64,000 nt of DNA from Pseudomonas fluorescens. GTDB lineage: Bacteria; Pseudomonadota; Gammaproteobacteria; Pseudomonadales; Pseudomonadaceae. The stretch covers positions 1,798,001 to 1,862,000 of the forward strand of contig NZ_CP015225.1 of assembly GCF_001623525.1 (NCBI RefSeq), given 5' to 3'. Positions 1 through 64,000 of the stretch are shown here, in pieces. Made by a program: the position numbers and the translations under genes. The notes under the pieces are model-generated. The model did not search any database, had not been told where the DNA came from, and saw only the letters and a program-made list of their open reading frames with translations. Positions within the stretch are counted from its first letter, which is position 1. Every line of letters begins with the position of its first letter.

Positions 1-459
1 CACGTCGTCGCGCTCACCCACCCAGATCTTCAAGCCGTATTGCGCGTCGTCGAGGACGAACGCCCGCCACTTACGGTTTTTCTGGTCCACGACCTCACTG
101 AAGCCAGGCGCGCTCGGCGGTGAGGTGAACGACGGTGCGCTGGAGGTATGAACCAGCACCGAACCCTGTGAGTTCCAGACTTGAAAAGCAATCTTGCTTT
201 CATAGGGATGGCCATCGACCCTGGGAGCCGCCTGCCCCAGCGCCGAATTGAACGCCTGATACAACTCGGCGTGCTCCTTGCTCGCCATCGGCATGCGCAT
301 CACGCCCTGCAATAACCGGGCATTCTGCGCCAACTGGGCATCGTAGACCTCGGCGATTTCGTGGTTGCTGTCATGCAGGTTGAATACGGTGATGATCAAC
401 AGGCCAAGGAACAGCAGGCCAAGAATCAACGTGAGGGTGCGACGCCGGATCGAACTCAT
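1..459 (-). CDS. Sensor histidine kinase, N-terminal part (cut by window edge)
   Basis: Only the first 153 codons are in the window. They encode a short basic N-terminus, one hydrophobic segment (about residues 9-26) and a periplasmic-type region of about 125 residues, which is the layout of the QseC/PmrB/TctE kinase group with a 2CSK_N-like sensor region. The catalytic core lies outside the window. Its ATG overlaps the stop of the upstream response regulator gene (ATGA at 456-459), so the two are translationally coupled and are the partner pair. Assignment as a kinase rests on this context and on the N-terminal architecture, not on catalytic motifs. Confidence 0.8.
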   Translation of the reverse strand, partial: MSSIRRRTLTLILGLLFLGLLIITVFNLHDSNHEIAEVYDAQLAQNARLLQGVMRMPMASKEHAELYQAFNSALGQAAPRVDGHPYESKIAFQVWNSQGSVLVHTSSAPSFTSPPSAPGFSEVVDQKNRKWRAFVLDDAQYGLKIWVGERDDV

Positions 460-1118
460 CGACGCTCCTCCACCAGGTATCCGACCCCGCGAATGGTGCG
501 GATCAGGTCGGTGGAGAATTTCTTGCGCAGGTGATGGATGTGCACTTCCAGCGTGTTGCTCTCGGCCTCCTCGCTCCAGCCGTAGAGCAGTTGCATCAGA
601 TGATCGCGAGTCATGACGCGCCCCGGCGGCGAGAGCAGCTCATGGAGCAACTGATACTCCTTGGGCGTCAGGGCCACCGGCTTGCCTTGGTAACTGACTT
701 GCTGGGTACCTGGGTTCAGGCTGATGCCGGCATGTTCGATCAACGCTTGGGCGCGACCGGCGCTGCGACGCAACAAGGCCCGTAGCCGGGCCTTGAGTTC
801 CGCCAGATCGAAGGGCTTGACCAGATAATCGTCGGCTCCTGCGTCCAACCCGGCGATACGATCCTCGGTGGCATCGCGGGCAGTGAGGATCAGCACCGGC
901 AGGTTGGAGCCGCTGTCACGCAAGCGCCGCAACACTTGCAGGCCGTCCATGCGTGGCAGGCCCAGGTCGAGCACCGCCAGGTCGAATGTTTCACTGAGCA
1001 ACGAATGCAAGGCGCTGCTGCCGTCCTGCACCCAGTCGACGGTATAACCTTCGCGACTCAGGGCCTGATGGATGCCCTCGCCCAGGGCCACGTCGTCCTC
1101 AATCAGTAATAAACGCAC
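456..1118 (-). CDS. OmpR/PhoB-family response regulator (QseB/PmrA/TctD-like)
   Basis: 220 aa, the usual length for this family. The receiver domain spans about 1-115, with the acidic pair E7-D8-D9, phospho-acceptor D51 in LAVLDLGLPRMDG and the conserved lysine K101 in YLVKPFD. A winged-helix DNA-binding domain follows (about 125-218), with the typical ALTPKEYQLL and HIHHLRKK segments. The gene lies 11 bp after the exported TPR gene and overlaps the kinase gene, so it appears to be part of the operon that starts at 5386. It may sense or control the product of that operon; this is inference. Confidence 0.93.
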   Translation of the reverse strand: MRLLLIEDDVALGEGIHQALSREGYTVDWVQDGSSALHSLLSETFDLAVLDLGLPRMDGLQVLRRLRDSGSNLPVLILTARDATEDRIAGLDAGADDYLVKPFDLAELKARLRALLRRSAGRAQALIEHAGISLNPGTQQVSYQGKPVALTPKEYQLLHELLSPPGRVMTRDHLMQLLYGWSEEAESNTLEVHIHHLRKKFSTDLIRTIRGVGYLVEERR

Positions 1119-1129
1119 ATCCGCTCCTG

Positions 1130-1774
1130 TCAGTTCAGTTGCTTGTTCACATCCACCAGTAAGGCGTCGATCTCCTTGCGGCGCCCGGCATCGGCCGTTT
1201 CCCGACCTGGCCGCGGTGCTGCCTGCAAGGCTTTTTGCAACGCTGCCTTGGCTTCGCTATAGCGCTTCTGACGGTAGAGGTGATCGCCCCAAAAGTACAG
1301 GCTGTCGATGCCGTTCGGGTTGAGTTGCAACGCCTGCTGGAGCAATTGCTCGGCCTTGTCCGAGTCGCCGAAACCCAGGGGCCAGCCCGGCACCCGGTCG
1401 TAGAGCGCGCCGAGACTGGTGTAGGCCGAGCCTTGCAGGGCCTTGGGGTCCAGGGTCAGGGCTTTTTCCAGGTCGCCCTTGGCATCCTTGACCTTGCCCA
1501 GTGCACCGATCCCACCCTTGGCACCGGCCCAACTGCTGTTGACGATGCCAGACCAGATCCACGCTTCGGCCACCGATTGGCGCTCCTGCTTGAACGCCGA
1601 GGCCTGGACGGCGAGTTTTTCAAACGCATCGGCACGTTGGCCTTCGGGCACTTCATATTGAATATGGGCCCAACTCTGCTGGATGTCGCTGAGACGTTGC
1701 TGGTCGGCCGCCTCCAACGCCCAGACGCTTTGGCTCAGGGTGCCGATCAACAGGCAAGCGAGGATTTTTTTCAT
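1130..1774 (-). CDS. Exported TPR-repeat protein
   Basis: 214 aa. It starts with a clear Sec signal peptide (MKK, hydrophobic core, probable cleavage after VWA near residue 19). The mature part is helical with TPR-like repeats around residues 85-195, for example around YTSLGALYDR and LYFWGDHLYRQKRYSEAK. A periplasmic scaffold or partner-binding role is likely; no catalytic motif is visible. The start codon overlaps the SDR stop (ATGA). Similar small exported TPR proteins occur next to thermostable-hemolysin-family genes, but I infer no specific function. Confidence 0.85.
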   Translation of the reverse strand: MKKILACLLIGTLSQSVWALEAADQQRLSDIQQSWAHIQYEVPEGQRADAFEKLAVQASAFKQERQSVAEAWIWSGIVNSSWAGAKGGIGALGKVKDAKGDLEKALTLDPKALQGSAYTSLGALYDRVPGWPLGFGDSDKAEQLLQQALQLNPNGIDSLYFWGDHLYRQKRYSEAKAALQKALQAAPRPGRETADAGRRKEIDALLVDVNKQLN

Positions 1775-2580
1775 GGCTTGAGATGCTCGTTTTCGGGTTT
1801 GTGACTGAGACGGCGCACCAGTGGCAACTGCTTGCGCAGGCCACGGTCCACCAGGTTGGGCAGCAGGCTGTTGAGGCCGACGAAAAAGCGTTCGGGCCAG
1901 CCCAGATACAACTCGCGTCGGTCGCCGATAATCGCGTGGATCACCGCCGCCGCCACGGTTTGCGGGTCGTCGACGTTGGCCTTGAGCGCTTGGTTGAGCG
2001 CATCGGCCGCCGGGCTGTTCATCGAGGTACGGGTGGCCCGGGGCGCTACGTAGAGCACCCCGACCCGGGTATCGGCCAACTCCCGGCGCAAGGCTTCGGA
2101 AAAACCGCGCAAGGCAAACTTGCTGGCGCAGTAGCTGGCATAGCCCGGGTAGCCGATTGATCCATAGGTCGAGCCCACGTTGACCACCATCGCACTGTCA
2201 GCCTGCTTGAGCAGTGGCAAGAGCAGTTTGGTCAGGCAAATCGGCGCGCTGATGTTCAGCGCCAGCATGGCGTTGATCTCGCTGTCGTCGAGTTGTTCGA
2301 GCATGGCGAAGTGGTTCACGCCGGCGGCATTGATCAGCAGGTTGATACCGCCCAGAGCCTCGGCGGCGACCAGTACTTTGCGCCGGTCGACGAGGAAGGT
2401 CAGGTCGGCTTCGACCCAGCTCAAGTGCTGCGGATAACGCTCCAGCAACGGCTGCAAGGCTTCGTGATGCCTGGCCACGGCCAGCACCCGCGCACCACTG
2501 GCGCACAAGGCGGCGGCGATGGCCTGGCCGATTCCGCCGCTGGCGCCGGTCAGCACGACACGCGCATCACACAAGCGCAT
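1771..2580 (-). CDS. SDR-family oxidoreductase
   Basis: 269 aa from the chosen ATG at 2580 (MRLCDARVVLTG). This start has GGGGAG seven bases upstream; an ATG six bases further up is possible, and the open frame extends to 2652 only by overlapping the previous gene. A classical short-chain dehydrogenase: nucleotide-binding TGASGGIG near the N-terminus, NAAG and the catalytic YxxxK (SYCASK). The C-terminal hydrophobic stretch WPERFFVGLNSLLPNLV may associate with the membrane. It is probably an NAD(P)-dependent reductase acting on an acyl-type intermediate made by the neighbouring ligase and diiron protein; the substrate is unknown. Confidence 0.88.
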   Translation of the reverse strand: MRLCDARVVLTGASGGIGQAIAAALCASGARVLAVARHHEALQPLLERYPQHLSWVEADLTFLVDRRKVLVAAEALGGINLLINAAGVNHFAMLEQLDDSEINAMLALNISAPICLTKLLLPLLKQADSAMVVNVGSTYGSIGYPGYASYCASKFALRGFSEALRRELADTRVGVLYVAPRATRTSMNSPAADALNQALKANVDDPQTVAAAVIHAIIGDRRELYLGWPERFFVGLNSLLPNLVDRGLRKQLPLVRRLSHKPENEHLKP

Positions 2581-3241
2581 GTTCATGCTCCCCGTCACGC
2601 GGCAGGCCGCGGAACATGTCGGTGTACAGCCGGTACACCACCTTGGAGGCATGGATCACCGCAGCCTGGTCCGCCGGATCCTCCAGCCGGTTCATCAAGC
2701 CGCGATAGGTCTGCATATGCTCGATGTCGAGCGAACCATGGGAGCTGAGGTAGCTGAACGCCGTGGGTGGCAATTCCAGGCGCTGCCGGATGCTGTCGGC
2801 GGCGTGGGTCGCCAGAGCGATACTGGTGCCTTCCAGCACATTGACCATGCCGAACAGGCCCACAGGGTTGCCTCGGGCGATCAAGTCGTAGAGGTAACTG
2901 ACCATCAGCTCAATGGGCAACGACGGCTGACCGTTGCGCACCGCTTCCTTATCGCCACCGCACACGGCAATGTCATCCAGCACCCATTGCTCGTGACCGT
3001 ACTCTTCGTCGATGTATTCACACACGGCCTTGCGCAGCCATTCCAGATGCGCTGGCAGGCGCGCCCCGCAAGCCATCATCAGCGGTACGGTGTGGCGCAC
3101 GTGGTAATACGCCTGGATCAGGAAACCCCGGTAACTGGCGAGGCTGACCTGGCCGTCGAGGGCGTCGCGGATGATCGGCAGATTGAACAGGGTCTGGCGC
3201 TCTTGCTGGGTGGCTTCTTGCAACGTGTCAAAAAAACTCAT
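2567..3241 (-). CDS. Heme-oxygenase-like diiron oxidase (HDO) family protein
   Basis: 224 aa, all-helical, of the TenA/CADD/HDO superfamily, often annotated as iron-containing redox enzyme family. A full diiron ligand set can be read: E80xxH83 (EEYGH), E137 (NVLEG) and H168xxxD172xxH175 (SHGSLDIEH). The last spacing matches that of CADD. HDO enzymes use O2 for N-oxygenation, C-C cleavage or similar reactions; UndA decarboxylates fatty acids. In this operon, next to an AMP-dependent ligase, an acyl-derived substrate is plausible but not shown. It overlaps the ligase stop by ATGA at 3238-3241. Confidence 0.82.
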   Translation of the reverse strand: MSFFDTLQEATQQERQTLFNLPIIRDALDGQVSLASYRGFLIQAYYHVRHTVPLMMACGARLPAHLEWLRKAVCEYIDEEYGHEQWVLDDIAVCGGDKEAVRNGQPSLPIELMVSYLYDLIARGNPVGLFGMVNVLEGTSIALATHAADSIRQRLELPPTAFSYLSSHGSLDIEHMQTYRGLMNRLEDPADQAAVIHASKVVYRLYTDMFRGLPRDGEHEHALV

Positions 3242-4719
3242 GATGGGGATTCCTCGGACAAGACAGATGAAGTGAGCTGCGCGCGGTAATGCTCGACGAT
3301 GGCCTCCCGGCGTGGCCGGCCATTGGCGGTGAGCATGCCGTTGGCAGCGCTGAAGGGTTGGTCCAGGCGCGTCCAGCGATGGACCCGCGCGTAGTCGGGC
3401 AGCGTGTCGTTGGCCTTGGCTACGGCCAGCTCCAGCGTTTGATCCGTGCAGTCGGCCCGGGCGGGCCAGAGCAGTGCATGGTTGTGCGGCATGGCTTCGC
3501 CATAGACAAAGGCCTGGGCAATGTCACCGCCCTGGGTGAGTTCGGCTTCAACCCATTCGGGGTTCACGTTGCGACCGAAACTGGTGACGAACTGGTGCTT
3601 CTTGCGACCTCGCAGATAAAGGAAACCGTCTTCGTCGAACTCACCCAGGTCGCCGCTGGGCCACCATTCGCTGGCGTGCGGTGGCTCACCCAGGTAACCG
3701 AGCAGCGTCGAGCCCTTGATCAGGACTTCGCCGTCCTCGGCCAAGCGGATCTCCACATGGGGCAGCGGCTGGCCGACACTGCCGGCGCGATGAGCCTGTG
3801 GCCGATTGAGGCAGACCACCGAGGCGCATTCCGACAGCCCATAGCCTTCAAACACCGGCAGGCCAACACGCTGGGCCCGCTGCAACAAATCGTGGGACAC
3901 CCGTGCCCCGCCAACGGCGGCGAATCGCACGATGTGCGGGTTGAACATCTTTTGTTCGGCAGCCATGACCAACATCAGCAGCAGCTGCGGAACCAGGATC
4001 AGGCTCTGCGCCCGACGCTCGGCCAGGCATCCCAGCAGCCGCGTCGGGTCGACCCCACTGGCGCCCTGGATGCCGAGGGTTTTCTGGCTGGGCAGGCTCA
4101 GCATGGCGCCGGCATACAACGCCGCATAGCAGCCAAGGTTTTCCAGCAAAATCGCCAGGGGCAGTAACGCCAGGTGATGCCTGGCCTCGACCGGCTGGCT
4201 GGCCTGCTCCAGTTCACGGGCCACCCGCAACAGGCTGTCGGCGCTCAGGCAGACGCCCTTCGGCGTGCCGGTGGTGCCAGAGGTGAACGTCAGCTTGGCG
4301 GTGCCTGCCGGCAGACGGCTCGGTCCGTCGAAGTGCCGTCGCCAGAACTCGCCACTGTGTTGGTATCCGGCAGCTTGCAGTTCCGCTTCGAACGCGGGCT
4401 CGGCAATCACCCGCTCGGCCTGGCTCTGTTCCAGGCAGTGTCGACGTTGAGCCTGGCTGAAAAAACCGGGCAGGATGACGCAGGTCAGCCCTTCGAACAG
4501 TGCAGCAAGGTCCCAGAGCATCGCTTCGATGCCGTTATCCAGCGCCAGGGCGACAACATTGATGTGTTCATCGCGCAAGCGTTGCTGGCGGTACACCACT
4601 TCGGAATAAAGTGTCGCGTAGTCGAGCTGCGAGCCGTCGCCCCACAGTGCCACGGCATGGCCCCTGCGCTCGGCATGACCACGCAGAGTGCGCTTGAAGC
4701 GTTCCATTTCAGGCGACAT
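3238..4719 (-). CDS. AMP-dependent acyl-CoA synthetase/ligase
   Basis: 493 aa from the ATG at 4719, which has GGAGA at good spacing; the open frame reaches 4812 but that part overlaps the preceding gene. A class I adenylate-forming enzyme with the canonical P-loop TFTSGTTGTPKG, the YGLSE motif and the hinge/C-terminal segment SGDLGEFDEDG followed by YLRGRKKHQFV. It should activate a carboxylic acid with ATP, giving an acyl-AMP and then a thioester or amide. It overlaps the hemolysin-family gene by 11 bp and the diiron gene by 4 bp, so it is co-translated with both. The acid is unknown; a fatty acid is the simplest guess. Confidence 0.9.
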   Translation of the reverse strand: MSPEMERFKRTLRGHAERRGHAVALWGDGSQLDYATLYSEVVYRQQRLRDEHINVVALALDNGIEAMLWDLAALFEGLTCVILPGFFSQAQRRHCLEQSQAERVIAEPAFEAELQAAGYQHSGEFWRRHFDGPSRLPAGTAKLTFTSGTTGTPKGVCLSADSLLRVARELEQASQPVEARHHLALLPLAILLENLGCYAALYAGAMLSLPSQKTLGIQGASGVDPTRLLGCLAERRAQSLILVPQLLLMLVMAAEQKMFNPHIVRFAAVGGARVSHDLLQRAQRVGLPVFEGYGLSECASVVCLNRPQAHRAGSVGQPLPHVEIRLAEDGEVLIKGSTLLGYLGEPPHASEWWPSGDLGEFDEDGFLYLRGRKKHQFVTSFGRNVNPEWVEAELTQGGDIAQAFVYGEAMPHNHALLWPARADCTDQTLELAVAKANDTLPDYARVHRWTRLDQPFSAANGMLTANGRPRREAIVEHYRAQLTSSVLSEESPS

Positions 4720-5386
4720 GGCTGGTTTCTCCGAGGTCCGTCGGCAGTCCCAGGCGATCGAACAGGCCGGTATTGCGCAGATGAATGAAACCGGCGCGGA
4801 TGTTTCCGACATGAACCCACGGCTGGCTCTCGTAGTAGCGGCCCCAGAGATGACGGTCCTCGCCGAGGCGCTGCGGGTCTGCCGGGCACAGCGTCACAGG
4901 CTTGAGGCCCAGGCGATGGAAGCTGTTGACCAGGCCGATGTTGCCAGTGAACGCAACCCACTCCAGGCCGCCCATGGCCAACAGATAAGTGATCGCTATG
5001 ATGCTCAGCCGGGCGCTGCCCGTGTCGCTGGCGGCCAGGTTGCCAACCTCGACGATGCCAGCGCGGTCCACCGCACGATCGGCGGCGGCACTGATCAAGG
5101 GCTCGATGGGACTGTCCAGATAATGTTCGAGGAACAGCGGCCCCTGGGCGGCCCGGCGCACGCCAGCGGCTGCGCAGAGCGTGCCGTGGACATCGTCGAG
5201 CCCGAACAGCTCCGGCATGAAGTGACGAATATCGGCACCGTGGACCTGGCGGAAACGCTGCTGGATGAACGCCTCGAACTCAGCTCGCCGGGCTTGTCCC
5301 GGCAACGCCCGGTGCAAGTGCCGAACCGGCGGGCCGGCATCACCGAAGGCCAGCGGCAGGTGGATGTTCCAGTCGAAATCGGGCAT
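4709..5386 (-). CDS. Thermostable hemolysin family protein (PF12261-type)
   Basis: 225 aa, soluble, no signal peptide. The conserved core VEVGNLAA and the following hydrophobic stretch ending in LEWVAFTG, then NSFHRLGL, are typical of the family named after a Vibrio thermostable hemolysin. The fold is thought to be related to acyl-homoserine-lactone synthase/GNAT acyltransferases, so an acyl transfer role is at least as likely as hemolysis; this is family knowledge plus inference. It is the first gene of the seven-gene operon. The SD upstream of the ATG is weak. Confidence 0.85.
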   Translation of the reverse strand: MPDFDWNIHLPLAFGDAGPPVRHLHRALPGQARRAEFEAFIQQRFRQVHGADIRHFMPELFGLDDVHGTLCAAAGVRRAAQGPLFLEHYLDSPIEPLISAAADRAVDRAGIVEVGNLAASDTGSARLSIIAITYLLAMGGLEWVAFTGNIGLVNSFHRLGLKPVTLCPADPQRLGEDRHLWGRYYESQPWVHVGNIRAGFIHLRNTGLFDRLGLPTDLGETSHVA

Positions 5387-5585
5387 GGGTCAACGTTCTC
5401 CCTCGGGCTATTGGGAGCAAGTATCGAGGCCGTTTCTTAACGAAGTCTGAAGGTGGCAAATTTTCGGCTCGTTCGAGAGACAGTCCGGTCAAACCTGACT
5501 GCCCCTGATCGCTATTCCGTAGTACAGTGCGCAAGTCCGATAAATATCCACTTTGAGATGACCTGAAGTCTCAGGAGCAGCTTCA
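5387..5585. promoter_or_regulatory. Divergent promoter region (hemolysin operon / amidase)
   Basis: A 199-base gap between the divergent hemolysin-family operon and the amidase gene must carry both promoters. It is more AT-rich than the flanks around 5505-5560. An AGGAG ribosome binding site precedes the amidase ATG by eight bases. I could not assign -35/-10 boxes with confidence. Confidence 0.4.
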
Positions 5586-7337
5586 ATGGAACCGAACACC
5601 CCGCAATCCCTCTGCCGCGGCGCTAACAGCATGATCGAAATCACCGAAGCCTCCATTGCCCAATTGCGCGCTGCGCTGGAGTCGGGCCAGACGACCGCGG
5701 TGGCGCTTGTCCAGGCCTACCTCGCCAGGATCGATGCCTACGACGGCCCCGACACGCCCACAGCCCTCAACGCGGTGGTGGTGCGCAACCCCGATGCATT
5801 GAACGAGGCCCGGGCCTGCGATGCCCGTCGGGCCAGCGGCCAGACCCTGGGGCCGCTTGACGGCATTCCCTATACGGCCAAGGACAGTTACTTGGTCAAG
5901 GGGCTCACTGCCGCTTCCGGCAGCCCGGCGTTCAAGGACCTGGTTGCTTATCGCGATGCGTTCACCATCGAACGGCTTCGCGCCGCCGGGGCGATCTGCC
6001 TGGGCAAGACCAACATGCCGCCCATGGCCAACGGCGGCATGCAGCGCGGGGTGTATGGCCGTGCCGAGAGCCCGTACAACGGCGACTACCTCACCGCGCC
6101 GTTTGCCTCCGGCTCCTCGAACGGTGCGGGCACGGCAACCGCCGCCAGTTTCGCGGCGTTCGGCCTTGCCGAAGAAACCTGGTCGAGCGGGCGCGGTCCA
6201 GCGTCGAACAATGGCTTGTGCGCGTATACGCCGTCGCGCGGGGTGATCTCGGTGCGTGGCAACTGGCCGTTGACGCCGACGATGGACGTCGTCGTGCCCT
6301 TCGCCAGGACCATGGCCGACCTGCTCGAAGTGCTGGACGTGGTGGTCGCCGAGGACCCGGACACCCGTGGCGACCTGTGGCGCCTGCAACCCTGGGTGCC
6401 GATTCCGAGCGTTGATTCAGTTCGTCCGGCCTCGTATCCGAGCCTTGCCAGCAACCCAAGTGCGCTGGCAGGCGTTCGGTTCGGCGTTCCTCGGATGTAC
6501 ATCAACGCCGACCCTGAAGCGGGCACGGCCCAAGCCCCCGGCATCGGCGGCCCGACAGGGCAGCGAATCATCACCCGCGCCTCGGTGATCGAGCTCTGGG
6601 AGCAAGCGCGCAAGGCGCTTGAGGCCTGTGGCGCCGAAGTGGTCGAGGTGGATTTCCCCCTGGTGTCCAACTGCGAGGGCGATCGTCCTGGCGCACCTAC
6701 GGTATTCACCCGCGGCCTGGTTTCCAAAGAGTTCCTGCACCATGAATTGTGGGACCTGTCGGCCTGGGCATTCGATGACTTCCTGCGGGCCAACGGCGAT
6801 CCGAAGTTGAATCGCCTGGCCGACGTCGACGGACCGAAGATCTTCCCCCACGACCCGGGCACCCTGCCCAACCGGGAGGATGATCTGGCGGCCGGCATGG
6901 ATGAGTACGTGAAGATGGCCCAGCGGGGCATCACGCCGTGGGACCAGATCCCGACCCTGCCCGACGGCCTGCGTGGGCTTGAACAGACACGTCGAATCGA
7001 TCTGGAGGACTGGATGGAGCGGCTGGGCCTGGACGCGGTGATCTTCCCGACTGTCGCCGACGTCGGGCCGGCGGATGCGGACGTCAACCCGACATCTGCC
7101 GATATCGCCTGGAGCAATGGGGTCTGGGTCGCCAACGGCAACCTTGCCATCCGCCATCTGGGCGTGCCTACGGTCACCGTGCCGATGGGCATCATGGCGG
7201 ATATCGGCATGCCCGTCGGGCTGACGTTCGCTGGCCGCGCCTATGACGATTCGACGTTATTGCGACTGGCTTCGGCGTTCGAATCGATCGGTTCAAAACG
7301 CCTGATCCCGCCGCGGACGCCGCCGCTGTCGGCTTGA
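5586..7337 (+). CDS. Amidase (amidase-signature family)
   Basis: 583 aa; start chosen at the ATG preceded by AGGAG (an internal ATG at 5631 is possible). An amidase-signature hydrolase with a Ser-Ser-Lys triad: K99 in YTAKDSYLVKG, cis-Ser S177 in ASGSSNGAG, and probable nucleophile S201 in WSSGRGPAS. The last motif differs from the usual GGSIRxPA (no GG before the Ser), as in some fungal-type and plant-type amidases. There is no signal peptide. It probably hydrolyses a small-molecule amide, but the substrate is unknown. It is monocistronic and followed by a REPIN. Confidence 0.9.
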   Translation: MEPNTPQSLCRGANSMIEITEASIAQLRAALESGQTTAVALVQAYLARIDAYDGPDTPTALNAVVVRNPDALNEARACDARRASGQTLGPLDGIPYTAKDSYLVKGLTAASGSPAFKDLVAYRDAFTIERLRAAGAICLGKTNMPPMANGGMQRGVYGRAESPYNGDYLTAPFASGSSNGAGTATAASFAAFGLAEETWSSGRGPASNNGLCAYTPSRGVISVRGNWPLTPTMDVVVPFARTMADLLEVLDVVVAEDPDTRGDLWRLQPWVPIPSVDSVRPASYPSLASNPSALAGVRFGVPRMYINADPEAGTAQAPGIGGPTGQRIITRASVIELWEQARKALEACGAEVVEVDFPLVSNCEGDRPGAPTVFTRGLVSKEFLHHELWDLSAWAFDDFLRANGDPKLNRLADVDGPKIFPHDPGTLPNREDDLAAGMDEYVKMAQRGITPWDQIPTLPDGLRGLEQTRRIDLEDWMERLGLDAVIFPTVADVGPADADVNPTSADIAWSNGVWVANGNLAIRHLGVPTVTVPMGIMADIGMPVGLTFAGRAYDDSTLLRLASAFESIGSKRLIPPRTPPLSA

Positions 7338-7367
7338 TCGTCTAGCGGGCTCGGTCTTGTCTTGGGG

Positions 7368-7487
7368 CTGCTGCGCAGCCCAGCGGGAGCAAGCTCCCTC
7401 GCCACAAAAAGCAGCGTTCGACTTGATTTTTGAGTACGGGCGCAACCCCGTGGCGAGGGAGCTTGCTCCCGCTGGGCTGCGCAGCAG
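7368..7487. repeat. REPIN: two inverted REP sequences
   Basis: A long inverted repeat. The left arm (about 7368-7405) contains GGGAGCAAGCTCCCTCGCCAC and the right arm (7450-7487) is its reverse complement, including the flanking CTGCGCAGCCCAGC. The spacer is about 44 bases. This is the typical P. fluorescens REP doublet, mobilised by RAYT transposases elsewhere in the genome. It lies between the convergent amidase and LysR genes and could also end transcripts. Confidence 0.9.
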
Positions 7488-7501
7488 TCCCTAGACCGCT
7501 T

Positions 7502-8356
7502 CTACAGCCGGAAATACTGTTGCATCGCACGGGAAAGCAGGTTCACGGCCTCATCGCCGTGTGACGCCTGGGCTCGCATGAACACCACCTCGTGCTCCTT
7601 GATGACCGGAAGGCCTTCGAGGATCTGCATGGCATCTGTTACGCGCGCGCGGTCTATCAGGCTGACCGCCAACCCCGCTTCCACACACGCCTTGACGGCC
7701 TGGTTGGAGGGGCTTTCCAGAACGACTCGGGTCCTGCGGCCGCTTTGCCTGAGGGCCTCCATCATCGCTTGCCGATAAGGGCATTGCGCCGCATGCACCG
7801 CCAACGGCAGTGGCGCCATCGGGGCCATCGTCGTGTGGACCGGACCAACCCAGACCGGCGTGGTGGAAACCAGCACTTGCCCTCCAGCACTGGCCTGCCC
7901 CTTCGGCTGCACAACGACCGCTGCCTGGAGCTGGCCGCGCTGCACCAGGTCACGTAACGCGTAACTTGGCGCGGTCTTGAGTTCCAGCACCACGTTGGGC
8001 CACGCGGCGGCGAAGGCCGGGAGGATGTCGCGGATGACATGCTCGGCGTATTCATCCGGCACCCCCAACGTAATGCGTCCCGCCAGCCGGGCTCCGTGCA
8101 GATCGGCCAGCACCCGGTCATGGGTGCTCAGCAGTTCCGTCGTCGCCACGAGCAGACGCTTGCCCAACGCGGTGAGGGATACCGATTGATTGTCCCGGTT
8201 GAGCAAACGCCCGCCAGCGACCGCCTCCAGGCGCTGAATATGCACGCTGACCGCCGCCGGGCTTTTGTGCAGTTGTTCTGCCGCCGCACTGAATTTGCCG
8301 ATTCGCGCCACCGCATGAAAGGTACGGATCAAGTCGATATCGAGTATGGCCGTCAT
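7502..8356 (-). CDS. LysR-family transcriptional regulator
   Basis: 284 aa. N-terminal winged HTH (about 8-66, with FSAAAEQLHKSPAAVSVHIQ) and a periplasmic-binding-like effector domain. It is divergent from the EamA transporter gene with only about 75 bases between the starts, the usual arrangement of a LysR regulator controlling its neighbour. The effector is unknown. Confidence 0.92.
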   Translation of the reverse strand: MTAILDIDLIRTFHAVARIGKFSAAAEQLHKSPAAVSVHIQRLEAVAGGRLLNRDNQSVSLTALGKRLLVATTELLSTHDRVLADLHGARLAGRITLGVPDEYAEHVIRDILPAFAAAWPNVVLELKTAPSYALRDLVQRGQLQAAVVVQPKGQASAGGQVLVSTTPVWVGPVHTTMAPMAPLPLAVHAAQCPYRQAMMEALRQSGRRTRVVLESPSNQAVKACVEAGLAVSLIDRARVTDAMQILEGLPVIKEHEVVFMRAQASHGDEAVNLLSRAMQQYFRL

Positions 8357-8430
8357 GATTCAATCTTCGTGAAGTACTGATGCATTACATTTTGATTTAT
8401 TAGATTACGTCGGTTTCGTAGCCTGTGGTC

Positions 8431-9387
8431 ATGAACCCGACTAAATCGATGAGCTGCCCTTCACTGCCCAAGCCCGACTGGCACTGGCTGATTCCATTGC
8501 CACTGCTCGAAGCCGCGTTGCTGCTGACGTGGAGCTCCGGCTTCGTTGGCGCGCGTTTTTCCATTGATTACGCGCCAGCATTGCTGGTGGTGTTCTGGCG
8601 TTGCGTCGTGGTCACACTCGTCCTGTTGCCCTTCGTCGCCAGAGCGCTGCGCCGAACCTCGCCCGTCGTGCTGTTGAAAAATGCCGGCATCGGCCTGCTG
8701 GCGATGGCGGGCTACCTGGCCGGTATCACCCAAGGCATTGCGCTGGGTGTGCCGGCGGGCCTGGCCGCACTAGTCGCTGATCTGCTGCCGATGGGCCTGG
8801 CGCTGTTGGCTGCGAGCGTACTCAAGCAACGACTGGCCTGGCAGGTCTGGGCCGGCCTACTTATCGGCCTGCTCGGCGTCATGCTGGTGACCCAAGGCGC
8901 GCTGGCGTGGGGCAACGCGCCCTGGTGGGCCTATGGCCTGCCGCTGCTTGGCATGCTCTCGCTCGCCGTCGCGACTCTGTGGCAGAAATACCTACCCTGC
9001 GCGCAATCACTGGGCCTGTTGCCTAACCTGTGGCTGCAATGCTGCGTTTCGGGCCTGGCCTTCGCCCTGGTCGAAGCTGCCCATGGCAGCCTCGCCCCGA
9101 TACCCAGCACCGGCTTTGCACTGAGCGTCTTGTGGACTGCGGGCCTGTCGACGATGGGCGGCTATGGGCTCTACTGGCTGTGTCTGCGCCGCGCGACCGC
9201 CACCCGGGTCGCCAGCGTCCTGTACCTCAGCCCGCCCATTACGATGCTCTGGGCCTGGGTCATGTTCGACGAACCGCTTTCATGGCAGATGGTGTCGGGG
9301 ATGGCGGTGTCCGGGATTGGCATCTGGCTGGTCGTCGGCACCGAAGCCCGGCAGGCCAGGCGTCCGGCGCCTGAGCCGAAGCGCTAA
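8431..9387 (+). CDS. EamA/DMT-family transporter
   Basis: 318 aa from the ATG at 8431 (a GTG two codons upstream keeps the same frame). It is very hydrophobic, with about ten membrane segments in two EamA halves, and ends in a basic cytosolic tail. The family exports amino acids or other small metabolites. The adjacent divergent LysR gene is the likely regulator. The SD sequence is weak. Substrate unknown. Confidence 0.88.
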   Translation: MNPTKSMSCPSLPKPDWHWLIPLPLLEAALLLTWSSGFVGARFSIDYAPALLVVFWRCVVVTLVLLPFVARALRRTSPVVLLKNAGIGLLAMAGYLAGITQGIALGVPAGLAALVADLLPMGLALLAASVLKQRLAWQVWAGLLIGLLGVMLVTQGALAWGNAPWWAYGLPLLGMLSLAVATLWQKYLPCAQSLGLLPNLWLQCCVSGLAFALVEAAHGSLAPIPSTGFALSVLWTAGLSTMGGYGLYWLCLRRATATRVASVLYLSPPITMLWAWVMFDEPLSWQMVSGMAVSGIGIWLVVGTEARQARRPAPEPKR

Positions 9388-9478
9388 CCGCCCGGACTTG
9401 GCAGCGGGATGATACCTGTGGCAGCGTAGGCTGGAATTTCAAACAACCCTCACGCCCACAGGCAAAACGGTAGCCATT

Positions 9479-9877
9479 ATGATCTCGCACGTGTTTCTAG
9501 GTATCGGCGATTTTGATCGCGCCTTCGTGTTCTATTCAAAAATCATGACCGGGCTGGGCCTGACATTGAAATTTAGCGACGCCCACAAAGGCTGGGCGGG
9601 CTGGGTTGCCGAGCATTCACCTCGTCCGATTTTCGTGGTTGGAAAACCCTTTGACGGCAAGATGCACGAACCCGGCAACGGACAAATGGTGGCTCTGCTT
9701 GCCCCCAACCGGGAAGCCGTGAGGAACAGCTACGCGACAGCACTGGCACTGGGAGGGACGTGTGAGGGAGAACCCGGCTTGAGACCCCACTACCACCCCG
9801 ACTATTACGGCGCCTACTTTCGAGATCTCGATGGCAACAAGCTTTGTGTCTGTTGCCATGATTCGGTGTCGACTTAG
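9479..9877 (+). CDS. VOC-family (glyoxalase/bleomycin-resistance fold) protein
   Basis: 132 aa, the normal single-domain size. The start MISHVFLGIGDFDRAFVFYS and the end YYGAYFRDLDGNKLCVCCH are the family hallmarks: a metal-site His near the N-terminus and the paired beta-strand end. It may be a lyase, dioxygenase or binding protein; the substrate cannot be read from the sequence. It converges on the LysR gene at 9901. Confidence 0.85.
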   Translation: MISHVFLGIGDFDRAFVFYSKIMTGLGLTLKFSDAHKGWAGWVAEHSPRPIFVVGKPFDGKMHEPGNGQMVALLAPNREAVRNSYATALALGGTCEGEPGLRPHYHPDYYGAYFRDLDGNKLCVCCHDSVST

Positions 9878-9900
9878 TCGTGGCACCACAGGCAGAACTT

Positions 9901-10839
9901 CTAGAGTCGTTGCCCCCGCCCTGCTGCCGTCTGAGCCAAACTGGCCGTCAGCACGTCCAATAAAGCCGCGACCTTGGGAAGCGTCCCACGGTTTTTCTGC
10001 CAGGCAAGATTGATCGCCATTCCATCGGTTGCCCACTGCGGCAGCACTTCAACCAACGTCCCCTCATCCAGTTGTCGCTGGACCAACCAGGACGGTAATT
10101 GGGCAATACCGCAACCCGCCAATACCGCAATCACCAGGCCCTCGCCATCGCCCACCACCAGCGTTGGCGAGACCTGTTTCCTGAGCGTTTCGCCCCGATG
10201 CCCGGCAAAATTCCAGGGGCTGACGTTTCCATCCGGCCAACCATAGGCGATGCACTGGTGATGTTCCAGATCGAGGTCGATCAGGGGCGTGCCATGCCTG
10301 GCCAGGTACGCAGGGGACGCACAGAAAATATGCCATTCGCTGCCAAGGTGGCGATGCCCCCACGTGGCCGGCCAAATGTCCGCGCCTCCCAAACGGATCA
10401 CGATGTCCACGCCTTCCTGCACAGGATCGATAAAACCGTCGGAGAAGGAAAGGTGTGGCACCAGTTGCGGGAAGTCCTGCAGGCATCGCAAGACGATAGG
10501 CAGCACCTGGGATCGGCCGAAGGCGCCCGGAAGGTCGATCCGAACCCTGCCACGTGGCTCGGTGTTTTCAGCGTGCAGCGACCACTCAGCCTCTTCCAGG
10601 TCCGCGAGCACGCCTGTGCAGGTACGAAGAAAGGCGCGTCCTGCATCCGTCAGCGAAACACGTCGAGTCGTACGTTCGAACAGTCGAACCCCAAGTCGGC
10701 TCTCCAGGCGAGCAACGCTTTTGCTGATCGCAGAACTGGTCAGGCTCATCCGCTCAGCGGCAGCCTTGAAGCTGCCGGACTCGGCGACACAGACAAATAC
10801 ATCGATCCCCTTCAATCGCTCCGAGGAAAACATGGACAT
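9901..10839 (-). CDS. LysR-family transcriptional regulator
   Basis: 312 aa. The HTH is near the N-terminus (SGSFKAAAERMSLTSSAISK), followed by the LysR substrate-binding domain. Start at 10839, or the ATG two codons downstream. It is divergent from the MFS gene, with 142 bases between, so it probably regulates that gene. It belongs to the DsdC/AaeR-like branch that often controls transport or detoxification genes. Confidence 0.92.
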   Translation of the reverse strand: MSMFSSERLKGIDVFVCVAESGSFKAAAERMSLTSSAISKSVARLESRLGVRLFERTTRRVSLTDAGRAFLRTCTGVLADLEEAEWSLHAENTEPRGRVRIDLPGAFGRSQVLPIVLRCLQDFPQLVPHLSFSDGFIDPVQEGVDIVIRLGGADIWPATWGHRHLGSEWHIFCASPAYLARHGTPLIDLDLEHHQCIAYGWPDGNVSPWNFAGHRGETLRKQVSPTLVVGDGEGLVIAVLAGCGIAQLPSWLVQRQLDEGTLVEVLPQWATDGMAINLAWQKNRGTLPKVAALLDVLTASLAQTAAGRGQRL

Positions 10840-10981
10840 CCTTATTCATGAACTGAATTCAATCAACTGGAGAAAAAGCATCATAAATCAGAACTGGCTT
10901 CCTCAGTAAGCTTGGTTGCCGTGTGTCCGTCCGCGCGACAACGCTGCTCCCTATAAACATCTCCGGTCGTATGAGGCAAGG

Positions 10982-12211
10982 ATGCTCGCCACCCTTAAAA
11001 ACTACCCCGCGTCAGTCAACCTGCTGCTCTCGGCGTCACTCATCCTGACGCTGGCCCGGGCAATCACACTGCCCTACCTGGTCATCTACCTGTCGGGCAA
11101 CTTTGGATTGAACGTTGCCGACATCGGCCTGGTGATCGGCAGCACATTGATCATCGGTTCCCTGTTGAGCCTCTACGGTGGATTCCTGGTGGACAACGTG
11201 TCCAGCTACCGACTCATTCTGGTGTTCAGCGGATTATTCACGGCGGGGTTTCTCGGAACGTTTCTGGCTCGCGATCTCTGGCTGTTCTACAGCTGCCTAG
11301 TGCTGATCAACCTGGCTTATGCCGTGATCGATATCGCGGTCAAGGCAGGATTCGGCAGCTTGCTCGCGGTGGCCGAGCGCAGCGAAGCGTTCTCGATCAA
11401 ATACACGCTGACCAACATCGGCTATGCCGTTGGGCCATTTCTCGGGGCGGGAATAGCCGATCTGGACATCAGCTTGCCATTTTTATTGTCCTGCATGCTC
11501 GGTGCCGGGTTCTGCCTGGTCTATTTTGTCTGGGGCGACAGGGACCTGGCAGTCGTCGATGCGAGCCACTGTCGGAGCGAGCTGGCTCGCGAAAGCGCTA
11601 AACCCGTGCCTTTCCTGGCCGTGGGCAAGCTTCTGCTGCGCGATTACCGCTTAGTGTGCTTCACCCTCGGCGGCCTGCTCAGCGCAGTGGTCTTCGGCCA
11701 GTTCACGGCCTATCTCTCCCAGTACCTGGTGGTCACTACAACAGCGCAGTCCACCTACCGCATCATCAGCGCCCTTGTGACGACCAACGCGCTGATGGTG
11801 ATCAGCCTGCAATACGTCATTGGCCGAAAAATTTCCCACCGTCATCTGAACCTGTGGCTGGCAGCGGGGCTGAGTCTGTTCATCCTCGGCTTGGCCGGCT
11901 TCGCCGTGGCCGATACCCTCCTGCTCTGGGTGATCGCCATGGCGGTGTTCACGGTCGGAGAGATCATCGTCTTCCCCACTGAATACATGTTCATCGACAA
12001 CATCGCGCCCGACCACCTGCGCGGCATGTACTACGCTGCGCAGAATCTCGGCAACCTCGGCGCCGCCTCCGGGCCGGTGCTGTGTGGCGTCGTATTGGCA
12101 ACGCAGCCACCTCACTACATCTTCTACATGCTCGCCCTGTTCATTGTTGCCGGTGGTGTGTTTTATTTCCTGGGAACTTGTCGGCTGATCGACTCGCCGG
12201 CCAAGACGTAA
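10982..12211 (+). CDS. MFS transporter with a REP-derived insert in the central loop
   Basis: 409 aa from the ATG at 10982 (GAGGCAAGG just upstream; the open frame extends to 10916 without a good SD). There are twelve predicted membrane segments, so it is a major facilitator of the drug/metabolite exporter type. At about residues 195-206, in the loop between segments 6 and 7, the codons read CRSELARESAKP. This is the translation of a REP sequence (about 11566-11600) and is not expected in the family. The frame is kept, so the protein is probably functional. Confidence 0.9.
   Translation: MLATLKNYPASVNLLLSASLILTLARAITLPYLVIYLSGNFGLNVADIGLVIGSTLIIGSLLSLYGGFLVDNVSSYRLILVFSGLFTAGFLGTFLARDLWLFYSCLVLINLAYAVIDIAVKAGFGSLLAVAERSEAFSIKYTLTNIGYAVGPFLGAGIADLDISLPFLLSCMLGAGFCLVYFVWGDRDLAVVDASHCRSELARESAKPVPFLAVGKLLLRDYRLVCFTLGGLLSAVVFGQFTAYLSQYLVVTTTAQSTYRIISALVTTNALMVISLQYVIGRKISHRHLNLWLAAGLSLFILGLAGFAVADTLLLWVIAMAVFTVGEIIVFPTEYMFIDNIAPDHLRGMYYAAQNLGNLGAASGPVLCGVVLATQPPHYIFYMLALFIVAGGVFYFLGTCRLIDSPAKT
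11566..11600 (+). repeat. REP sequence inside the MFS coding region
   Basis: CGGAGCGAGCTGGCTCGCGA with flanks is a typical single REP core. It sits in frame in the MFS gene, in the cytosolic middle loop, and encodes SELARES, a known tell-tale of REP insertions in Pseudomonas proteins. Confidence 0.8.
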
Positions 12212-12412
12212 TGCATGGCCTGTGACGATCGGTACGACGATCCAACGTTTCATTGCCTGGCGGCGCATTCCGGACGCCGCTGAGACCCAAGCCGTTACCG
12301 AGTTCTTTTGCCACTGAGGTGATCGCTTAGCCGGCGCTTGATAAAACCTTCAGCACCCCCATCACAAAGGCGCCAGCCTTCGCCAGCAACGTGCCCAAGC
12401 GCGAGCTGATAC

Positions 12413-13318
12413 TCAAGAAACATCCGCTCGCAGGGCCGGGTGCTCGCGCAGGCGCTCGACGATGTAGTCCACGAAGCTGCGCACGCGCATCGGCGCCTTG
12501 CTTCTTTCGCGGTAGACCACATGAACCGGTATCGAGGGCGGTTCATAAGGTTGGAGGACCCGGCGCAAGCGTCCGCTGTTCAGATAGTCGTGCAGTGGAT
12601 AGTTCAAGCAGCGCATCAACCCAGCCCCATGAGCCGCCGCATCGATGGCCGTTTGCAGCGTGGCGCAGTTGAGCCGCGTGCGTGCCTTGAGACCGCTGGC
12701 CGGCTGATGGAAAGGCCACTGGACCCAATCCTGATTGGCCTGTGTGGCGATCAGTCGATGATTGTGCAGATCCTGCGGCACAACCGGTTCACCATGAAGC
12801 GCCAGGTAGCCAGGACTGGCGCAGACGAGTGAACGAACGCTGCCGACCGGTCGTGCGATCAATGAGCAGTTGGGCAGGTGCCCCACCAGCACCGCCACAT
12901 CCAGCCCTTCCTCATGCATGTTCGGAAAACGATCGTGGTAGTGGGCGAATATCCTGATCTCGGGGTACTGATCCATGTAGCCGGCCAGCACCGGGGCCAT
13001 GACATAGCGGCTGAACAGCAAGGGCAACAGGATCGTCAGGTTGCCTTGGGCCTGGACATGCCAGCCCTTGGCCGATGCCTCGGCCTCGTCAATCGCCCTG
13101 AGGATCCGTGAACAGTCAGCCATGAAGCCGATCCCGGCTTCAGTCAGCACGACCCCGCGCGTGCTGCGCAACAGTAACTGCACACCCAGTCGCGCCTCCA
13201 ACCGAGCGATGGCACGCATCACGGTCGGTCCGGAAACGTTGAGGCGCTGGGCTGCCGAAGCGAGACTGGGGCACTGCGACAGCGCATGGAACATCAGCAT
13301 TTCATGGTGGCGAGCCAT
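12413..13318 (-). CDS. LysR-family transcriptional regulator (tandem copy 2)
   Basis: 301 aa. The N-terminal HTH includes LASAAQRLNVSGPTVMRAI and the effector domain runs to the C-terminus. The end resembles the preceding LysR protein (IPVHVVY...RVRSFVDY here against LPIHVVYQ...VRTFVDF there), so the two are paralogues. Its ATG overlaps the stop of the preceding lysR gene (TGATG at 13316-13320), implying coupled translation. The 200 bases downstream (12212-12412) hold no supported gene. Confidence 0.92.
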   Translation of the reverse strand: MARHHEMLMFHALSQCPSLASAAQRLNVSGPTVMRAIARLEARLGVQLLLRSTRGVVLTEAGIGFMADCSRILRAIDEAEASAKGWHVQAQGNLTILLPLLFSRYVMAPVLAGYMDQYPEIRIFAHYHDRFPNMHEEGLDVAVLVGHLPNCSLIARPVGSVRSLVCASPGYLALHGEPVVPQDLHNHRLIATQANQDWVQWPFHQPASGLKARTRLNCATLQTAIDAAAHGAGLMRCLNYPLHDYLNSGRLRRVLQPYEPPSIPVHVVYRERSKAPMRVRSFVDYIVERLREHPALRADVS

Positions 13319-14238
13319 CAGGCGAGGCCTTTTACGACAGGCTTGAGCGTGACGTCGTCCCCCAACCGATCAGCGAGAAAGTCGACGAACGTGCGCACCT
13401 TGGCCGGCACTCGATTGCTCTTCTGATACACCACGTGAATCGGCAACGCTGGCGGCTCGAACGCCTTGAGCACCACCTCAAGTTCCCCATCGGCGACCTG
13501 CCGGGCTACTTGATAGGACAAGACCCGGGTCACGCCCCAACCCTGGCAGGCGATATTGATCGCCGCCTGATTCGCGGTCACCACCAGGCGTGGATCAAAG
13601 CGCAAGCTCAGCGAACTGGCCTCGTCCATGAACTGCCAGTGGCTCAGCAAATGACTGGCCGAAGACATCACGATGTTGGCCTTGCTCAACTCACCAGGAT
13701 GCGTTGGCCGTCCGTGTCGCTGGAAATAGGCCGGGGCACCACAAATCACCTGGCGCACTTCACCAACCTTGATGGCGTGCTGATTGTTTTCCTGCAAATG
13801 ACCGATGCGGATCGCCACGTCGATGCCTTCGTCGGCGATGTTCACCACGCGGTCGACCAACAAGGCGTTGAGGTGTACCGAGGGAAATTGATCCAGGTAA
13901 TCCGTCAGCAAAGGCGCGATGTACAGCTCGCCAAACAGCACCGGAGCGGTGACCGTCAGATACCCGCAGGGGATCGAATAGCTGCCGGCAGCAGCCTCCT
14001 CGGCTTCATCGAGCTCACTCAGGATCCGTCGGCAATCTTCCAGGTAGCGTTGCCCCGCTTCGGTCAAGTACACCTTGCGGGTGGTGCGCGACAACAGCTG
14101 GGTGCCAATCCGCTCCTCCATCGCCGCAATGGCGCGCGTCACGCTTGGCGGTGAAATACGCAGTCGGCGGGCAGCAGCGGCGAACCCTTCCTCCTCGGCC
14201 ACCGCCATGAAAACCTGCATTTCCTGAAAGCGATCCAT
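13318..14238 (-). CDS. LysR-family transcriptional regulator (tandem copy 1)
   Basis: 306 aa from the ATG at 14238 (MDRFQEMQVFMAVAEEEG); the open frame upstream to 14304 is not needed. HTH with FAAAARRLRISPPSVTRAI, then an effector-binding domain. It lies 78 bases after the GST gene in the same direction, so the order GST-lysR-lysR may be one transcript. Regulators of this branch often control oxidoreductase or GST genes in response to aromatic or electrophilic compounds. Confidence 0.92.
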   Translation of the reverse strand: MDRFQEMQVFMAVAEEEGFAAAARRLRISPPSVTRAIAAMEERIGTQLLSRTTRKVYLTEAGQRYLEDCRRILSELDEAEEAAAGSYSIPCGYLTVTAPVLFGELYIAPLLTDYLDQFPSVHLNALLVDRVVNIADEGIDVAIRIGHLQENNQHAIKVGEVRQVICGAPAYFQRHGRPTHPGELSKANIVMSSASHLLSHWQFMDEASSLSLRFDPRLVVTANQAAINIACQGWGVTRVLSYQVARQVADGELEVVLKAFEPPALPIHVVYQKSNRVPAKVRTFVDFLADRLGDDVTLKPVVKGLA

Positions 14239-14316
14239 GGGTGGTCCAGTCTTGAGGGCACGTGGCTTGAATGGACTTGCCGGAAGATGCCCCCCGACAA
14301 GCACCCGCGGTTTGAA

Positions 14317-14946
14317 TCAGGCTTGCTGCAAGCCCTTGGCGGTACGTTGCATGCCGACGAAATTCGGCAAGGCTTCGATGCTGCCCAGCCAGGCCCGGAC
14401 ATTCGGGTAGTCGGTCAGCGCGACGTTGCCTTCCGGCGCATGGGACACGTAGGTGTACGCGGCCACATCAGCGATGGTTGGTTGCTCACCGGCCAGGAAC
14501 CGGCTTTGCCCCAACTCCGTCTCCATCACCTTCAACAGGGCATGGGAGCGCTTGATGGCGTCTTCGGCGTCATAGCCGGCGCCGAACACGGTGATCAACC
14601 GGGCGTTGGCCGGCCCCTGGTTGATCTGGCCCGCCGCCACCGACAGCCAGCGCTGCACCCGCGCCTGGGCAAGCGAATCACTGGGCAGCCATTGCCCCTT
14701 GCCATACTTGGTCGCGAGGTAGACCAGGATCGCGTTCGAGTCGGCCAGGACGGTGCCGTTATCGTCAATCACCGGCACCTGGCCAAAGCTGTTGATGGCG
14801 AGAAACTCCGGCGTCTTGTGCTCACCTTTCATCAAGTCCACGAATATCAACTCGGTTGGCAAGCCAAGCAGCGAGAGCATCAGCTCGACACGATGGGCGT
14901 GCCCCGACAGCGGGTGGCGATAAAGTTTGATCGCTTTCTCAGACAT
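14317..14946 (-). CDS. Glutathione S-transferase family protein
   Basis: 209 aa from the ATG at 14946 with GGAG six bases upstream. It has a thioredoxin-like N-domain starting [17 protein letters not shown] (catalytic Ser candidate in PLSGH), the cis-Pro region [19 protein letters not shown], and a helical C-domain with [11 protein letters not shown]. Likely cytosolic, acting in conjugation or dehalogenation of an electrophile. It is followed by the tandem lysR genes. Confidence 0.9.
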
Positions 14947-15081
14947 GACGTACTCCATGTTGTTTTGGGCTCGAAGCGGTGATCGCGTCGATGGCGCTAT
15001 CCTCTGCTCCTGTCCCGGACAGCGGAATAACCAGCTTCTACAATCCAGCATTTCATCCGGTGAAACAGTCGGACGGTCAGC

Positions 15082-15135
15082 CTAGTGGCCTGTACGGTTA
15101 ATTCGAGTACACGAATCAGCCACGCAGGCCACTAG
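15082..15135. repeat. Inverted repeat overlapping the end of the oxidoreductase gene
   Basis: CTAGTGGCCTG (15082-15092) is repeated in inverted form as CAGGCCACTAG (15125-15135); the stop codon of the oxidoreductase lies in the right arm. It may be a transcription terminator for the minus-strand gene, but there is no clear T tract. The inner part also has a weaker TGTAC...GTACA dyad. Confidence 0.5.
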
Positions 15136-17186
15136 ACCTCCAGCACCAACGGCTCGCTCCCCTGGGCCGGTACGGCGCAACAGATCAGCACCTCACCTTC
15201 GCCGACCGGTTCGGCCGGCTGGCTCAGGTAATGCACCTGGCCGCGGCTCAAGCGAGTTTTGCAGGTGCCACAGGAACCGCCGCGGCAACTGAATTCCGGG
15301 TTAAGGCCGCGCGCTTCGGCCAGCTCCAGCAGCGTCCCACTGCCCGGTTCCCAACGTGCCTCCTTGCCGGAACTGGCGAACAAGACCTTCACCGCTTCAT
15401 TCGCGGCCGGCACTTGCTCTGGCGCCGGCATGCTCACTTCGAGATCTCGCACAAGCGTCGAGGGCCCGAAGGTTTCCGCGTGGATGCGATCGTCAGGAAT
15501 GCGCAGTTTGCGCAGCCCGTCGTACAACGCCTGGGTAAAGCTGCCCGGCCCGCACAAATAGAAGTCGTAGTCGTTGAGCGGCAGCAGCTTCTTGAGCAGT
15601 TCCACATCGATCCTGCCGGCCAGGTCATAGACCTCAGCGCCCCCTCCATCAGTGGGTGGCTGGCTGACCAGGCGCAGGACCTGTAGCTTGTCGCCGGCAC
15701 GGGCGGCCAGTTCGTCGATCTCGTCACGGAAAGCCAGGTCGGCCACCGAACGAGCGCTTTGCACCAGCCAGACCGGGCGCATGCGGCTGATGCGTTGGCC
15801 CTGGTAAACCACCTCGCGCAACATCGACAACAGCGGCGTGATGCCTACCCCCGCTGCCAGCAAGACCAACGGACGCCGCTCGGTGGCCTGGACGGTGAAA
15901 TGGCCCTGAGGCGCCCGCGCCTCAATCTCGTGCAGCGCCTGCACCTGATCATGCAGGTGGGAAGACACCGAGCCATCGCGCTTGACGCTGATACGCAAGA
16001 AATCATCCGACGGCGCACTGGATACGCTGTAGGTCCGGATCGATGGAGCGTTCTGCCCCTCCAACAAGATCCTCACCGGCAAATGTTGCCCGGCTTCAAA
16101 CCGGGGCAAACCCAAGCCATCGCTCGCCTGCAGGTAGAACGAGCGAATGTTGTGGCTTTCATCCACCACCCGCGCAACACGCAACGCCCGCCAGCGGCTA
16201 CGCAGCGCCTCGGCCTGCAAGCGCTCGGCGGCCTGCGCCCAACTGCCGGTCATCATCGAATTGGGCGAGTCGCCTTCGTCCTGGTCCTTCCAGCGCAGCG
16301 CAATGGCTGCTGGGCGATACACGATGCGTTGCGGGATAAAGCGCAGCAGCCGCTCGGCGCCCTGGAACGCGCTGATCTCGGGGTCGTCCAACAGCACTTG
16401 CGCCGAGCCGCTCATTTGCAGCAGATCGCCTGTCCGGAAATCGACGAACACCAGCCCGGCCCTTGGATTGAGCAGAATGTTGCCCAGCGTGTTGAAAAAC
16501 AGGTTGCCGGAAAAGTCCGGGATGGTCAGCGATCCGTCTTCATCCATGCGCACAAACCCCGGCTTGCCACCACGGTGGGAAGCATCGACCTGCTGCTCGC
16601 CATCGCGTACCACGTAGGTGGCGATATAGAACGAATCGGCCGCCGTCACCAGGCGCCGCACCAGCGGGTCGGACAGGGTCAGTTGACGCGGCGCAACGGC
16701 CTGCGCGTCGACAAAGTGGTACTGGCGCAAGTTGATGTAGCGAGGGCAGTTGCCATACGCCTGGCTCACTGAAATCTCGAGCCCCGGGTCGAGCTGACGA
16801 CGTACGACACCGTTCATGCGGTTGCGTCTGCGGGTGTGCAACTCGATCCCCAGCATCCCGATGGCATCGCCCTCGCCCATGCCCTCCTGGGCCGGGTCGT
16901 TCGGCTCAGGTTCGAGTTGGATGTGCAGGGTCTGCGGATCGGGTGAGTTCATGAAGCCCGGTTGTCCCGCGCGCAGGGTCGCCCAGACGTCGCCTTGCCG
17001 ATCCACCGCCCCCAGCACCACGAAAGGCAGTTGGGCGTAGAACTCCCGATGCTGGTCCGGCATCCAGGTACGCGCCAGTTGCCGTTGACCGACACTGGCC
17101 ATCATGTCGACTGCCCCGACGGAGCGCTGCAAGGCCAGCTCTCCTTCGTGCCAGGGCGAGTTTTTTGCTTGCAAGGCTTCGTCCAT
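15132..17186 (-). CDS. PNPOx-like / ferredoxin reductase / 2Fe-2S fusion oxidoreductase
   Basis: 684 aa, three modules. Residues about 1-320 are a pyridoxamine-5-phosphate-oxidase-like flavin domain. About 330-560 is a ferredoxin-NADP-reductase-like FAD/NAD part with RTYSVSSAPSDD and GVGITPLLSML. About 590-684 is a plant-type 2Fe-2S domain with C634, C639, C642 and a fourth Cys at 669/670. The start is set by GAGGAG upstream of the ATG. The architecture fits a self-contained electron-transfer chain from NAD(P)H through FAD to 2Fe-2S, with a flavin/O2-active N-domain. Substrate unknown. Such fusions are common in Pseudomonas and are usually annotated only generically. Confidence 0.9.
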   Translation of the reverse strand: MDEALQAKNSPWHEGELALQRSVGAVDMMASVGQRQLARTWMPDQHREFYAQLPFVVLGAVDRQGDVWATLRAGQPGFMNSPDPQTLHIQLEPEPNDPAQEGMGEGDAIGMLGIELHTRRRNRMNGVVRRQLDPGLEISVSQAYGNCPRYINLRQYHFVDAQAVAPRQLTLSDPLVRRLVTAADSFYIATYVVRDGEQQVDASHRGGKPGFVRMDEDGSLTIPDFSGNLFFNTLGNILLNPRAGLVFVDFRTGDLLQMSGSAQVLLDDPEISAFQGAERLLRFIPQRIVYRPAAIALRWKDQDEGDSPNSMMTGSWAQAAERLQAEALRSRWRALRVARVVDESHNIRSFYLQASDGLGLPRFEAGQHLPVRILLEGQNAPSIRTYSVSSAPSDDFLRISVKRDGSVSSHLHDQVQALHEIEARAPQGHFTVQATERRPLVLLAAGVGITPLLSMLREVVYQGQRISRMRPVWLVQSARSVADLAFRDEIDELAARAGDKLQVLRLVSQPPTDGGGAEVYDLAGRIDVELLKKLLPLNDYDFYLCGPGSFTQALYDGLRKLRIPDDRIHAETFGPSTLVRDLEVSMPAPEQVPAANEAVKVLFASSGKEARWEPGSGTLLELAEARGLNPEFSCRGGSCGTCKTRLSRGQVHYLSQPAEPVGEGEVLICCAVPAQGSEPLVLEV

Positions 17187-17385
17187 CAGCTACTCCTCGC
17201 GCTCGCAGCATGAACGCCTGCGCCAGTGCGCTACGGTTGGGGAATCTCCGCCATCGTTTGCACGGCTGTGCAAGTGGCTGGAGTCATCTTCTGCCCAAAG
17301 CGACGGCGCAGGAATACGCACGAACTGCAATCCACCGTTTCATAAAATGGAATGGTGGAAGAACGAGCAATGGCCCCGACGGCGA

Positions 17386-18999
17386 TCACGTCCTGATGCT
17401 GGCAAAGTTCTTGGTCAGCTCGAGCAAGGTCGCCCGCAACTCCGGCGGTCGCACGGGCTTGGCCAGGATCGAAATGTTCATGTGCTGCAGCGCATGGCGG
17501 ATTCTCTCGATTTCATGGCCGGTCATGATCATGGCGGGGACTTCCCAGCCCCGTTGTTCGCGAATCGCGGCGATGCATTCGGAACCGGAGACCTTCGTGC
17601 CCAGGTCGAAGTCGGCAATGATGATGTCGCAGTCACTGGTCACGCCCACTCCGTCGCTGTGGGTTTCCACTTCGCACCCCCACTTCTCCAATAGCGCGGA
17701 TGTCGCCATCAGCACGTTGGCGTCATCCTCTACCAGGCACACCCGCAAGCCTTGCAAACGGCTGTGCGCGGACACCGGCCTGTCTACCATCGCCCTTGGC
17801 GCGACCGTTTCCAGCCCCTGAATCATGGCGCGAGTACCCCTGCCGAGCCGGGAGTCCAGTTGGATGTCCAGATTGATCAGGTGGCTGATTCGCTTGACGA
17901 TGGACAACCCCAGGCCCAGCCCCTCGACGTCTTTGTCACGAACGTGGCGCACCCGATAGAACTCCTTGAACACCTCGGGCAGGTGTTCGGCGGCAATGCC
18001 CCGGCCCTTGTCATAGATGACGATGGCCAGGCCACTGCCTTTCGGACGCACGCCGATCAACACCGGTTGGCCGGAGGCATATTTGAGTGTGTTGGAGACC
18101 AGGTTCTGCACCATGGTCGCCAACAGGCCGGCGTTGACATTGACCCAATGCCGGCAAGGCCGCAGGCGCAACTCGACACCGGCCCAGCGTGCGGCTTCGG
18201 TGTTCTGCTTGACCACATCTTGAAGCAGCGTGCCCAGGTGTACGGGTTCGGCCTGCGGTTCAAGCTGCCCGTTATCGAGGGTGTAGATATCGAGAATCGA
18301 ACGAAACAGTTGCGAGACGATGTGCAACGAACGGTCGATGTTGTCCACCAGTCGCAACTCTTCCTGGCCCAACCGGGCATCGCGCAGGCAGGCGGTGAAC
18401 AAGCCGATCGAGTGAATCGGTTGGCGCAAGTCATGACTGGCCTGGGCCAGGAAGCGGGATTTCTCCTGGTTCGCGGCAATCGCCTCTTCCGAAGCGATGC
18501 GGGTTCGGGTCAGCAGGATATGCGCGTAGGCGGGCACCACGATGGTGGTGACGATCAGCGTCAGGAACAGATAAGGTTGACCACGCCAGAACGGCGTGAG
18601 CAGGAAAATCACCACCAGGGTCGACAACGCGATAACGGTTGCCAGCGCCAGGTAGCGCGAACCGAAGCGCATGCCATTGCCCAACGTGACCCAGAGCAAT
18701 GCAGCGTACACCGGTAGCGTACCCTCCCCACCCACGATCAAGGCAAAGGCAAGACTGGCATAATCCAGTGTCATGGCAAAAAGACGACGCAGGAAGAAGT
18801 GCCCGGGCCAGCGCTTGACCGCCATGCGTAGCGGGATAGCGGTGCCGAAGAAAAAGGTCATGTACCACAGGATCGGTACATAGGTTTCGAAGTCGCTGGC
18901 CAGAAAGGCCACCACAATGATGTAGAGCGCTGTACACGCCCCGACCGTCAATCTCAAGGTAGCCTGATCAAGCTCGCTATTCTTTTCCGTCATGGTCAC
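17386..18999 (-). CDS. Hybrid sensor histidine kinase/response regulator (copy 1)
   Basis: 537 aa. Hydrophobic N-terminal half with about six membrane segments (residues 20-165) and no large periplasmic domain. HisKA contains [12 protein letters not shown] with phospho-His H189. The HATPase domain has YDKGRGIA and [13 protein letters not shown]-terminal receiver ([16 protein letters not shown]) follows. It is a paralogue of the kinase at 20743-22437, nearly identical over the H-box. It diverges from the NarL-type regulator gene at 19097, its probable partner. Start at 18999 or the ATG two codons later. Confidence 0.93.
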   Translation of the reverse strand: MTMTEKNSELDQATLRLTVGACTALYIIVVAFLASDFETYVPILWYMTFFFGTAIPLRMAVKRWPGHFFLRRLFAMTLDYASLAFALIVGGEGTLPVYAALLWVTLGNGMRFGSRYLALATVIALSTLVVIFLLTPFWRGQPYLFLTLIVTTIVVPAYAHILLTRTRIASEEAIAANQEKSRFLAQASHDLRQPIHSIGLFTACLRDARLGQEELRLVDNIDRSLHIVSQLFRSILDIYTLDNGQLEPQAEPVHLGTLLQDVVKQNTEAARWAGVELRLRPCRHWVNVNAGLLATMVQNLVSNTLKYASGQPVLIGVRPKGSGLAIVIYDKGRGIAAEHLPEVFKEFYRVRHVRDKDVEGLGLGLSIVKRISHLINLDIQLDSRLGRGTRAMIQGLETVAPRAMVDRPVSAHSRLQGLRVCLVEDDANVLMATSALLEKWGCEVETHSDGVGVTSDCDIIIADFDLGTKVSGSECIAAIREQRGWEVPAMIMTGHEIERIRHALQHMNISILAKPVRPPELRATLLELTKNFASIRT

Positions 19000-19023
19000 T
19001 GGACTATTCCAACATGAAAGGTT

Positions 19024-19039
19024 GTTTCAAACTTGAAAC
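19024..19039. promoter_or_regulatory. Perfect dyad in the kinase/regulator divergent promoter
   Basis: GTTTCAA-AC-TTGAAAC is a perfect 7-bp inverted repeat with a 2-bp centre in the 97-base gap between the divergent hybrid kinase and the LuxR-type regulator. Position and symmetry suit an operator, possibly for the regulator itself. No experimental support. Confidence 0.45.
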
Positions 19040-19096
19040 CCAAGGGGGCAGTTTAGGTTACGATTCGTGAACTGGAAGATCAGAAGGATCTGAAGC

Positions 19097-19735
19097 ATGA
19101 CGTGCAGAGTAATTGTGGCAGATGACCACCCTTTGTTTCGCGAAGGTATGCTGAGAACCATTGAACGACTCATACCGACAGCATCCATAGAACAGGCTGG
19201 AAATCTGGACGAAGTATTGGCGCTGGCACGTTCCGGAGTGGAAGTGGACTCCCTGATACTCGACTTGCGCTTTCCCGGGATCAAATCGTTGCAAGTCATC
19301 GGCCAGTTGCGCGGTGAGTTCAAACGCACCTCGATCATTGTGGTTTCAATGGTGGATGATGTCGATGTTATTTCCCAGGTGATGGCGCTGGGTGCCGACG
19401 GATTCATCGGCAAGAATATCGACCCCGCCGCAATTGCCGACGCCATCAAGGCAATACGCGAAGGCGAAGTGGTGGTGAAGTATCAAGCCGAAAACACGAT
19501 CCTGGACGATGCACTTTCCCAACTGACCGCGCGCCAACGGCAAGTGCTTGGCTTGATCGCCGCCGGCAAGACCAACAAGGAGATAGCCCGGGACCTGGGT
19601 ATCTCCCCGTTCACGGTGCGCATCCATGTCTCAAGCCTGCTCAAATCCCTGGGTGTGCCCACGCGCGCGGCGGCTGCGGCGCAGTTTTCCAACTTCCCAA
19701 GCAATGGTGGATGGCCGGGAAAACAAGACAATTGA
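19097..19735 (+). CDS. NarL/FixJ-family response regulator
   Basis: 212 aa. Receiver domain with acidic residues D9-D10 and phospho-acceptor D56 (LILDLRFPG), and a C-terminal LuxR HTH ([26 protein letters not shown]...). It lies between two paralogous hybrid kinases, so it is the likely output of one or both phosphorelays. AAGGA upstream of the ATG supports the start. It probably regulates the adjacent lipoprotein gene; this is inference. Confidence 0.93.
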
Positions 19736-20053
19736 ATGTATAACGGCGGCGAATATTAATTGAGCATCACCCTCCGTGCCGGCCCATCTCCGGGGCCATA
19801 GCACACTTGTACTATAGCGTCGCCCAGTACGCTCCCCCTAAGCTGTGGACGCTCCATAAAAAGGCTGTTCGAACAGCCAAATATAAAGAAAGCCAACATG
19901 CCATGCGCCGTGCAGTATCACTGTACCTATTGAAACGTCATGACGTGCGAAGCCTATGGATTTAATAAATCGATAGGCGGCGCAATGCTGAGTCAACTTC
20001 ACCGTGCACGGTTGAAATGGAATGGTCCTGACATCAACTCAAGGTAAGTCATC
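19736..20053. promoter_or_regulatory. Leader region with three palindromes before the lipoprotein gene
   Basis: A 318-base gap with no gene. It holds a perfect 16-bp palindrome GGCTGTTCGAACAGCC (19863-19878), a perfect 12-bp palindrome ACGTCATGACGT (19935-19946) and a 25-bp near-perfect dyad CCTAT-G-GATTTA-A-TAAATC-G-ATAGG (19953-19977). The first could be the end of the regulator transcript or an operator; the other two lie where a promoter or 5' leader of the lipoprotein gene would be. Confidence 0.5.
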
Positions 20054-20551
20054 ATGTCCTTCAAATATGGAAAAACACTTAGAAATGGAATGACGCTGTG
20101 CATGCTGGCGGGCGTACTGAACGGTTGTACAAACACCGGCGACTTGGGTAACTTGATGGGTGCCTTGAATCAGGGTGCCCAGAAATACGACGTCTCTTAC
20201 CTCAAGCAAACGATCATTCCGGGCAAGACGACAAAAGGCCAGATCACTCAAATGTTCGGCGCGCCGACGAATGAAGAGCTCAATTCGACCAGTACCAGCA
20301 ACGAGTCGAACTGGACCTATGAAAAGAGTGATGAGGGCCTGGATAAGTACATGAAGCTGGCCCACAAGTACGTGTCGCCCGAGACGCGCCTGAAGATGTA
20401 CGACACCTCGGCACAACTGTCCAAGGCACAAACCGTGGCCAACGACCTCAGCAGCGTGACCGGCACGAAAGCGGGCCAAAGCCAGACCCAGGGTTCGGTA
20501 TTGACCATCTATTTCGTCGATGACGTCGTGAAGTACTACAGGGTCTACTGA
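20054..20551 (+). CDS. Lipoprotein with BamE/SmpA-like domain
   Basis: 165 aa. Signal sequence ending in a lipobox LNGC (Cys about residue 25), so outer or inner membrane attached. Residues about 52-110 contain IIPGKTTKGQITQMFGAPT, the typical start of a BamE/OmlA-like fold, and the C-terminal VLTIYFVDDVVKYYRVY is the matching end strand. The family usually supports envelope protein assembly or binds other envelope proteins. It lies between the two-component genes and may be a target of that system. Confidence 0.85.
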   Translation: MSFKYGKTLRNGMTLCMLAGVLNGCTNTGDLGNLMGALNQGAQKYDVSYLKQTIIPGKTTKGQITQMFGAPTNEELNSTSTSNESNWTYEKSDEGLDKYMKLAHKYVSPETRLKMYDTSAQLSKAQTVANDLSSVTGTKAGQSQTQGSVLTIYFVDDVVKYYRVY

Positions 20552-20567
20552 CGCAATGGCATTGCCT

Positions 20568-20595
20568 TTGGGGACAGCATCAAGCCTGTCCCCAA
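20568..20595. terminator. Hairpin after the lipoprotein gene
   Basis: TTGGGGACA (20568-20576) pairs with TGTCCCCAA (20587-20595) across a 10-base loop, 17 bases after the stop. A strong stem but no T tract follows, so it may be a transcript-stabilising hairpin or a weak terminator. Confidence 0.55.
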
Positions 20596-20742
20596 CCCTC
20601 ACCTCATTTCTTCCAAGTACCTGCGCTCAAGACGCAAGCCTTGCAGATAACGAACGACTTCGTTCACGTGCTCTCCCGACGCCCTGCGTGGTAGTCCCCT
20701 CCTGAAGTATCCCGGCCCGGGCAACTATTCTGAGTCGCATTG

Positions 20743-22437
20743 ATGGGCCAGCCGCTACGCTATCTCAAGGCACCAGAAGCCCGTGAGGTTCGAAAAACGG
20801 TGGAAAAGAACAGTGAACTCGACCAGGCCACATTACGCCTGACCGTCAGCGCCTGCGCGCTGTTGTATATCGTTATCCTGGCCGGCCTCTATCCAGAAGA
20901 CGCCGCGAGCTACGTACCCATCATTATCTACATCTGTATGTTCATCGTCGTCTCGGTGTTCCTGCGCATGATCATCAAGCGCTGGCCCGGACACTTCTTC
21001 TGGCGGCGCCTTTTCACAATGCTGCATGACTATGCCGGCATCGCATTTGCCATGATCGTCGGTGGAGAGGGCACGCTCCCGGTGTACGCTGCATTACTCT
21101 GGGTCACGCTGGGCAATGGCATGCGCTTCGGCTCGCGCTACCTGGCGCTGGCGACCGTTATCGCATTGTCGAGCCTGGTATTGGTTTTCTGGCTGACCCC
21201 GTTCTGGCATACGCAGCCCTACATGTTCCTGATGCTGATCGTCACCACCATTGTGGTGCCCGCCTACGCGCACATTTTGCTCAAGCGCACACGCATTGCC
21301 TCCGAAGAAGCCATTTTGGCCAATCAGGAGAAATCGCGATTCCTGGCCCAGGCCAGTCATGACCTGCGCCAGCCAATCCACTCCATCGGCCTGTTCACGG
21401 CTTGCCTGCGCGATGCCCGGTTGGGCCAGGAAGAATTGCGACTGGTGGACAACATCGACCGTTCGCTGCACACCGTGTCGCAGCTATTCCGCTCGATCCT
21501 CGATATCTACACCCTCGATCACGGCCAACTGATACCGAAAGCCGACACCGTACACCTGGGCCAATTGCTGCAGGACGTCGTCAAGCAGAACACCGAAGCG
21601 GCCCGCTGGGCCGGCGTCGAGCTGCGTCTGCGCGACTGTCCTTACTGGGTCAGCGTCAATCCCGGTTTGCTGACTACGATGGTCCAGAACCTGCTGTCCA
21701 ACGCGCTCAAATACGCACCCGGCCAACCCGTGCTGATCGGCGTGCGGCGCCAGGGCAAGCGCCTGGCCGTGGTGATCTACGACAAGGGGCGCGGCATCGC
21801 CGCCGAACATTTGCCCGAAGTGTTCAAGGAGTTCTACCGCGTGCGCCATATGCGCGACAAGGATGTCGAGGGCCTTGGCCTCGGCCTGTCCATCGTCAAG
21901 CGCATCAGCCAGATGCTCGACGTCGATATACACATCCGCTCCAAGGTCGGACAAGGCACCCGGGTGGCGATCAGCGGCCTGGAGCCGGCAGCACCATGTG
22001 TCATGGCGCCCAAGGGAGTGCCCGTCGGGAATCGCCTGGACGGGTTACGGGTGTGCTTGGTTGAAGACGACGCCAACGTACTGATGGCGACCTCGGCGCT
22101 GCTGGAAAAATGGGGCTGCGAGGTTGAGGCCCACAGCGACGGCGAAGGGTTGACCAGCGATTGCGACATCGTCATCGCCGACTTCGACCTGGGCACAAAA
22201 GTCTCGGGCGCCGAATGCATTGCCGCACTACGCGAGCAGCGCGGCCGGCAAGTCCCGGCACTGGTCATCACCGGGCATGAGATCGAGCGGATACGCCAAT
22301 CGCTGCAAAGCCTGAGTATCTCGGTGCTGGCCAAGCCCGTGCGACCGCCGGAACTGCGTGCGGTATTGCTTGAATTGGTCAAGCGCATGAATCGCAAGGG
22401 CGAGGCCTCAGCTCACCTCAACCCACCCAGCCGATAG
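20743..22437 (+). CDS. Hybrid sensor histidine kinase/response regulator (copy 2)
   Basis: 564 aa from the ATG at 20743. A GTG at 20800 would match the start of its paralogue ([12 protein letters not shown] against [12 protein letters not shown]), so the real start may be there. Same design as the copy at 17386: about six membrane segments, HisKA with H206 in QASHDLRQP, HATPase, and a C-terminal receiver ([16 protein letters not shown]). The membrane part differs more than the kinase core, which suggests a different signal feeding the same output. The 3' end overlaps the convergent chemoreceptor gene by 20 bases. Confidence 0.92.
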
Positions 22438-23773
22438 CCGTCTTGGGGATCACCTCGGACTCGTCGAGCTTGGACGCAAACATGCTCACGGCCTCAAGTG
22501 CGTCCGTGGTCCCGTTCCTGATTTGCACGATGACCGAACCGGCCTGATCTGCCAGGGTTACGCCGCGCAATGCGCCTTCATGGGTCACGTTCATGCTGGC
22601 GACGGCATCGCGGGTTTCGGAGAGGATCATGCCGATCATTTCGGCAATCTCCGAGGTGGAGCGACTGGTGCGCCCGGCCAGTTGCCGGACCTCGTCGGCC
22701 ACCACCGCGAACCCCCTCCCCTGGTCCCCGGCCCGTGCGGCCTCGATGGCCGCGTTGAGGGCCAGCAGGTTGGTCTGGTCGGCAATGCCGCGAATGGTGT
22801 TGACGATGGCTGTGATCTCTTCCGAACGCGCGCCCAACTGCCCAACCAGACGCGCGGAAGAGCCAATGTTATCGGCAATCTCGCGCATCTCCTTGGCAGT
22901 CTGGTGGATCACCTGGGCACCCTGTTCGGCCACTCGTTCGGTCTCGGCGGAGATATGGTACGCACGGGAAGCGCCACGCGAATCCTCTTCGAATTTCTCC
23001 ACCCGCTCGCTGATGTCACTGGCGAACTTCACGATCTTGCACAACTTGCCTTCGGCGTCGTAGACCGGGTTGTAGCTGGCTTCCAGCCAGACGACTTTGC
23101 CGTTTTTGCCGAGGCGCTTGAATTGGCCGCTGAAAAACTCGCCGGCGTTGAGACGGCGCCAGAAATCACTGTACTCCGAACTGCCAACCAGGCTCGGTTC
23201 GCAGAACATCCGGTGATGCTTGCCCTTGAGCTCTGCCAACGTGTAATTCATGACATTCATGAAGTTGTCGTTGGCGGTCAGGATGTGGCCGCCCAGGTCG
23301 AACTCGATCACGGCCATGGCCCGGTCGAGTGCCGCCAGCCGGCCACGTGTTTCTGCCTCGCTGGCAACCTTGGCGGTGACATCGAGTGCGTACTTGACCA
23401 CCTTCACGACGCGGCCCTGCTCGTCCACTATCGGGTTATAGCTGGCTTCCAGCCAGACGTTCTGCCCTTGCGCGCTACGGCGCTGAAACGTGCCGGAAAC
23501 AAACTGACCGGCGCGCAACTGGTTCCAGAATTCACGGTACTCGGCGCTGCCCACCAGCGCCGGGGTGCAAAAATCCCGATGGGACAGGCCGGCCAATTGA
23601 TCCGCACGGTAGCCCATCGTGCCAAGAAAATTTTCGTTCGCCCGAAGGACCTTGCCATCGGGGCTGAACTCGATAACAGCCATCGACCGCTCCAGGGAGC
23701 CTACCAATCCTTTGTATGTTGCCAATTCGGCCGTCCTAGCCGTCAGTTCGTTTTTTAGTGTTGTATTAAACAT
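22418..23773 (-). CDS. PAS-PAS methyl-accepting chemotaxis protein (BdlA-like)
   Basis: 451 aa, soluble. Two PAS domains (about 25-140 and 147-262) are followed by a short MCP signalling domain with the conserved tip [20 protein letters not shown]. No membrane segments. This is the layout of P. aeruginosa BdlA, a regulator of biofilm dispersion that senses redox or nutrient cues, and of Aer-like soluble receptors. The two PAS domains are clearly duplicated ([10 protein letters not shown] and [10 protein letters not shown]). Its stop is inside the end of the convergent kinase gene. Orthology to BdlA is likely but not proven. Confidence 0.9.
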
Positions 23774-23857
23774 GACGTAACCTCGGTGAACCCTGAAAGT
23801 AACCGGACCTTCTATTCATATCGGCTCGCTGACTGAAGGCTGAACGGTACGCGGTAA

Positions 23858-24781
23858 TCATGTTTCGGCGCCAAAACCCAACGAATCCATCAGCCAGGTT
23901 CTAAAGGCCTGCACTTTTGGCGTGTCGGCTGTTTCATGCGGGCTCACGAAATAAAAGCCGAGGTCAGATTTCAATCGCAGATCAAAGGGGGCAACCAATC
24001 GCCCGGCCTTCAGGTCATCCTCGACATAGGTCGAACGCCCAATGCAGACCCCCAGACCGTCAACCGCAGCCTGAACGGCCATCATCGCAAGGTCGAATGT
24101 CAGCCGGCTGCCTTCGGCCAGTTTTTTCGGCTGGCCAGCGGCGCTCAACCAGGCACTCCAGTCGTCGCGGGTCACCCCACTGACCTGCAACAAGGTGTGC
24201 CGGGCCAGATCGCGCGGATTCTCCAGGACTTTCGGACCTTGCAGCAGCCTGGGGCTGCACACCGGAAAGATCTCATCGGCCATCAGCCAGTCCGCCCGCA
24301 ACCCCTTCCAGTCCCCGGAACCGTAACGAATGGCCGCATCGACGCCGCCCTCACGGAAATTCACTCGTTCGGTAGATGCCGTAACGCGCACGTCAATGTT
24401 GGGAAACGCCTGCTGGAATGACGCCAGTCGCGGCAACAACCATTTGGAAGCAAATGAAACCAGGGTACTGATCGTCAAGACGCTGTTGCTGCGGCTCTGC
24501 AGCAACGTCTGCGTGCAATAGCGCAACTCATGGAACGCCGCGCGAACGCCTGGGAAATAGGCATGTCCTTCGTCTGTCAGGGCCAGGCCATCCTTGAGCC
24601 GCAAGAACAGGCGCACGCCCAGTTCTTCTTCGAGCCGGCGAATTTGATGGCTGATGGCTGTCTGCGTGACGTTCAGCTCTTGCGCAGCCTTGGTAAAGCT
24701 CATATGCCGAGCGGCCGACTCGAATGCTTTAAGGCCATTGAGGGAAGGGATTCTGATGGCCATTGGGCTCGGCTTGCTCAT
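23858..24781 (-). CDS. LysR-family regulator (GcvA-like)
   Basis: 307 aa. HTH with MSFTKAAQELNVTQTAISHQI, then RRLEEELGVRLFLR, the GcvA-type signature. It diverges from the GST gene with about 95 bases between the start codons, so it probably regulates the GST gene. Ligand unknown. Confidence 0.92.
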   Translation of the reverse strand: MSKPSPMAIRIPSLNGLKAFESAARHMSFTKAAQELNVTQTAISHQIRRLEEELGVRLFLRLKDGLALTDEGHAYFPGVRAAFHELRYCTQTLLQSRSNSVLTISTLVSFASKWLLPRLASFQQAFPNIDVRVTASTERVNFREGGVDAAIRYGSGDWKGLRADWLMADEIFPVCSPRLLQGPKVLENPRDLARHTLLQVSGVTRDDWSAWLSAAGQPKKLAEGSRLTFDLAMMAVQAAVDGLGVCIGRSTYVEDDLKAGRLVAPFDLRLKSDLGFYFVSPHETADTPKVQAFRTWLMDSLGFGAET

Positions 24782-24876
24782 GAGGTTTTGTCATACGCTA
24801 GCACTGAAGATGTCGTTTGAAAATGTTCCGGCCCTCGCGGATTCTGACAGCACGTCCCCCCGTCCTCGAGGAAACC

Positions 24877-25476
24877 ATGAAACTGTACTTCGCCCCCATG
24901 ACCTGCTCATTGTCCCCGCACATCGTGCTGCGGGAATTGGGCCTGCCATTTGAATTGATTCGGGTCGACAACAAAACCAAGCGAACTGCCGATGGGCTCG
25001 ATTTCCTGAGCATCAACCCCAAGGGCTACGTGGCAGCCTTGGTGCTGGATAACGGTGATGTCCTGACCGAGGGGCCCGCCATCGTCCAGTACCTGGCCGA
25101 CCTGGTCCCCGCAAACACGCTGGCGCCGGCCAATGGCACTTGGGAGCGGGTTCGCTTGCAGGAATGGTTGAACTTCATTACCTCCGAGCTTCACAGCGGA
25201 TGTGCGCCGCTGTTCAACGCTGATATTGCAGAGTCGACCAAGGCCATCTTCAGGGCAAAACTGTTCAGGCGCCTGGATTACCTCAGCCAGGCCCTTGAAC
25301 GACAGGATTACCTGATGGGCACCTTTGGCCTGGCCGACAGCTATTTGTTTACCGTCCTGAACTGGCTGCCGTTGTTCAATATCCAGATCAGGGATTGGCC
25401 GGCACTGGCGGCGTTCATGGCGCGAATCGCAACACGCCCCAGCGTCCGGGCAGCCATGGCTGCGGAGGCGGCGTAG
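24877..25476 (+). CDS. Glutathione S-transferase (GstA-like)
   Basis: 199 aa from the ATG at 24877, preceded by GAGG at good spacing; the open frame extends upstream to 24817 without a good SD. The N-terminus MKLYFAPMTCSLSPHIVLRE with the catalytic Cys/Ser pair in TCSLS, and ILV-type GPAIVQYLADL, are typical of beta-class bacterial GSTs. The helical C-domain is present. A cytosolic detoxification role is probable, under the divergent LysR. Confidence 0.9.
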   Translation: MKLYFAPMTCSLSPHIVLRELGLPFELIRVDNKTKRTADGLDFLSINPKGYVAALVLDNGDVLTEGPAIVQYLADLVPANTLAPANGTWERVRLQEWLNFITSELHSGCAPLFNADIAESTKAIFRAKLFRRLDYLSQALERQDYLMGTFGLADSYLFTVLNWLPLFNIQIRDWPALAAFMARIATRPSVRAAMAAEAA

Positions 25477-25519
25477 TCATTGGCGGCACATTCCATCTCA
25501 GTGCAACCTGACCTGCCGC

Positions 25520-25611
25520 TATCGCGAGCAAGCTCGCTCACAGTTGTCCGGGGTGATTGTGAGATTCGAGATACACCTCGGCCCTCCTGTGGGAGTGAGC
25601 TTGCTCGCGAT
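25520..25611. repeat. REPIN (REP doublet)
   Basis: Inverted REP pair: ATCGCGAGCAAGCTCGCTCACA on the left and TGTGGGAGTGAGCTTGCTCGCGAT on the right, separated by about 46 bases. It lies between the convergent GST and dehydratase genes. Confidence 0.85.
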
Positions 25612-25630
25612 GACGGCGGCAAGCCCAACC

Positions 25631-26587
25631 TCAGCCAATCAGATTCGCATACACCGGCCGGTCGATATTCCCACCGGAGAGAATCACCGCCACCCTTTTC
25701 CCCCGCATCGTTTCACGCTCCTGCATCAGCGCGGCCAAGGCGGCCGCGCCGGCACCTTCGGCGAGGTTGTGGGTGTCGGTGTAATACGCCCGCATGGCCC
25801 CGGCAATTTCAGCATCGCTGACCGCTACGATTCTCGCCGCCCCGGCCCCATAGATGGCAAAGGCCTCGGGAACGGGTCTGCGCACGGCCAGGCCGTCGGC
25901 AAAGGTATTTGCCGACGCGGTCTCGCATAGCCTGCCCGCTTCAAACGACAACTTCGCCGCGAGGGCCTCGGTGGACACCACGCCCACCACCTGGGTCTTC
26001 AGGCCCAAGGCATCGCGGGCGGCGATGACCGCGCAAATCCCCGAGCCGCAGCCTATCGGCACATAGACGGTGTCCAGGTCCGGCACCGCGTTGAACAGCT
26101 CAAGCCCATAGGTCGCCACGCCCTTGACCAACTCGGGATGGAACGGCGGCACCAGGTAGAGGCCATGCGATTGGGCCAGGCGTACCGCCTCTTCACGGGC
26201 CTCATCGAAATCACGGCCATACTCGACCACCTCGCCGCCAAAACCGCGCATGGCGTTGTTCTTCTCCACCGAGTTACCTTGCGGCACGACGATCAACGCT
26301 TTCAAACCCAATGCGCTGGCCGCCAGCGCCAGGCTCTGGCCGTGGTTGCCGCGAGTCGCCGTGACGATGCCTTTTGCCTCTGGGTGCTCGCGCTTGAGCC
26401 AGCGCACGAAGGTCAGGCCGCCGCGTACCTTGAAGGCCCCCGTCGGGGTGTGATTCTCGTGCTTGACCCACACCGTGCAACCCAGCCGTTCAGCCAACAA
26501 GGGCCAGGCGTACTGGGCGGTGGCGGGCATGACTTCGTATAAGTGGCGGGCAGCTTGTTCGATATCGTCGCGAGTCAGTGTGTGCAT
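25631..26587 (-). CDS. PLP-dependent threonine/serine dehydratase-like enzyme
   Basis: 318 aa, fold-type II PLP enzyme. K53 in HTPTGAFKVRGG is the Schiff-base lysine, GCGSG(I) binds the phosphate and the C-terminal ILSGGN is present. There is no regulatory ACT domain, so it is of the catabolic or threonine-ammonia-lyase-like type (also annotated as hydroxyectoine utilisation dehydratase EutB-like). It diverges from the AraC gene, with 93 bases between the starts, so AraC is a candidate regulator. Exact substrate uncertain. Confidence 0.88.
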   Translation of the reverse strand: MHTLTRDDIEQAARHLYEVMPATAQYAWPLLAERLGCTVWVKHENHTPTGAFKVRGGLTFVRWLKREHPEAKGIVTATRGNHGQSLALAASALGLKALIVVPQGNSVEKNNAMRGFGGEVVEYGRDFDEAREEAVRLAQSHGLYLVPPFHPELVKGVATYGLELFNAVPDLDTVYVPIGCGSGICAVIAARDALGLKTQVVGVVSTEALAAKLSFEAGRLCETASANTFADGLAVRRPVPEAFAIYGAGAARIVAVSDAEIAGAMRAYYTDTHNLAEGAGAAALAALMQERETMRGKRVAVILSGGNIDRPVYANLIG

Positions 26588-26680
26588 GATGGGCCTCCGG
26601 GTTTTTGCCCAGTCTAATCAGGGCTCCATCGGCGGGCTTTCAGAAAACTGACCTGACTTTCTGCTCCTCTCTTCACTACT

Positions 26681-27496
26681 ATGCTGTTCATGAACCCTCG
26701 AAACCGCCAACAGCCGCCCCAGTCCGAACCGGTCCGTCGTATCGAAGCTGGGCCGTGGGCGATCGAATTGCTGCCCGGCTGCGCCTACGCCACCCGCTAT
26801 GTCGCCACCCAGTCGGCGATCGGCTTTGCCTTTGACAGCCAGCGTGGCCTGCACGCCATCGGCAGCGACCGCGTGCAGCCCTTCGAGGCGATCCCCAACG
26901 GCCTGGCATTCGTCCCCGCCGAATGCGACGTGTTCTCCGAATCCCCCTGGGGCGGAGAATACCTGCGGGTCGTGCGCACCGACGGTATGGCATTGCCGGG
27001 GGAACATGCGTTCAACAACCGGATTGACCCGCAGGCCATCACCCTCGCCCTGAGAATGCGCAGCGCACTGCTGCGCGCCACCGCGGAGGATGACTGGGAG
27101 GCCTGGACGCTCGGATTGGCTGAACGGGTGAAGGACCCCAAGACGTTTTCGGCCCCCGTACAAGGGTCCATCACCGGCGGGCGAATGCGCCTGCTCGACG
27201 AGTTCATCGATGCCGGTCTCGACGGTCCGCTGGGGGTCAAGGAAATGGCCGGGCTGCTTGGCTTGTCCGAAGGGTATTTCATACGGGCATTCAAGAATGC
27301 CACCGGCAAAAGCCCGCACAGCTACCTGATCGACCGGCGCCTGGCCAAGGCACGGGCGCTGATGCGCGACTCAACCGCCCGACTAATCGATATCGCCCAC
27401 ACTTGCGGCTTCAACTCCCAGGCGCACATGACCACGCTGTTCAAGCAACGCCTTGGCGTCAGCCCGGCACAGTTGCGCGGCTATTCGAGGCCCTGA
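26681..27496 (+). CDS. AraC-family transcriptional regulator
   Basis: 271 aa. The C-terminal double HTH is clear (GVKEMAGLLGLSEGYFIRAFKNATGKSPHSYL and LIDIAHTCGFNSQAHMTTLFKQ are its two halves). The N-terminal ligand domain is divergent. Start at 26681 or the ATG three codons later (26690). It lies upstream of and co-directional with the ebo-type cluster and divergent from the dehydratase gene; either could be its target. Confidence 0.9.
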   Translation: MLFMNPRNRQQPPQSEPVRRIEAGPWAIELLPGCAYATRYVATQSAIGFAFDSQRGLHAIGSDRVQPFEAIPNGLAFVPAECDVFSESPWGGEYLRVVRTDGMALPGEHAFNNRIDPQAITLALRMRSALLRATAEDDWEAWTLGLAERVKDPKTFSAPVQGSITGGRMRLLDEFIDAGLDGPLGVKEMAGLLGLSEGYFIRAFKNATGKSPHSYLIDRRLAKARALMRDSTARLIDIAHTCGFNSQAHMTTLFKQRLGVSPAQLRGYSRP

Positions 27497-27738
27497 ACGG
27501 GCCGGGCAAGCCGCTAATTCGGGTCACCTGAAACGCGAGTGGCGCCCCAAATCAAATCGCCATCAGATAGCCTTGCAAAAACACCCGGGCCGTCTAGATT
27601 CAAATCTGTCTCCAACCACATCGTCAACCACACCTGACAGCCCTTCGGGCGAGAGCGTCTATTGGCCTAAAACACACACTTGGCGTTGCTTTCAATTACT
27701 GACACGGAATCAGTCAATAACAACAAGAGGGATGCTTG
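27497..27738 (+). promoter_or_regulatory. Upstream region of the ebo-type cluster
   Basis: A 242-base gap before the first ebo gene. It is AT-richer from about 27680 and holds a small dyad ACTGA-7-TCAGT (27698-27714) about 25 bases before the ATG. A good SD (GAGGG) precedes the ATG at 27739. The promoter of the long operon should be here. Confidence 0.45.
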
Positions 27739-29613
27739 ATGAAGCATGGCCGTGGGTATCGTTTGCTCTCGCAAAAAGGCGCAGCCGGACATTTCTGGCT
27801 GTCGCTGGTTTGCTTTTCCGCCCTGGTGATCGCCAGCTTCTTGCTGTTCGAACAACAGATCCAAGACTTCCTGACCCATCTCGAGCTGTACCAGCCCTCG
27901 ACGCCCGCGCAGAAACTCTACCTCGCGTTGCTGCTGATCGCCCTGCTGGCGCTGGACGTGGTGCTGCCGGTGCCGTCGAGCATGGTTGCGCTGCTGGCCG
28001 TGGCCATGCTCGGCAGCGTGGGGGGTTACCTGGCGATTTTCGTGGGGCTGTGCCTGGGCGCCGGGTTGGGTTATGCCCTGGGCGCCGGCTATTTGCGTTT
28101 GTTGTCCGGCCGCCTGGGCCTGCATCAGCGCCAGCCGGGGCAACTGGCGTACCGGTTGGGCACACTGTCGTTGATCTGCCTGCGCGGGGTCCCGGTATTG
28201 GCGGAAACTTCAGTCGTCGCCGCCGGTATGCAAGGCTACCCTCTGCGCGCTTTCATCCTGGTCACCACCCTGGCCAACGCCGGCCTCGCGCTGGCCTACA
28301 GCGCCATAGGCAGCTTTCTCGTCGAGCAGAACGCGCTGTTGGTGACCTTGCTCGCCAGCATGGTATTGCCCGGGCTGTTCATCGCCGGGTACAGCCTGTT
28401 CAAGAGCCTTCGCCGCAGCGAAGCGGAGCAACCGTTGCACGGGCGCTTCAAGGTCAGCTACGACTACCCGGTGGTGTTCACCGACCATGTATTCGATCCG
28501 CTCAATCCCTGCCTGCACCGCCAGCTCATGGCCGGCCACAGGGGCCCGGTCACGGTGTTGATATTCGCCGATGAACAACTGCTGCACAGCGCCCCGCACC
28601 TGCAGGAACAGATCAACGCCTACTTCGCCAGCCACTTTCCAGACCTGCACCTGCAGGCGCCGCCGATTGCGGTCCCGGCCGGCGAGTCGAGCAAGGATTC
28701 ACAGGTGTTGCAGCGGCTGTACACCGACATGCTGAAACATGGCTTGGACCGGCATTGCCATGTGCTGGCCCTCGGTGGCGGCGCGGTGCTGGATGCGGTG
28801 GGCTACGCCTGCGCCACCTTCCACCGTGGCATTCGCCTGATTCGCATCCCCAGCACCGTGCTCGCCCAGAACGACGCCGGCATCGGTGTGAAAAACGGCA
28901 TCAACGCCTTCGGCCAGAAGAACCTGCTGGGCGCCTTCTATCCCGCCACCGCAGTCATCAACGACTTTCAATTGCTGACCAGCCTGACCCGGCGCGACCA
29001 GATCGCAGGCCTGGCCGAGGCGGTCAAGGTGGCGCTGATCAAGGACCCGGCGTTTTTCCAGTGGATGGAGCAACAGGCCGACGCCCTCGCCCACTTCGAA
29101 CATGGGGCCAGCCGCTATGCGATCCGCCGCTGCGCCGAATTGCACCTGGCGCACATCACCGGTGCCGGCGACCCCTTCGAACGCGGTAACGGACGGCCCT
29201 TGGACTACGGACATTGGGCCGCTCACAAACTGGAAAATCTCAGTCAGCACCGACTGCGCCATGGTGAAGCCGTCGCGGTGGGCATGGCCCTGGATGGGCT
29301 TTATGCCAATGCCTTGGGGTTGTTGAGCGACGGCGACACCGAACGGGTGCTGAACCTGCTGCTCAAGCTCGGCTTCTGTCTGAACCCGCCAGAACTGACC
29401 TTGAAAGATGCACTGGGGCGCTCGCAGGTCTTGCTGGGATTGGAGGAGTTCCGCCAGCATTTGGGCGGGCAACTCTCCATCCCCATGTTGAGCCGGATCG
29501 GCGAGTCGGTGGACTTGCATGAAATCGATACCGCGCGAATGGAGCAGGCATTGCAGCGGCTGTCCACCCAGGTCGAGCTTGCGCCGATCCTGAACGAGCG
29601 CTGTGCGCAATGA
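27739..29613 (+). CDS. eboD: EboD-like: VTT membrane domain fused to sugar phosphate cyclase
   Basis: 624 aa from the ATG at 27739. Residues about 15-225 are a VTT/DedA-type membrane domain with six hydrophobic segments. Residues about 235-624 are a 3-dehydroquinate-synthase-like sugar phosphate cyclase. The zinc ligands of that family are kept: E427 in GLAEAVK, H492 in DYGHWAAH and H508 in LRHGEAV, with the 16-residue H-H spacing of DHQS. The nucleotide-binding part has GGGAVLDAVGY. The usual SVGGKTG is replaced by AGIGVKNG, so it is likely not a normal shikimate enzyme. First gene of the cluster; the stop overlaps the UbiA start. Confidence 0.88.
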   Translation: MKHGRGYRLLSQKGAAGHFWLSLVCFSALVIASFLLFEQQIQDFLTHLELYQPSTPAQKLYLALLLIALLALDVVLPVPSSMVALLAVAMLGSVGGYLAIFVGLCLGAGLGYALGAGYLRLLSGRLGLHQRQPGQLAYRLGTLSLICLRGVPVLAETSVVAAGMQGYPLRAFILVTTLANAGLALAYSAIGSFLVEQNALLVTLLASMVLPGLFIAGYSLFKSLRRSEAEQPLHGRFKVSYDYPVVFTDHVFDPLNPCLHRQLMAGHRGPVTVLIFADEQLLHSAPHLQEQINAYFASHFPDLHLQAPPIAVPAGESSKDSQVLQRLYTDMLKHGLDRHCHVLALGGGAVLDAVGYACATFHRGIRLIRIPSTVLAQNDAGIGVKNGINAFGQKNLLGAFYPATAVINDFQLLTSLTRRDQIAGLAEAVKVALIKDPAFFQWMEQQADALAHFEHGASRYAIRRCAELHLAHITGAGDPFERGNGRPLDYGHWAAHKLENLSQHRLRHGEAVAVGMALDGLYANALGLLSDGDTERVLNLLLKLGFCLNPPELTLKDALGRSQVLLGLEEFRQHLGGQLSIPMLSRIGESVDLHEIDTARMEQALQRLSTQVELAPILNERCAQ

Positions 29614-30500
29614 ACCAGACGGCGCCGAACCTCAAGACCTGGCTGACCCTCGGCCGTGTCTCCAACCTGCCCACGGTGTGGACCAACACCTTGGCCGCCG
29701 CCCTGCTCGCCAGCAGCGCCGGGGCCCTGGCACCGCCGTCTTCCCTGGTGTGGATCCTGCTGCTGGTGGCACTGTCGCTGCTGTACCTCGCCGGCATGCT
29801 GTTGAACGACCTGTTGGACGCCGACTGGGACCAACAACACCACAACCCCCGCCCCATAACCCTGGGCCTGGTGAGCCGCCAGCACGTGCGGCTGGCCACT
29901 GCGTTGTTGCTGGTGCTGGCTGCCGCCTCGCTGCTGGGCCTGAGCCAGTTGATCGAGCAGCCGCACTGGCTGCTGGGCAGCGCCACCCTGTTGGTGGGCT
30001 GCATTCTCGGTTACAACCTGCTGCACAAGAAATACGCCCACAGCGTCTGGCTGATGGGGGCCTGCCGCTCCGCGCTCTACCTCACCGCGGCGGCCAGCCT
30101 GGCGATGCCGGCGGGACCGATCTGGCTCTGCGCCATTTTGCTCGGTGTCTACATCAGCGGCCTGACCTACCTGGCTCGCCAGGAACACCGCAACCAACTG
30201 ATCAGCCGCCTCCCCCTGCTCTTGATGCTGAGCCCACTGGCCTTGGCGATCTATGCAGGCAGCACCTGGTTTTGGCCGGTGCTGCTGTTATGGCTTGGCT
30301 GGTTGGGCTGGCATTACTGGCACAACCTGGCCAACCCTCGGCAACGACAGGTCCGCGCCTTTATCGGCGCTGGCCTGGCAGCCCTGCCGCTGTTCGATGC
30401 CCTGGTGCTGGCCGTGGCTAACCAGCCCTTGGGCAGCCTGTTATGTGTCGCGGTGTTTTTCCTGCTTCCCCATTTCCAGCGCTGGATCAAACCAACATGA
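29610..30500 (+). CDS. eboC: EboC-like UbiA-family prenyltransferase
   Basis: 296 aa, very hydrophobic, eight to nine membrane segments. The first Mg/diphosphate motif of UbiA enzymes is present, N66-D67-x2-D70-x3-D74 (LLNDLLDADWD). The second Asp-rich motif is weak, so the acceptor is unclear. It is linked by ATGA overlap to the cyclase and to EboA. In the ebo cluster this protein is thought to prenylate or move a metabolite at the inner membrane. Confidence 0.9.
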   Translation: MNQTAPNLKTWLTLGRVSNLPTVWTNTLAAALLASSAGALAPPSSLVWILLLVALSLLYLAGMLLNDLLDADWDQQHHNPRPITLGLVSRQHVRLATALLLVLAAASLLGLSQLIEQPHWLLGSATLLVGCILGYNLLHKKYAHSVWLMGACRSALYLTAAASLAMPAGPIWLCAILLGVYISGLTYLARQEHRNQLISRLPLLLMLSPLALAIYAGSTWFWPVLLLWLGWLGWHYWHNLANPRQRQVRAFIGAGLAALPLFDALVLAVANQPLGSLLCVAVFFLLPHFQRWIKPT

Positions 30501-31270
30501 ACACGGACGTTACTGCAGCGGCATCGGCGGCCCTCGACATGCGCCACGATTGCCTGAACGAACAACGCCAGCCCTTCATCCGCCATCTCGATGAAAGCGA
30601 ACGGCGATGGTGGCATCAGGCAGAGGAACAGCTTGCCCTAAGCCCGGACGCCAACACCGCGGCGCTCATGAGCAGCCAATGCAAGCGCAACCTCAAGGAG
30701 CGTGCGCAACCCGGCAGCGATGGCTGGAGCAACGTCCAGCTGGCGCGGGCGTTGCTGCTGGCCCAGGTGCTGGAACAGCAGCCCGCCGCCCGGCAAGTCC
30801 CCCTGCTGCACCAATTATTCCTGTGGGGCGACGACCAGGAAAAGGTCGCCACCTTGAAAACCCTCGATTGGCTCGATAGTCGCGGAGCGTGCGTGGAGCT
30901 TGCACGCCAGGCCGGACGCACCAGCAACAGCCAGGTGTTCGCCGCCCTCGCCCTGGACACCGCCTACCCATCGCGTCACTACAACGAACAGGCCTTCAAC
31001 CAATTGGTGTTGAAAGCGCTGGGCATGGGCCTCGACGTACGACGCCTGATCGGCCTGGCGCAACGACAAAGCGTCACCCTCAACCAGTTGGCCCTCGACC
31101 TGCTGGACGAACAACTCGCCGCCGAACGAACGGTGTCCGCCGGACTGCCCCACGTCATTGCCTTCGACCTGCTGAGCCCGGCGCAACGTCAGCGCCTGGC
31201 CGGCCTGGGCCAGCAACAACGCTTACCGGCGCAATGGCACGAGCACCTGGGCGGCGTTTCGCCGAACTGA
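30497..31270 (+). CDS. eboA: EboA-like protein
   Basis: 257 aa from the ATG at 30497, which overlaps the UbiA stop (ATGA); upstream codons of the open frame lie inside the UbiA gene. A soluble helical protein with no known catalytic motif. The position in the cluster and the segment QVFAALALDTAYPSRHYNEQ match EboA family members (EboA domain-containing protein). Function unknown. 39 bases separate it from the next gene. Confidence 0.85.
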   Translation: MNTDVTAAASAALDMRHDCLNEQRQPFIRHLDESERRWWHQAEEQLALSPDANTAALMSSQCKRNLKERAQPGSDGWSNVQLARALLLAQVLEQQPAARQVPLLHQLFLWGDDQEKVATLKTLDWLDSRGACVELARQAGRTSNSQVFAALALDTAYPSRHYNEQAFNQLVLKALGMGLDVRRLIGLAQRQSVTLNQLALDLLDEQLAAERTVSAGLPHVIAFDLLSPAQRQRLAGLGQQQRLPAQWHEHLGGVSPN

Positions 31271-31309
31271 TGCCCCACCTCCCCCCGCTTTTTTTGACGA
31301 GGATTCACC

Positions 31310-32194
31310 ATGCTCAAGTACTTTGACCCGCATATCCACATGGTCAGCCGCACCACCGACGATTACCAGAACATGGCGGCCGCCGGCATCACCGGGGTAA
31401 TCGAGCCGGCCTTCTGGCAGGGCCAGGCCAGGACCAGCGTCGGCAGCTTCATCGACTACTTCGACACACTGTTGGGCTGGGAGCGTTTTCGCGCCAGCAT
31501 GTTTGGCATCCATCACTTCTGCACCATTGGCCTGAATCCCAAGGAGGCCAATGACCTGTCGGTGGCCAATGAGGTGCTGGAGATTCTGCCGCGCTACCTG
31601 GTGAAAGACGGCGTGGTGGCGGTGGGTGAAATCGGCTACGACGACATTACCCCGGAAGAAGATCGCTTCCTCGCCGCGCAATTGGAGCTGGCCAAGCAAT
31701 TCAATCTGCCGGTGCTGGTGCACACCCCGCACCGCGACAAGATAGGTGGCACCAAACGCACGCTCGCCGTCATTCGCGAGGTCGGCATTGCCGAACATCT
31801 GGTGATCATTGACCACCTCAACGAACTGACCCTGCCCCTGGTGCTGGACAGCGACTGCTGGCGCGGCCACTCCATCTACCCCAACACCAAGATGTCGGAA
31901 CAACGCATGGTCGCGCTGCTGCAGCAGTACGGCACGGAGAAAATGGTGGTCAACAGCGCCGCCGACTGGGGCATCAGCGACCCGCTCAAGGTGCCCAAGA
32001 CCGGCCAGGCAATGTTGGCCGCAGGCTTCAGTGAAGCCCAGGTCGAACAAGTGCTGTTCCACAACCCGGTGGACTTTTTTGCCCAGAGCGGCCAGTTGGA
32101 CAAAGCCCTGGTCAGCACGCCCCTGCCCATCGATCAGCGGCGACAATGGCAGGACAACTCCGCCCTGCGGGGCCAGGAACCGGTGATCAAATGA
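31310..32194 (+). CDS. eboB: EboB-like TatD-family metal-dependent hydrolase
   Basis: 294 aa. TIM-barrel metallohydrolase: metal motif FDPHIHM at the N-terminus (HxH), E in AVGEIGYDD, H in LVHTPHRDK, H in IIDHLN and a C-terminal Asp region NSAADWG. This is the TatD/PHP-like set. No signal peptide. In the ebo cluster it is the EboB hydrolase. The stop overlaps the next gene by ATGA. Confidence 0.92.
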   Translation: MLKYFDPHIHMVSRTTDDYQNMAAAGITGVIEPAFWQGQARTSVGSFIDYFDTLLGWERFRASMFGIHHFCTIGLNPKEANDLSVANEVLEILPRYLVKDGVVAVGEIGYDDITPEEDRFLAAQLELAKQFNLPVLVHTPHRDKIGGTKRTLAVIREVGIAEHLVIIDHLNELTLPLVLDSDCWRGHSIYPNTKMSEQRMVALLQQYGTEKMVVNSAADWGISDPLKVPKTGQAMLAAGFSEAQVEQVLFHNPVDFFAQSGQLDKALVSTPLPIDQRRQWQDNSALRGQEPVIK

Positions 32195-33420
32195 GCGCCC
32201 GCACGGGTTGGACGGCCATGCAGATCGGCTATTGCAGCAACGTGCACCCGACCCATGACCTGGGCGGGCTACGCGCTTGCGTCGAACGGCATTTCCAGAC
32301 CGTACGCACACTGCGCGGGCTCGACACGCAGGACAGTGGATTGTGGATCAGCGCCCTCGCCGCCGCCGAACTCCAACACGCGCCGACCCGTGCGGATTTC
32401 CTCGACCTGCTGCAACGCAGCGGGCTACGCCTGACCTCGCTCAATGGGTTTCCCTACGGCCAATTTCACCAAGGCGCAGTGAAAGCCGACGTCTACCTGC
32501 CCAACTGGGCCGATCCGCAGCGGCTGGCGTACAGCCTGGACCTGGCTCGACTTCTCGCCCAGGCCCTGCCAGCGGACTGTGCCCAGGGGGTGATCTCCAG
32601 TCTGCCGCTGGGTTATGCCGCCCACTGGAGCCCGACGGTACAGCAACGTGCCGAGCAGCAACTGCGCGAGCTCACTGCCGGGCTGGCCCGGCTGCAACGG
32701 GAGACGGGCAAGAAGATCGTGGTCTGCCTGGAGATGGAGCCCGATTGTGTGCTGGAAAACACCGACCAGGCCATCGCCTTCTTCCACCACTGGCAAGCCA
32801 CGGACCCGCACCATGAACACCTGGCGCTGTGCTTTGACGTTTGCCACCAGGCCGTGATGTTCGAAGACTGCTATCAATCACTGGACCGATTGCGTCGGGC
32901 CCGGGTCCCCATCGGCAAGATCCAGTTATCCAATGCACTGATTTGTCGCCTGCCTGAGGACGAGCACCGGCGCGAACAGGTGCTCAAGACATTGAGCGGT
33001 TTTGCCGAGCCCACCTACCTGCATCAAGTGAAGGCCCGCGATGGACACGATCGGTTATCGGCCTGGGCCGACCTCCCCGCGGCCCTGGACGATTGTGAGC
33101 AGAACCGCGTCTCTCATCCCGAGCTGAGGATTCACTTCCACATTCCGCTGTTCAGCGAGCAGTTGCTGCTGCCCGAACTCAGCAGCAGCCAGCTTGCCCT
33201 GTCGCAGACTTTCGATTTTTTGGCCGACCATGGGGATTTTCGCCCCGTACTGGAAGTGGAAACCTACAGCTGGGGCGTCCTGCCTAGCCAATTGCGGCCT
33301 ACGACCGAGCATGCCCAACTCCAGGGCATCGCGGCGGAGTTGCATTGGGTCGAGGATCAATTGCAACAGCGCCGCTTGCTAGAACCTCAGGCACTGGAGG
33401 CCCACGCCCATGCGCTCTGA
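32191..33420 (+). CDS. eboE: EboE-like TIM-barrel (xylose isomerase-like) protein
   Basis: 409 aa from the ATG at 32191 (overlap ATGA with the TatD gene; another ATG is nine codons further on). A metabolite traP-independent TIM barrel of the AP-endonuclease-2/xylose-isomerase type; acidic residues of the usual metal site are in VCLEMEPDC, LCFDVCHQAV and HFHIPLF. EboE family members are annotated this way, and the reaction is unknown. The end overlaps the next gene by 11 bases. Confidence 0.88.
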   Translation: MSARTGWTAMQIGYCSNVHPTHDLGGLRACVERHFQTVRTLRGLDTQDSGLWISALAAAELQHAPTRADFLDLLQRSGLRLTSLNGFPYGQFHQGAVKADVYLPNWADPQRLAYSLDLARLLAQALPADCAQGVISSLPLGYAAHWSPTVQQRAEQQLRELTAGLARLQRETGKKIVVCLEMEPDCVLENTDQAIAFFHHWQATDPHHEHLALCFDVCHQAVMFEDCYQSLDRLRRARVPIGKIQLSNALICRLPEDEHRREQVLKTLSGFAEPTYLHQVKARDGHDRLSAWADLPAALDDCEQNRVSHPELRIHFHIPLFSEQLLLPELSSSQLALSQTFDFLADHGDFRPVLEVETYSWGVLPSQLRPTTEHAQLQGIAAELHWVEDQLQQRRLLEPQALEAHAHAL

Positions 33421-34855
33421 TCCTGCGCGCCAGCCGCTGCTGCTGATCAACGTGGTCGGCCTGACGCCCGCGCTGTTGGGTGCCGCGACGCCCTGCATCA
33501 ATGCCCTGTTGAAAACGGCCAAGATGGCCACGCTGCAGCCAGTGTTCCCGGCGGTCACCTCGACCGTGCAGGCCTCGATCCTCACCGGACAACCACCGTC
33601 GGAACACGGCATCGTCGGCAACGGCTGGTATTTTCGCGATCAGGCCGAAGTACGTTTCTGGCTGCAACCCAATGCACTGATCCAGGGGGAAAAGGTCTGG
33701 CAGACACTCAAGCGCCAGTACCCCGGGTTTCGCTGCAGCCAATTGTTCTGGTGGTACAACATGTATGCCGACGTGGACGCCGCCATTACCCCTCGGCCCC
33801 ACTACCCGGCCGATGGTCGCAAGCTGTTCGGCCTGTATTCGGCGCCGGCCTCGTTGCATGAGCGTATCGAACAGCAGATCGGCGAGTTTCCCTTTCCGAG
33901 TTTCTGGGGACCGGCGGCCGGCATCGCGTCGAGCCGCTGGATCGTCGACTGCGCCATCGCCGAATTCCAGATCAACCGCCCCGACCTGCAATTGATCTAC
34001 CTGCCCCACCTCGACTACAGCCTGCAACGCCTGGGGCCCGATCACCCGTCGATTGCCGACGAGGTAAGGGCCATCGACGGTGAAGTCGGGCGTCTGCTGG
34101 ACTTTGCCCAAGCACAAGGCGCGGCAGTGATGCTGCTGTCCGAATACGGGATCGAAGCCGTCACCCAATCCGTTTCCATCAACCGGTTGTTACGTGCCGA
34201 GGGCTTGTTGCAGGTCCGCCAATCGCTGACCTGGGAGTTGCTCGACCCCGGTGCCAGTGCAGCGTTTGCGGTGGCCGATCATCAGGTCGCGCACATCTAC
34301 GTGAAGCAGGCGTGCGACATCCCCCGCGTCAAGGCGCTGTTGCAACGCCAGGCCGGCATCGAGCAGGTGCTGGATAAAACCGAACAACGGGCCTGGCAAC
34401 TGGATCATCCCCGCAGCGGCGAACTGGTGGCCGTGGCCGCGCCCGGTTACTGGTTCGATTATTACTACTGGTTCGACGAGCGCCAGGCCCCCGACTTTGC
34501 CCGCACCGTGGACATCCATCGCAAGCCAGGCTATGACCCGCTCGAGCTGTTCATCGACCCGGCCATTCGCTTCCCGAAATTGAAAGTGGCGCGCCGCCTG
34601 CTCCAGAAAAAGCTCGGCTTTCGCTACTACATGGACCTGATTCCGCTGGACACCCGCCTGGTCCGCGGTAGCCACGGACGGCTGCCCACGAGCGAGAAGA
34701 CCGGCCCGCTGCTCATCACCAATTGTGATCTGTCGTTGCCGCAGCACCTTGCGGCGACGGCGGTGAAGCAACTGCTCCTGGAACACTTCCGGGGGCACCC
34801 TCATGCCGATACGGCGAATGCCAAGGAGCTTCCATGCGGCGAGCCATTTCCATAA
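33410..34855 (+). CDS. eboF: EboF-like alkaline phosphatase/nucleotide pyrophosphatase family protein
   Basis: 481 aa. Nucleotide-pyrophosphatase/phosphodiesterase fold: nucleophile region PVFPAVTSTVQASILTG (probable T50) followed by PPSEHGIVGNGW, then the metal Asp/His sites in LIYLPHLDYSLQ and LLSEYGIEAV. No signal peptide, so cytosolic. It ends the ebo core and overlaps the next gene by 22 bases, so the accessory block is translated from the same mRNA. Confidence 0.9.
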   Translation: MRSDPARQPLLLINVVGLTPALLGAATPCINALLKTAKMATLQPVFPAVTSTVQASILTGQPPSEHGIVGNGWYFRDQAEVRFWLQPNALIQGEKVWQTLKRQYPGFRCSQLFWWYNMYADVDAAITPRPHYPADGRKLFGLYSAPASLHERIEQQIGEFPFPSFWGPAAGIASSRWIVDCAIAEFQINRPDLQLIYLPHLDYSLQRLGPDHPSIADEVRAIDGEVGRLLDFAQAQGAAVMLLSEYGIEAVTQSVSINRLLRAEGLLQVRQSLTWELLDPGASAAFAVADHQVAHIYVKQACDIPRVKALLQRQAGIEQVLDKTEQRAWQLDHPRSGELVAVAAPGYWFDYYYWFDERQAPDFARTVDIHRKPGYDPLELFIDPAIRFPKLKVARRLLQKKLGFRYYMDLIPLDTRLVRGSHGRLPTSEKTGPLLITNCDLSLPQHLAATAVKQLLLEHFRGHPHADTANAKELPCGEPFP

Positions 34856-35976
34856 CCGTTCTCAGTGCCCTGGCCGGTTTGGCCCAGGCACAGGACACCA
34901 ACAACTTCGATTGCAGTAACTTCCTGCAATTTGGAGCAGACATCAACCAGACTCGGACCGCGTTTGCCCAGAGTCCCGAGACCATGGCCTGGAACTGGTT
35001 CGTCTGCTTGAACCAACCCAGTACCGCGCAAAGCAGCAATCTCGTGTGGGAGACGATGAAGCCCTCGGACCAGGTCTACCTGCCCAACGGCGCTCCACCG
35101 GGCACCTATGACAGCTCCGCGCCGCTCCCGGCCGCGGTGGTGACGCAAGCCAAGGCACAAGGTATGGACTTGTCCCGGTCCTTCCATAACATCAATGCCA
35201 CCCAACAGGTCGATGGCCTGATCCTGCAAATGGGTGGTGCCGTGCCCGATGCCCAACAAGGCCACCCCGTACGCTTTCAGTTGCTGATGGGCAAGGACAC
35301 GTTCGATTACATCGTGAATAAGCAGGTCTACAACATGAATGGCCAGGCCGCCCTGGCCAACGACCTGAACTTCCCCCCCACCGCCTGGGAGTTGAAAGCC
35401 GCGTGGCTGTGGATCGGCACAGACACGACCTACCGACAAACCCTGGTGAACGACGGCTACTACATTGCCCAGGCCTATTACCAGCAGGACGACGGTACTT
35501 ACCAGGTCGGCTATGTGGCATTGAGCGGTCTGCATGTCGTCAACAAACTGAACGCCAACTGGGTCTGGACCACCTTCGAAAACATCAACAACAGTAAATA
35601 CACCGTCACCAATGCCGCCCCGCCTGCGCCGATGACCAATACCACGGGGCCGACTCCGGCCGCCAAGCCGGTGAATGCCAGCTTCCAGGCCAATAACCGG
35701 AACCTGTCGAAGTACGAGTTGATCGGGGTCGAGTTCCAACCCATCACCCAGGTACTGGCCAACTCACAACTGGAATCGGCGTTCCAGAACACCTCGTCCT
35801 GCCTGGCCTGCCACGGCACCGCCGCCTATTCGAACGACAAAGGCTACTTCAATTTCGCTCTGAACCACGGGGGCGGCATCGTCTACCCCACCACCCCGCT
35901 GCCGCCCTCGGCATTCGATGGCTACAAAAAACTGGACTTTGTCTGGTCGCTGAAACGCGCCCAGTGGCAACGCTAA
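34834..35976 (+). CDS. Exported protein with one CxxCH heme motif (accessory copy 1)
   Basis: 380 aa. Sec signal peptide with probable cleavage after AQA (residue 20). A single heme-binding motif C323-L-A-C326-H327 lies near the C-terminus. The central part (about 120-270) has FDYIVNKQVYN and YVALSGLHVVNKLNANWVWTTFE. It is paralogous to the protein at 39448-40752, sharing the WVWTTFE/WIWSTFE segment and the C-terminal heme site. AAGGAG precedes the ATG. It is not a normal cytochrome c by length; a periplasmic redox partner is likely. Family without a name known to me. Confidence 0.82.
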   Translation: MRRAISITVLSALAGLAQAQDTNNFDCSNFLQFGADINQTRTAFAQSPETMAWNWFVCLNQPSTAQSSNLVWETMKPSDQVYLPNGAPPGTYDSSAPLPAAVVTQAKAQGMDLSRSFHNINATQQVDGLILQMGGAVPDAQQGHPVRFQLLMGKDTFDYIVNKQVYNMNGQAALANDLNFPPTAWELKAAWLWIGTDTTYRQTLVNDGYYIAQAYYQQDDGTYQVGYVALSGLHVVNKLNANWVWTTFENINNSKYTVTNAAPPAPMTNTTGPTPAAKPVNASFQANNRNLSKYELIGVEFQPITQVLANSQLESAFQNTSSCLACHGTAAYSNDKGYFNFALNHGGGIVYPTTPLPPSAFDGYKKLDFVWSLKRAQWQR

Positions 35977-35986
35977 GGAGCATGAC

Positions 35987-38371
35987 ATGAGCGTATTGAA
36001 TTTCCCCCGTATCTACCTCAACGGCCATATGTTCTGGAACCCGCCAACGGCCAACAACAACGACGTGTATCCGCTGTATGACGCGGTAAACGCGGACATC
36101 AACTGGCCGTTCATGAGCCACTTCGACATCAACGTCAAGAACGCCCCCACCCTACTGATGCCCTGGGCCATCAAGCCCCTGACAATGGCGGAGCTGCCGC
36201 CCTATATGCTGCAGGTACCGACCAATGCCAACCCGAAAACCTACCCATACATGCCCGCCGAATGGGATCTGTTTGGCGACAATGCCTGCGGCACGGTGAG
36301 CTACAAAGGGACGCGCTCAACGATCATTGGCGGCGAGCTGCAGGCCGACACCTACATCACCGCGGATGCGCTGGTTGGCAGGGACTACCAATTGCTCGGC
36401 AATCCCTTTGGCAGCAACGCTCCGACTGCCGCGCGCTTCGTGGACGTCAGCCCGTGGCAGAACACCTTCACCGCGTTGTATTTCGACAAGCTGATGCTGG
36501 GGGATGCCACGTGTGGCCTGACCCTCAATCGCCAGTATCGGATGATGGATCGCTTCCTCAATTTCAATTGGGGCGCCTTCGGTGGCCTGGTGTATGTCAC
36601 CACCACCTGGCAGACCTGCTTTCCCCAGGAGAACCTGGAATGGGTCATCGGCGATTCGGCGCTGCTGAGTAACCTGCAGCAGCAGATGAAGCTGCAAGGG
36701 GCAAAGGGCCTGATGTTCAGGTTCTCCACCTACCTGACCTGCTACGACAGGAACGGTGTTTTCAACGACTTCCCGTACGTCAACACCCGTTCCAATGCCC
36801 CCTCGGATACGGCTCGTCTGCAAGCAATGTATCAGAAGGGCCTGGACAACGTTTCCGGTATTTTCTTCAACCCCGCCTACAGCCGCACCGCCGCGACCCT
36901 GGGCCTCTGGTTCGCCGACGAATACCCGACCGCGCCCGCCGGCCTGCGCCTGGTGCCCGCGCAGGCCGTATCTGTTGTTCAACCCAGTGGAACTCCCCAA
37001 AACGCCACACTGGGCGTGACTTCGGTGCAGATTACCGGCAACACCCTGTCGCTGGATCTGGCCAACACGTTCCCGTTCTATCCGGTAGAGCCCAATGCCC
37101 CCATCCTGACCGCCGAAAAATTCCAGGCCGGCGACTATCAACTGGGTGTACGCGAGGGTGATCAATTCACGCCGGTCGTGGACTTCGGTTTCGACCGATA
37201 TAACCAGGCAGCCTTCGACAAACGCTCCGGCCTGCAAGACTTCCCGCTCAGCGACGCGGACCTGACGAAACTACAACCAGGTCATCCATTGGAGCTGCGA
37301 CTCAAGGCTACGGCCGCCCCGACACCCGTGATCGCCGCCACCCAGCAAACCTGGACCGCCGAAGTGGTGGAGAGCGGCAGTTTCATTGACGTGGGTGACC
37401 ATAAGACACTGACCATCATGGTGCAGAAAAATGGTCAGCCGGCGGCCAATACCACGCTGTGGGTGGCGGAATATGGCAACCCCTACATGGTGACCACCAG
37501 CGACTACTACCTGGCCTCCAGCAACGCGGCCAATTTCACGCTGTTCTTCGACCACCCAGACGACCCCAACCTGAACAAGGCCAATCTGCCGAACTTCAAT
37601 AATGCGCCGCCCGTACAAAACTATCTGGCCAAAGGCAGCGGCCGCCGACTGACCGCGCTGCAGAATACGGATCAGTCCAGTGGAAACCCGATTGGTTATC
37701 AGCAATTCCTGCAGGGCGACGGCAAACCGGTCACGATCGACTTGCACCCTTGCCTGGCATTCGATGCCGGCGTCTACGCCACCGGAACCCTGAGCGACGA
37801 CGTCCACGCCACTGCGGTGGATTACTCTTATGTCACCACTACCACCGACGCCAACGGCATCGCCCAGGTGAGCTTCAGGGCTATCGCCCCCGGCTTCCCG
37901 ACCTTGCGTTTTTTCGTCAAGGATGGCGACAGCGATCCGGTCATCCCCTTCAGCTTCCCGCTGCCCCAAGCCTACATCGACTTCCTCGCCCCGCTCCGCG
38001 TCCTGCCCTTGGACGTGCAACTGCAACAGGACTTCATCAACTACTGGAACACCGTCTACAAGGATCAGAACGCCGCAACGCAGCTGTGGGAGGGTTTCCT
38101 CTACCCACGCATCCTGCAGACCTTCTATTACCTGTACCCCATCATGAACAAGTACATGCCGCTCAACTCCCAGGCGCGCGTCGAAGGCGCCATCGACCAG
38201 TTGATTGTGCTGATCAGCAAGCCCTACCAGGAAGAAAGCACGCTCGCGATGCCCATCACCCGTGACATGTCCCAGAGCCGCCGTGCGGTATTGGAGCTGT
38301 GGGCCCAGAAACTGGTGAAGCGCAACTATCCGCCACAACAACTCAAGATGAGCGATTACGACAACCTCTGA
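35987..38371 (+). CDS. Large protein of unknown function (794 aa), accessory copy 1
   Basis: 794 aa, no signal peptide or membrane segment. The N-terminus MSVLNFPRIYLNG and the C-terminus (PLNSQARVEGAID..., TRDMSQSRRAVLELW) match the 602-aa protein at 40756 (MSILNGPRLNFWG; PLNQPDAVMGAKN..., VRSMSPCQRALLRAY), so the two are paralogues of different length. The middle is beta-rich, with Ig-like-looking segments around residues 440-660. It lies 10 bases after the heme protein gene. I do not recognise a characterised family. It may act in the cytosol or leave the cell by another route. Confidence 0.75.
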   Translation: MSVLNFPRIYLNGHMFWNPPTANNNDVYPLYDAVNADINWPFMSHFDINVKNAPTLLMPWAIKPLTMAELPPYMLQVPTNANPKTYPYMPAEWDLFGDNACGTVSYKGTRSTIIGGELQADTYITADALVGRDYQLLGNPFGSNAPTAARFVDVSPWQNTFTALYFDKLMLGDATCGLTLNRQYRMMDRFLNFNWGAFGGLVYVTTTWQTCFPQENLEWVIGDSALLSNLQQQMKLQGAKGLMFRFSTYLTCYDRNGVFNDFPYVNTRSNAPSDTARLQAMYQKGLDNVSGIFFNPAYSRTAATLGLWFADEYPTAPAGLRLVPAQAVSVVQPSGTPQNATLGVTSVQITGNTLSLDLANTFPFYPVEPNAPILTAEKFQAGDYQLGVREGDQFTPVVDFGFDRYNQAAFDKRSGLQDFPLSDADLTKLQPGHPLELRLKATAAPTPVIAATQQTWTAEVVESGSFIDVGDHKTLTIMVQKNGQPAANTTLWVAEYGNPYMVTTSDYYLASSNAANFTLFFDHPDDPNLNKANLPNFNNAPPVQNYLAKGSGRRLTALQNTDQSSGNPIGYQQFLQGDGKPVTIDLHPCLAFDAGVYATGTLSDDVHATAVDYSYVTTTTDANGIAQVSFRAIAPGFPTLRFFVKDGDSDPVIPFSFPLPQAYIDFLAPLRVLPLDVQLQQDFINYWNTVYKDQNAATQLWEGFLYPRILQTFYYLYPIMNKYMPLNSQARVEGAIDQLIVLISKPYQEESTLAMPITRDMSQSRRAVLELWAQKLVKRNYPPQQLKMSDYDNL

Positions 38372-38376
38372 GCTTG

Positions 38377-38465
38377 TGTGGGAGCCGAGCTTGCTCGCGA
38401 TGAAGGCACCTCGGTCTTTCGAATGACCGCGTTATCGTTCATTGCGGGCAAGCTTTGCTCCCACA
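38377..38465. repeat. REPIN inside the ebo accessory operon
   Basis: TGTGGGAGCCGAGCTTGCTCGCGATGAA on the left and the inverted copy TTGCGGGCAAGCTTTGCTCCCACA on the right, about 33 bases apart. It sits in the 136-base gap after the 794-aa gene, and could reduce downstream transcript levels. Confidence 0.8.
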
Positions 38466-38507
38466 GGCTCCCACAGTGTCACCCGGTACTTTTCAAAGGA
38501 ATGACCT

Positions 38508-39428
38508 ATGAAAACCAGTATCTTGACCCGCCTATTGCTGTTGATCCTGCTGTTCAGCCCACCACTGTTCGCCCAGGACAGCGGTGCCGTCTACTTCACC
38601 ATGGGCGTGCATAACACCGAAGGGTGCAACGAACAGAACGGCAACTGCATCGCCACGCGTGTCCCGGGCGAGCCTTCCGATCCGTTTTTCCCGGCGTTCT
38701 GGATCAGCGACTGGACCATGTACCGGGTGATGCACAACTATGAAAAAAACCCGCCGCCCTACAGCAATCCCCCTTCCACCCTGACCCCGGCGGACTACAC
38801 CGTCTCTCGCGGGACCAGCTATTACGACACGGCCTATATTCCGGCCGATGGCGACGGTTTCGGGGCGATGATGGAACACTATGAGAAGTACTGCCTGCCG
38901 ATCTTCCCGATCAAGAACAACAACTACACCTGCTCCTTCGTGTCCCTGGGCAACAAGGCATACTTCCTGACCTACCCGCAGGATCGCCCCAAGGACATGC
39001 CGGCCTGCTGCATGTTCTCGCCGATGAATCATCCGCCGCGGCAAGACTTCATCCAGCACCTGCCCTACAGCGCCGAGCGCAGCAAGAACCTGGACGGTAG
39101 CGTGCAAGCCTACGCGCTGGACCTTCAATCGCCGCAGGGTCCGATCCTGTTCGGTTATGCCTTCTACAAAAAGATGTCGGGGCAACCACCCTACCGGCAG
39201 CCTCAATCATTCTTTTTCTCCGGTGACACCAGTGTCGCCAATGCCCCCATCGTCAGCCAGAACTACACCAACTTCCGCATCGCCAAACCGGACCCTGCCC
39301 AGACCTGGGCGCAGGTGGCTGCGATGTGCCCGGCGAATCCACCGCCCTGCCAGTTGTTCGAGCCACCGGCTTCACAGAGCAACGGGCAAAAGGCGCAGTG
39401 GAACAAGCTCATGCAGCGCAAACCCTGA
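38508..39428 (+). CDS. Exported protein of unknown function (306 aa)
   Basis: 306 aa with a clear signal peptide (MKTS, Leu-rich core, cleavage after LFAQ near residue 23). The mature part has nine or so cysteines, including a CC pair in PACCMF, and many aromatic residues, compatible with disulfides in the periplasm. I recognise no domain. It lies between the two heme-protein/large-protein pairs, 20 bases before the next gene, with AAAGGA before its ATG. Confidence 0.75.
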   Translation: MKTSILTRLLLLILLFSPPLFAQDSGAVYFTMGVHNTEGCNEQNGNCIATRVPGEPSDPFFPAFWISDWTMYRVMHNYEKNPPPYSNPPSTLTPADYTVSRGTSYYDTAYIPADGDGFGAMMEHYEKYCLPIFPIKNNNYTCSFVSLGNKAYFLTYPQDRPKDMPACCMFSPMNHPPRQDFIQHLPYSAERSKNLDGSVQAYALDLQSPQGPILFGYAFYKKMSGQPPYRQPQSFFFSGDTSVANAPIVSQNYTNFRIAKPDPAQTWAQVAAMCPANPPPCQLFEPPASQSNGQKAQWNKLMQRKP

Positions 39429-39447
39429 CCAATGACGAAGGATCGCC

Positions 39448-40752
39448 ATGAACACTTCACTCCGTTTCACCCTGGTACTACTGGGTCTGGCCAGTCTTCC
39501 GGCCCTGGCCCTGGAACAATCCCAGGAACAAGCCATGCCACGGACGCAGGCCTCGAACCTGAATTGCCAGCCCCCCAGCACGGCGCCAGCGGCCAACGCC
39601 AGCCAGGACCTGTTCGATCAATACAGCTGGCAGTTGTTCATTGCCGTGAACTGGCCCGCCCAGGCGGGGCAGCGCGGTGATCCCGACTGCAGCAAACAAC
39701 CGGGAGACCCTGGCTACACCGTCTGGCAGACCTACAAGACCGTGGAAGAAACCTTCCTGCCACGGGGGGCCGATCCAGGCCCCTGGAACTCCCCGCAGCT
39801 TGCCAAGAGCCTGGGCATCATCAACATCGCCGCGCTGAAGAACAGCTCCCAGGTGAATGCCGTCGACCAGGCCGTCGGCGGCTGGCTGATCGACCAGGCC
39901 GGCAACCCGACCTACTACGACATCTCGGCCAACGAGACCTCCTACAACTACATCGTCGCCAACCAGTTCTATAACGCCGATGTGGTTTCCAAAGCCAACA
40001 ACATCAACTTTCCCTATGGGGTCATCGAGGTCAAATCGAGCTGGCGCATCCTCACCCCCCATGACAATGCCAGCCGCTACCTGACCATGCTTGCGCGCGT
40101 GGCCACGTTCGACGACCAAGGCCAGCGCACCGGCGTCACCGAGGCCTACCTGGGCCTGGTGGGGCTGCACGTCATCACCAAGGTGAACGGCTATCCGCAG
40201 TGGATCTGGTCGACCTTCGAGCAGATCGACAACGTTCCACCCAAAACCCTGGTGAACGGTGTATGGGTCGACCAGCCGGCCTCCGGCACGGCCTATTCCT
40301 ACTTCAACCCCAGCGCCCCGGCAGCCACGCTCAACCAGTCGCCCTGCGACTGGCAGACCCAGGGCGCGCACCTGGTCTGCGTGCCCAAGCCTGGCACCAC
40401 CTTCCAGACCCCGAACCCGTTGAACCGGTACACCCCGATCGCCGAGATCACCAACGAGGTCAATGCCCGTTACCGCAGCGACCCGGACCTGCAACGCAGC
40501 GTGCTGAAGTACTACCAACTCATCACCACCCAGCGCCCGCTGATGCCGGACAACCCCAGTAATCCACTGGGCCAGCCGACCCCCGCCCTTTCGGCCAACG
40601 TGACCATGGAAAGCTACATCCAGCCCAACAGCAGCTGCATGAATTGCCACTCCATGGCGACTCCGGTCAAGAGCCCCTACAAATCCGACTACTCCTACCT
40701 GTTCAAATTCGCCAATTCGCCTGTCGGCAAAACCATCAAGGACGAGGAATAA
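39448..40752 (+). CDS. Exported protein with one CxxCH heme motif (accessory copy 2)
   Basis: 434 aa. Signal peptide with cleavage after ALA near residue 20. One heme-type motif, C397-M-N-C400-H401, near the end. It is paralogous to the protein at 34834, with matching blocks FDQYSWQLFIAVNW/AWNWFVCLN, YNYIVANQFYN/FDYIVNKQVYN and LGLVGLHVITKVNG/ALSGLHVVNKLN. It is followed after 3 bases by its large partner gene. Likely periplasmic c-type redox protein. Confidence 0.82.
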   Translation: MNTSLRFTLVLLGLASLPALALEQSQEQAMPRTQASNLNCQPPSTAPAANASQDLFDQYSWQLFIAVNWPAQAGQRGDPDCSKQPGDPGYTVWQTYKTVEETFLPRGADPGPWNSPQLAKSLGIINIAALKNSSQVNAVDQAVGGWLIDQAGNPTYYDISANETSYNYIVANQFYNADVVSKANNINFPYGVIEVKSSWRILTPHDNASRYLTMLARVATFDDQGQRTGVTEAYLGLVGLHVITKVNGYPQWIWSTFEQIDNVPPKTLVNGVWVDQPASGTAYSYFNPSAPAATLNQSPCDWQTQGAHLVCVPKPGTTFQTPNPLNRYTPIAEITNEVNARYRSDPDLQRSVLKYYQLITTQRPLMPDNPSNPLGQPTPALSANVTMESYIQPNSSCMNCHSMATPVKSPYKSDYSYLFKFANSPVGKTIKDEE

Positions 40753-40755
40753 ATC

Positions 40756-42564
40756 ATGAGCATCCTGAACGGACCACGTCTGAATTTCTGGGGCGGCATC
40801 CGCACGGACGTCAGCCTGCCGAACAACTCCCCGACCATTCCCTACGGTGGCAACGACGACTGGCCGCTCTTCGACCTGACCACTTCGACCCTGGCACCGA
40901 GCGCCGAGTCCTACACCGACGACCAGTTGAACAACATGATCAATGCCCCCACCGGCAACTACTACACCGCCGGGGGCTGGAATCACTATGGGCAGCATGT
41001 CGTCGACATGCAGAACGCCCTGATCAGCTCCCAGGGCATCCCCGGCAGCATCAACACCACCGGCGACCTGGTGGGCCAGCCCGTCTACCTGCTCGGTTCG
41101 GTGGACCCGGTGACCGGCCAGGGGCCCGTTTCCGGACCGATGATGGTGGACCTGGACCCCACCTCCTCGACGACCACCCAAATCTTCGTCGGCGGCCTGC
41201 AAATCGGTGGCAACGACAACATCCAATTGCTGATCCGCAGCAACACCGTGTGCAGCAGTTTCGACGTGGCGGGACGTGTGCTGCTGCCGGCGAAAATGGA
41301 TGCGCCGGGCTCTTTCCACGCCAGCGGCACGTTTCAACTGACCTTCCCCTTGAGCAGCATTGTCAGTTGGAACCAGAACAGCAGCGGCCTGCGCTCGATC
41401 ATCCAGGCACCGGGGGCGACGGGCATCGTCCTGCGTTTCGTCATGTTCGAAATGTGCCCCACGATGACCACCGAACAACTGGACGCCGACTATGCCGCCG
41501 GCCGGTACACGCCCAACCCGAGCATCGGCAGGGTCATCGGCACACTGGCCCCGGCCTTCGCCGACGAGCCGCTGAACTGCCAGCCGGGCCGGCAACTGGT
41601 CAACCAGAGTACCGGCAATGCCGGCTATGCCGACCTGGACAACACCGGTTACCTGAGCATCGACATGGTGAACGTCATTCCGAAGGAAACCTTCCGGGCC
41701 GTCAGGGACGATATCACCAGCCCGATCGGCCCCAACGCCAATTACGGGACCGTGACCATCAGCGCCGGCTCCACCACCCTGACGACCCTGGAGCCGACCA
41801 GCCGCTTTTTATTCGATTACTACGTGTATGGCGGCATCGTCGACCTGCCCCTGACCGCCGACCAGCTACAGGCAGTACGGACCTCTGCCTTGGCGATCAA
41901 CGCACCGGGCAAGGTCGCCGGCACCACATTGCAGGCCACCGAGTCGACCTATCGGATCTATGCCGACCAGCGCAACGTCTACCTGGAGGACTACCCCAAC
42001 GGCCTGTCGATCACCCTTCAGGTCAGGTACCTGGGCGGGGCGGTGCCCAGCACCACCGAAATCGGTCTGCAGGCGGCGGCCCCCGCGGTCTATGATCAAC
42101 CGCAATACTGGGACTTCCTCGACTTCCCTGATTCGTTGACCGTCGACAGTGGCCAGCTTTCCGTCAGTTTCCCGGTCACCCTCAAGCCGGGCAGCGCCGC
42201 CCAAGCCGGTTTCGTCGCCCTGACCTGCACGGCCAATGGCCTCGACAGCAGTGCCTACTTCACCAACTTTCGCAAATACGCCCAGACCGACTTCGGCATT
42301 CCCCAGGGCACCACCATCACCTGGCCGCTCATGTACCCCAACGTGCTGCGCTTTCACTACCTGGCGTTCCCCGCCATGTCGCGCTATATCCCGCTGAATC
42401 AGCCCGACGCCGTCATGGGCGCCAAGAACCCCATCCTCGCCCGCACCTCGGACGCCTACAAAGGCACCACGCTGTTCATGCCCGTGGTGCGCTCGATGTC
42501 GCCCTGCCAACGGGCGTTGCTGCGGGCCTATCTCACCGGTGAACCGTGGCAGCCGCCGCAATGA
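40756..42564 (+). CDS. Large protein of unknown function (602 aa), accessory copy 2
   Basis: 602 aa, no signal peptide. Shares the N-terminal MSxLNxPR motif and the C-terminal block with the 794-aa protein at 35987, but lacks about 190 residues of the middle. Rich in Thr/Ser/Gly and beta-strand-like. The start is 4 bases after the heme protein stop, so translation is coupled. Function unknown. Confidence 0.75.
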   Translation: MSILNGPRLNFWGGIRTDVSLPNNSPTIPYGGNDDWPLFDLTTSTLAPSAESYTDDQLNNMINAPTGNYYTAGGWNHYGQHVVDMQNALISSQGIPGSINTTGDLVGQPVYLLGSVDPVTGQGPVSGPMMVDLDPTSSTTTQIFVGGLQIGGNDNIQLLIRSNTVCSSFDVAGRVLLPAKMDAPGSFHASGTFQLTFPLSSIVSWNQNSSGLRSIIQAPGATGIVLRFVMFEMCPTMTTEQLDADYAAGRYTPNPSIGRVIGTLAPAFADEPLNCQPGRQLVNQSTGNAGYADLDNTGYLSIDMVNVIPKETFRAVRDDITSPIGPNANYGTVTISAGSTTLTTLEPTSRFLFDYYVYGGIVDLPLTADQLQAVRTSALAINAPGKVAGTTLQATESTYRIYADQRNVYLEDYPNGLSITLQVRYLGGAVPSTTEIGLQAAAPAVYDQPQYWDFLDFPDSLTVDSGQLSVSFPVTLKPGSAAQAGFVALTCTANGLDSSAYFTNFRKYAQTDFGIPQGTTITWPLMYPNVLRFHYLAFPAMSRYIPLNQPDAVMGAKNPILARTSDAYKGTTLFMPVVRSMSPCQRALLRAYLTGEPWQPPQ

Positions 42565-42596
42565 CCGTATCCCCTGCTCATTCACGGAGAAAGCCT

Positions 42597-43652
42597 ATGC
42601 CCGTTCCCCTTCAGATCCCCGCGCACCCCGGGGAAAACCTGCGCCCCAGCACCCTGGTCGCCGAGGACCTGCTGAACCCTCGCGGCCTCTGCCTGCAAGC
42701 CGATGGCAGCCTGCTGCTGACCGAAGCAGGCTCGGGGTTGCCCGACCAAACCTTCAGCGGCCGTATCAGTCGACTGCGACCGGATCCGCAGCGGCCCGGC
42801 ACCTACCTGCCCCGCGAAACATTGGCGCAAGGCTTTCGCGCCATGAACATGCAGGCGCGCATGCTGCGTGATGAAATCATGGGGGTGTCGGACATCGCCT
42901 GCGGTGACGGACGCTGCCTGGTCAGCCAGACGGATTATGTCGCCGGTTCCAAACTGCTGGACCTGCAATTCACACCGCCCGAGCCGGTGTTCCATAGCCG
43001 TGGCAACCTCAATGCGCTGTGCTACCACCCGACCCGCCGCAGTTGGCTGGCCGTCAAGCCTGATACCAATCAGTTGGTGGAGTTCGTCACCGGCCAGGAA
43101 GAGCGCGTGTTGGCCCAGCTGCCCGAACTGGATCAAGGCCAGGAAGCCGTTCCCGTGACCCTGGTGTACGAACCGGCGACAGACGCCGTGCTGATCAGCC
43201 TGTTCTCGGGCGAACTGCACGGCGACCCGAGCCGTAAGGGCATCGACTTTGCCGAGAAGGCCGGCCAGGTGATCCGGGTCTGGCCGGACAGCGCCAGGAT
43301 CGACATCCTGATTCGCGGCTTGCAACTGCCCACCGGGCTGGCGCTGCGCTCCAACGGCCAACTGCTGGTGCTGGAACTCTGCGAGCGCCTGCAACAACCG
43401 CTGCTTCCCGACTGGAACGGCGACCCCCTGCATGGCGGCTTTACCCGGTTCAGTGGGCGGCTGCTGAGCTGCGACTTGCAAACCGCCCAGGTCACGGTGC
43501 TCGCCCGCGACCTGGACACCCCTTCCAACCTGTGCCTGTTACCGGACGCGGTACTGGTCAGCGAAGGCATGGGGCTGCTCGGGCGGCCACTGCCTACGCC
43601 AGATAGAAGCGTGGTGCCGTTAAACGGCAGGCTTCGTCGGGTGCAACTCTGA
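42597..43652 (+). CDS. SMP-30/NHL-type beta-propeller protein
   Basis: 351 aa from the ATG at 42597 with GGAG upstream; the open frame reaches 42546 inside the previous gene. No signal peptide. Repeated propeller blades are seen in NPRGLCLQADGSLLLTEAG, SRLRPD, ALCYHPTRRSWLAVKP, LPTGLALRSNGQLLVLE and TPSNLCLLPDAVLVSEG. It may be a lactonase or sugar-binding protein; the metal ligands cannot be assigned. Last gene of the long ebo-type operon. Confidence 0.8.
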   Translation: MPVPLQIPAHPGENLRPSTLVAEDLLNPRGLCLQADGSLLLTEAGSGLPDQTFSGRISRLRPDPQRPGTYLPRETLAQGFRAMNMQARMLRDEIMGVSDIACGDGRCLVSQTDYVAGSKLLDLQFTPPEPVFHSRGNLNALCYHPTRRSWLAVKPDTNQLVEFVTGQEERVLAQLPELDQGQEAVPVTLVYEPATDAVLISLFSGELHGDPSRKGIDFAEKAGQVIRVWPDSARIDILIRGLQLPTGLALRSNGQLLVLELCERLQQPLLPDWNGDPLHGGFTRFSGRLLSCDLQTAQVTVLARDLDTPSNLCLLPDAVLVSEGMGLLGRPLPTPDRSVVPLNGRLRRVQL

Positions 43653-43693
43653 ACAAGCACTCAAGACAAAGGCAAAAAAAACGGCGCTTACCC

Positions 43694-44640
43694 TAATGCC
43701 AGTCAGTCAAGGATCCCACGGGTTTGAGGCTTGACTGATCGGCATCAGGCGCCAGGGCCGCTTTTGTGGCGAGGGAGCTTGCTCCCGCTGGACTGCGCAG
43801 CAGGCCCAAGGCCGGCGACACCATTGAATCTGACATAACCGGGATTCAGGTTTAGGGCCGCTTCGCGCCCCAGCGGGAGCAAGCTCCCTCGCCACAGGGG
43901 GCTGTGGCGCTGCAACTGATTTTTCCCCAGCCTGCTACCAAGTGTTTGTATCCGGGTTGATTCATTCAGATAGATGAGGCACCCGGGCTAATGCCAGTCA
44001 GTTAAGGATCACATGACACAAAACCTGTGGGAGCAAGGGCCGCTTTTGTGGCGAGGGAGCTTGCTCCCGCTGGGCTGCGCAGCAGGCCCAAGGCCGGCGA
44101 CACCATTGAGTCTGGCATAACCGGGATTCAGGTTTAGGGCCGCTTCGCGCCCCAGCGGGAGCAAGCTCCCTCGCCACAGGGGGCTGTGGCGCTGCAACTG
44201 ATTTTTCCCCAGCCTGCTACCAAGTGTTTGTATCCGGGTTGATTCATTCAGATAAATGAAGCACCCGGGCTAATGCCAGTCAGTCAAGGATCACATGACA
44301 CAAAACCTGTGGGAGCAAGGGCCGCTTTTGTGGCGAGGGAGCTTGCTCCCGCTGGACTGCGCAGCAGGCCCAAGGCTGGCGACACCATTGAGTCTGGCAT
44401 AACCGGGATTCAGGTTTTAGGGCCGCTTCGCGCCCCAGCGGGAGCAAGCTCCCTCGCCACAGGGGGGCTGTGGCGCTGCAACTGATTTTTTACCAGCCGC
44501 TACCAAGTGTTTGTATCCGGGTTGATTCATTCAGATAGATGAAGCACCCGGGCTAATGCCAGTCAGTTAAGGATCACATGACACAAAACCTGTGGGAGCA
44601 AAGCTTGCTCCCACGGGGTTGAGGCTTAACTGATCGGTGT
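43694..44640. repeat. Tandem array of ~283-bp REP-containing units (3 full, 1 partial)
   Basis: Units start with TAATGCCAGTCAGT at 43694, 43989, 44271 and 44554 (partial). Each full unit of 282-295 bases has an inverted pair of REP cores (TTGTGGCGAGGGAGCTTGCTCC and GGGAGCAAGCTCCCTCGCCACA), then ACCAAGTGTTTGTATCCGGG and CACCCGGGC. Units 2 and 3 differ at only a few positions. Unit 1 differs at its start; the partial unit holds a simpler GGAGCAAAGCTTGCTCC doublet. No coding content. It lies between the convergent propeller and SDR genes. Confidence 0.9.
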
Positions 44641-44642
44641 TA

Positions 44643-44676
44643 GCGCTTACCCTTTCATGGGATAAGCGCCGTTTTT
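44643..44676 (+). terminator. Intrinsic terminator after the ebo cluster/repeat array
   Basis: GCGCTTA-CCC (44643-44652) pairs with GGG-A-TAAGCGC (44659-44669) with one bulge and a 6-base loop, then GTTTTT. It reads in the plus direction. A second copy of its left arm with an A tract (AAAAAAACGGCGCTTACCC, 43675-43693) stands on the other side of the repeat array. Confidence 0.75.
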
Positions 44677-44682
44677 CTTGAC

Positions 44683-45447
44683 TCAGCCAGCAGTGACCGT
44701 CATGCCACCATCCGCCATGACCACCGAACCGACGATAAAGCTGGCACGGTCCGACGCAAGGAACGCAACCACCTCGGCAATTTCTTCCGGCTGTGCGGCT
44801 CGGCCAATAGGCGCGGCTTCACCATGCTGGGCAAGGAACGCCGGGCCGTCCTCGACCACGTCATTAAGGATGTTGGTGACCACATCGCCAACGCCGACCG
44901 CATTGACGCGAATACCATCCTCAATGACTTCCAGCGCCAGGGTCCGCGTCAGTTGTGCCAGGGCACCCTTGGAGGCGGTATAGGCGGCAATGGTCGGGAA
45001 GGCAAAATAGGACGCGTAGGACGCAATGTTGACGATAGCCCCCGCCTTGTTCGGCATCATCGCCTTGACCGCTTCGCGTGAATGCAGGAAGGCCGCGGTG
45101 GCGTTGACCGCCTGGATGCGCTCCCAGTCCTGGCGCGTCATGTCGATTACCCGTTTGTTGATGATGATCCCGGCATTGTTGACCAGGATGTCCAGCCGGC
45201 CGAACTGCTCGACGGCCAGGCCGACGGCGCGCTCGGCAGCGCCATCCTCGGTGATGTCGGCCTCCAGCGGCACCAGCCCGGGACGGGCCAGCTCATGGAC
45301 GGCGGGGTTGATGTCTTCCGCGACCACCTTGGCGCCGCGGGCGTGCAGCAACAACGCGATGGCCTTGCCGATGCCACTGGCGGCTCCGGTGACCAGTGCC
45401 ACCTTGCCTTCGACTTCCTGGGGAATGCTGTGTTGGATATCGGTCAT
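44683..45447 (-). CDS. SDR-family oxidoreductase
   Basis: 254 aa from the ATG at 45447, with AGGAG upstream. Classical SDR with TGAASGIGKA, NNAGI and the catalytic YTASK (YxxxK), C-terminal PEEIAEVVAFLASDRASFIVG. Similar to 3-oxoacyl-ACP-reductase-like or cyclohexanol/2,3-butanediol-type enzymes; substrate unknown. It diverges from the large secreted protein gene. The much longer open frame upstream to 46170 is antisense to that gene. Confidence 0.93.
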   Translation of the reverse strand: MTDIQHSIPQEVEGKVALVTGAASGIGKAIALLLHARGAKVVAEDINPAVHELARPGLVPLEADITEDGAAERAVGLAVEQFGRLDILVNNAGIIINKRVIDMTRQDWERIQAVNATAAFLHSREAVKAMMPNKAGAIVNIASYASYFAFPTIAAYTASKGALAQLTRTLALEVIEDGIRVNAVGVGDVVTNILNDVVEDGPAFLAQHGEAAPIGRAAQPEEIAEVVAFLASDRASFIVGSVVMADGGMTVTAG

Positions 45448-45751
45448 GATCGCTCTCCTGCGTGAGCGGGCCGCCGAGACATTCGCCGGCCCGGCGCCCG
45501 TGGGCGCTGTCGTTATCGACGGCTTCACTTTCTCGCAACGGCGACTGCCGGGCGTTCGCAGGCTTGCTGGAACTGTCGGGGTTTTGCGCGAATCTGCCCA
45601 CACAGGCTTAATCCCATTGCCGGTGGCATAGGCCGAAACTCCCACCCTGCCTGGGAGTATCAGCCGATACGCAATAACGCCGGGCTTGCCCATAGTTGCG
45701 GTCATAAGGTCAACGGTCAGACCTCGATGACCGCCTGCTCTGGAGAAAGTC
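45448..45751. promoter_or_regulatory. Divergent promoter region, SDR / large secreted protein
   Basis: A 304-base gap with no gene. It contains a perfect 7-bp hairpin or operator-like dyad ACTCCCA-CCCTGCC-TGGGAGT at 45638-45658. Both flanking genes must have their promoters here. An SD (GGAGAAAG) precedes the ATG at 45752. Confidence 0.45.
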
Positions 45752-48700
45752 ATGACTATTCGCGAGCAAGACTCAGCACTGCTGAGCGATCCGGCCTCGC
45801 CATTCACTGCAACCGCCAGCACCGATCTGGGGGTCGTGGCAACCGGCGTCGACGTAACGCTGGATGAAACCGCCAATTTGCAGAACGGCACCGCCACGCC
45901 GAGCCCTGCAACAGACGCGGATGATAACGACATTCTGGTCGCCTCCCTCCCCACGGCCTTCGCCAGTCGCCTGACCGCGCTTGGCACAGGGACCGCGACG
46001 GGAGCCGCCTTGAGCGGGTATACCGGCGCCGTGGGCGACACCGGCAGCGATGCGTTCACGGTCAACGCCGCGCCTGGAGCAAGCATTACCAATATCAGCT
46101 TCGTCGGCAGCACCGGTGCGCCGCTCGACGGGGTGGACAGCGGGCTGGATACACTCAATGGCACCAGCATCCTGCTCTACACGGACACCAACGACAATAT
46201 CGTCCTCGGCCGGGCCGGCGGCCCAGCCGGCGCAATCGTCTTTGCCGCCTACATTGAAGAAACCGCCACCGGCGGCAAGATCTGGACCGTGCTCTACGAA
46301 CCGCTCCAGCAACCCGTCAATACCAACCCCGACGATGCCGTCAACCTGCTGGACAAAGTCTTCATCGGCGCGAGCCAGGACCTTGAGTTCAGCCTGGCCA
46401 ACGCCCCCTCCGGCCAGAACCTTTTCCTGATGTTCACCACGGCGAACCCGACGACGACGCTGGTCGACGGTGTCCTGCGGATCAACGAGCCCACCATCAT
46501 CGCCACCGGCAAGGACCCGGCCGACCAATCCAGCGGCGCCAATATCACCACGGGCGATACGATCAACACCAGCCAGGCCGGTGGGCCCACGACCTTCGGT
46601 ACCAATAACCAGATGATCGTGGAACAGGAAGGCATCCGTTTCACCTTTGTCACCGGTGCCAGGCAGGATGTGACCATTCCCAACCTGGACCAGACCGAAG
46701 CGGACCTGGAATCCAACATCGACTTTACCGACGTCTTCAATACGAAGATGGCCAACTTCGATGTCGTGCAGTTGCAGGCCGGCAAGACCGCCGTGGTAAA
46801 AATCAGCGCGTTCAGCACCGCGGCTGAATCCGGGGTGAATTTCATCAACGGCTATGCCGGTGACACCCCGGTTGCGATCAGCAACGTGCGGGTCACCAAC
46901 ATCAGCACCGGCGCCGTCATCGAGAATTCGGACGGCTCGGCCAATGATGCGGGCATCGTCATCAGCTTCGCTTCCGGCGTTGCCACCATCACCGGCGTCA
47001 AGGCCGGCTACCAGATCGAATACACCACCACGTCAGATCACAACCGTGTGCTCATCGAAAACGGCGCGGCCCTCGATGCCAAGGGCACCGACCACGCCGA
47101 CTTTGACATCGGTGGTTTCACCCTGGTCCAGGCGTCCACTGCGAAGACCGAGATCGGCTCCAAGATGATTTTCGAAGACGACGGACCGAGCATCAGCACC
47201 ACCGGCACCGAGCCAACCCTGACGGTGGACGAGACGCTACTGGGCACCAACGCTACGCAGAACTTCGCCGCCAACTTCACCTCCGCCTACGGCGCCGACG
47301 GTGCCGGTACGCTGACTTATGCGCTGGGCGTGGTTGCGGGTGCTTCCGGGCTCACCGACACGGCCACGGGCGAGGAGGTCAACCTCTCGCTCAACGGCGC
47401 GGTTGTGGAGGGACGCACGGCCAGCACCAACCTGTTGGTGTTCACCGTCAGCGTGGCCGCCAATGGTGATGTCACGCTCGACCAGATCCGGGCCGTGGTG
47501 CACCCCGACACCACCAATCCCGATGACGCCAAGAGCCTGACCTCGGACAACCTGGTGACGCTGACCGCGACCAAAACCGACAAGGACGGTGACAGCGTCC
47601 AGGCGACGCTCAACATCGGCCAGAACCTGGTGTTCGAAGATGACGGGCCGAGCATTAGCACCACCGGCACCGAACCAACGCTGACGGTAGATGAGACACT
47701 ACTGGGCACCAACGCCACACAGAACTTCGCCGCCAACTTCACCTCCGCCTACGGCGCCGACGGTGCCGGTACGTTGACCTATGCACTGGGCGTGGTGGCC
47801 GGCGCTTCCGGGCTGACCGACACGGCCACGGGTGAAGCGGTCAATCTGTCGCTCAACGGAACAACGGTAGAAGGCCGCACGGCCAGCACCAACCTGTTGG
47901 TGTTCACCGTCAGCGTGGCCACTAATGGCGATGTCACGCTCGACCAGATGCGGGCCGTGGTGCACCCCGACACCACCAATCCCGATGACGCCAAGAGCCT
48001 GACCTCGGACAACCTGGTGACGCTGACCGCGACCAAAACCGACAAGGACGGTGACAGCGTCCAGGCGACGCTCAACATCGGCCAGAACCTGGTGTTCGAA
48101 GATGACGGGCCGAGCATCAGCACCACCGGCACCGAGCCAACGCTGACGGTGGACGAAACGCTACTGGGCACCAACGCCACGCAGAACTTCGCCGCCAACT
48201 TCACCTCCGCCTACGGCGCCGACGATGCCGGTACGTTGACCTATGCACTGGGCGTGGTGGCCGGCGCTTCCGGGCTGACCGACACGGCCACGGGTGAAGC
48301 GGTCAATCTGTCGCTCAACGGCACAACGGTAGAAGGCCGCACGGCCAGCACCAACCTGCTGGTATTCACGGTCAGCGTGGCCGCCAATGGCGATGTCACG
48401 CTCGACCAGATCCGGGCGCTGGTGCATCCCGACGCCACCAATCCCGATGACGCCAAGAGCCTGACGGACAACCTGGTCACGCTGATCGCGACCAAGACCG
48501 ACAAGGACGGCGACAGCGCCTCAGCGACGCTCAACATCGGACAGAACCTAGTGTTCGAGGACGACGGCCCTTCGGTCGCGTTCGGCAACCTGATCGGCAC
48601 CGGCAGCGTGCTTGCGCAATACGGATTCTGGGAGAAATCGGCCGGGGCCGACGGGCTGGGAGCCGCTGGCCTGGACATCGCGCTGGTCAATGGCCAGTTC

Positions 48701-49927
48701 ACCCTGGTCAGGCCCGACGACACGACCACGACCGGGACCGGCACGCTCGTCGAGCAAGCACCCTCGCCGGACGTCGATGGCGCGTACCATTTCGCCGGGA
48801 CGTTGACCGGTGACTTCGACAACAACGCCGCCACCGCCGATACCAGCGTCGACTACACGCTGACCGCCTATGCCAATGGCAGCTATGCATTGGACCTGGT
48901 CCAAGGCTTCAGCTCGACCATCGTACGTAGCAGTGCCGACGGCTCGCTCGATGCCGGTGGCCCGGATCCGGTGCGCACCTTGTTGATCCCTGAGACGAAC
49001 AATCCGACCATTCCTTCGGCATCCGAAGAAATCGTGTTCTTCTCCGCGAAGGCACTGGCCTCCACCACGGATATCCTGACCGGCATCGGGCTCGGAGCCC
49101 CCGACCCCACCGAGGCTGCCCTGCAAACCACGCCACTGCCGTCCTACATCGACCCGACGGCCATGAACGTCAGCACCTCCGGCATCGGCGTCGGCAACAA
49201 CCTGCTGCAAGGGGACAACCTGGCGGCAATCGGCGCGGCCGATGAAAGCTTCGTCATCAACCCGGAGAGCCTGGTAACAGGCATGAAAATCTTCATCGAC
49301 AACTCCGTGGCCGGCTACAACACCGCGACCGAGGATTTGTACTTCCGGATCTATTACGAAGACGGCACGTTTTCCAACCTCACCGAGGTCAACACCCTGA
49401 CGCCCGAAGCAGGTGGCCAGGTGTCCTTCGAAATCGAGCGCGAGGGCACGGCGATGATCGATGCCGTCCAGCTCACAATGGGCCGTGGCGCGATCAAGAT
49501 TCCGGTCATCCAGTTCATCCAGGAAACCGAGAACCTGGCCAGCGATGTGCAACTCTCGTTCAACGCAACGCTGACGGACAAGGACGGCGATACCGCGACC
49601 AGTGCGTTCGACGCCAACCTGTTCGCCAACAACGCAGCCGATGCACTCTTCGACTACACACTGGTGGGCACGGGCGGCGAGCGTGATGCCTTCAACGTCG
49701 ATCTGACATTCACCGAGAACCAGTACCAGGTCACGGGCTTTGATGTAAGCCAAAACCTGCGGGACACGCTGGTGCTCAATGGTGACCAGAGCGCCGTTGT
49801 CCAATCGATCGATAACGCCGGCGCGGACAGCATCGTGACGGTCGCCGAGTCTGGCGGGCAAATCACGACCATTACGTTGGTGGGCGTGGACCTGCAGAGC
49901 GGCGACGTTGTCTTTGGCAACGCCTGA
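45752..49927 (+). CDS. Large repetitive T1SS-type secreted protein (DUF5801/VCBS-like repeats)
   Basis: 1391 aa, acidic, no Sec signal peptide, no cysteine-rich parts. The N-terminal part has TDLGVVATGVDVTLDET and SGYTGAVGDTGSDAFTVN. Residues about 470-935 hold three nearly identical repeats of about 154 aa that start with FEDDGPSIS and end with TLNIGQNLV. Further related units follow (FEDDGPSVAFGN, LTDKDGDTATSAFDANL). This is the pattern of type-I-secreted adhesin or RTX-like proteins. The usual GGxGxDxUx nonapeptides are missing, so calcium-dependent RTX folding is not evident. The T1SS genes at 52003-56457 are the likely exporter. Confidence 0.88.
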   Translation: MTIREQDSALLSDPASPFTATASTDLGVVATGVDVTLDETANLQNGTATPSPATDADDNDILVASLPTAFASRLTALGTGTATGAALSGYTGAVGDTGSDAFTVNAAPGASITNISFVGSTGAPLDGVDSGLDTLNGTSILLYTDTNDNIVLGRAGGPAGAIVFAAYIEETATGGKIWTVLYEPLQQPVNTNPDDAVNLLDKVFIGASQDLEFSLANAPSGQNLFLMFTTANPTTTLVDGVLRINEPTIIATGKDPADQSSGANITTGDTINTSQAGGPTTFGTNNQMIVEQEGIRFTFVTGARQDVTIPNLDQTEADLESNIDFTDVFNTKMANFDVVQLQAGKTAVVKISAFSTAAESGVNFINGYAGDTPVAISNVRVTNISTGAVIENSDGSANDAGIVISFASGVATITGVKAGYQIEYTTTSDHNRVLIENGAALDAKGTDHADFDIGGFTLVQASTAKTEIGSKMIFEDDGPSISTTGTEPTLTVDETLLGTNATQNFAANFTSAYGADGAGTLTYALGVVAGASGLTDTATGEEVNLSLNGAVVEGRTASTNLLVFTVSVAANGDVTLDQIRAVVHPDTTNPDDAKSLTSDNLVTLTATKTDKDGDSVQATLNIGQNLVFEDDGPSISTTGTEPTLTVDETLLGTNATQNFAANFTSAYGADGAGTLTYALGVVAGASGLTDTATGEAVNLSLNGTTVEGRTASTNLLVFTVSVATNGDVTLDQMRAVVHPDTTNPDDAKSLTSDNLVTLTATKTDKDGDSVQATLNIGQNLVFEDDGPSISTTGTEPTLTVDETLLGTNATQNFAANFTSAYGADDAGTLTYALGVVAGASGLTDTATGEAVNLSLNGTTVEGRTASTNLLVFTVSVAANGDVTLDQIRALVHPDATNPDDAKSLTDNLVTLIATKTDKDGDSASATLNIGQNLVFEDDGPSVAFGNLIGTGSVLAQYGFWEKSAGADGLGAAGLDIALVNGQFTLVRPDDTTTTGTGTLVEQAPSPDVDGAYHFAGTLTGDFDNNAATADTSVDYTLTAYANGSYALDLVQGFSSTIVRSSADGSLDAGGPDPVRTLLIPETNNPTIPSASEEIVFFSAKALASTTDILTGIGLGAPDPTEAALQTTPLPSYIDPTAMNVSTSGIGVGNNLLQGDNLAAIGAADESFVINPESLVTGMKIFIDNSVAGYNTATEDLYFRIYYEDGTFSNLTEVNTLTPEAGGQVSFEIEREGTAMIDAVQLTMGRGAIKIPVIQFIQETENLASDVQLSFNATLTDKDGDTATSAFDANLFANNAADALFDYTLVGTGGERDAFNVDLTFTENQYQVTGFDVSQNLRDTLVLNGDQSAVVQSIDNAGADSIVTVAESGGQITTITLVGVDLQSGDVVFGNA
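47171..48553 (+). repeat. Three 462-bp tandem repeats in the secreted protein gene
   Basis: Repeat units at 47171-47632 (462), 47633-48094 (462) and 48095-48553 (459, one codon lost, TSDN to TDN). The units differ at only scattered positions. Such high nucleotide identity allows copy-number change by recombination and suggests recent duplication or gene conversion. Confidence 0.9.
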
Positions 49928-49945
49928 AGCATCGCGTGCGTGAAA

Positions 49946-49985
49946 GATGCGAGGATGGCCTGGAAACCATCCTCGCATCGCTTTT
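49946..49985 (+). terminator. Intrinsic terminator after the large secreted protein gene
   Basis: GATGCGAGGATGG (49946-49958) pairs perfectly with CCATCCTCGCATC (49967-49979), loop of 8 bases, followed by GCTTTTC. It is 19 bases after the stop codon. Confidence 0.85.
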
Positions 49986-50275
49986 CATACCTTCCCTGAT
50001 CATGACAAAACCAGCTCCCCCCCTTTGACGGCAGGCATCGAGTCTTACAGACAAATACCCAGTAACAAGGAGCCCCAATCCTGAGGCTACGTCGTCTTGC
50101 GCCTTTGCCTACAACTAAGCCAGAATCCGCCCGCTTGTGCGCTTTGGGGCCGGACTCTATCGTTTCCTGGTCGCTGACGAATCAGCGGTCGGGTTTAGCG
50201 ACCCGAACCATAGGCACATAAGCAACCATGCTTCATTGCGGGATCTAACCGCAATTACGTCATGGCGGCTGTATG
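49986..50275. other. Noncoding spacer before the DUF6124 leader
   Basis: Part of the 465-base gap between the secreted protein gene and the DUF6124 gene. No supported gene; short open frames here have no SD and no family resemblance. It should hold the promoter for the leader and DUF6124 gene; no boxes could be assigned. Confidence 0.4.
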
Positions 50276-50392
50276 TAGGAGACCTTCGGGTCTGCCGGGT
50301 GCCTATGTCCGGTTCGCTAACCTGCGTGCAGTCGCCACCATTCTGTTTAGCGACAGGTCTTGGCGGCTCCCATTCCCCATAGGAGCGTCATC
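50276..50392 (+). ncRNA. Structured 5' leader of the DUF6124 gene
   Basis: Two hairpins can be drawn. The first is AGACC-TTCG-GGTCT (50280-50293) with a stable UUCG tetraloop. The second has stem GTCGCCA (50331-50337) with TGGCGGC (50361-50367). Between them is GCCTATGTCCGGTTCGCTAACC. The SD (AGGAG) lies just after. The segment TTCGGGTCTGCCGG...CCGGTTCGCTAACC is, from my memory of Pseudomonas genomes, repeated upstream of many DUF3077/DUF6124 genes. It is therefore a candidate cis-regulatory RNA. Confidence 0.55.
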
Positions 50393-50752
50393 ATGTTCAA
50401 AGCCACACCCAATCCACCGGAATCAGACCCCACCTCTTCCTACTCAAGCCTCGATCCGGAAAAATTCCACGAAGCCACCGAGCGGGCGCTCGATTATTAC
50501 TTGAAGCCGGAACAGGCCAAACCCAAGAAAGGCCGGCCAACGCCTCAGCTCTTCACCGTTGTCGATGGCATCGACACTGAAAGCCTGCTCGCCAACCTCA
50601 GCGAAAACCTGGCCTCAGCCAACGCCATGATCAGCGACCTGGCATTCGATCTTGAGGGTTCTCGCCGGCATGTTGCGATGGGTATCCAGCAAGTGATTGA
50701 AGTGAGTGAGCTGCTGGCGAATCGGGCGCTGGATATCGCCGATCCACGTTAA
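50393..50752 (+). CDS. DUF6124 (DUF3077-type) family protein
   Basis: 119 aa from the ATG at 50393, seven bases after AGGAG. It begins MFKATPNPPES, a typical start of this Pseudomonas-specific small protein family, then a variable linker, and a helical end SLLANLSENLASANAMISDLAFDL followed by the conserved R-H-V-A-M-G-I-Q-Q motif. Soluble, function unknown. Many copies are usually scattered in fluorescent pseudomonads, each with a related leader. Confidence 0.85.
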   Translation: MFKATPNPPESDPTSSYSSLDPEKFHEATERALDYYLKPEQAKPKKGRPTPQLFTVVDGIDTESLLANLSENLASANAMISDLAFDLEGSRRHVAMGIQQVIEVSELLANRALDIADPR

Positions 50753-50774
50753 CAACTCGCCCCAACTCGAAAGG

Positions 50775-50817
50775 GTTGGCGGGCACTTGTAGACGCCTCG
50801 ACTACAAGGCCGCCAAC
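50775..50817. terminator. Hairpin between convergent DUF6124 and regulator genes
   Basis: GTTGGCGGGCACTTGTAG pairs with CTACAAGGCCGCCAAC (small mismatch in the middle). It may end transcripts from both sides; no clear T tract. Confidence 0.5.
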
Positions 50818-50836
50818 TCGCTCCCACACAGATCGG

Positions 50837-51556
50837 TCAATCCAACTCCACCCAAGTGGACTCCGGCGGCTCTTCACTGTTGGTAAGCCCATGCTTGAGT
50901 GCATACATCAACAGGTCGATGCGGTTGATAAGATCAAGCTTCTGATAGATGTTACTGAGGTGATTGTGCACCGTGTGCTCGCTGATACCCAGGCGCTCAG
51001 CGATGCTGATGTATTTGGCAGACGGGTCCCCTACGATGGCACGAATCAACTCCTTCTCGCGCAGCGTCAACCGAGCCTGTTTCGCCTGCTCCAGATTGCA
51101 TTGGGGGGTTGCATGGCCGATGGCGGCATAGCCTGAAAGCCCACCGGCCCAGGCCCTATCCATTCCGATATCGCGATGGTGCACCTTGACGATGGCCTGG
51201 ATGATCGACTCCGTCGGGTCTTCGGCCAACACGATACCGCGTGCGCCCGCCTCTATCGCCTGGGCAACAGGAACGGCCTCATACAAGCCCTTGAGCACGA
51301 GCACTTTCATCTGCGCGCTGCGGGTCAGCCCGGCAACCACTTCCAGAGGGTTCAGTGCATCGGGAAAGAAACTGAAGAAAATCACGTTGGGTCGCAACTG
51401 ATCGGCAAGGTCCAGTGCATGGGTATAGGTCGAAGCCTGGCCGCTCACTTCCATCTGCGGCTTTCTGGCGTTGATCAAGTCATGAAGCCCCCGGAGGACA
51501 AGGGGACGACAATCGACCAACATCACGCGGATGGGTGCTCTATGATCCGGTCTCAT
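50837..51556 (-). CDS. LuxR-type regulator with a degenerate receiver (no phospho-acceptor)
   Basis: 239 aa from the ATG at 51556, with GAGGGGGG at good spacing. The C-terminal HTH is normal (LTLREKELIRAIVGDPSAKYISIAERLGIS..., split here). The N-terminal part is receiver-like (VMLVDCRPLVLRGL), but the acceptor strand reads NVIFFSFFPD, so the Asp is replaced by Ser (S62), and the conserved Lys region reads GIVLAEDP. It should not be phosphorylated in the normal way. It may be an unphosphorylated or ligand-controlled regulator of the neighbouring secretion genes. This is inference. Confidence 0.88.
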   Translation of the reverse strand: MRPDHRAPIRVMLVDCRPLVLRGLHDLINARKPQMEVSGQASTYTHALDLADQLRPNVIFFSFFPDALNPLEVVAGLTRSAQMKVLVLKGLYEAVPVAQAIEAGARGIVLAEDPTESIIQAIVKVHHRDIGMDRAWAGGLSGYAAIGHATPQCNLEQAKQARLTLREKELIRAIVGDPSAKYISIAERLGISEHTVHNHLSNIYQKLDLINRIDLLMYALKHGLTNSEEPPESTWVELD

Positions 51557-52002
51557 AGCGCTACCCCCCTCGCAAGGCAAGCCAGGATGTCCGCTGGATG
51601 TTCTGATGGGGGTAGCGTGCATTTCAAGAAGTCGGGAGAAACCATCGAGACAACCTGAATAGGAATAATTATCAACAGCTTACACATGATAATGTGCCCC
51701 TTTCGAGCTCGTAGGCTGAGTCTAGGCCAGCCCAGCGCGCCACAGGCGGCCCATCAGCCAGCCGTCGGCCGAGGCTTGGCGCCGACCCGTCTGCCCAAAC
51801 TTCCCGAAAGTGAAAAAAACACTCGCTAAATCAGCTCGTTAAGCCAGGAGCGAGGCATTGGCAGCCTGTATGAGGCCGAGAGACAATCGTCAATTAATCG
51901 ACGAGCGGCATGCACTTACACATCTCAATAAACATGACGTCAATATACCGTCAAAAACCTGCTCCGAATCAGCCAACGGTGTGCTGCATGGGCCTATCCC
52001 GA
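51557..52002. other. Intergenic region between the regulator and the T1SS operon end
   Basis: 446 bases without a supported gene. AT-richer around 51657-51700, with a small dyad CACAT-GATA-ATGTG (51683-51696). The regulator promoter is at the left end. Nothing else seen. Confidence 0.4.
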
Positions 52003-53382
52003 TCAACGAAAGTCCTGGCCAACGCTGCCAGAACTCAGCCAGCCATTCACATTCTCTATACCCTCGGCCGGTGGTTTTCCCGCCCAGCGGTTCAGGATCA
52101 GCACGTTGCTGAGAAAGTCGTATTGGGTCTTTAGCAAGTCGCGCCGAGCGCGGAACTCATTGCGTACACTGGCCAGGACATCGACGGAATTGACCATCCC
52201 GTAGCTCAGCGCTTTCTCGGCAGCCACCCTCGATAACTGTGCCGATTCCAATGCCAGCCGGTTCGCACCGATTTTTTCGCCATTGGAATTGGCGGTCAGG
52301 TAGGCGTTGGTGATCTCCTTGACCACCCGGCGCCGGGTCGCCTCCAACTGTTGCTCGGCAACCACTTGATCCTCGTAGAGTCCACGGACCCGCGCCGAGG
52401 TCGAGCCACCGCTGTACAGCGGTACCTGGAGACCTATCCCGGCGACATAACTGTCGGTGCGGGGGGCCAGGGAGTTGTTGTAACCCTCATTGGTCTGTTG
52501 GGCGCTCAGGTTCAGGCTCAGCGTCGGATAGTGCCCACCCTTGCCGCTGCGCAACGCTGCCCCCGCCGCTTCGACGCCGCTTTCGTTGGCCTTGAGCGCC
52601 GGGTTGAGTGCCATGCCATCGCGAACCCAGGTCTCCAGGCTGTTTGCCGAGACTTGCAACTGAAGGTCTTCACGAATCCGGTTGAGGCGCTCCTTGACCG
52701 GCCGGCCAACGATCTCCGCCAGTGCCTCGCGACTGAGGCTGACCTGGTTGCGAGCGTCCAGTTCCTGGGCCGTGAGCAGATCCACCCGGGCCTTGAGATC
52801 GAGTTGATCGGTGATCAATGCCAGTTGCTTTTCGTACAACGCATTGATCCGGTCCAGGCTCCTCTGGGTGGTTCGACGCTCTGCCCGCACCAACTCCAAT
52901 TCATCCTCGGCCGCCAGCGCGGTGAAGTAACGCTGGGCCAGCTCCACCGAGGCTTCGGCCTGGGTTTCCAGGGCCTGGGATTCGGATTGCCGAGCCAGGC
53001 TCTTGAACTTCTGATAGTTCTCCCACGCAGCTTTGTTGTAGAGGTACTGACGCAGCACCAGGCCGTAGCTTTCGCTATCGAAACTGCGCTGCACCAGGTC
53101 GCTTTCCTGGTGAATCCGGTTCGACCCGGCGCTGAACGACAACTGCGGCAAGAGCGCGCCCATGGCCTCGCGCTGATGCTCCTGGCCCGCCTTCGCTTGC
53201 GCATAGGACGCCACGATCTGCGGATCCTCCAGCCGTGCCTCGCGATAAAGCTGCATGAGGTCGGTGGAAAACGTCGAGGCGTTGACCCCGGCGGGCGTTG
53301 CAGCCTCGGTTTGTGCCAGGACCGCACCCGCGGCGAGCATCAATACACTGCCTAGCAGAGCTGCCGACGCAACCATGGTCAT
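52003..53382 (-). CDS. TolC-family outer membrane protein of a type I secretion system
   Basis: 459 aa. Signal peptide (cleavage after VLAQ, about residue 24), then two long OEP repeats typical of TolC: LYREARLEDPQIVASYAQAK, ALETQAEASVELAQRYFTAL, KARVDLLTAQELDARNQVSL and, in the second half, the matching GLYEDQVVAEQQLEATRRRV, YGMVNSVDVLASVRNEFRARR. It ends in an outer-membrane-protein-like tail. Overlaps the HlyD gene stop (ATGA at 53379-53382). Last gene of the ABC-HlyD-TolC operon. Confidence 0.93.
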   Translation of the reverse strand: MTMVASAALLGSVLMLAAGAVLAQTEAATPAGVNASTFSTDLMQLYREARLEDPQIVASYAQAKAGQEHQREAMGALLPQLSFSAGSNRIHQESDLVQRSFDSESYGLVLRQYLYNKAAWENYQKFKSLARQSESQALETQAEASVELAQRYFTALAAEDELELVRAERRTTQRSLDRINALYEKQLALITDQLDLKARVDLLTAQELDARNQVSLSREALAEIVGRPVKERLNRIREDLQLQVSANSLETWVRDGMALNPALKANESGVEAAGAALRSGKGGHYPTLSLNLSAQQTNEGYNNSLAPRTDSYVAGIGLQVPLYSGGSTSARVRGLYEDQVVAEQQLEATRRRVVKEITNAYLTANSNGEKIGANRLALESAQLSRVAAEKALSYGMVNSVDVLASVRNEFRARRDLLKTQYDFLSNVLILNRWAGKPPAEGIENVNGWLSSGSVGQDFR

Positions 53383-54704
53383 TCCTCGATCATCGATTGA
53401 GAAAGGGCATTGCGAGCCGGCTGCATCAGATACTGCAACAACGTGCGTTGCCCGGTGATAATCAAAACGTCCGCCGGCATGCCCGGCAATAATTTGCGCT
53501 CACCCAAGGTGCGCGCACCCGCCTCGGTTACCCGCACCCGAGCCAGGTAATAGGCCGTCCCCGTCTTTTCGTTGGTCATCCGGTCTGCCGACACGCTGCT
53601 GACCTCGCCTTCGATCACCGGCGTGGTGGCGCTATTGAATGCGCCGAAACGGATATCGGCACGCTTGCCGATGGCGATGCGATCGATATCCACCGGTGCC
53701 ACCTGGGCCTCGATGACAAGGTCGGACACCGAGGGCACGATATCGAGCAGTGGCGTCGCCGGACGCACGATCCCGCCAATGGTGTGCACCGACATGTCGA
53801 TCACCATGCCCGCCTCGGGCGCCCGGATGACGATACGAGAGAGCCGGTCTTCCAGCGCCGAGGTTTTCTCCTTCAGGTCGTAGATCCGGGTCTGGACCTC
53901 GGCCAGTTGCTTGACGACGTCAGCATTGAAATCCTTGTCGACCTGCAGGATCTGCAGTTGTGTTTCGTTGATCTGCAGCCGCGTCCGGTCAATGGTGGAG
54001 CGGTGATCGGCAACCTCTGAACGCAGCAGCCCCAACTTGCGCTCCTGTTCGAGCAGGCGCTGCTTGTCAACGAACCCCTGTTTGAGAAGGTCCGCCAACT
54101 CATCGATTTCACCGCTGTAGGATTTCTCCAGATGAACCTTGGAACCGACCATCGATTCCAGTCCCTTGATCTGCTGGCGGAACTGGCCAACGCGCTCGCG
54201 CAGCACCGCGATCTGGCCCAGTCGTGAACCTTGTCGAGCGCTGAATACCCGGGTCTCGCCCTGACGCGCCTCCATGCCCCGCACACTGTCGGGATCGGCG
54301 ATGTCACCAAAACTGATCATCGGTAAACTGTCGCGCTCGGCGATAAGCCTCGCCTCCATGGCCCTGGCCGCGATCAGTTGGCCGCGAGCCATCTCGTACT
54401 CGAAGCGCAACTGGGCGTCATCGAGAATGATCAGCGGATCGTCACGCTTGACGATGTCGCCATCGTGGGCAAGCAGTGCTTTGACGATGCCGCCTTCAAG
54501 GTGCTGGACGGTTTTTCGATAAGCCTGCACGGTGACCACGCCTGGCGCATACGCGGCGCCGTCGAGGGGCGCGATGGCCGCCCAGGTGCCGAACACGCCG
54601 AAGATCACGCCGATGATGACAACGCCCAGGCGACGAATCTTGTGATCGGATGTCGGCAGGTCGGCGAAGCTCTCAATTTGACGACTGGGCACCATGGGAT
54701 TCAT
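53379..54704 (-). CDS. HlyD-family membrane fusion protein (T1SS)
   Basis: 441 aa from the ATG at 54704 (another ATG is three codons later); the upstream open frame lies in the ABC gene. One membrane segment (about 25-45, VVIIGVIFGVFGTWAAIA), a lipoyl-like half domain (VQHLEGGIVKALLAHDGD), a long coiled-coil (about 95-290) and the C-terminal beta domain with GMVIDMSVHTIGG and RVTEAGARTLGERKLLPGM. Bridges the inner-membrane ABC and TolC-like proteins. Overlaps the ABC stop by 32 bases. Confidence 0.93.
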   Translation of the reverse strand: MNPMVPSRQIESFADLPTSDHKIRRLGVVIIGVIFGVFGTWAAIAPLDGAAYAPGVVTVQAYRKTVQHLEGGIVKALLAHDGDIVKRDDPLIILDDAQLRFEYEMARGQLIAARAMEARLIAERDSLPMISFGDIADPDSVRGMEARQGETRVFSARQGSRLGQIAVLRERVGQFRQQIKGLESMVGSKVHLEKSYSGEIDELADLLKQGFVDKQRLLEQERKLGLLRSEVADHRSTIDRTRLQINETQLQILQVDKDFNADVVKQLAEVQTRIYDLKEKTSALEDRLSRIVIRAPEAGMVIDMSVHTIGGIVRPATPLLDIVPSVSDLVIEAQVAPVDIDRIAIGKRADIRFGAFNSATTPVIEGEVSSVSADRMTNEKTGTAYYLARVRVTEAGARTLGERKLLPGMPADVLIITGQRTLLQYLMQPARNALSQSMIEE

Positions 54705-56457
54705 TGGAATCACCCTTGCCGGTATCGACCGAAGCCGTGCCGGTGCTTGCGGGCACGGCTGGCATCTGTGCCTGCTGTCGCTGCGCGTTAAGTTCGGCCA
54801 GGACATGCTCGCGTGGCCCGTAGAGACTGATAATCCCAGCGTTCATCACCATGAGCCGATCAAGCTGCGACACGATGTTGGTCCGATGGGTAATGACAAA
54901 CAGCGTCGCGCCGGTCTGCCTGAGCTGCTGGATCGCTGCCGCCAGGGCGCGGTCACCGACGTCATCAAGATTGGAATTGGGCTCGTCGAGAACGATCAGC
55001 CGTGGGCTGCCATACAGTGCCCGGGCCAGTCCGATGCGCTGGCGCTGCCCTGCCGAAAGCATGAGGCCCTCGCTACCGATGACAGTGTCGTAACCATCGG
55101 GAAACTGCAGGATCATCTCGTGAACACCCGCGATCCTGGCCGCCTGGATCACCTTCACCGAATCGACTCCGGCGAAGCGAGCGATGTTTTCGCCGAGGGT
55201 GCCTTCGAACAATTCAATGTCCTGGGGCAAGTAACCGATATAGGGCCCAAGCTCATGCTTGTCCCAAGTGCTGATGTCGGCGCCATCGAGCCGAACCACC
55301 CCGTGCTGCGCCGCCCAGACACCCAGCAGCGCCCTGGCCAGGGTCGACTTCCCCGCCGCACTGGGACCGATGACGCCCACCATGCAGCCGGCAGGCGCGC
55401 TGAAACTGATGTTCTTGAGGATCGGCACCCTGGACCCGGGGGCCGCGACAATCAGGTTCTCGACCTGGACATCCCCCTGGGGCGCCGGCAAGGACATGCG
55501 CTCGGGTTGGGCCTGCTGTTTATCGAGGATGTCGTTCAAACGGCTGTATTGAGAACGAGCGGCGATAAATCCCTTCCAACTGCCGATGATCAAGTCGATG
55601 GGGGCCAGCGCCCGCCCCAGTAACACGGACCCGGCGAACACCAGGCCGGCCCCTACCTGATGGTCCACGGCCAGGTACGCCCCCAGCCCCAGCACCAGCG
55701 ATTGCACAAGGATGCGAAAGGTACGCGAAAGCGTGCTGATGATCGCCCCGCTGTCGCTCGCCGCCGATTGCAACAACAGCACGTTGCGTTGACGCCGTCC
55801 CCAACGATCCATCAGGGTCTCAAGCATGCCCATGGATTCGATCACTTCGGCGTTGCGCAGGCTCTTGGTGGTGTAGAGCGTCGCGCCAATGTGCTCCTTG
55901 TTGGCCTGGGCCAGTACCGGCCCCGTCAGTCGTTCGTTGACGAAGGCGAGCACGAGCAACAACAGCGCGCTGCCCGTCGCGACCCAGCCAAACCAGGGAT
56001 GAAACAGGAACATCACCGCGATATAGATCGGCAACCAGGGCGCATCGAAAAACGCGAACAAGCCGTTACCCGAAAGAAACTGCCGCAAGCCGGTCAAGTC
56101 ATTGAGCGACTGGGCCGAGGCATCCATGCCGCCACTTTCCAGGGCACGTTTGAAACTGGCCCTATAGACCTGGCGACTGAGCAGCACATCCAGCCGGGTG
56201 CTGACCCGAACCATGACACGCGAACGGATCCATTCCAGCGAACCTAGGGTCACCAGCAATGCGGTCATGATCAGCGTCAGCATGGTCAGGGTCGTAAGAC
56301 TTCCGCTGGTGATCACTCGCCCATAGACCTGGAGCATGTAAAACGTGGGTACGAGCATCAGCGCATTAATGAAAAAGCTGAAAAACCCGACAGAGATGAA
56401 GCTGTCCCGGCAGGCTTTCAGTGCCTTTTTCAGGCTGTTTTCAGGTGCGCTTCGCAT
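54673..56457 (-). CDS. Type I secretion ABC transporter (permease-ATPase)
   Basis: 594 aa from the ATG at 56457, with AGGGGG upstream. PrtD/HasD-like: N-terminal membrane domain (about 1-310) without a C39 peptidase or C39-like domain, then the ATPase with Walker A GPSAAGKST, signature LSAGQRQRIGLARAL, Walker B LIVLDEPNSNLDD and H-loop THRT. It should energise export of a C-terminal-signal substrate; the nearest candidate is the repetitive protein at 45752. Confidence 0.94.
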   Translation of the reverse strand: MRSAPENSLKKALKACRDSFISVGFFSFFINALMLVPTFYMLQVYGRVITSGSLTTLTMLTLIMTALLVTLGSLEWIRSRVMVRVSTRLDVLLSRQVYRASFKRALESGGMDASAQSLNDLTGLRQFLSGNGLFAFFDAPWLPIYIAVMFLFHPWFGWVATGSALLLLVLAFVNERLTGPVLAQANKEHIGATLYTTKSLRNAEVIESMGMLETLMDRWGRRQRNVLLLQSAASDSGAIISTLSRTFRILVQSLVLGLGAYLAVDHQVGAGLVFAGSVLLGRALAPIDLIIGSWKGFIAARSQYSRLNDILDKQQAQPERMSLPAPQGDVQVENLIVAAPGSRVPILKNISFSAPAGCMVGVIGPSAAGKSTLARALLGVWAAQHGVVRLDGADISTWDKHELGPYIGYLPQDIELFEGTLGENIARFAGVDSVKVIQAARIAGVHEMILQFPDGYDTVIGSEGLMLSAGQRQRIGLARALYGSPRLIVLDEPNSNLDDVGDRALAAAIQQLRQTGATLFVITHRTNIVSQLDRLMVMNAGIISLYGPREHVLAELNAQRQQAQMPAVPASTGTASVDTGKGDSNESHGAQSSN

Positions 56458-56574
56458 TGAAACCCCCTGCTCGGGTAACCCTCCTCTGGAGCTTAGATCA
56501 TGCCTGACAACGGCGTGTAGCAATTGCCCAGATTGTTTGTGAGGGCATATCCAACACCGCCGATTGATACGACT

Positions 56575-57540
56575 TCAAATTGGCGAGACAGCTGGGCCCG
56601 GTCGTACAAAACACTGTTCCGTGACGGGTCGCCCCCATTGCTGTCCTTCTTGCTCCAGTTCCAACTTGAAACCGAAATCCTCGTACAGCTTGCGGGCAGC
56701 TTCGAGCCCCTGGAACGTCCAGAGGCTCGTTGAACTGAAGCCCCACTCGTCACAGAACTTCATCGCTTCAGCCAATAGGCGTCTGCCGGCGCCCTTGCCT
56801 CGTGCCGAATCATCCAGGATGAAGCAACGCAGTACCGCACTGCCGCCCTCTCCTTCGCCGTCGATGGCAATCGAACCGACTATTCGTTCGCCATTCAGGG
56901 CTACCCAGACCTCATTGCGCGGATTGTGCAGACGTCCCATCAACTCGGCCATGTCCGATGCCACCAGGCTTTCGAACAACTGGCCAAAGTTCGAATGCCT
57001 GGAGTAATAGTCCGCATGCATTTGCACAATGCGGCCAATCACGCCTGGACGATAGCCCCGGGCAATCTCCAACGGCGCCGGCGCAGGCGGCTCTGTACCG
57101 AGCCGATGAGCGTGCAGCGCAACGGCATAGCTGGCAATCCCCGCGCTCACGATCTGACACTGCTCGCTGGATAAGTGAGACATGGCCGCGACAACCTGTT
57201 GGGTGGCGAACGCATCGATGGCTCGAAGGGTCTTTTGCCCCTGCGCGGTAAGCCGCAGTCGCTTGGCTCGGGCATCCTGTTCATGGGCAATTTCTTCAAT
57301 CTCACCGGCCTCGACGAGCTTGCGAACCATCCGGCTTACGCTGGATTTCTCCAAGCCAAGCAGCTCGACAAGCTCACCCGCCGTCAGGGATTGGCGATGG
57401 CCGAGTTCGACTATTGTGTGCACCGACGACGGCGGATAACCCGTCGCAGCCAGCGTGGCGTGCATGAACCCCAGCTCCCGCACCATGAGACGCGACGCCG
57501 AACGGATTTTTTCAATCAGGTCTGGTGGGCACTGGTTCAC
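56575..57540 (-). CDS. MarR-type HTH / GNAT acetyltransferase fusion protein
   Basis: 321 aa from the GTG at 57540 (an upstream TTG at 57582 lies inside the operator-like palindrome). Residues about 1-135 are a MarR winged helix (LTAGELVELLGLEKSSVSRMVRKL, then DARAKRLRLTAQG); about 165-315 is a GNAT domain with the acetyl-CoA site around DDSARGKGAGRRLL. It may be a regulator with an acetyltransferase output, or a bifunctional sensor. It is 118 bases upstream of the ABC gene and could be co-transcribed with the T1SS operon. Confidence 0.9.
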   Translation of the reverse strand: MNQCPPDLIEKIRSASRLMVRELGFMHATLAATGYPPSSVHTIVELGHRQSLTAGELVELLGLEKSSVSRMVRKLVEAGEIEEIAHEQDARAKRLRLTAQGQKTLRAIDAFATQQVVAAMSHLSSEQCQIVSAGIASYAVALHAHRLGTEPPAPAPLEIARGYRPGVIGRIVQMHADYYSRHSNFGQLFESLVASDMAELMGRLHNPRNEVWVALNGERIVGSIAIDGEGEGGSAVLRCFILDDSARGKGAGRRLLAEAMKFCDEWGFSSTSLWTFQGLEAARKLYEDFGFKLELEQEGQQWGRPVTEQCFVRPGPAVSPI

Positions 57541-57565
57541 GGGGGACCTCGGACGCAACGAGCCA

Positions 57566-57586
57566 TTAGTTGTATTGCACAACTAA
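57566..57586. promoter_or_regulatory. MarR-type palindromic operator
   Basis: TTAGTTGT-ATTGC-ACAACTAA: perfect 8-bp arms with a 5-bp centre, starting 26 bases upstream of the GTG of the MarR-GNAT gene. The size and TTGT...ACAA symmetry match MarR operators, suggesting autoregulation. Confidence 0.7.
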
Positions 57587-57698
57587 AGACCCATCCATGC
57601 GTTCAGTCAAACCTTGCGGCGCAATCCCGGGTAACTTCAAGACCTTCCAGGCCCATGGCATTGCCGATTGCTGGGCCAATAACGATAACGCCAGGGAC

Positions 57699-58295
57699 TT
57701 ATAGAGGCTCTGCGGTCTGGATGAGCGAGTTCAGCACCAGCTTGATTTCAACAGCGGGGTCCTTATGCCCTTGCAATATCAGGCCTTCCGCCAGGGCGGT
57801 GAAGGTCTTGGCAAGCGCGGCGTAGGCCAGCGGCGGCTTCTTGCCAGCATGATTGAATATGATGGTAATCAACTTGCCCAAGGCCTCGCTGTTTTCCTCA
57901 TGCAAGTCGTAGTAATGCGGCGAGAATTCTTCATCGCGCAAGGCGATCAATTGCAACTCTGCATCGAGGATCGCACAGCGGGTATTGTTCTTCAGCGTAT
58001 CGATATAGGCATTCAAGCCGTGGCTCAACTGTTCCGCCGAATATCCCGATGCCAGGGTCGTACTCAGTCGCTCGATCTCAACTCGCTTGAAGCGTTGAGT
58101 CAATTGCAGCAGCAAGTCCGATTTACTTGAGAAATTTGAGAAAAAGGCGCCTTTGGAAAAGCCCGCCTCTTCGGCGATAACGTTGACGCTGGCGGCATGA
58201 AAGCCCTTGCGGATCATCAGCTCAGTGGCTGTGTCGAACAATTTGTCTCTTGTTACTTGCTGGCTCTCTTCTCGACCTAGTCTCTTTTTAATCAC
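57699..58295 (-). CDS. TetR/AcrR-family transcriptional regulator
   Basis: 198 aa from the GTG at 58295, which has GGAG eight bases upstream; a TTG seven codons further up (58316) has no SD. N-terminal HTH (TRDKLFDTATELMIRKG; VIAEEAGFSKGAFFSNFSSK, each under 21 residues), then a helical ligand domain. It diverges from the biosynthetic operon at 58807 with a long gap, and is the likely repressor of that operon. Confidence 0.9.
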   Translation of the reverse strand: MIKKRLGREESQQVTRDKLFDTATELMIRKGFHAASVNVIAEEAGFSKGAFFSNFSSKSDLLLQLTQRFKRVEIERLSTTLASGYSAEQLSHGLNAYIDTLKNNTRCAILDAELQLIALRDEEFSPHYYDLHEENSEALGKLITIIFNHAGKKPPLAYAALAKTFTALAEGLILQGHKDPAVEIKLVLNSLIQTAEPL

Positions 58296-58806
58296 GCCCT
58301 CGGCTCCTTTGGCCAAACAAGATAGCTATGTGTGACTGAATGCAACGAATCGATTACTCACTGTACGGAACCCGTTTTCGCCATCATATCTTATACGCGC
58401 CTTGTTCAATCATTTACATTTTAACTTTCAAAAAATGCCATGTATGTGCCATGTAGTTGGAACAGCCGCAAAGGCACCCTAGATGGGGCTACCGGCCCCA
58501 GTTTTTGCCGGATAGGCGTGACTCACAGTCCTCGTTTCGCTCCCCTTGATGAGTCCTTGCCGTCCCTTTGAGCGGCTCAAACCGGATATTTTCCTGCCCT
58601 CGAGCATGCACCGGAACCTGAAAAAACCTGCACGAAGCCCGATGCAGAGCCATCAGCTCGTCAATCCGACGAAATACCACTTGATTTTCAGATACCGAAT
58701 GGTTTTTACTTGCGCCGTTGGTGGAGCCCAACGCCTGATCAGCGCATCGAGTCAGTGACACCGCTCTCGATGCAATACCAGGTCACCTCACAGGAGCGGG
58801 ATTTTA
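58296..58806. promoter_or_regulatory. Long divergent region: AT-rich stretch, direct repeat, terminator
   Basis: 511 bases without a supported gene. It includes an AT-rich part (58380-58445), a direct repeat TGCCATGTA at 58436-58444 and 58447-58455 (11-bp spacing, one helical turn), and an intrinsic terminator at 58484-58506. The SD of the reductase gene (AGGAG) is at 58791-58795. The lower GC than the flanks could reflect transferred DNA. Confidence 0.6.
58484..58506 (+). terminator. Intrinsic terminator in the leader of the biosynthetic operon
   Basis: TGGGGC (58484-58489), loop TACCG, GCCCCA (58495-58500), then GTTTTT. It reads in the plus direction, although no plus-strand gene lies upstream of it before the MarR-GNAT/TetR genes on the other strand. 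It may end a small RNA or act as an attenuator of the operon at 58807. Confidence 0.7.
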
Positions 58807-59820
58807 ATGGAATATGCCTTCGTTACAGGCGCTACTGGCCTGCTCGGGAATAATGTCGTTCGTGCGCTGTTAAAGCGGAACATCAAAGTAAAAGCGTTGG
58901 TTCGTTCCGTAGAGAAAGCCAGGAAACAGTTCGGCAACCTGCCTGTGGAGTTCGTCGAAGGCGACATGCTTAATGTCGAGGCCTTCGCCCATGCCCTGCA
59001 AGGCTGTGACGCCCTGTTTCATACGGCGGCCTATTTCCGCGACAGTTACAAAGGCGGGAAACATTGGCAAAAACTGTATGACACCAATGTGACCGGCACC
59101 GAGCGCTTGTTGCAAGCCGCTTATGACGCCGGTATCCGTCGTGCGGTCCACACCTCTTCCATTGCCGTATTGAAGGGCAATCGGGATCAAGTGATCGATG
59201 AAACCATGTCTCGCAGTGAATTGGAGGCTGACGATTATTACTTGAGCAAAATATTGTCCGAACAGAAGGTCCAGCAATTCCTGGCGCAGCACCCGGACAT
59301 GTTTATCGCCATGGTCCTGCCAGGGTGGATGTTCGGCCCCGGCGATATCGGCCCTACTTCCTCAGGACAGTTCCTGCTCGACTTTGTCGGACAGAAATTG
59401 CCCGGTGTACTCCCCGGAAGCTTTTCCGTTGTCGATGCCCGGGATGTGGCCGAGCATCAAATCGCGGCCATCACCCGTGGCAGGTCCGGAGAGCGCTACC
59501 TGGCCGCCGGCAATCACATGGACATGAAGAGCATTTTCCAGGCGCTGTCCAGCGTCAGTGGCATAAAAGCCCCAGAGCGAAAAGTGCCTCTGTTCATGCT
59601 GCGAATCATCGCGCTTATCTATGAAGGTTACTACCGGATCACAAAAAAGCCGGTGCTCATCAGTACCTCCACGGTCAAGCTCATGGAGCAAGAACAAGGC
59701 CGCACTCATTTCAGCCATAACAAAAGTTCAAGAGAATTGGAGTGCAAGTTCCGCCCTGTTGCTGAAACCCTGACCGATACCCTGGATTGGTATCGGAATA
59801 ACAACTACACAGATGCTTAA
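58807..59820 (+). CDS. NAD(P)-dependent epimerase/dehydratase (extended SDR, DFR/3-beta-HSD-like)
   Basis: 337 aa, ATG with GGAG at good spacing. Rossmann start FVTGATGLLGNNVVRALL, active-site TSSIAVL and YxxxK (YYLSK), and FGPGD. Dihydroflavonol-4-reductase or 3-beta-hydroxysteroid-dehydrogenase-like; in biosynthetic clusters such enzymes reduce beta-keto acyl or aromatic ketone groups. First gene of a cluster with a ligase, phosphatase and monooxygenase. Confidence 0.9.
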   Translation: MEYAFVTGATGLLGNNVVRALLKRNIKVKALVRSVEKARKQFGNLPVEFVEGDMLNVEAFAHALQGCDALFHTAAYFRDSYKGGKHWQKLYDTNVTGTERLLQAAYDAGIRRAVHTSSIAVLKGNRDQVIDETMSRSELEADDYYLSKILSEQKVQQFLAQHPDMFIAMVLPGWMFGPGDIGPTSSGQFLLDFVGQKLPGVLPGSFSVVDARDVAEHQIAAITRGRSGERYLAAGNHMDMKSIFQALSSVSGIKAPERKVPLFMLRIIALIYEGYYRITKKPVLISTSTVKLMEQEQGRTHFSHNKSSRELECKFRPVAETLTDTLDWYRNNNYTDA

Positions 59821-59901
59821 TTGAAACAATTCATATATAGCCTGCCTCTGTAGTACTTTTTTTGACTAGCCATAAATCCAAGGATTGAGAGAGGTTGGTA
59901 A

Positions 59902-61422
59902 ATGAAAAGCCTTTCATATAAAGAAGGTTTTCTGCATCGCTTTGTCGGTTTTTCGGAATCGTTTCCCGAGCAAGTTGCTATTCGGCATCTGGACACGGAA
60001 GAAGATACCGTTACTTACCGCGAGTTGCACATCAAGGCTGAACAATGCAATGGCGCTCTTACAGCGCTTGGTGTATTGCCTGGCGACAAAGTAGCGCTGG
60101 TGCTGCCCAATGGGTTGGCATTCATCGCTTACTACTTGGCGATCATCGGGCGAGGCGCCATTCCGGTCATCCTCAACTACAAGTTGACCCCTTTCGAAAT
60201 GGCCAGTGTCGTCAGCCTCGCCAGGCCGACGCTCGTGGTCACGACCGAAACGCTATGGGTGCAACACAGTGAGGTGTTCCAGGCTGACAACGGTGTCAGG
60301 CACTCCCTGGTGCTGGACGGTGGGAGCGAACCGTCATCGTCCCTGCCCGCCAACGCAACGGCCATCTCTCAACTGCCTTGCCAGGTCGAACCCTTGTTGT
60401 TGCCCGAGGGTAATCCGGTCGTCTCGGTCCAATTCACCTATCGAGGCATCGGCAGGCCCCTGGCTGTTTCTCACCGATATCTCGACCTGACGCAATCGAG
60501 CGACGGGCTGCATGAGCACTTTCATCTGCAAGGCGTCGGCTCCGTTCATCTGGTGACGTTGCCGCTGTATGCCATCTTCGGCCTGTCCGTGATGATGGTG
60601 TTTCCCTTGAGCGTGGGCGCCACCCTGCTGATGACCAACACCCTGCTCAACCGAGACCTCGCTGAAGTCCTGTCCGAGCATCAGGTCACCTTTGCCTGCC
60701 TGGTGCCCGATGTCATTCGCTACTTCAATACGCGCCTGGCCAAACGCAAAGGCGCGCTCCTGCCGTTGCACCCGCAGTTGATGATTTACTCGGGGGGCAG
60801 CCACCTGCCGGCCGATGAAGCCGAGAAGCTGGGGAAGTTGCTAGGGTGCAATCCGGTGCTGCAAGGCTATGGCTTGACCGAAAGCATGCCCGTAATCGTC
60901 CAGAGCTCGATTGGTACGGTCCACCGTGGCGCCATGGGCCAGCCGATCAGCGGTGTGGAACTGCGCATCGTCGATGCCCAGGGCCGAGACGTAACGCCGG
61001 GGCGTATCGGCGAATTGCTGATACGTGGCTCGATGGTGATCGACGGCTATAACGATGCCGAGGACACCAATGCGCGGTTCTTCCGCGATGGCTGGTTCCA
61101 CAGCGGTGACCTGGTCTGGCAGGACGACGATGGCCATGTGTTTTTCTATTGCCAGCGCCTGCGAATCTCGAAGATCAAGGCGCAGATGGTCGACCTGGTG
61201 GAGATCGAATCCGTCGCCCTCAAGCACCCCGACGTGGTGCGCGCCAAGGCCTATATCGTCCCGGACCACAAGGAAGTCAACGTGCTGCACCTGTGCGTCG
61301 AAGGGACTGGCGAGCTGAGCCAGAACGCACTGTCCACCCTGCTTTCGCGCTACCTATCGGGCTTCAAGCTGCCCAAGACCATCGAGATTACTTCTCTCAA
61401 GGAAGAGGCCCATGCACGCTAA
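59902..61422 (+). CDS. AMP-ligase-like enzyme with degenerate P-loop
   Basis: 506 aa, ATG preceded by AGAGAGG. ANL-superfamily fold: YGLTES (A5), SGDLVWQDDDGH (A7) and RLRISKIK (A8) are kept. The phosphate-binding loop, normally TSGTTGxPKG, reads FTYRGIGRPLAVSH (residues 178-191): the Ser/Thr-rich loop and Lys are gone. It may still adenylate with altered ATP contacts, or have a different reaction. It starts 81 bases after the reductase stop; the end overlaps the HAD gene by 11 bases. Confidence 0.85.
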   Translation: MKSLSYKEGFLHRFVGFSESFPEQVAIRHLDTEEDTVTYRELHIKAEQCNGALTALGVLPGDKVALVLPNGLAFIAYYLAIIGRGAIPVILNYKLTPFEMASVVSLARPTLVVTTETLWVQHSEVFQADNGVRHSLVLDGGSEPSSSLPANATAISQLPCQVEPLLLPEGNPVVSVQFTYRGIGRPLAVSHRYLDLTQSSDGLHEHFHLQGVGSVHLVTLPLYAIFGLSVMMVFPLSVGATLLMTNTLLNRDLAEVLSEHQVTFACLVPDVIRYFNTRLAKRKGALLPLHPQLMIYSGGSHLPADEAEKLGKLLGCNPVLQGYGLTESMPVIVQSSIGTVHRGAMGQPISGVELRIVDAQGRDVTPGRIGELLIRGSMVIDGYNDAEDTNARFFRDGWFHSGDLVWQDDDGHVFFYCQRLRISKIKAQMVDLVEIESVALKHPDVVRAKAYIVPDHKEVNVLHLCVEGTGELSQNALSTLLSRYLSGFKLPKTIEITSLKEEAHAR

Positions 61423-62023
61423 CAGCACACAACCGGTCCTGGCCGTTTTCGACTTCGACGGCACATTGACCGACCGGCACACGTTCTGGCGCTACATGCG
61501 CTTTATCGTGGGCACCCGCTCGTTCTGGCTGCGGATCATTCCCCTGCTGCCCAAGATGCTCAGCGTGATCGTCGGCATCACCCCGCTGATGCAAGCACGG
61601 CTGGCGTTCATCGCCTGCTACCTGGGCGGCCTGTCGGTGGAGCAAGAGCGCGAACATGCCAAGTATTTCATCAGCGAGCTGCTGCCGCTCTGGCTCAGGC
61701 CCGAGGCGTTGCGGCGGCTGCAATGGCATCAGTCCATGGGGCACGTCACCGCGCTGGTGAGCAATTCGCCGGAAAACTACCTGATCCCCTGGGGCCAGGC
61801 CGCGGGTTTTGACTATGTGTGCGGCACCCGCCTGGCAACGGCAAAGAACAAGCTGACCGGCGGGATATCCGGTACCAACTGTGTAGAGCGAGAGAAAGTC
61901 ACGCGGCTCAAGGGCTGCTTGAGCAACCTTGATGATTTTTACATTTATGCCTACGGCGACTCATCGGGCGACGACGCCCTGCTCGGCATTGCCAACTCTC
62001 CCTTCTACAGAAACTGGTACTGA
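61412..62023 (+). CDS. HAD-superfamily phosphatase (HAD-IB, SerB-like)
   Basis: 203 aa. Motif I DFDGTLT (nucleophile Asp), motif II Ser in ALVSNS, motif III Lys in NKLTG region, motif IV GDSSGD. The size and C-terminal NSPFYRNWY-type end match HAD-IB phosphatases that act on small phosphorylated metabolites. ATG has GGAAGAGG upstream and overlaps the ligase stop. In this operon it may remove phosphate from an intermediate. Confidence 0.88.
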   Translation: MHANSTQPVLAVFDFDGTLTDRHTFWRYMRFIVGTRSFWLRIIPLLPKMLSVIVGITPLMQARLAFIACYLGGLSVEQEREHAKYFISELLPLWLRPEALRRLQWHQSMGHVTALVSNSPENYLIPWGQAAGFDYVCGTRLATAKNKLTGGISGTNCVEREKVTRLKGCLSNLDDFYIYAYGDSSGDDALLGIANSPFYRNWY

Positions 62024-62026
62024 TCG

Positions 62027-63790
62027 ATGAACACTCTGAGCACGTTGGCCCCCAATCATTTCAAGCGCCCTGGCAGCGCCCCGACCGTCATGATCGTCGG
62101 CGCCGGTCCTGTTGGCCTGTCCCTGGCAATCCTGTTGAAGAAATGGGGTGTGTCGTTCCGCATCATTGAAAGGAACGCCGGTCCCTCGACGGCGACCAAG
62201 GCGATGGCTATCCATTCCCGGACCCTGGAAATCTTTCGGGACCTGGGCGTTGCCGAGCAAGCCATCAGCGACGGCTTCACGATCAACCAGTTTTCGGTGC
62301 AGTCGAACGCCAAGCGGGTGCTGAACTACAACTTCTCCTACCTGGACGCGCCCTATCCCCTGCTCCTGAGCCTGCCACAGCCGCAAACGGAGAAAATTCT
62401 CCTGGAGCGGCTCAGGGAGCTGGGGGCCGAGGTGGAATGGAACACCGAACTGGTGGACATCGAAAACCAGCCGGGTTCGGTGCGCATGACGCTCAAGCAT
62501 GCCGACGGCACCGACGAACACTTCACCAGTCGTTGGGTAGCCGCGTGCGACGGTGCTCGCAGCAACATCAGAAAACGCCTGGACATGACGTTCGAAGGCT
62601 CGTCCTACGACCGCTTCTTCATGCTCGCCGATGCCGATATCGAGTGGTCCGGAAGCAAGGATGAGGGCGCATTCTTCCTGGGTGCGCAGGACGGTTATGT
62701 GGCCGTTGCACCGATCAGCGCTCAATCGCGTTATCGGCTGTTCATCGAAATGCCCTACAACCTGCCACCAGAAGGCGAGCGCCCGTCCTTGAGCCTGGAG
62801 AACTTCCAGCGCTTGTGCGAAGGGCGCGGGCAAAAGATGACGCTGTCCAACATTTCATCGACCACCATCGCCTCTTTCCAGCATCGCCGCGTGCAATCGA
62901 TGCAACAAGGTTCCGTGTTTCTGCTGGGGGATTCGGCGCATATCGGCAGCCCCATCGGTGGGCAGTGGATGAACCTGGGGGTTTCCGAGGCCTATAACCT
63001 GGCCTGGAAAATGGCCTATGTCGATCAGGGCCTGGCGAATCCGTCCTTGCTCGACAGCTACAACGAAGAGCGCTACCCGGTTGCCCTGGAAGTCGAGAAC
63101 ACCGCACACCGGCTGACGGGGCTGATTACGGTCCGGCGTCGCGCCCTGGTGTGGCTGCGCGACAACGTCCTGCCACTGTTGAGCAACCGCAAAAAGGTCC
63201 AGCGCAAACTGCCGTCGATGATTTCCGGTCATCAATATCACTATGAGAAAAGTGACTACATTCAAGAATCGCTGACGAAGAAGCAGCGCAAGAACTGGAG
63301 CAAGAAAGGGAAAAAACCCGAGTTCCAGACCGCAGCGCCTCGCGCCGGGCAACTGGCGCCCGATGTCGAACTGTGGCAACTGCAAGGGATGCCGACAAAA
63401 CGCTTGATCGACTTGTTCCACGGGACATTCACGCTGTTGATTTTCAGCGCGGCCGATCAGTTTTCACCGTTGTTGCCAGGCTACTACACGCTGGCCAAGT
63501 CGGTGGAACAGGACTACCCAGGCATCAAGGCCTACTGCGTGATCGACGCCCTGAGCAGCGCCGGCCTGCCGGCTTGGCATTCGACGTTGCTGGACCCCGA
63601 CTGGCGACTGCATAAGCGCTATCACGCCAAGGAAGGCACGATGATGCTGATTCGTCCTGACGGCTATATCGCTTTCCTCGGCGCCGATGCAATAACGCTG
63701 ATGACGTATCTGAACGTAAGGTCCGGGTTGCTCAAGGGTGCCAGGAAAACAATAACTTGCGAGACCGACGCAGTGGAACTCCAACTTTAA
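62027..63790 (+). CDS. FAD-dependent monooxygenase (aromatic hydroxylase type)
   Basis: 587 aa, starting 3 bases after the HAD stop. PHBH-like: FAD motif VMIVGAGPVGLSLAILL near residue 22, second FAD site LGDSAHIGSP followed by GGQWMNLG, and a C-terminal thioredoxin-like domain (about 440-587, AAPRAGQLAPDVELW). It is similar to phenol, MhpA or polyketide hydroxylases; the substrate is probably an aromatic or enol intermediate of the cluster. Confidence 0.9.
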   Translation: MNTLSTLAPNHFKRPGSAPTVMIVGAGPVGLSLAILLKKWGVSFRIIERNAGPSTATKAMAIHSRTLEIFRDLGVAEQAISDGFTINQFSVQSNAKRVLNYNFSYLDAPYPLLLSLPQPQTEKILLERLRELGAEVEWNTELVDIENQPGSVRMTLKHADGTDEHFTSRWVAACDGARSNIRKRLDMTFEGSSYDRFFMLADADIEWSGSKDEGAFFLGAQDGYVAVAPISAQSRYRLFIEMPYNLPPEGERPSLSLENFQRLCEGRGQKMTLSNISSTTIASFQHRRVQSMQQGSVFLLGDSAHIGSPIGGQWMNLGVSEAYNLAWKMAYVDQGLANPSLLDSYNEERYPVALEVENTAHRLTGLITVRRRALVWLRDNVLPLLSNRKKVQRKLPSMISGHQYHYEKSDYIQESLTKKQRKNWSKKGKKPEFQTAAPRAGQLAPDVELWQLQGMPTKRLIDLFHGTFTLLIFSAADQFSPLLPGYYTLAKSVEQDYPGIKAYCVIDALSSAGLPAWHSTLLDPDWRLHKRYHAKEGTMMLIRPDGYIAFLGADAITLMTYLNVRSGLLKGARKTITCETDAVELQL

Positions 63791-63834
63791 GTCGCTCCAT
63801 GGCTACTGCCAGTTTGATGATTTGATATAAACAA

Positions 63835-63859
63835 GGCCCTGCCCTGGGCCAGGATTTTT
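63835..63859 (+). terminator. Weak hairpin after the monooxygenase gene
   Basis: GGCCC (63835-63839) pairs with GGGCC (63846-63850), followed five bases later by TTTTT. Weak; it may be a partial terminator before the next gene. Confidence 0.35.
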
Positions 63860-63908
63860 GATCTTTCTTACTTATAGAAATATCGACCGACTTGGTTAGG
63901 AGAACTTT

Positions 63909-64000
63909 ATGCGCTTGCAACTTAACGATGTTGTGCAGGAATTCATCGTATCCAATGGGAGAATAGCCCATAGCTATTTCTCTCTTTCCGAAAAGATTAT
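63909..64000 (+). CDS. Start of a further gene (cut by window edge)
   Basis: ATG at 63909 with AGGAG seven bases upstream opens a frame of 30 codons to the end (MRLQLNDVVQEFIVSNGRI...). Too short to identify; same direction as the cluster and likely part of it. Confidence 0.6.
   Translation, partial: MRLQLNDVVQEFIVSNGRIAHSYFSLSEKI

Follow-up and report, generated by a model that had tools for sequence, protein, structure and literature searches.

The ebo genes form a metabolite-export core found in several phyla, and the present locus raises the question of what such a core does in Pseudomonas when six further genes continue it. The locus lies in a stretch of 64,000 nucleotides of Pseudomonas fluorescens DNA, referred to as the window. 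It is a 12-gene cluster of the Pseudomonas type linked to nematode repellence, combining the export core with proteins that resemble half of VioB, an enzyme of violacein synthesis, and offers a concrete lead on how an ebo product may be made and moved.

Layout, linkage and leader of the cluster

All 12 open reading frames were found on the + strand, close-packed between positions 27739 and 43652. The core runs from 27739 to 34855 in the order eboD-C-A-B-E-F, and profiles matched all six genes, in agreement with the order given in an earlier note on this DNA. EboD (27739..29613) carries an N-terminal VTT membrane domain (DedA/TMEM64/UptA-type) fused to a sugar-phosphate cyclase of the 3-dehydroquinate synthase family (PF09335 4.1e-10, PF01761 2e-35 and NF004852 with 625.9 bits, cut-off 333). 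The UbiA-type prenyltransferase EboC (29610..30500) passes the UbiA model (PF01040 1.4e-12) and scores only 83 bits with the EboC-specific NF035940, under its cut-off of 250. EboA (30497..31270) reaches 140.8 bits with NF035938 (cut-off 50), computed on the in-frame translation from 30485; its start was set at 30497, where it overlaps eboC by 4 bases, an overlap seen likewise in 14 of 16 relatives. The core is completed by the TatD-like metal hydrolase EboB (31310..32194; PF01026 3.9e-12), the most conserved of the cluster with a median amino acid identity of 93.5% over 17 clusters, the TIM barrel protein EboE (32191..33420) and the type I phosphodiesterase/nucleotide pyrophosphatase EboF (33410..34855; PF01663 8.3e-62). 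With EboE above its curated cut-off (NF035939, 413.9 bits against 250) and the genes for EboA, EboB, EboC, EboD and EboF adjacent, this is an ebo cluster.

The other six genes follow without a break, as had been proposed: eboF and cyt1 overlap by 22 bases (34834-34855), and the overlap recurs in all 16 other Pseudomonas clusters (22 bases in 12 and 31 bases in 4, lengths that depend on the start codons chosen in the analysis). These genes encode two CxxCH proteins (cyt1, 34834..35976; cyt2, 39448..40752), two large proteins (vio1, 35987..38371; vio2, 40756..42564), a Cys-rich protein (cys, 38508..39428) and a beta-propeller (42597..43652, the start being our choice), all on the + strand. Scans for promoters and for terminators yielded no more than chance would (0 vs 3.3; 14 vs 14.9), and a transcription boundary may fall in the 136-base gap that separates vio1 from cys (38372-38507).

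Concerning linkage, matches to EboE and to the large proteins were found in an identical set of 17 out of 149 Pseudomonas genomes, vio being present in 17/17 genomes with EboE and in 0/132 others; among 398 Pseudomonadota genomes vio was again seen only with EboE (2/2). After eboF, the 16 other clusters all show a CxxCH protein, a large protein and, in last place, the propeller, in the same gene order, with the cassette cys-cyt2-vio2 missing from 5 of them. Both the identical genome set and the fixed order exceed what chance would give. The earlier note would have been refuted by accessory genes rarely standing beside ebo cores; within Pseudomonas they do so in all 17 clusters, which represent one genus and genomes that are not independent. 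The reading as a single operon-like unit is supported.

The outer flanks are common to close relatives only, the site of the cluster differing between lineages, whereas a leader of about 190 bases aligns across the 9 clusters aligned. Because the outer flanks mostly differ, the genes seem to move between genomes together, as a single cluster. The leader/promoter region (27549..27738, + strand) contains two GGA sites, CTGACACGGAATCAG and CAAGAGGGATGCTTG, the latter overlapping the ribosome site and the start; the GGA of the first is present in 16/17 leaders and that of the second in 17/17. We take both sites to be motifs of the Rsm/CsrA type. Since folding of the leaders gave no consistent minimum-energy hairpins, and the stems, mostly invariant, are broken in some leaders, it is the GGA motifs and where they lie that carry the Rsm reading. 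In the preferred interpretation, the cluster is probably under Gac/Rsm control.

Candidate heme-type and VioB-like accessory proteins

The accessory genes contain a repeated pair, cyt1-vio1 and cyt2-vio2, in which each vio directly follows an exported single-CxxCH protein. The members are paralogues (BLASTP E 3e-21 for cyt2 against cyt1, 1e-11 for vio2 against vio1), and vio1 and cyt1 evolve fast in the 17-cluster comparison. A hydrophobicity test for signal peptides, which is crude and also flags EboF in 17/17 clusters, detects signal-peptide-like N-termini in cyt1 (17/17), cyt2 (12/12) and cys (12/12), which bears out the proposed export of the CxxCH proteins; the counts are 0/17 for vio1, 0/12 for vio2 and 1/17 for the propeller. 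By this crude test the periplasm, suggested previously, fits only the CxxCH and Cys-rich proteins; vio1, vio2 and the propeller have the look of cytosolic proteins.

The CxxCH motif is invariant in 45/45 cyt sequences, and cyt1 and cyt2 are candidate heme-type proteins, with a putative covalent heme at this motif. An ordinary cytochrome c fold was rejected, as no Pfam cytochrome passes, and against PDB sequences the proteins show weak matches, limited to the stretch around the CxxCH, to OmcS and to a subunit of an alcohol dehydrogenase. The cyt1 structure model may resemble the cytochrome c'-beta/P460 superfamily in its predicted fold, and cyt1 has, as in that superfamily, a single CxxCH near the C-terminus, but it shows no detectable sequence similarity to it and is more than twice as long. 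Lys188 and Lys76 of cyt1 are both invariant in 45/45 cyt sequences; the Lys-heme cross-link is a feature of P460. Elsewhere in the same genome the neighbours of a cyt relative are a GMC oxidoreductase and a small protein. On the strength of BLAST grouping only, such a relative also stands beside a GMC oxidoreductase in genome G332 and near one in G495.

The large proteins had been left unnamed in the earlier note. Both are present, and sequence comparison relates them to the N-terminal half of VioB, along which the homology runs. The TIGR04492 profile matches vio1 at 1.7e-9 (36.1 bits, profile positions 1-163) and vio2 at 8e-6 (23.9 bits), scores far below its cut-off of 1250 bits, and hhalign aligns vio1 with a VioB-like protein (95%, E 3e-8, 263 columns) and the vio proteins with the VioB-N-like family of other bacteria (99.8%, E 2e-30, 550 columns). 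Unlike VioB and the chromopyrrolic acid synthases, they have no C-terminal ferritin-like half; a profile search found PF12902 neither in vio1 or vio2 nor in the whole genome. No His or Cys is invariant across 57 vio sequences. The vio1 structure model (pLDDT 84.1) gave six Foldseek matches at E<=0.001 (integrins etc.), yet with TM <=0.13 over the query among the 50 matches listed, and VIA gives a common sandwich only; no full-length fold match is convincing, an absence that carries no weight as evidence. A sequence search of the PDB with vio1 returned nothing useful. Passages of PMC9705886 describe VioB as coupling two indole-pyruvate imines, with heme b; according to this 2021 review, its structure had not been solved. 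A literature search on VioB, ebo and Pseudomonas together returned only violacein taxonomy papers.

The Cys-rich protein belongs to a family with 694 homologues at E<=1e-3 among 8000 candidates scored and identities of 54% in Gloeothece, 50% in Mycetohabitans and 49% in Azospirillum (each protein search scored 8000 candidates, and the matches listed are the best 120 of 193, of 180 and of 694). Members recur elsewhere next to VioB-N-like genes, ebo genes or VTT domains, and VTT-cys fusions exist among them. In the family of G300, cys was found in 1/69, namely G300 itself. The propeller is of the strictosidine-synthase/ScyD-ScyE type, under the cut-offs of NF033206 (58.2 bits against 80) and PF03088 (23 bits against 25). 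A Sec signal peptide is reported for ScyE, whereas the present propeller is apparently not exported. None was found in plasmids.

The ebo loci of other bacteria and the VTT fusion

Outside Pseudomonas, 0/80 ebo loci carry CxxCH, large or Cys-rich genes and 3/80 carry a propeller relative, these loci being the best 80 of 533 relatives from a Gilvimarinus-led query that covers other phyla thinly, with more than 3 kb of flank on both sides in only 42/80 and at most 3 kb on one side or both in the other 38. The accessory block as a general extension of ebo across phyla was rejected on this count.

The VTT domain of EboD scores 40.6 bits with PF09335 (cut-off 33.9). It resembles the VTT domain of UptA/DedA/TMEM64 proteins, and differs in being fused to a cyclase and in matching the UptA model at E 0.016 only. 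The fusion is present in 16/17 Pseudomonas clusters (the one in the window and 15 of the 16 others) and in 0/80 other ebo loci, 69 of which have an EboD-type match, as seen with a profile built from Pseudomonas EboD that may miss distant VTT domains. The fusion makes a flippase role of ebo testable.

Separate genes for VioB-N and for the ferritin-like PF12902 adjoin ebo genes in Gloeothece, in two Mycetohabitans records and in Aureibacter. A tentative reading, less likely than not, is that ebo cores and a split VioB have come together repeatedly, the split VioB being made of an N-half protein and an interchangeable metal-redox partner. This partner would be the ferritin-like PF12902 in Mycetohabitans, Gloeothece and Aureibacter; in Pseudomonas it would be an exported heme-type protein that is P460-like, a kind of pair that Gloeothece has in addition. 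If true, the split VioB together with the VTT-EboD fusion of Pseudomonas would be a distinct architecture for making aromatic (indole-type) oxidative-coupling products and for taking them through the membrane on a lipid carrier that ebo makes and that has its own flippase. The link between ebo and VioB halves in four lineages suggests a class of molecule that ebo may move, and the split genes offer separable pieces of VioB.

Relation to EDB, proposed mechanism and rival explanations

Very probably this is the EDB ('edible') locus known from the literature. Passages of the mBio 2018 paper (PMC6282210) describe the P. fluorescens NZI7 cluster as a complete set of ebo genes accompanied by additional ORFs that have signal peptides, the combination found here. 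The claim of a previously undescribed extension is accordingly doubtful and only partly right, and names for the accessory genes may already stand in the primary EDB literature. The novelty lies in what the parts are: VioB-N relatives, a P460-like model, the EboD-VTT fusion and the split VioB beside ebo elsewhere; the passages cited on NZI7 make no mention of VioB-N, P460-like or VTT features. EDB is described as under GacS control in part of PMC4406715, which fits the Rsm-like leader. The statement that no product is known in Pseudomonas has been overtaken, as a review passage (PMC9655573) reports indoles from the EDB cluster expressed in E. coli. The scytonemin operon and ebo genes of Nostoc punctiforme share the core, a ScyD/ScyE-type propeller and a tryptophan-derived aromatic product; the passages cited mention no cyt or vio genes, and the present propeller falls under the ScyE family cut-off and has no signal peptide by the crude test. 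In that system, according to passages of PMC6282210, ebo exports the monomer, ScyE is thought to oxidise it in the periplasm, and an ebo lipid carrier was proposed, with a capsule ABC permease as possible transporter.

The best explanation, which we hold at about even chances, is that the genes are an EDB-type cluster that makes and exports a deterrent, cell-associated and derived from tryptophan (indole-type), combining oxidative assembly with ebo export. It is preferred because of the shared 17/149 genomes of EboE and vio, the fixed order, the flanks common to close relatives only, the VioB relationship, ebo beside split VioB-N and PF12902, the VTT-EboD and VTT-cys fusions, the heme-type protein and the literature, as far as the passages cited go (PMC9655573, PMC4406715, PMC6282210, PMC9705886). 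EboD (cyclitol) and EboC (prenyl transfer) would make a lipid carrier, and the VTT domain would flip the carrier itself, or a monomer bound to it, across the inner membrane. In the cytosol vio1 and vio2 may bind or couple an indole-derived substrate, which the exported P460-like cyt1 and cyt2 would oxidise, or whose electrons they would take, in the periplasm; the Cys-rich protein and the propeller would act as accessory factors, and the Gac/Rsm-type leader would gate translation. The nematode repellence of EDB becomes in this way a gene-by-gene question.

It is improbable, though the best placed of the rivals, that the cyt-vio pairs are a periplasmic electron-transfer/dehydrogenase module for another substrate, the VioB likeness reflecting a common domain without common chemistry. 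The GMC oxidoreductase and the small protein next to a cyt relative in this genome (with the GMC neighbours in G332 and G495 by BLAST grouping only), the missing ferritin-like half, the lack of an invariant His or Cys and the lack of a convincing full-length fold match agree with such a module, but the restriction of vio, among the genomes searched, to those with EboE and the indoles reported in the PMC9655573 passage argue against it. Mere hitchhiking of the accessory genes on a horizontally moving ebo cluster has little chance of being right: the differing sites, the cassette missing in 5/16 and the fast evolution of vio1 and cyt1 would suit it, but cyt1, vio1 and the propeller persist in all 17 clusters despite divergent sequence, the eboF and cyt1 reading frames overlap, and VioB-N relatives adjoin ebo genes in three other lineages. 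A structural role, with vio1 and vio2 as beta-sandwich scaffolds holding a poorly diffusible product at the cell and the cyt and cys proteins in envelope maintenance, is just as remote.

Layout and conservation of the Pseudomonas cluster

The cluster comprises twelve genes on the + strand (27739 to 43652 of the window, on a complete chromosome of 6.92 Mb), in the order eboD, eboC, eboA, eboB, eboE, eboF, cyt1, vio1, cys, cyt2, vio2 and propeller; the earlier note described these genes correctly, including the 22-base overlap. Since cyt1 and cyt2, encoding exported CxxCH proteins, are a paralogous pair, and so are vio1 and vio2, whose products look cytosolic, the block contains two copies of a two-gene module, separated by cys. 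The named cyt1 homologues at 96% identity belong to Pseudomonas.

EboE is present in 17 of 149 Pseudomonas genomes and vio in the identical 17. The 20 kb around each of the 16 other clusters were compared, and all of them show eboF followed by cyt1, vio1 and, at the end, the propeller. The cassette cys-cyt2-vio2 precedes the propeller in 11 and is missing from five, four of which form one clade in the trees, the fifth being the sister of a cassette-bearing cluster; given these two separate places, the cassette has probably been lost or gained more than once. DNA flanks outside the leader and the propeller match among close relatives only. The cluster is real and constant in the Pseudomonas clusters seen. 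The eboC-B-E-F and cyt1-vio1-propeller trees have 7 of 14 splits in common; terminal groups mostly agree and some deeper groups conflict, with support, which points either to some exchange within the cluster or to a misleading signal from the fast-evolving accessory genes.

Over the 17 clusters, EboB (31310-32194) shows a median amino acid identity of 93.5%, versus 61-86% for the remaining genes that all 17 share, with 72% at third codon positions; judging from the sequences, this TatD-like protein is under strong constraint. Directly upstream of the cluster lies an AraC-type regulator (26681-27496), which probably does not belong to the unit, as only two of the 16 other clusters, the closest relatives, have it in the same position at 90% identity or above.

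The vio proteins and split VioB beside ebo genes

VioB has been described as a heme b protein, without a structure, that dimerises indole-pyruvate imine (PMC9705886). The NCBIfam model for VioB aligns with vio1 and vio2 over their first 150-180 residues, and a profile comparison links vio with a VioB-like protein of Nocardiopsis (95%, E 3e-8, 263 columns), in which residues 1-632 contain the match to the vio profile, broken into four pieces, and residues 657-1025 the match to a ferritin-like profile. Plasmid records contain a vio relative from Gloeothece, similar along most of its length and matching positions 482-583 of VioB with its C-terminal end (E 2e-16). They also contain a sister family, here VioB-N-like, of 587-675 aa in Mycetohabitans, Azospirillum, Gloeothece and Aureibacter; the alignment of eight of its sequences with vio spans 550 columns (E 2e-30). 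On the strength of the profile alignments with this family and the Nocardiopsis protein, vio1 and vio2 are the counterparts of the N-terminal half of VioB, present as separate proteins. Over 57 aligned vio sequences no His or Cys is invariant.

The VioB-N-like gene occurs in eight plasmid records, for seven of which the neighborhood was examined. In all seven the next gene is annotated as ferritin-like (PF12902 passed in five, the sixth is a match to our own profile and the seventh rests on annotation), and four of the seven neighborhoods also contain ebo genes: Aureibacter (Bacteroidota) and two Mycetohabitans records have all six, and Gloeothece has eboD and eboB, together with cys and a cyt-vio pair. 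The three Azospirillum neighborhoods contain no ebo genes; one of these plasmids carries EboE, but more than 300 kb away. In the eighth record, a further Mycetohabitans, the coordinates place cys and EboE no more than about 7 kb from the VioB-N-like gene. That other lineages, too, have split VioB next to ebo genes is the strongest reason to regard the ebo/vio pairing in Pseudomonas as functional. Against it, EboE is found in 47 plasmid records and the VioB-N-like gene in only eight, which leaves no more than five of the 47 that could carry the two close together.

One Mycetohabitans stretch has a short, weak cys match (L185:13802-13987, E 1e-6) between eboD and eboE, apparently a remnant, at the place where the sister record carries cys in full length. 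Adjoining the Mycetohabitans ebo/split-VioB cluster are genes annotated as a LodA/GoxA-type CTQ oxidase and a tryptophan 7-halogenase (L175:1-1592); a VioB-type enzyme would pair naturally with an amino-acid oxidase.

Accessory families outside the Pseudomonas clusters

The earlier note regarded the accessory block as an extension of ebo; it is not a general one. Species genomes were scanned with EboE, and at the 80 loci retained outside Pseudomonas (the best of 533 relatives of the query, 42 with more than 3 kb on both sides) our own profiles found no cyt, vio, cys, VioB-N-like or PF12902-like gene. A related propeller occurs at three of the 80, between eboB and eboD, in Steroidobacter, Povalibacter and a deltaproteobacterial MAG (L105, L106 and L107). 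Among 398 Pseudomonadota genomes, the cyt family is found in 18, EboE in three, vio in two and cys in four, one of the cys matches being weak and partial.

In one of the three EboE-bearing genomes (G332) the cyt gene lies about 674 kb from EboE and, by BLAST grouping, has the same two neighbors as a further cyt relative on the window's own chromosome. There the cyt relative comes first, then a gene for a 202-aa protein and one for a GMC oxidoreductase (L067:6768-10871, about 4668767-4672870 of G000:C1); the trio resembles a flavin dehydrogenase whose partner is a heme-type protein. The same chromosome also encodes an 837-aa protein with a weakly BNR-like part and a cyt-family part with CxxCH (L068:9051-11564).

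EboD of the window carries an N-terminal VTT domain, a fusion seen in 15 of the 16 other Pseudomonas clusters. None of the 80 loci outside the genus shows it, and at 69 of these an EboD-type match is present. One Ramlibacter protein and two others join a VTT domain of this type to a cys-family part, and in another genome (G300) such a domain is encoded directly upstream of cys, which a VioB-N-like gene adjoins. VTT proteins include undecaprenyl-phosphate flippases (UptA), whose model matches the window's EboD at only E 0.016. The fusion, taken with this family membership, suggests that the domain may be a flippase for the lipid carrier proposed for ebo (mBio 2018, PMC6282210).

Relation to EDB and the leader

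The EDB cluster of strain NZI7 is described as a full ebo cluster plus further ORFs, some with signal peptides (PMC6282210), and the present cluster is very probably the EDB locus. E. coli expressing EDB is reported to yield isoindoles, indole-3-aldehyde and an indolyl-oxoacetamide, the last two being, when tested, moderate repellents of C. elegans (PMC9655573); a UbiA homologue from ebo clusters reportedly prefers quinoline acids for farnesylation (PMC9235831). What is new concerns the accessory parts, identified here as VioB N-halves, each paired with an exported protein that may be P460-like, going by the predicted fold of cyt1; also new are the EboD-VTT fusion and the repeated occurrence of split VioB next to ebo genes in other lineages. 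The mechanism that we infer for the cluster has about an even chance of being correct.

The leader contains CTGACACGGAATCAG, plus CAAGAGGGATGCTTG directly upstream of the ATG, with GGA conserved in 16 of 17 leaders at the first site and in all 17 at the second. Both resemble Rsm/CsrA sites, which bear a GGA motif, and are candidates for such sites; leader folding adds no support for this reading. Sites of this kind would fit the GacS control reported for EDB (PMC4406715).

An ORF of 1391 aa (45752-49927 of the window) contains three long, nearly identical repeat blocks and looks like a large secreted adhesin.
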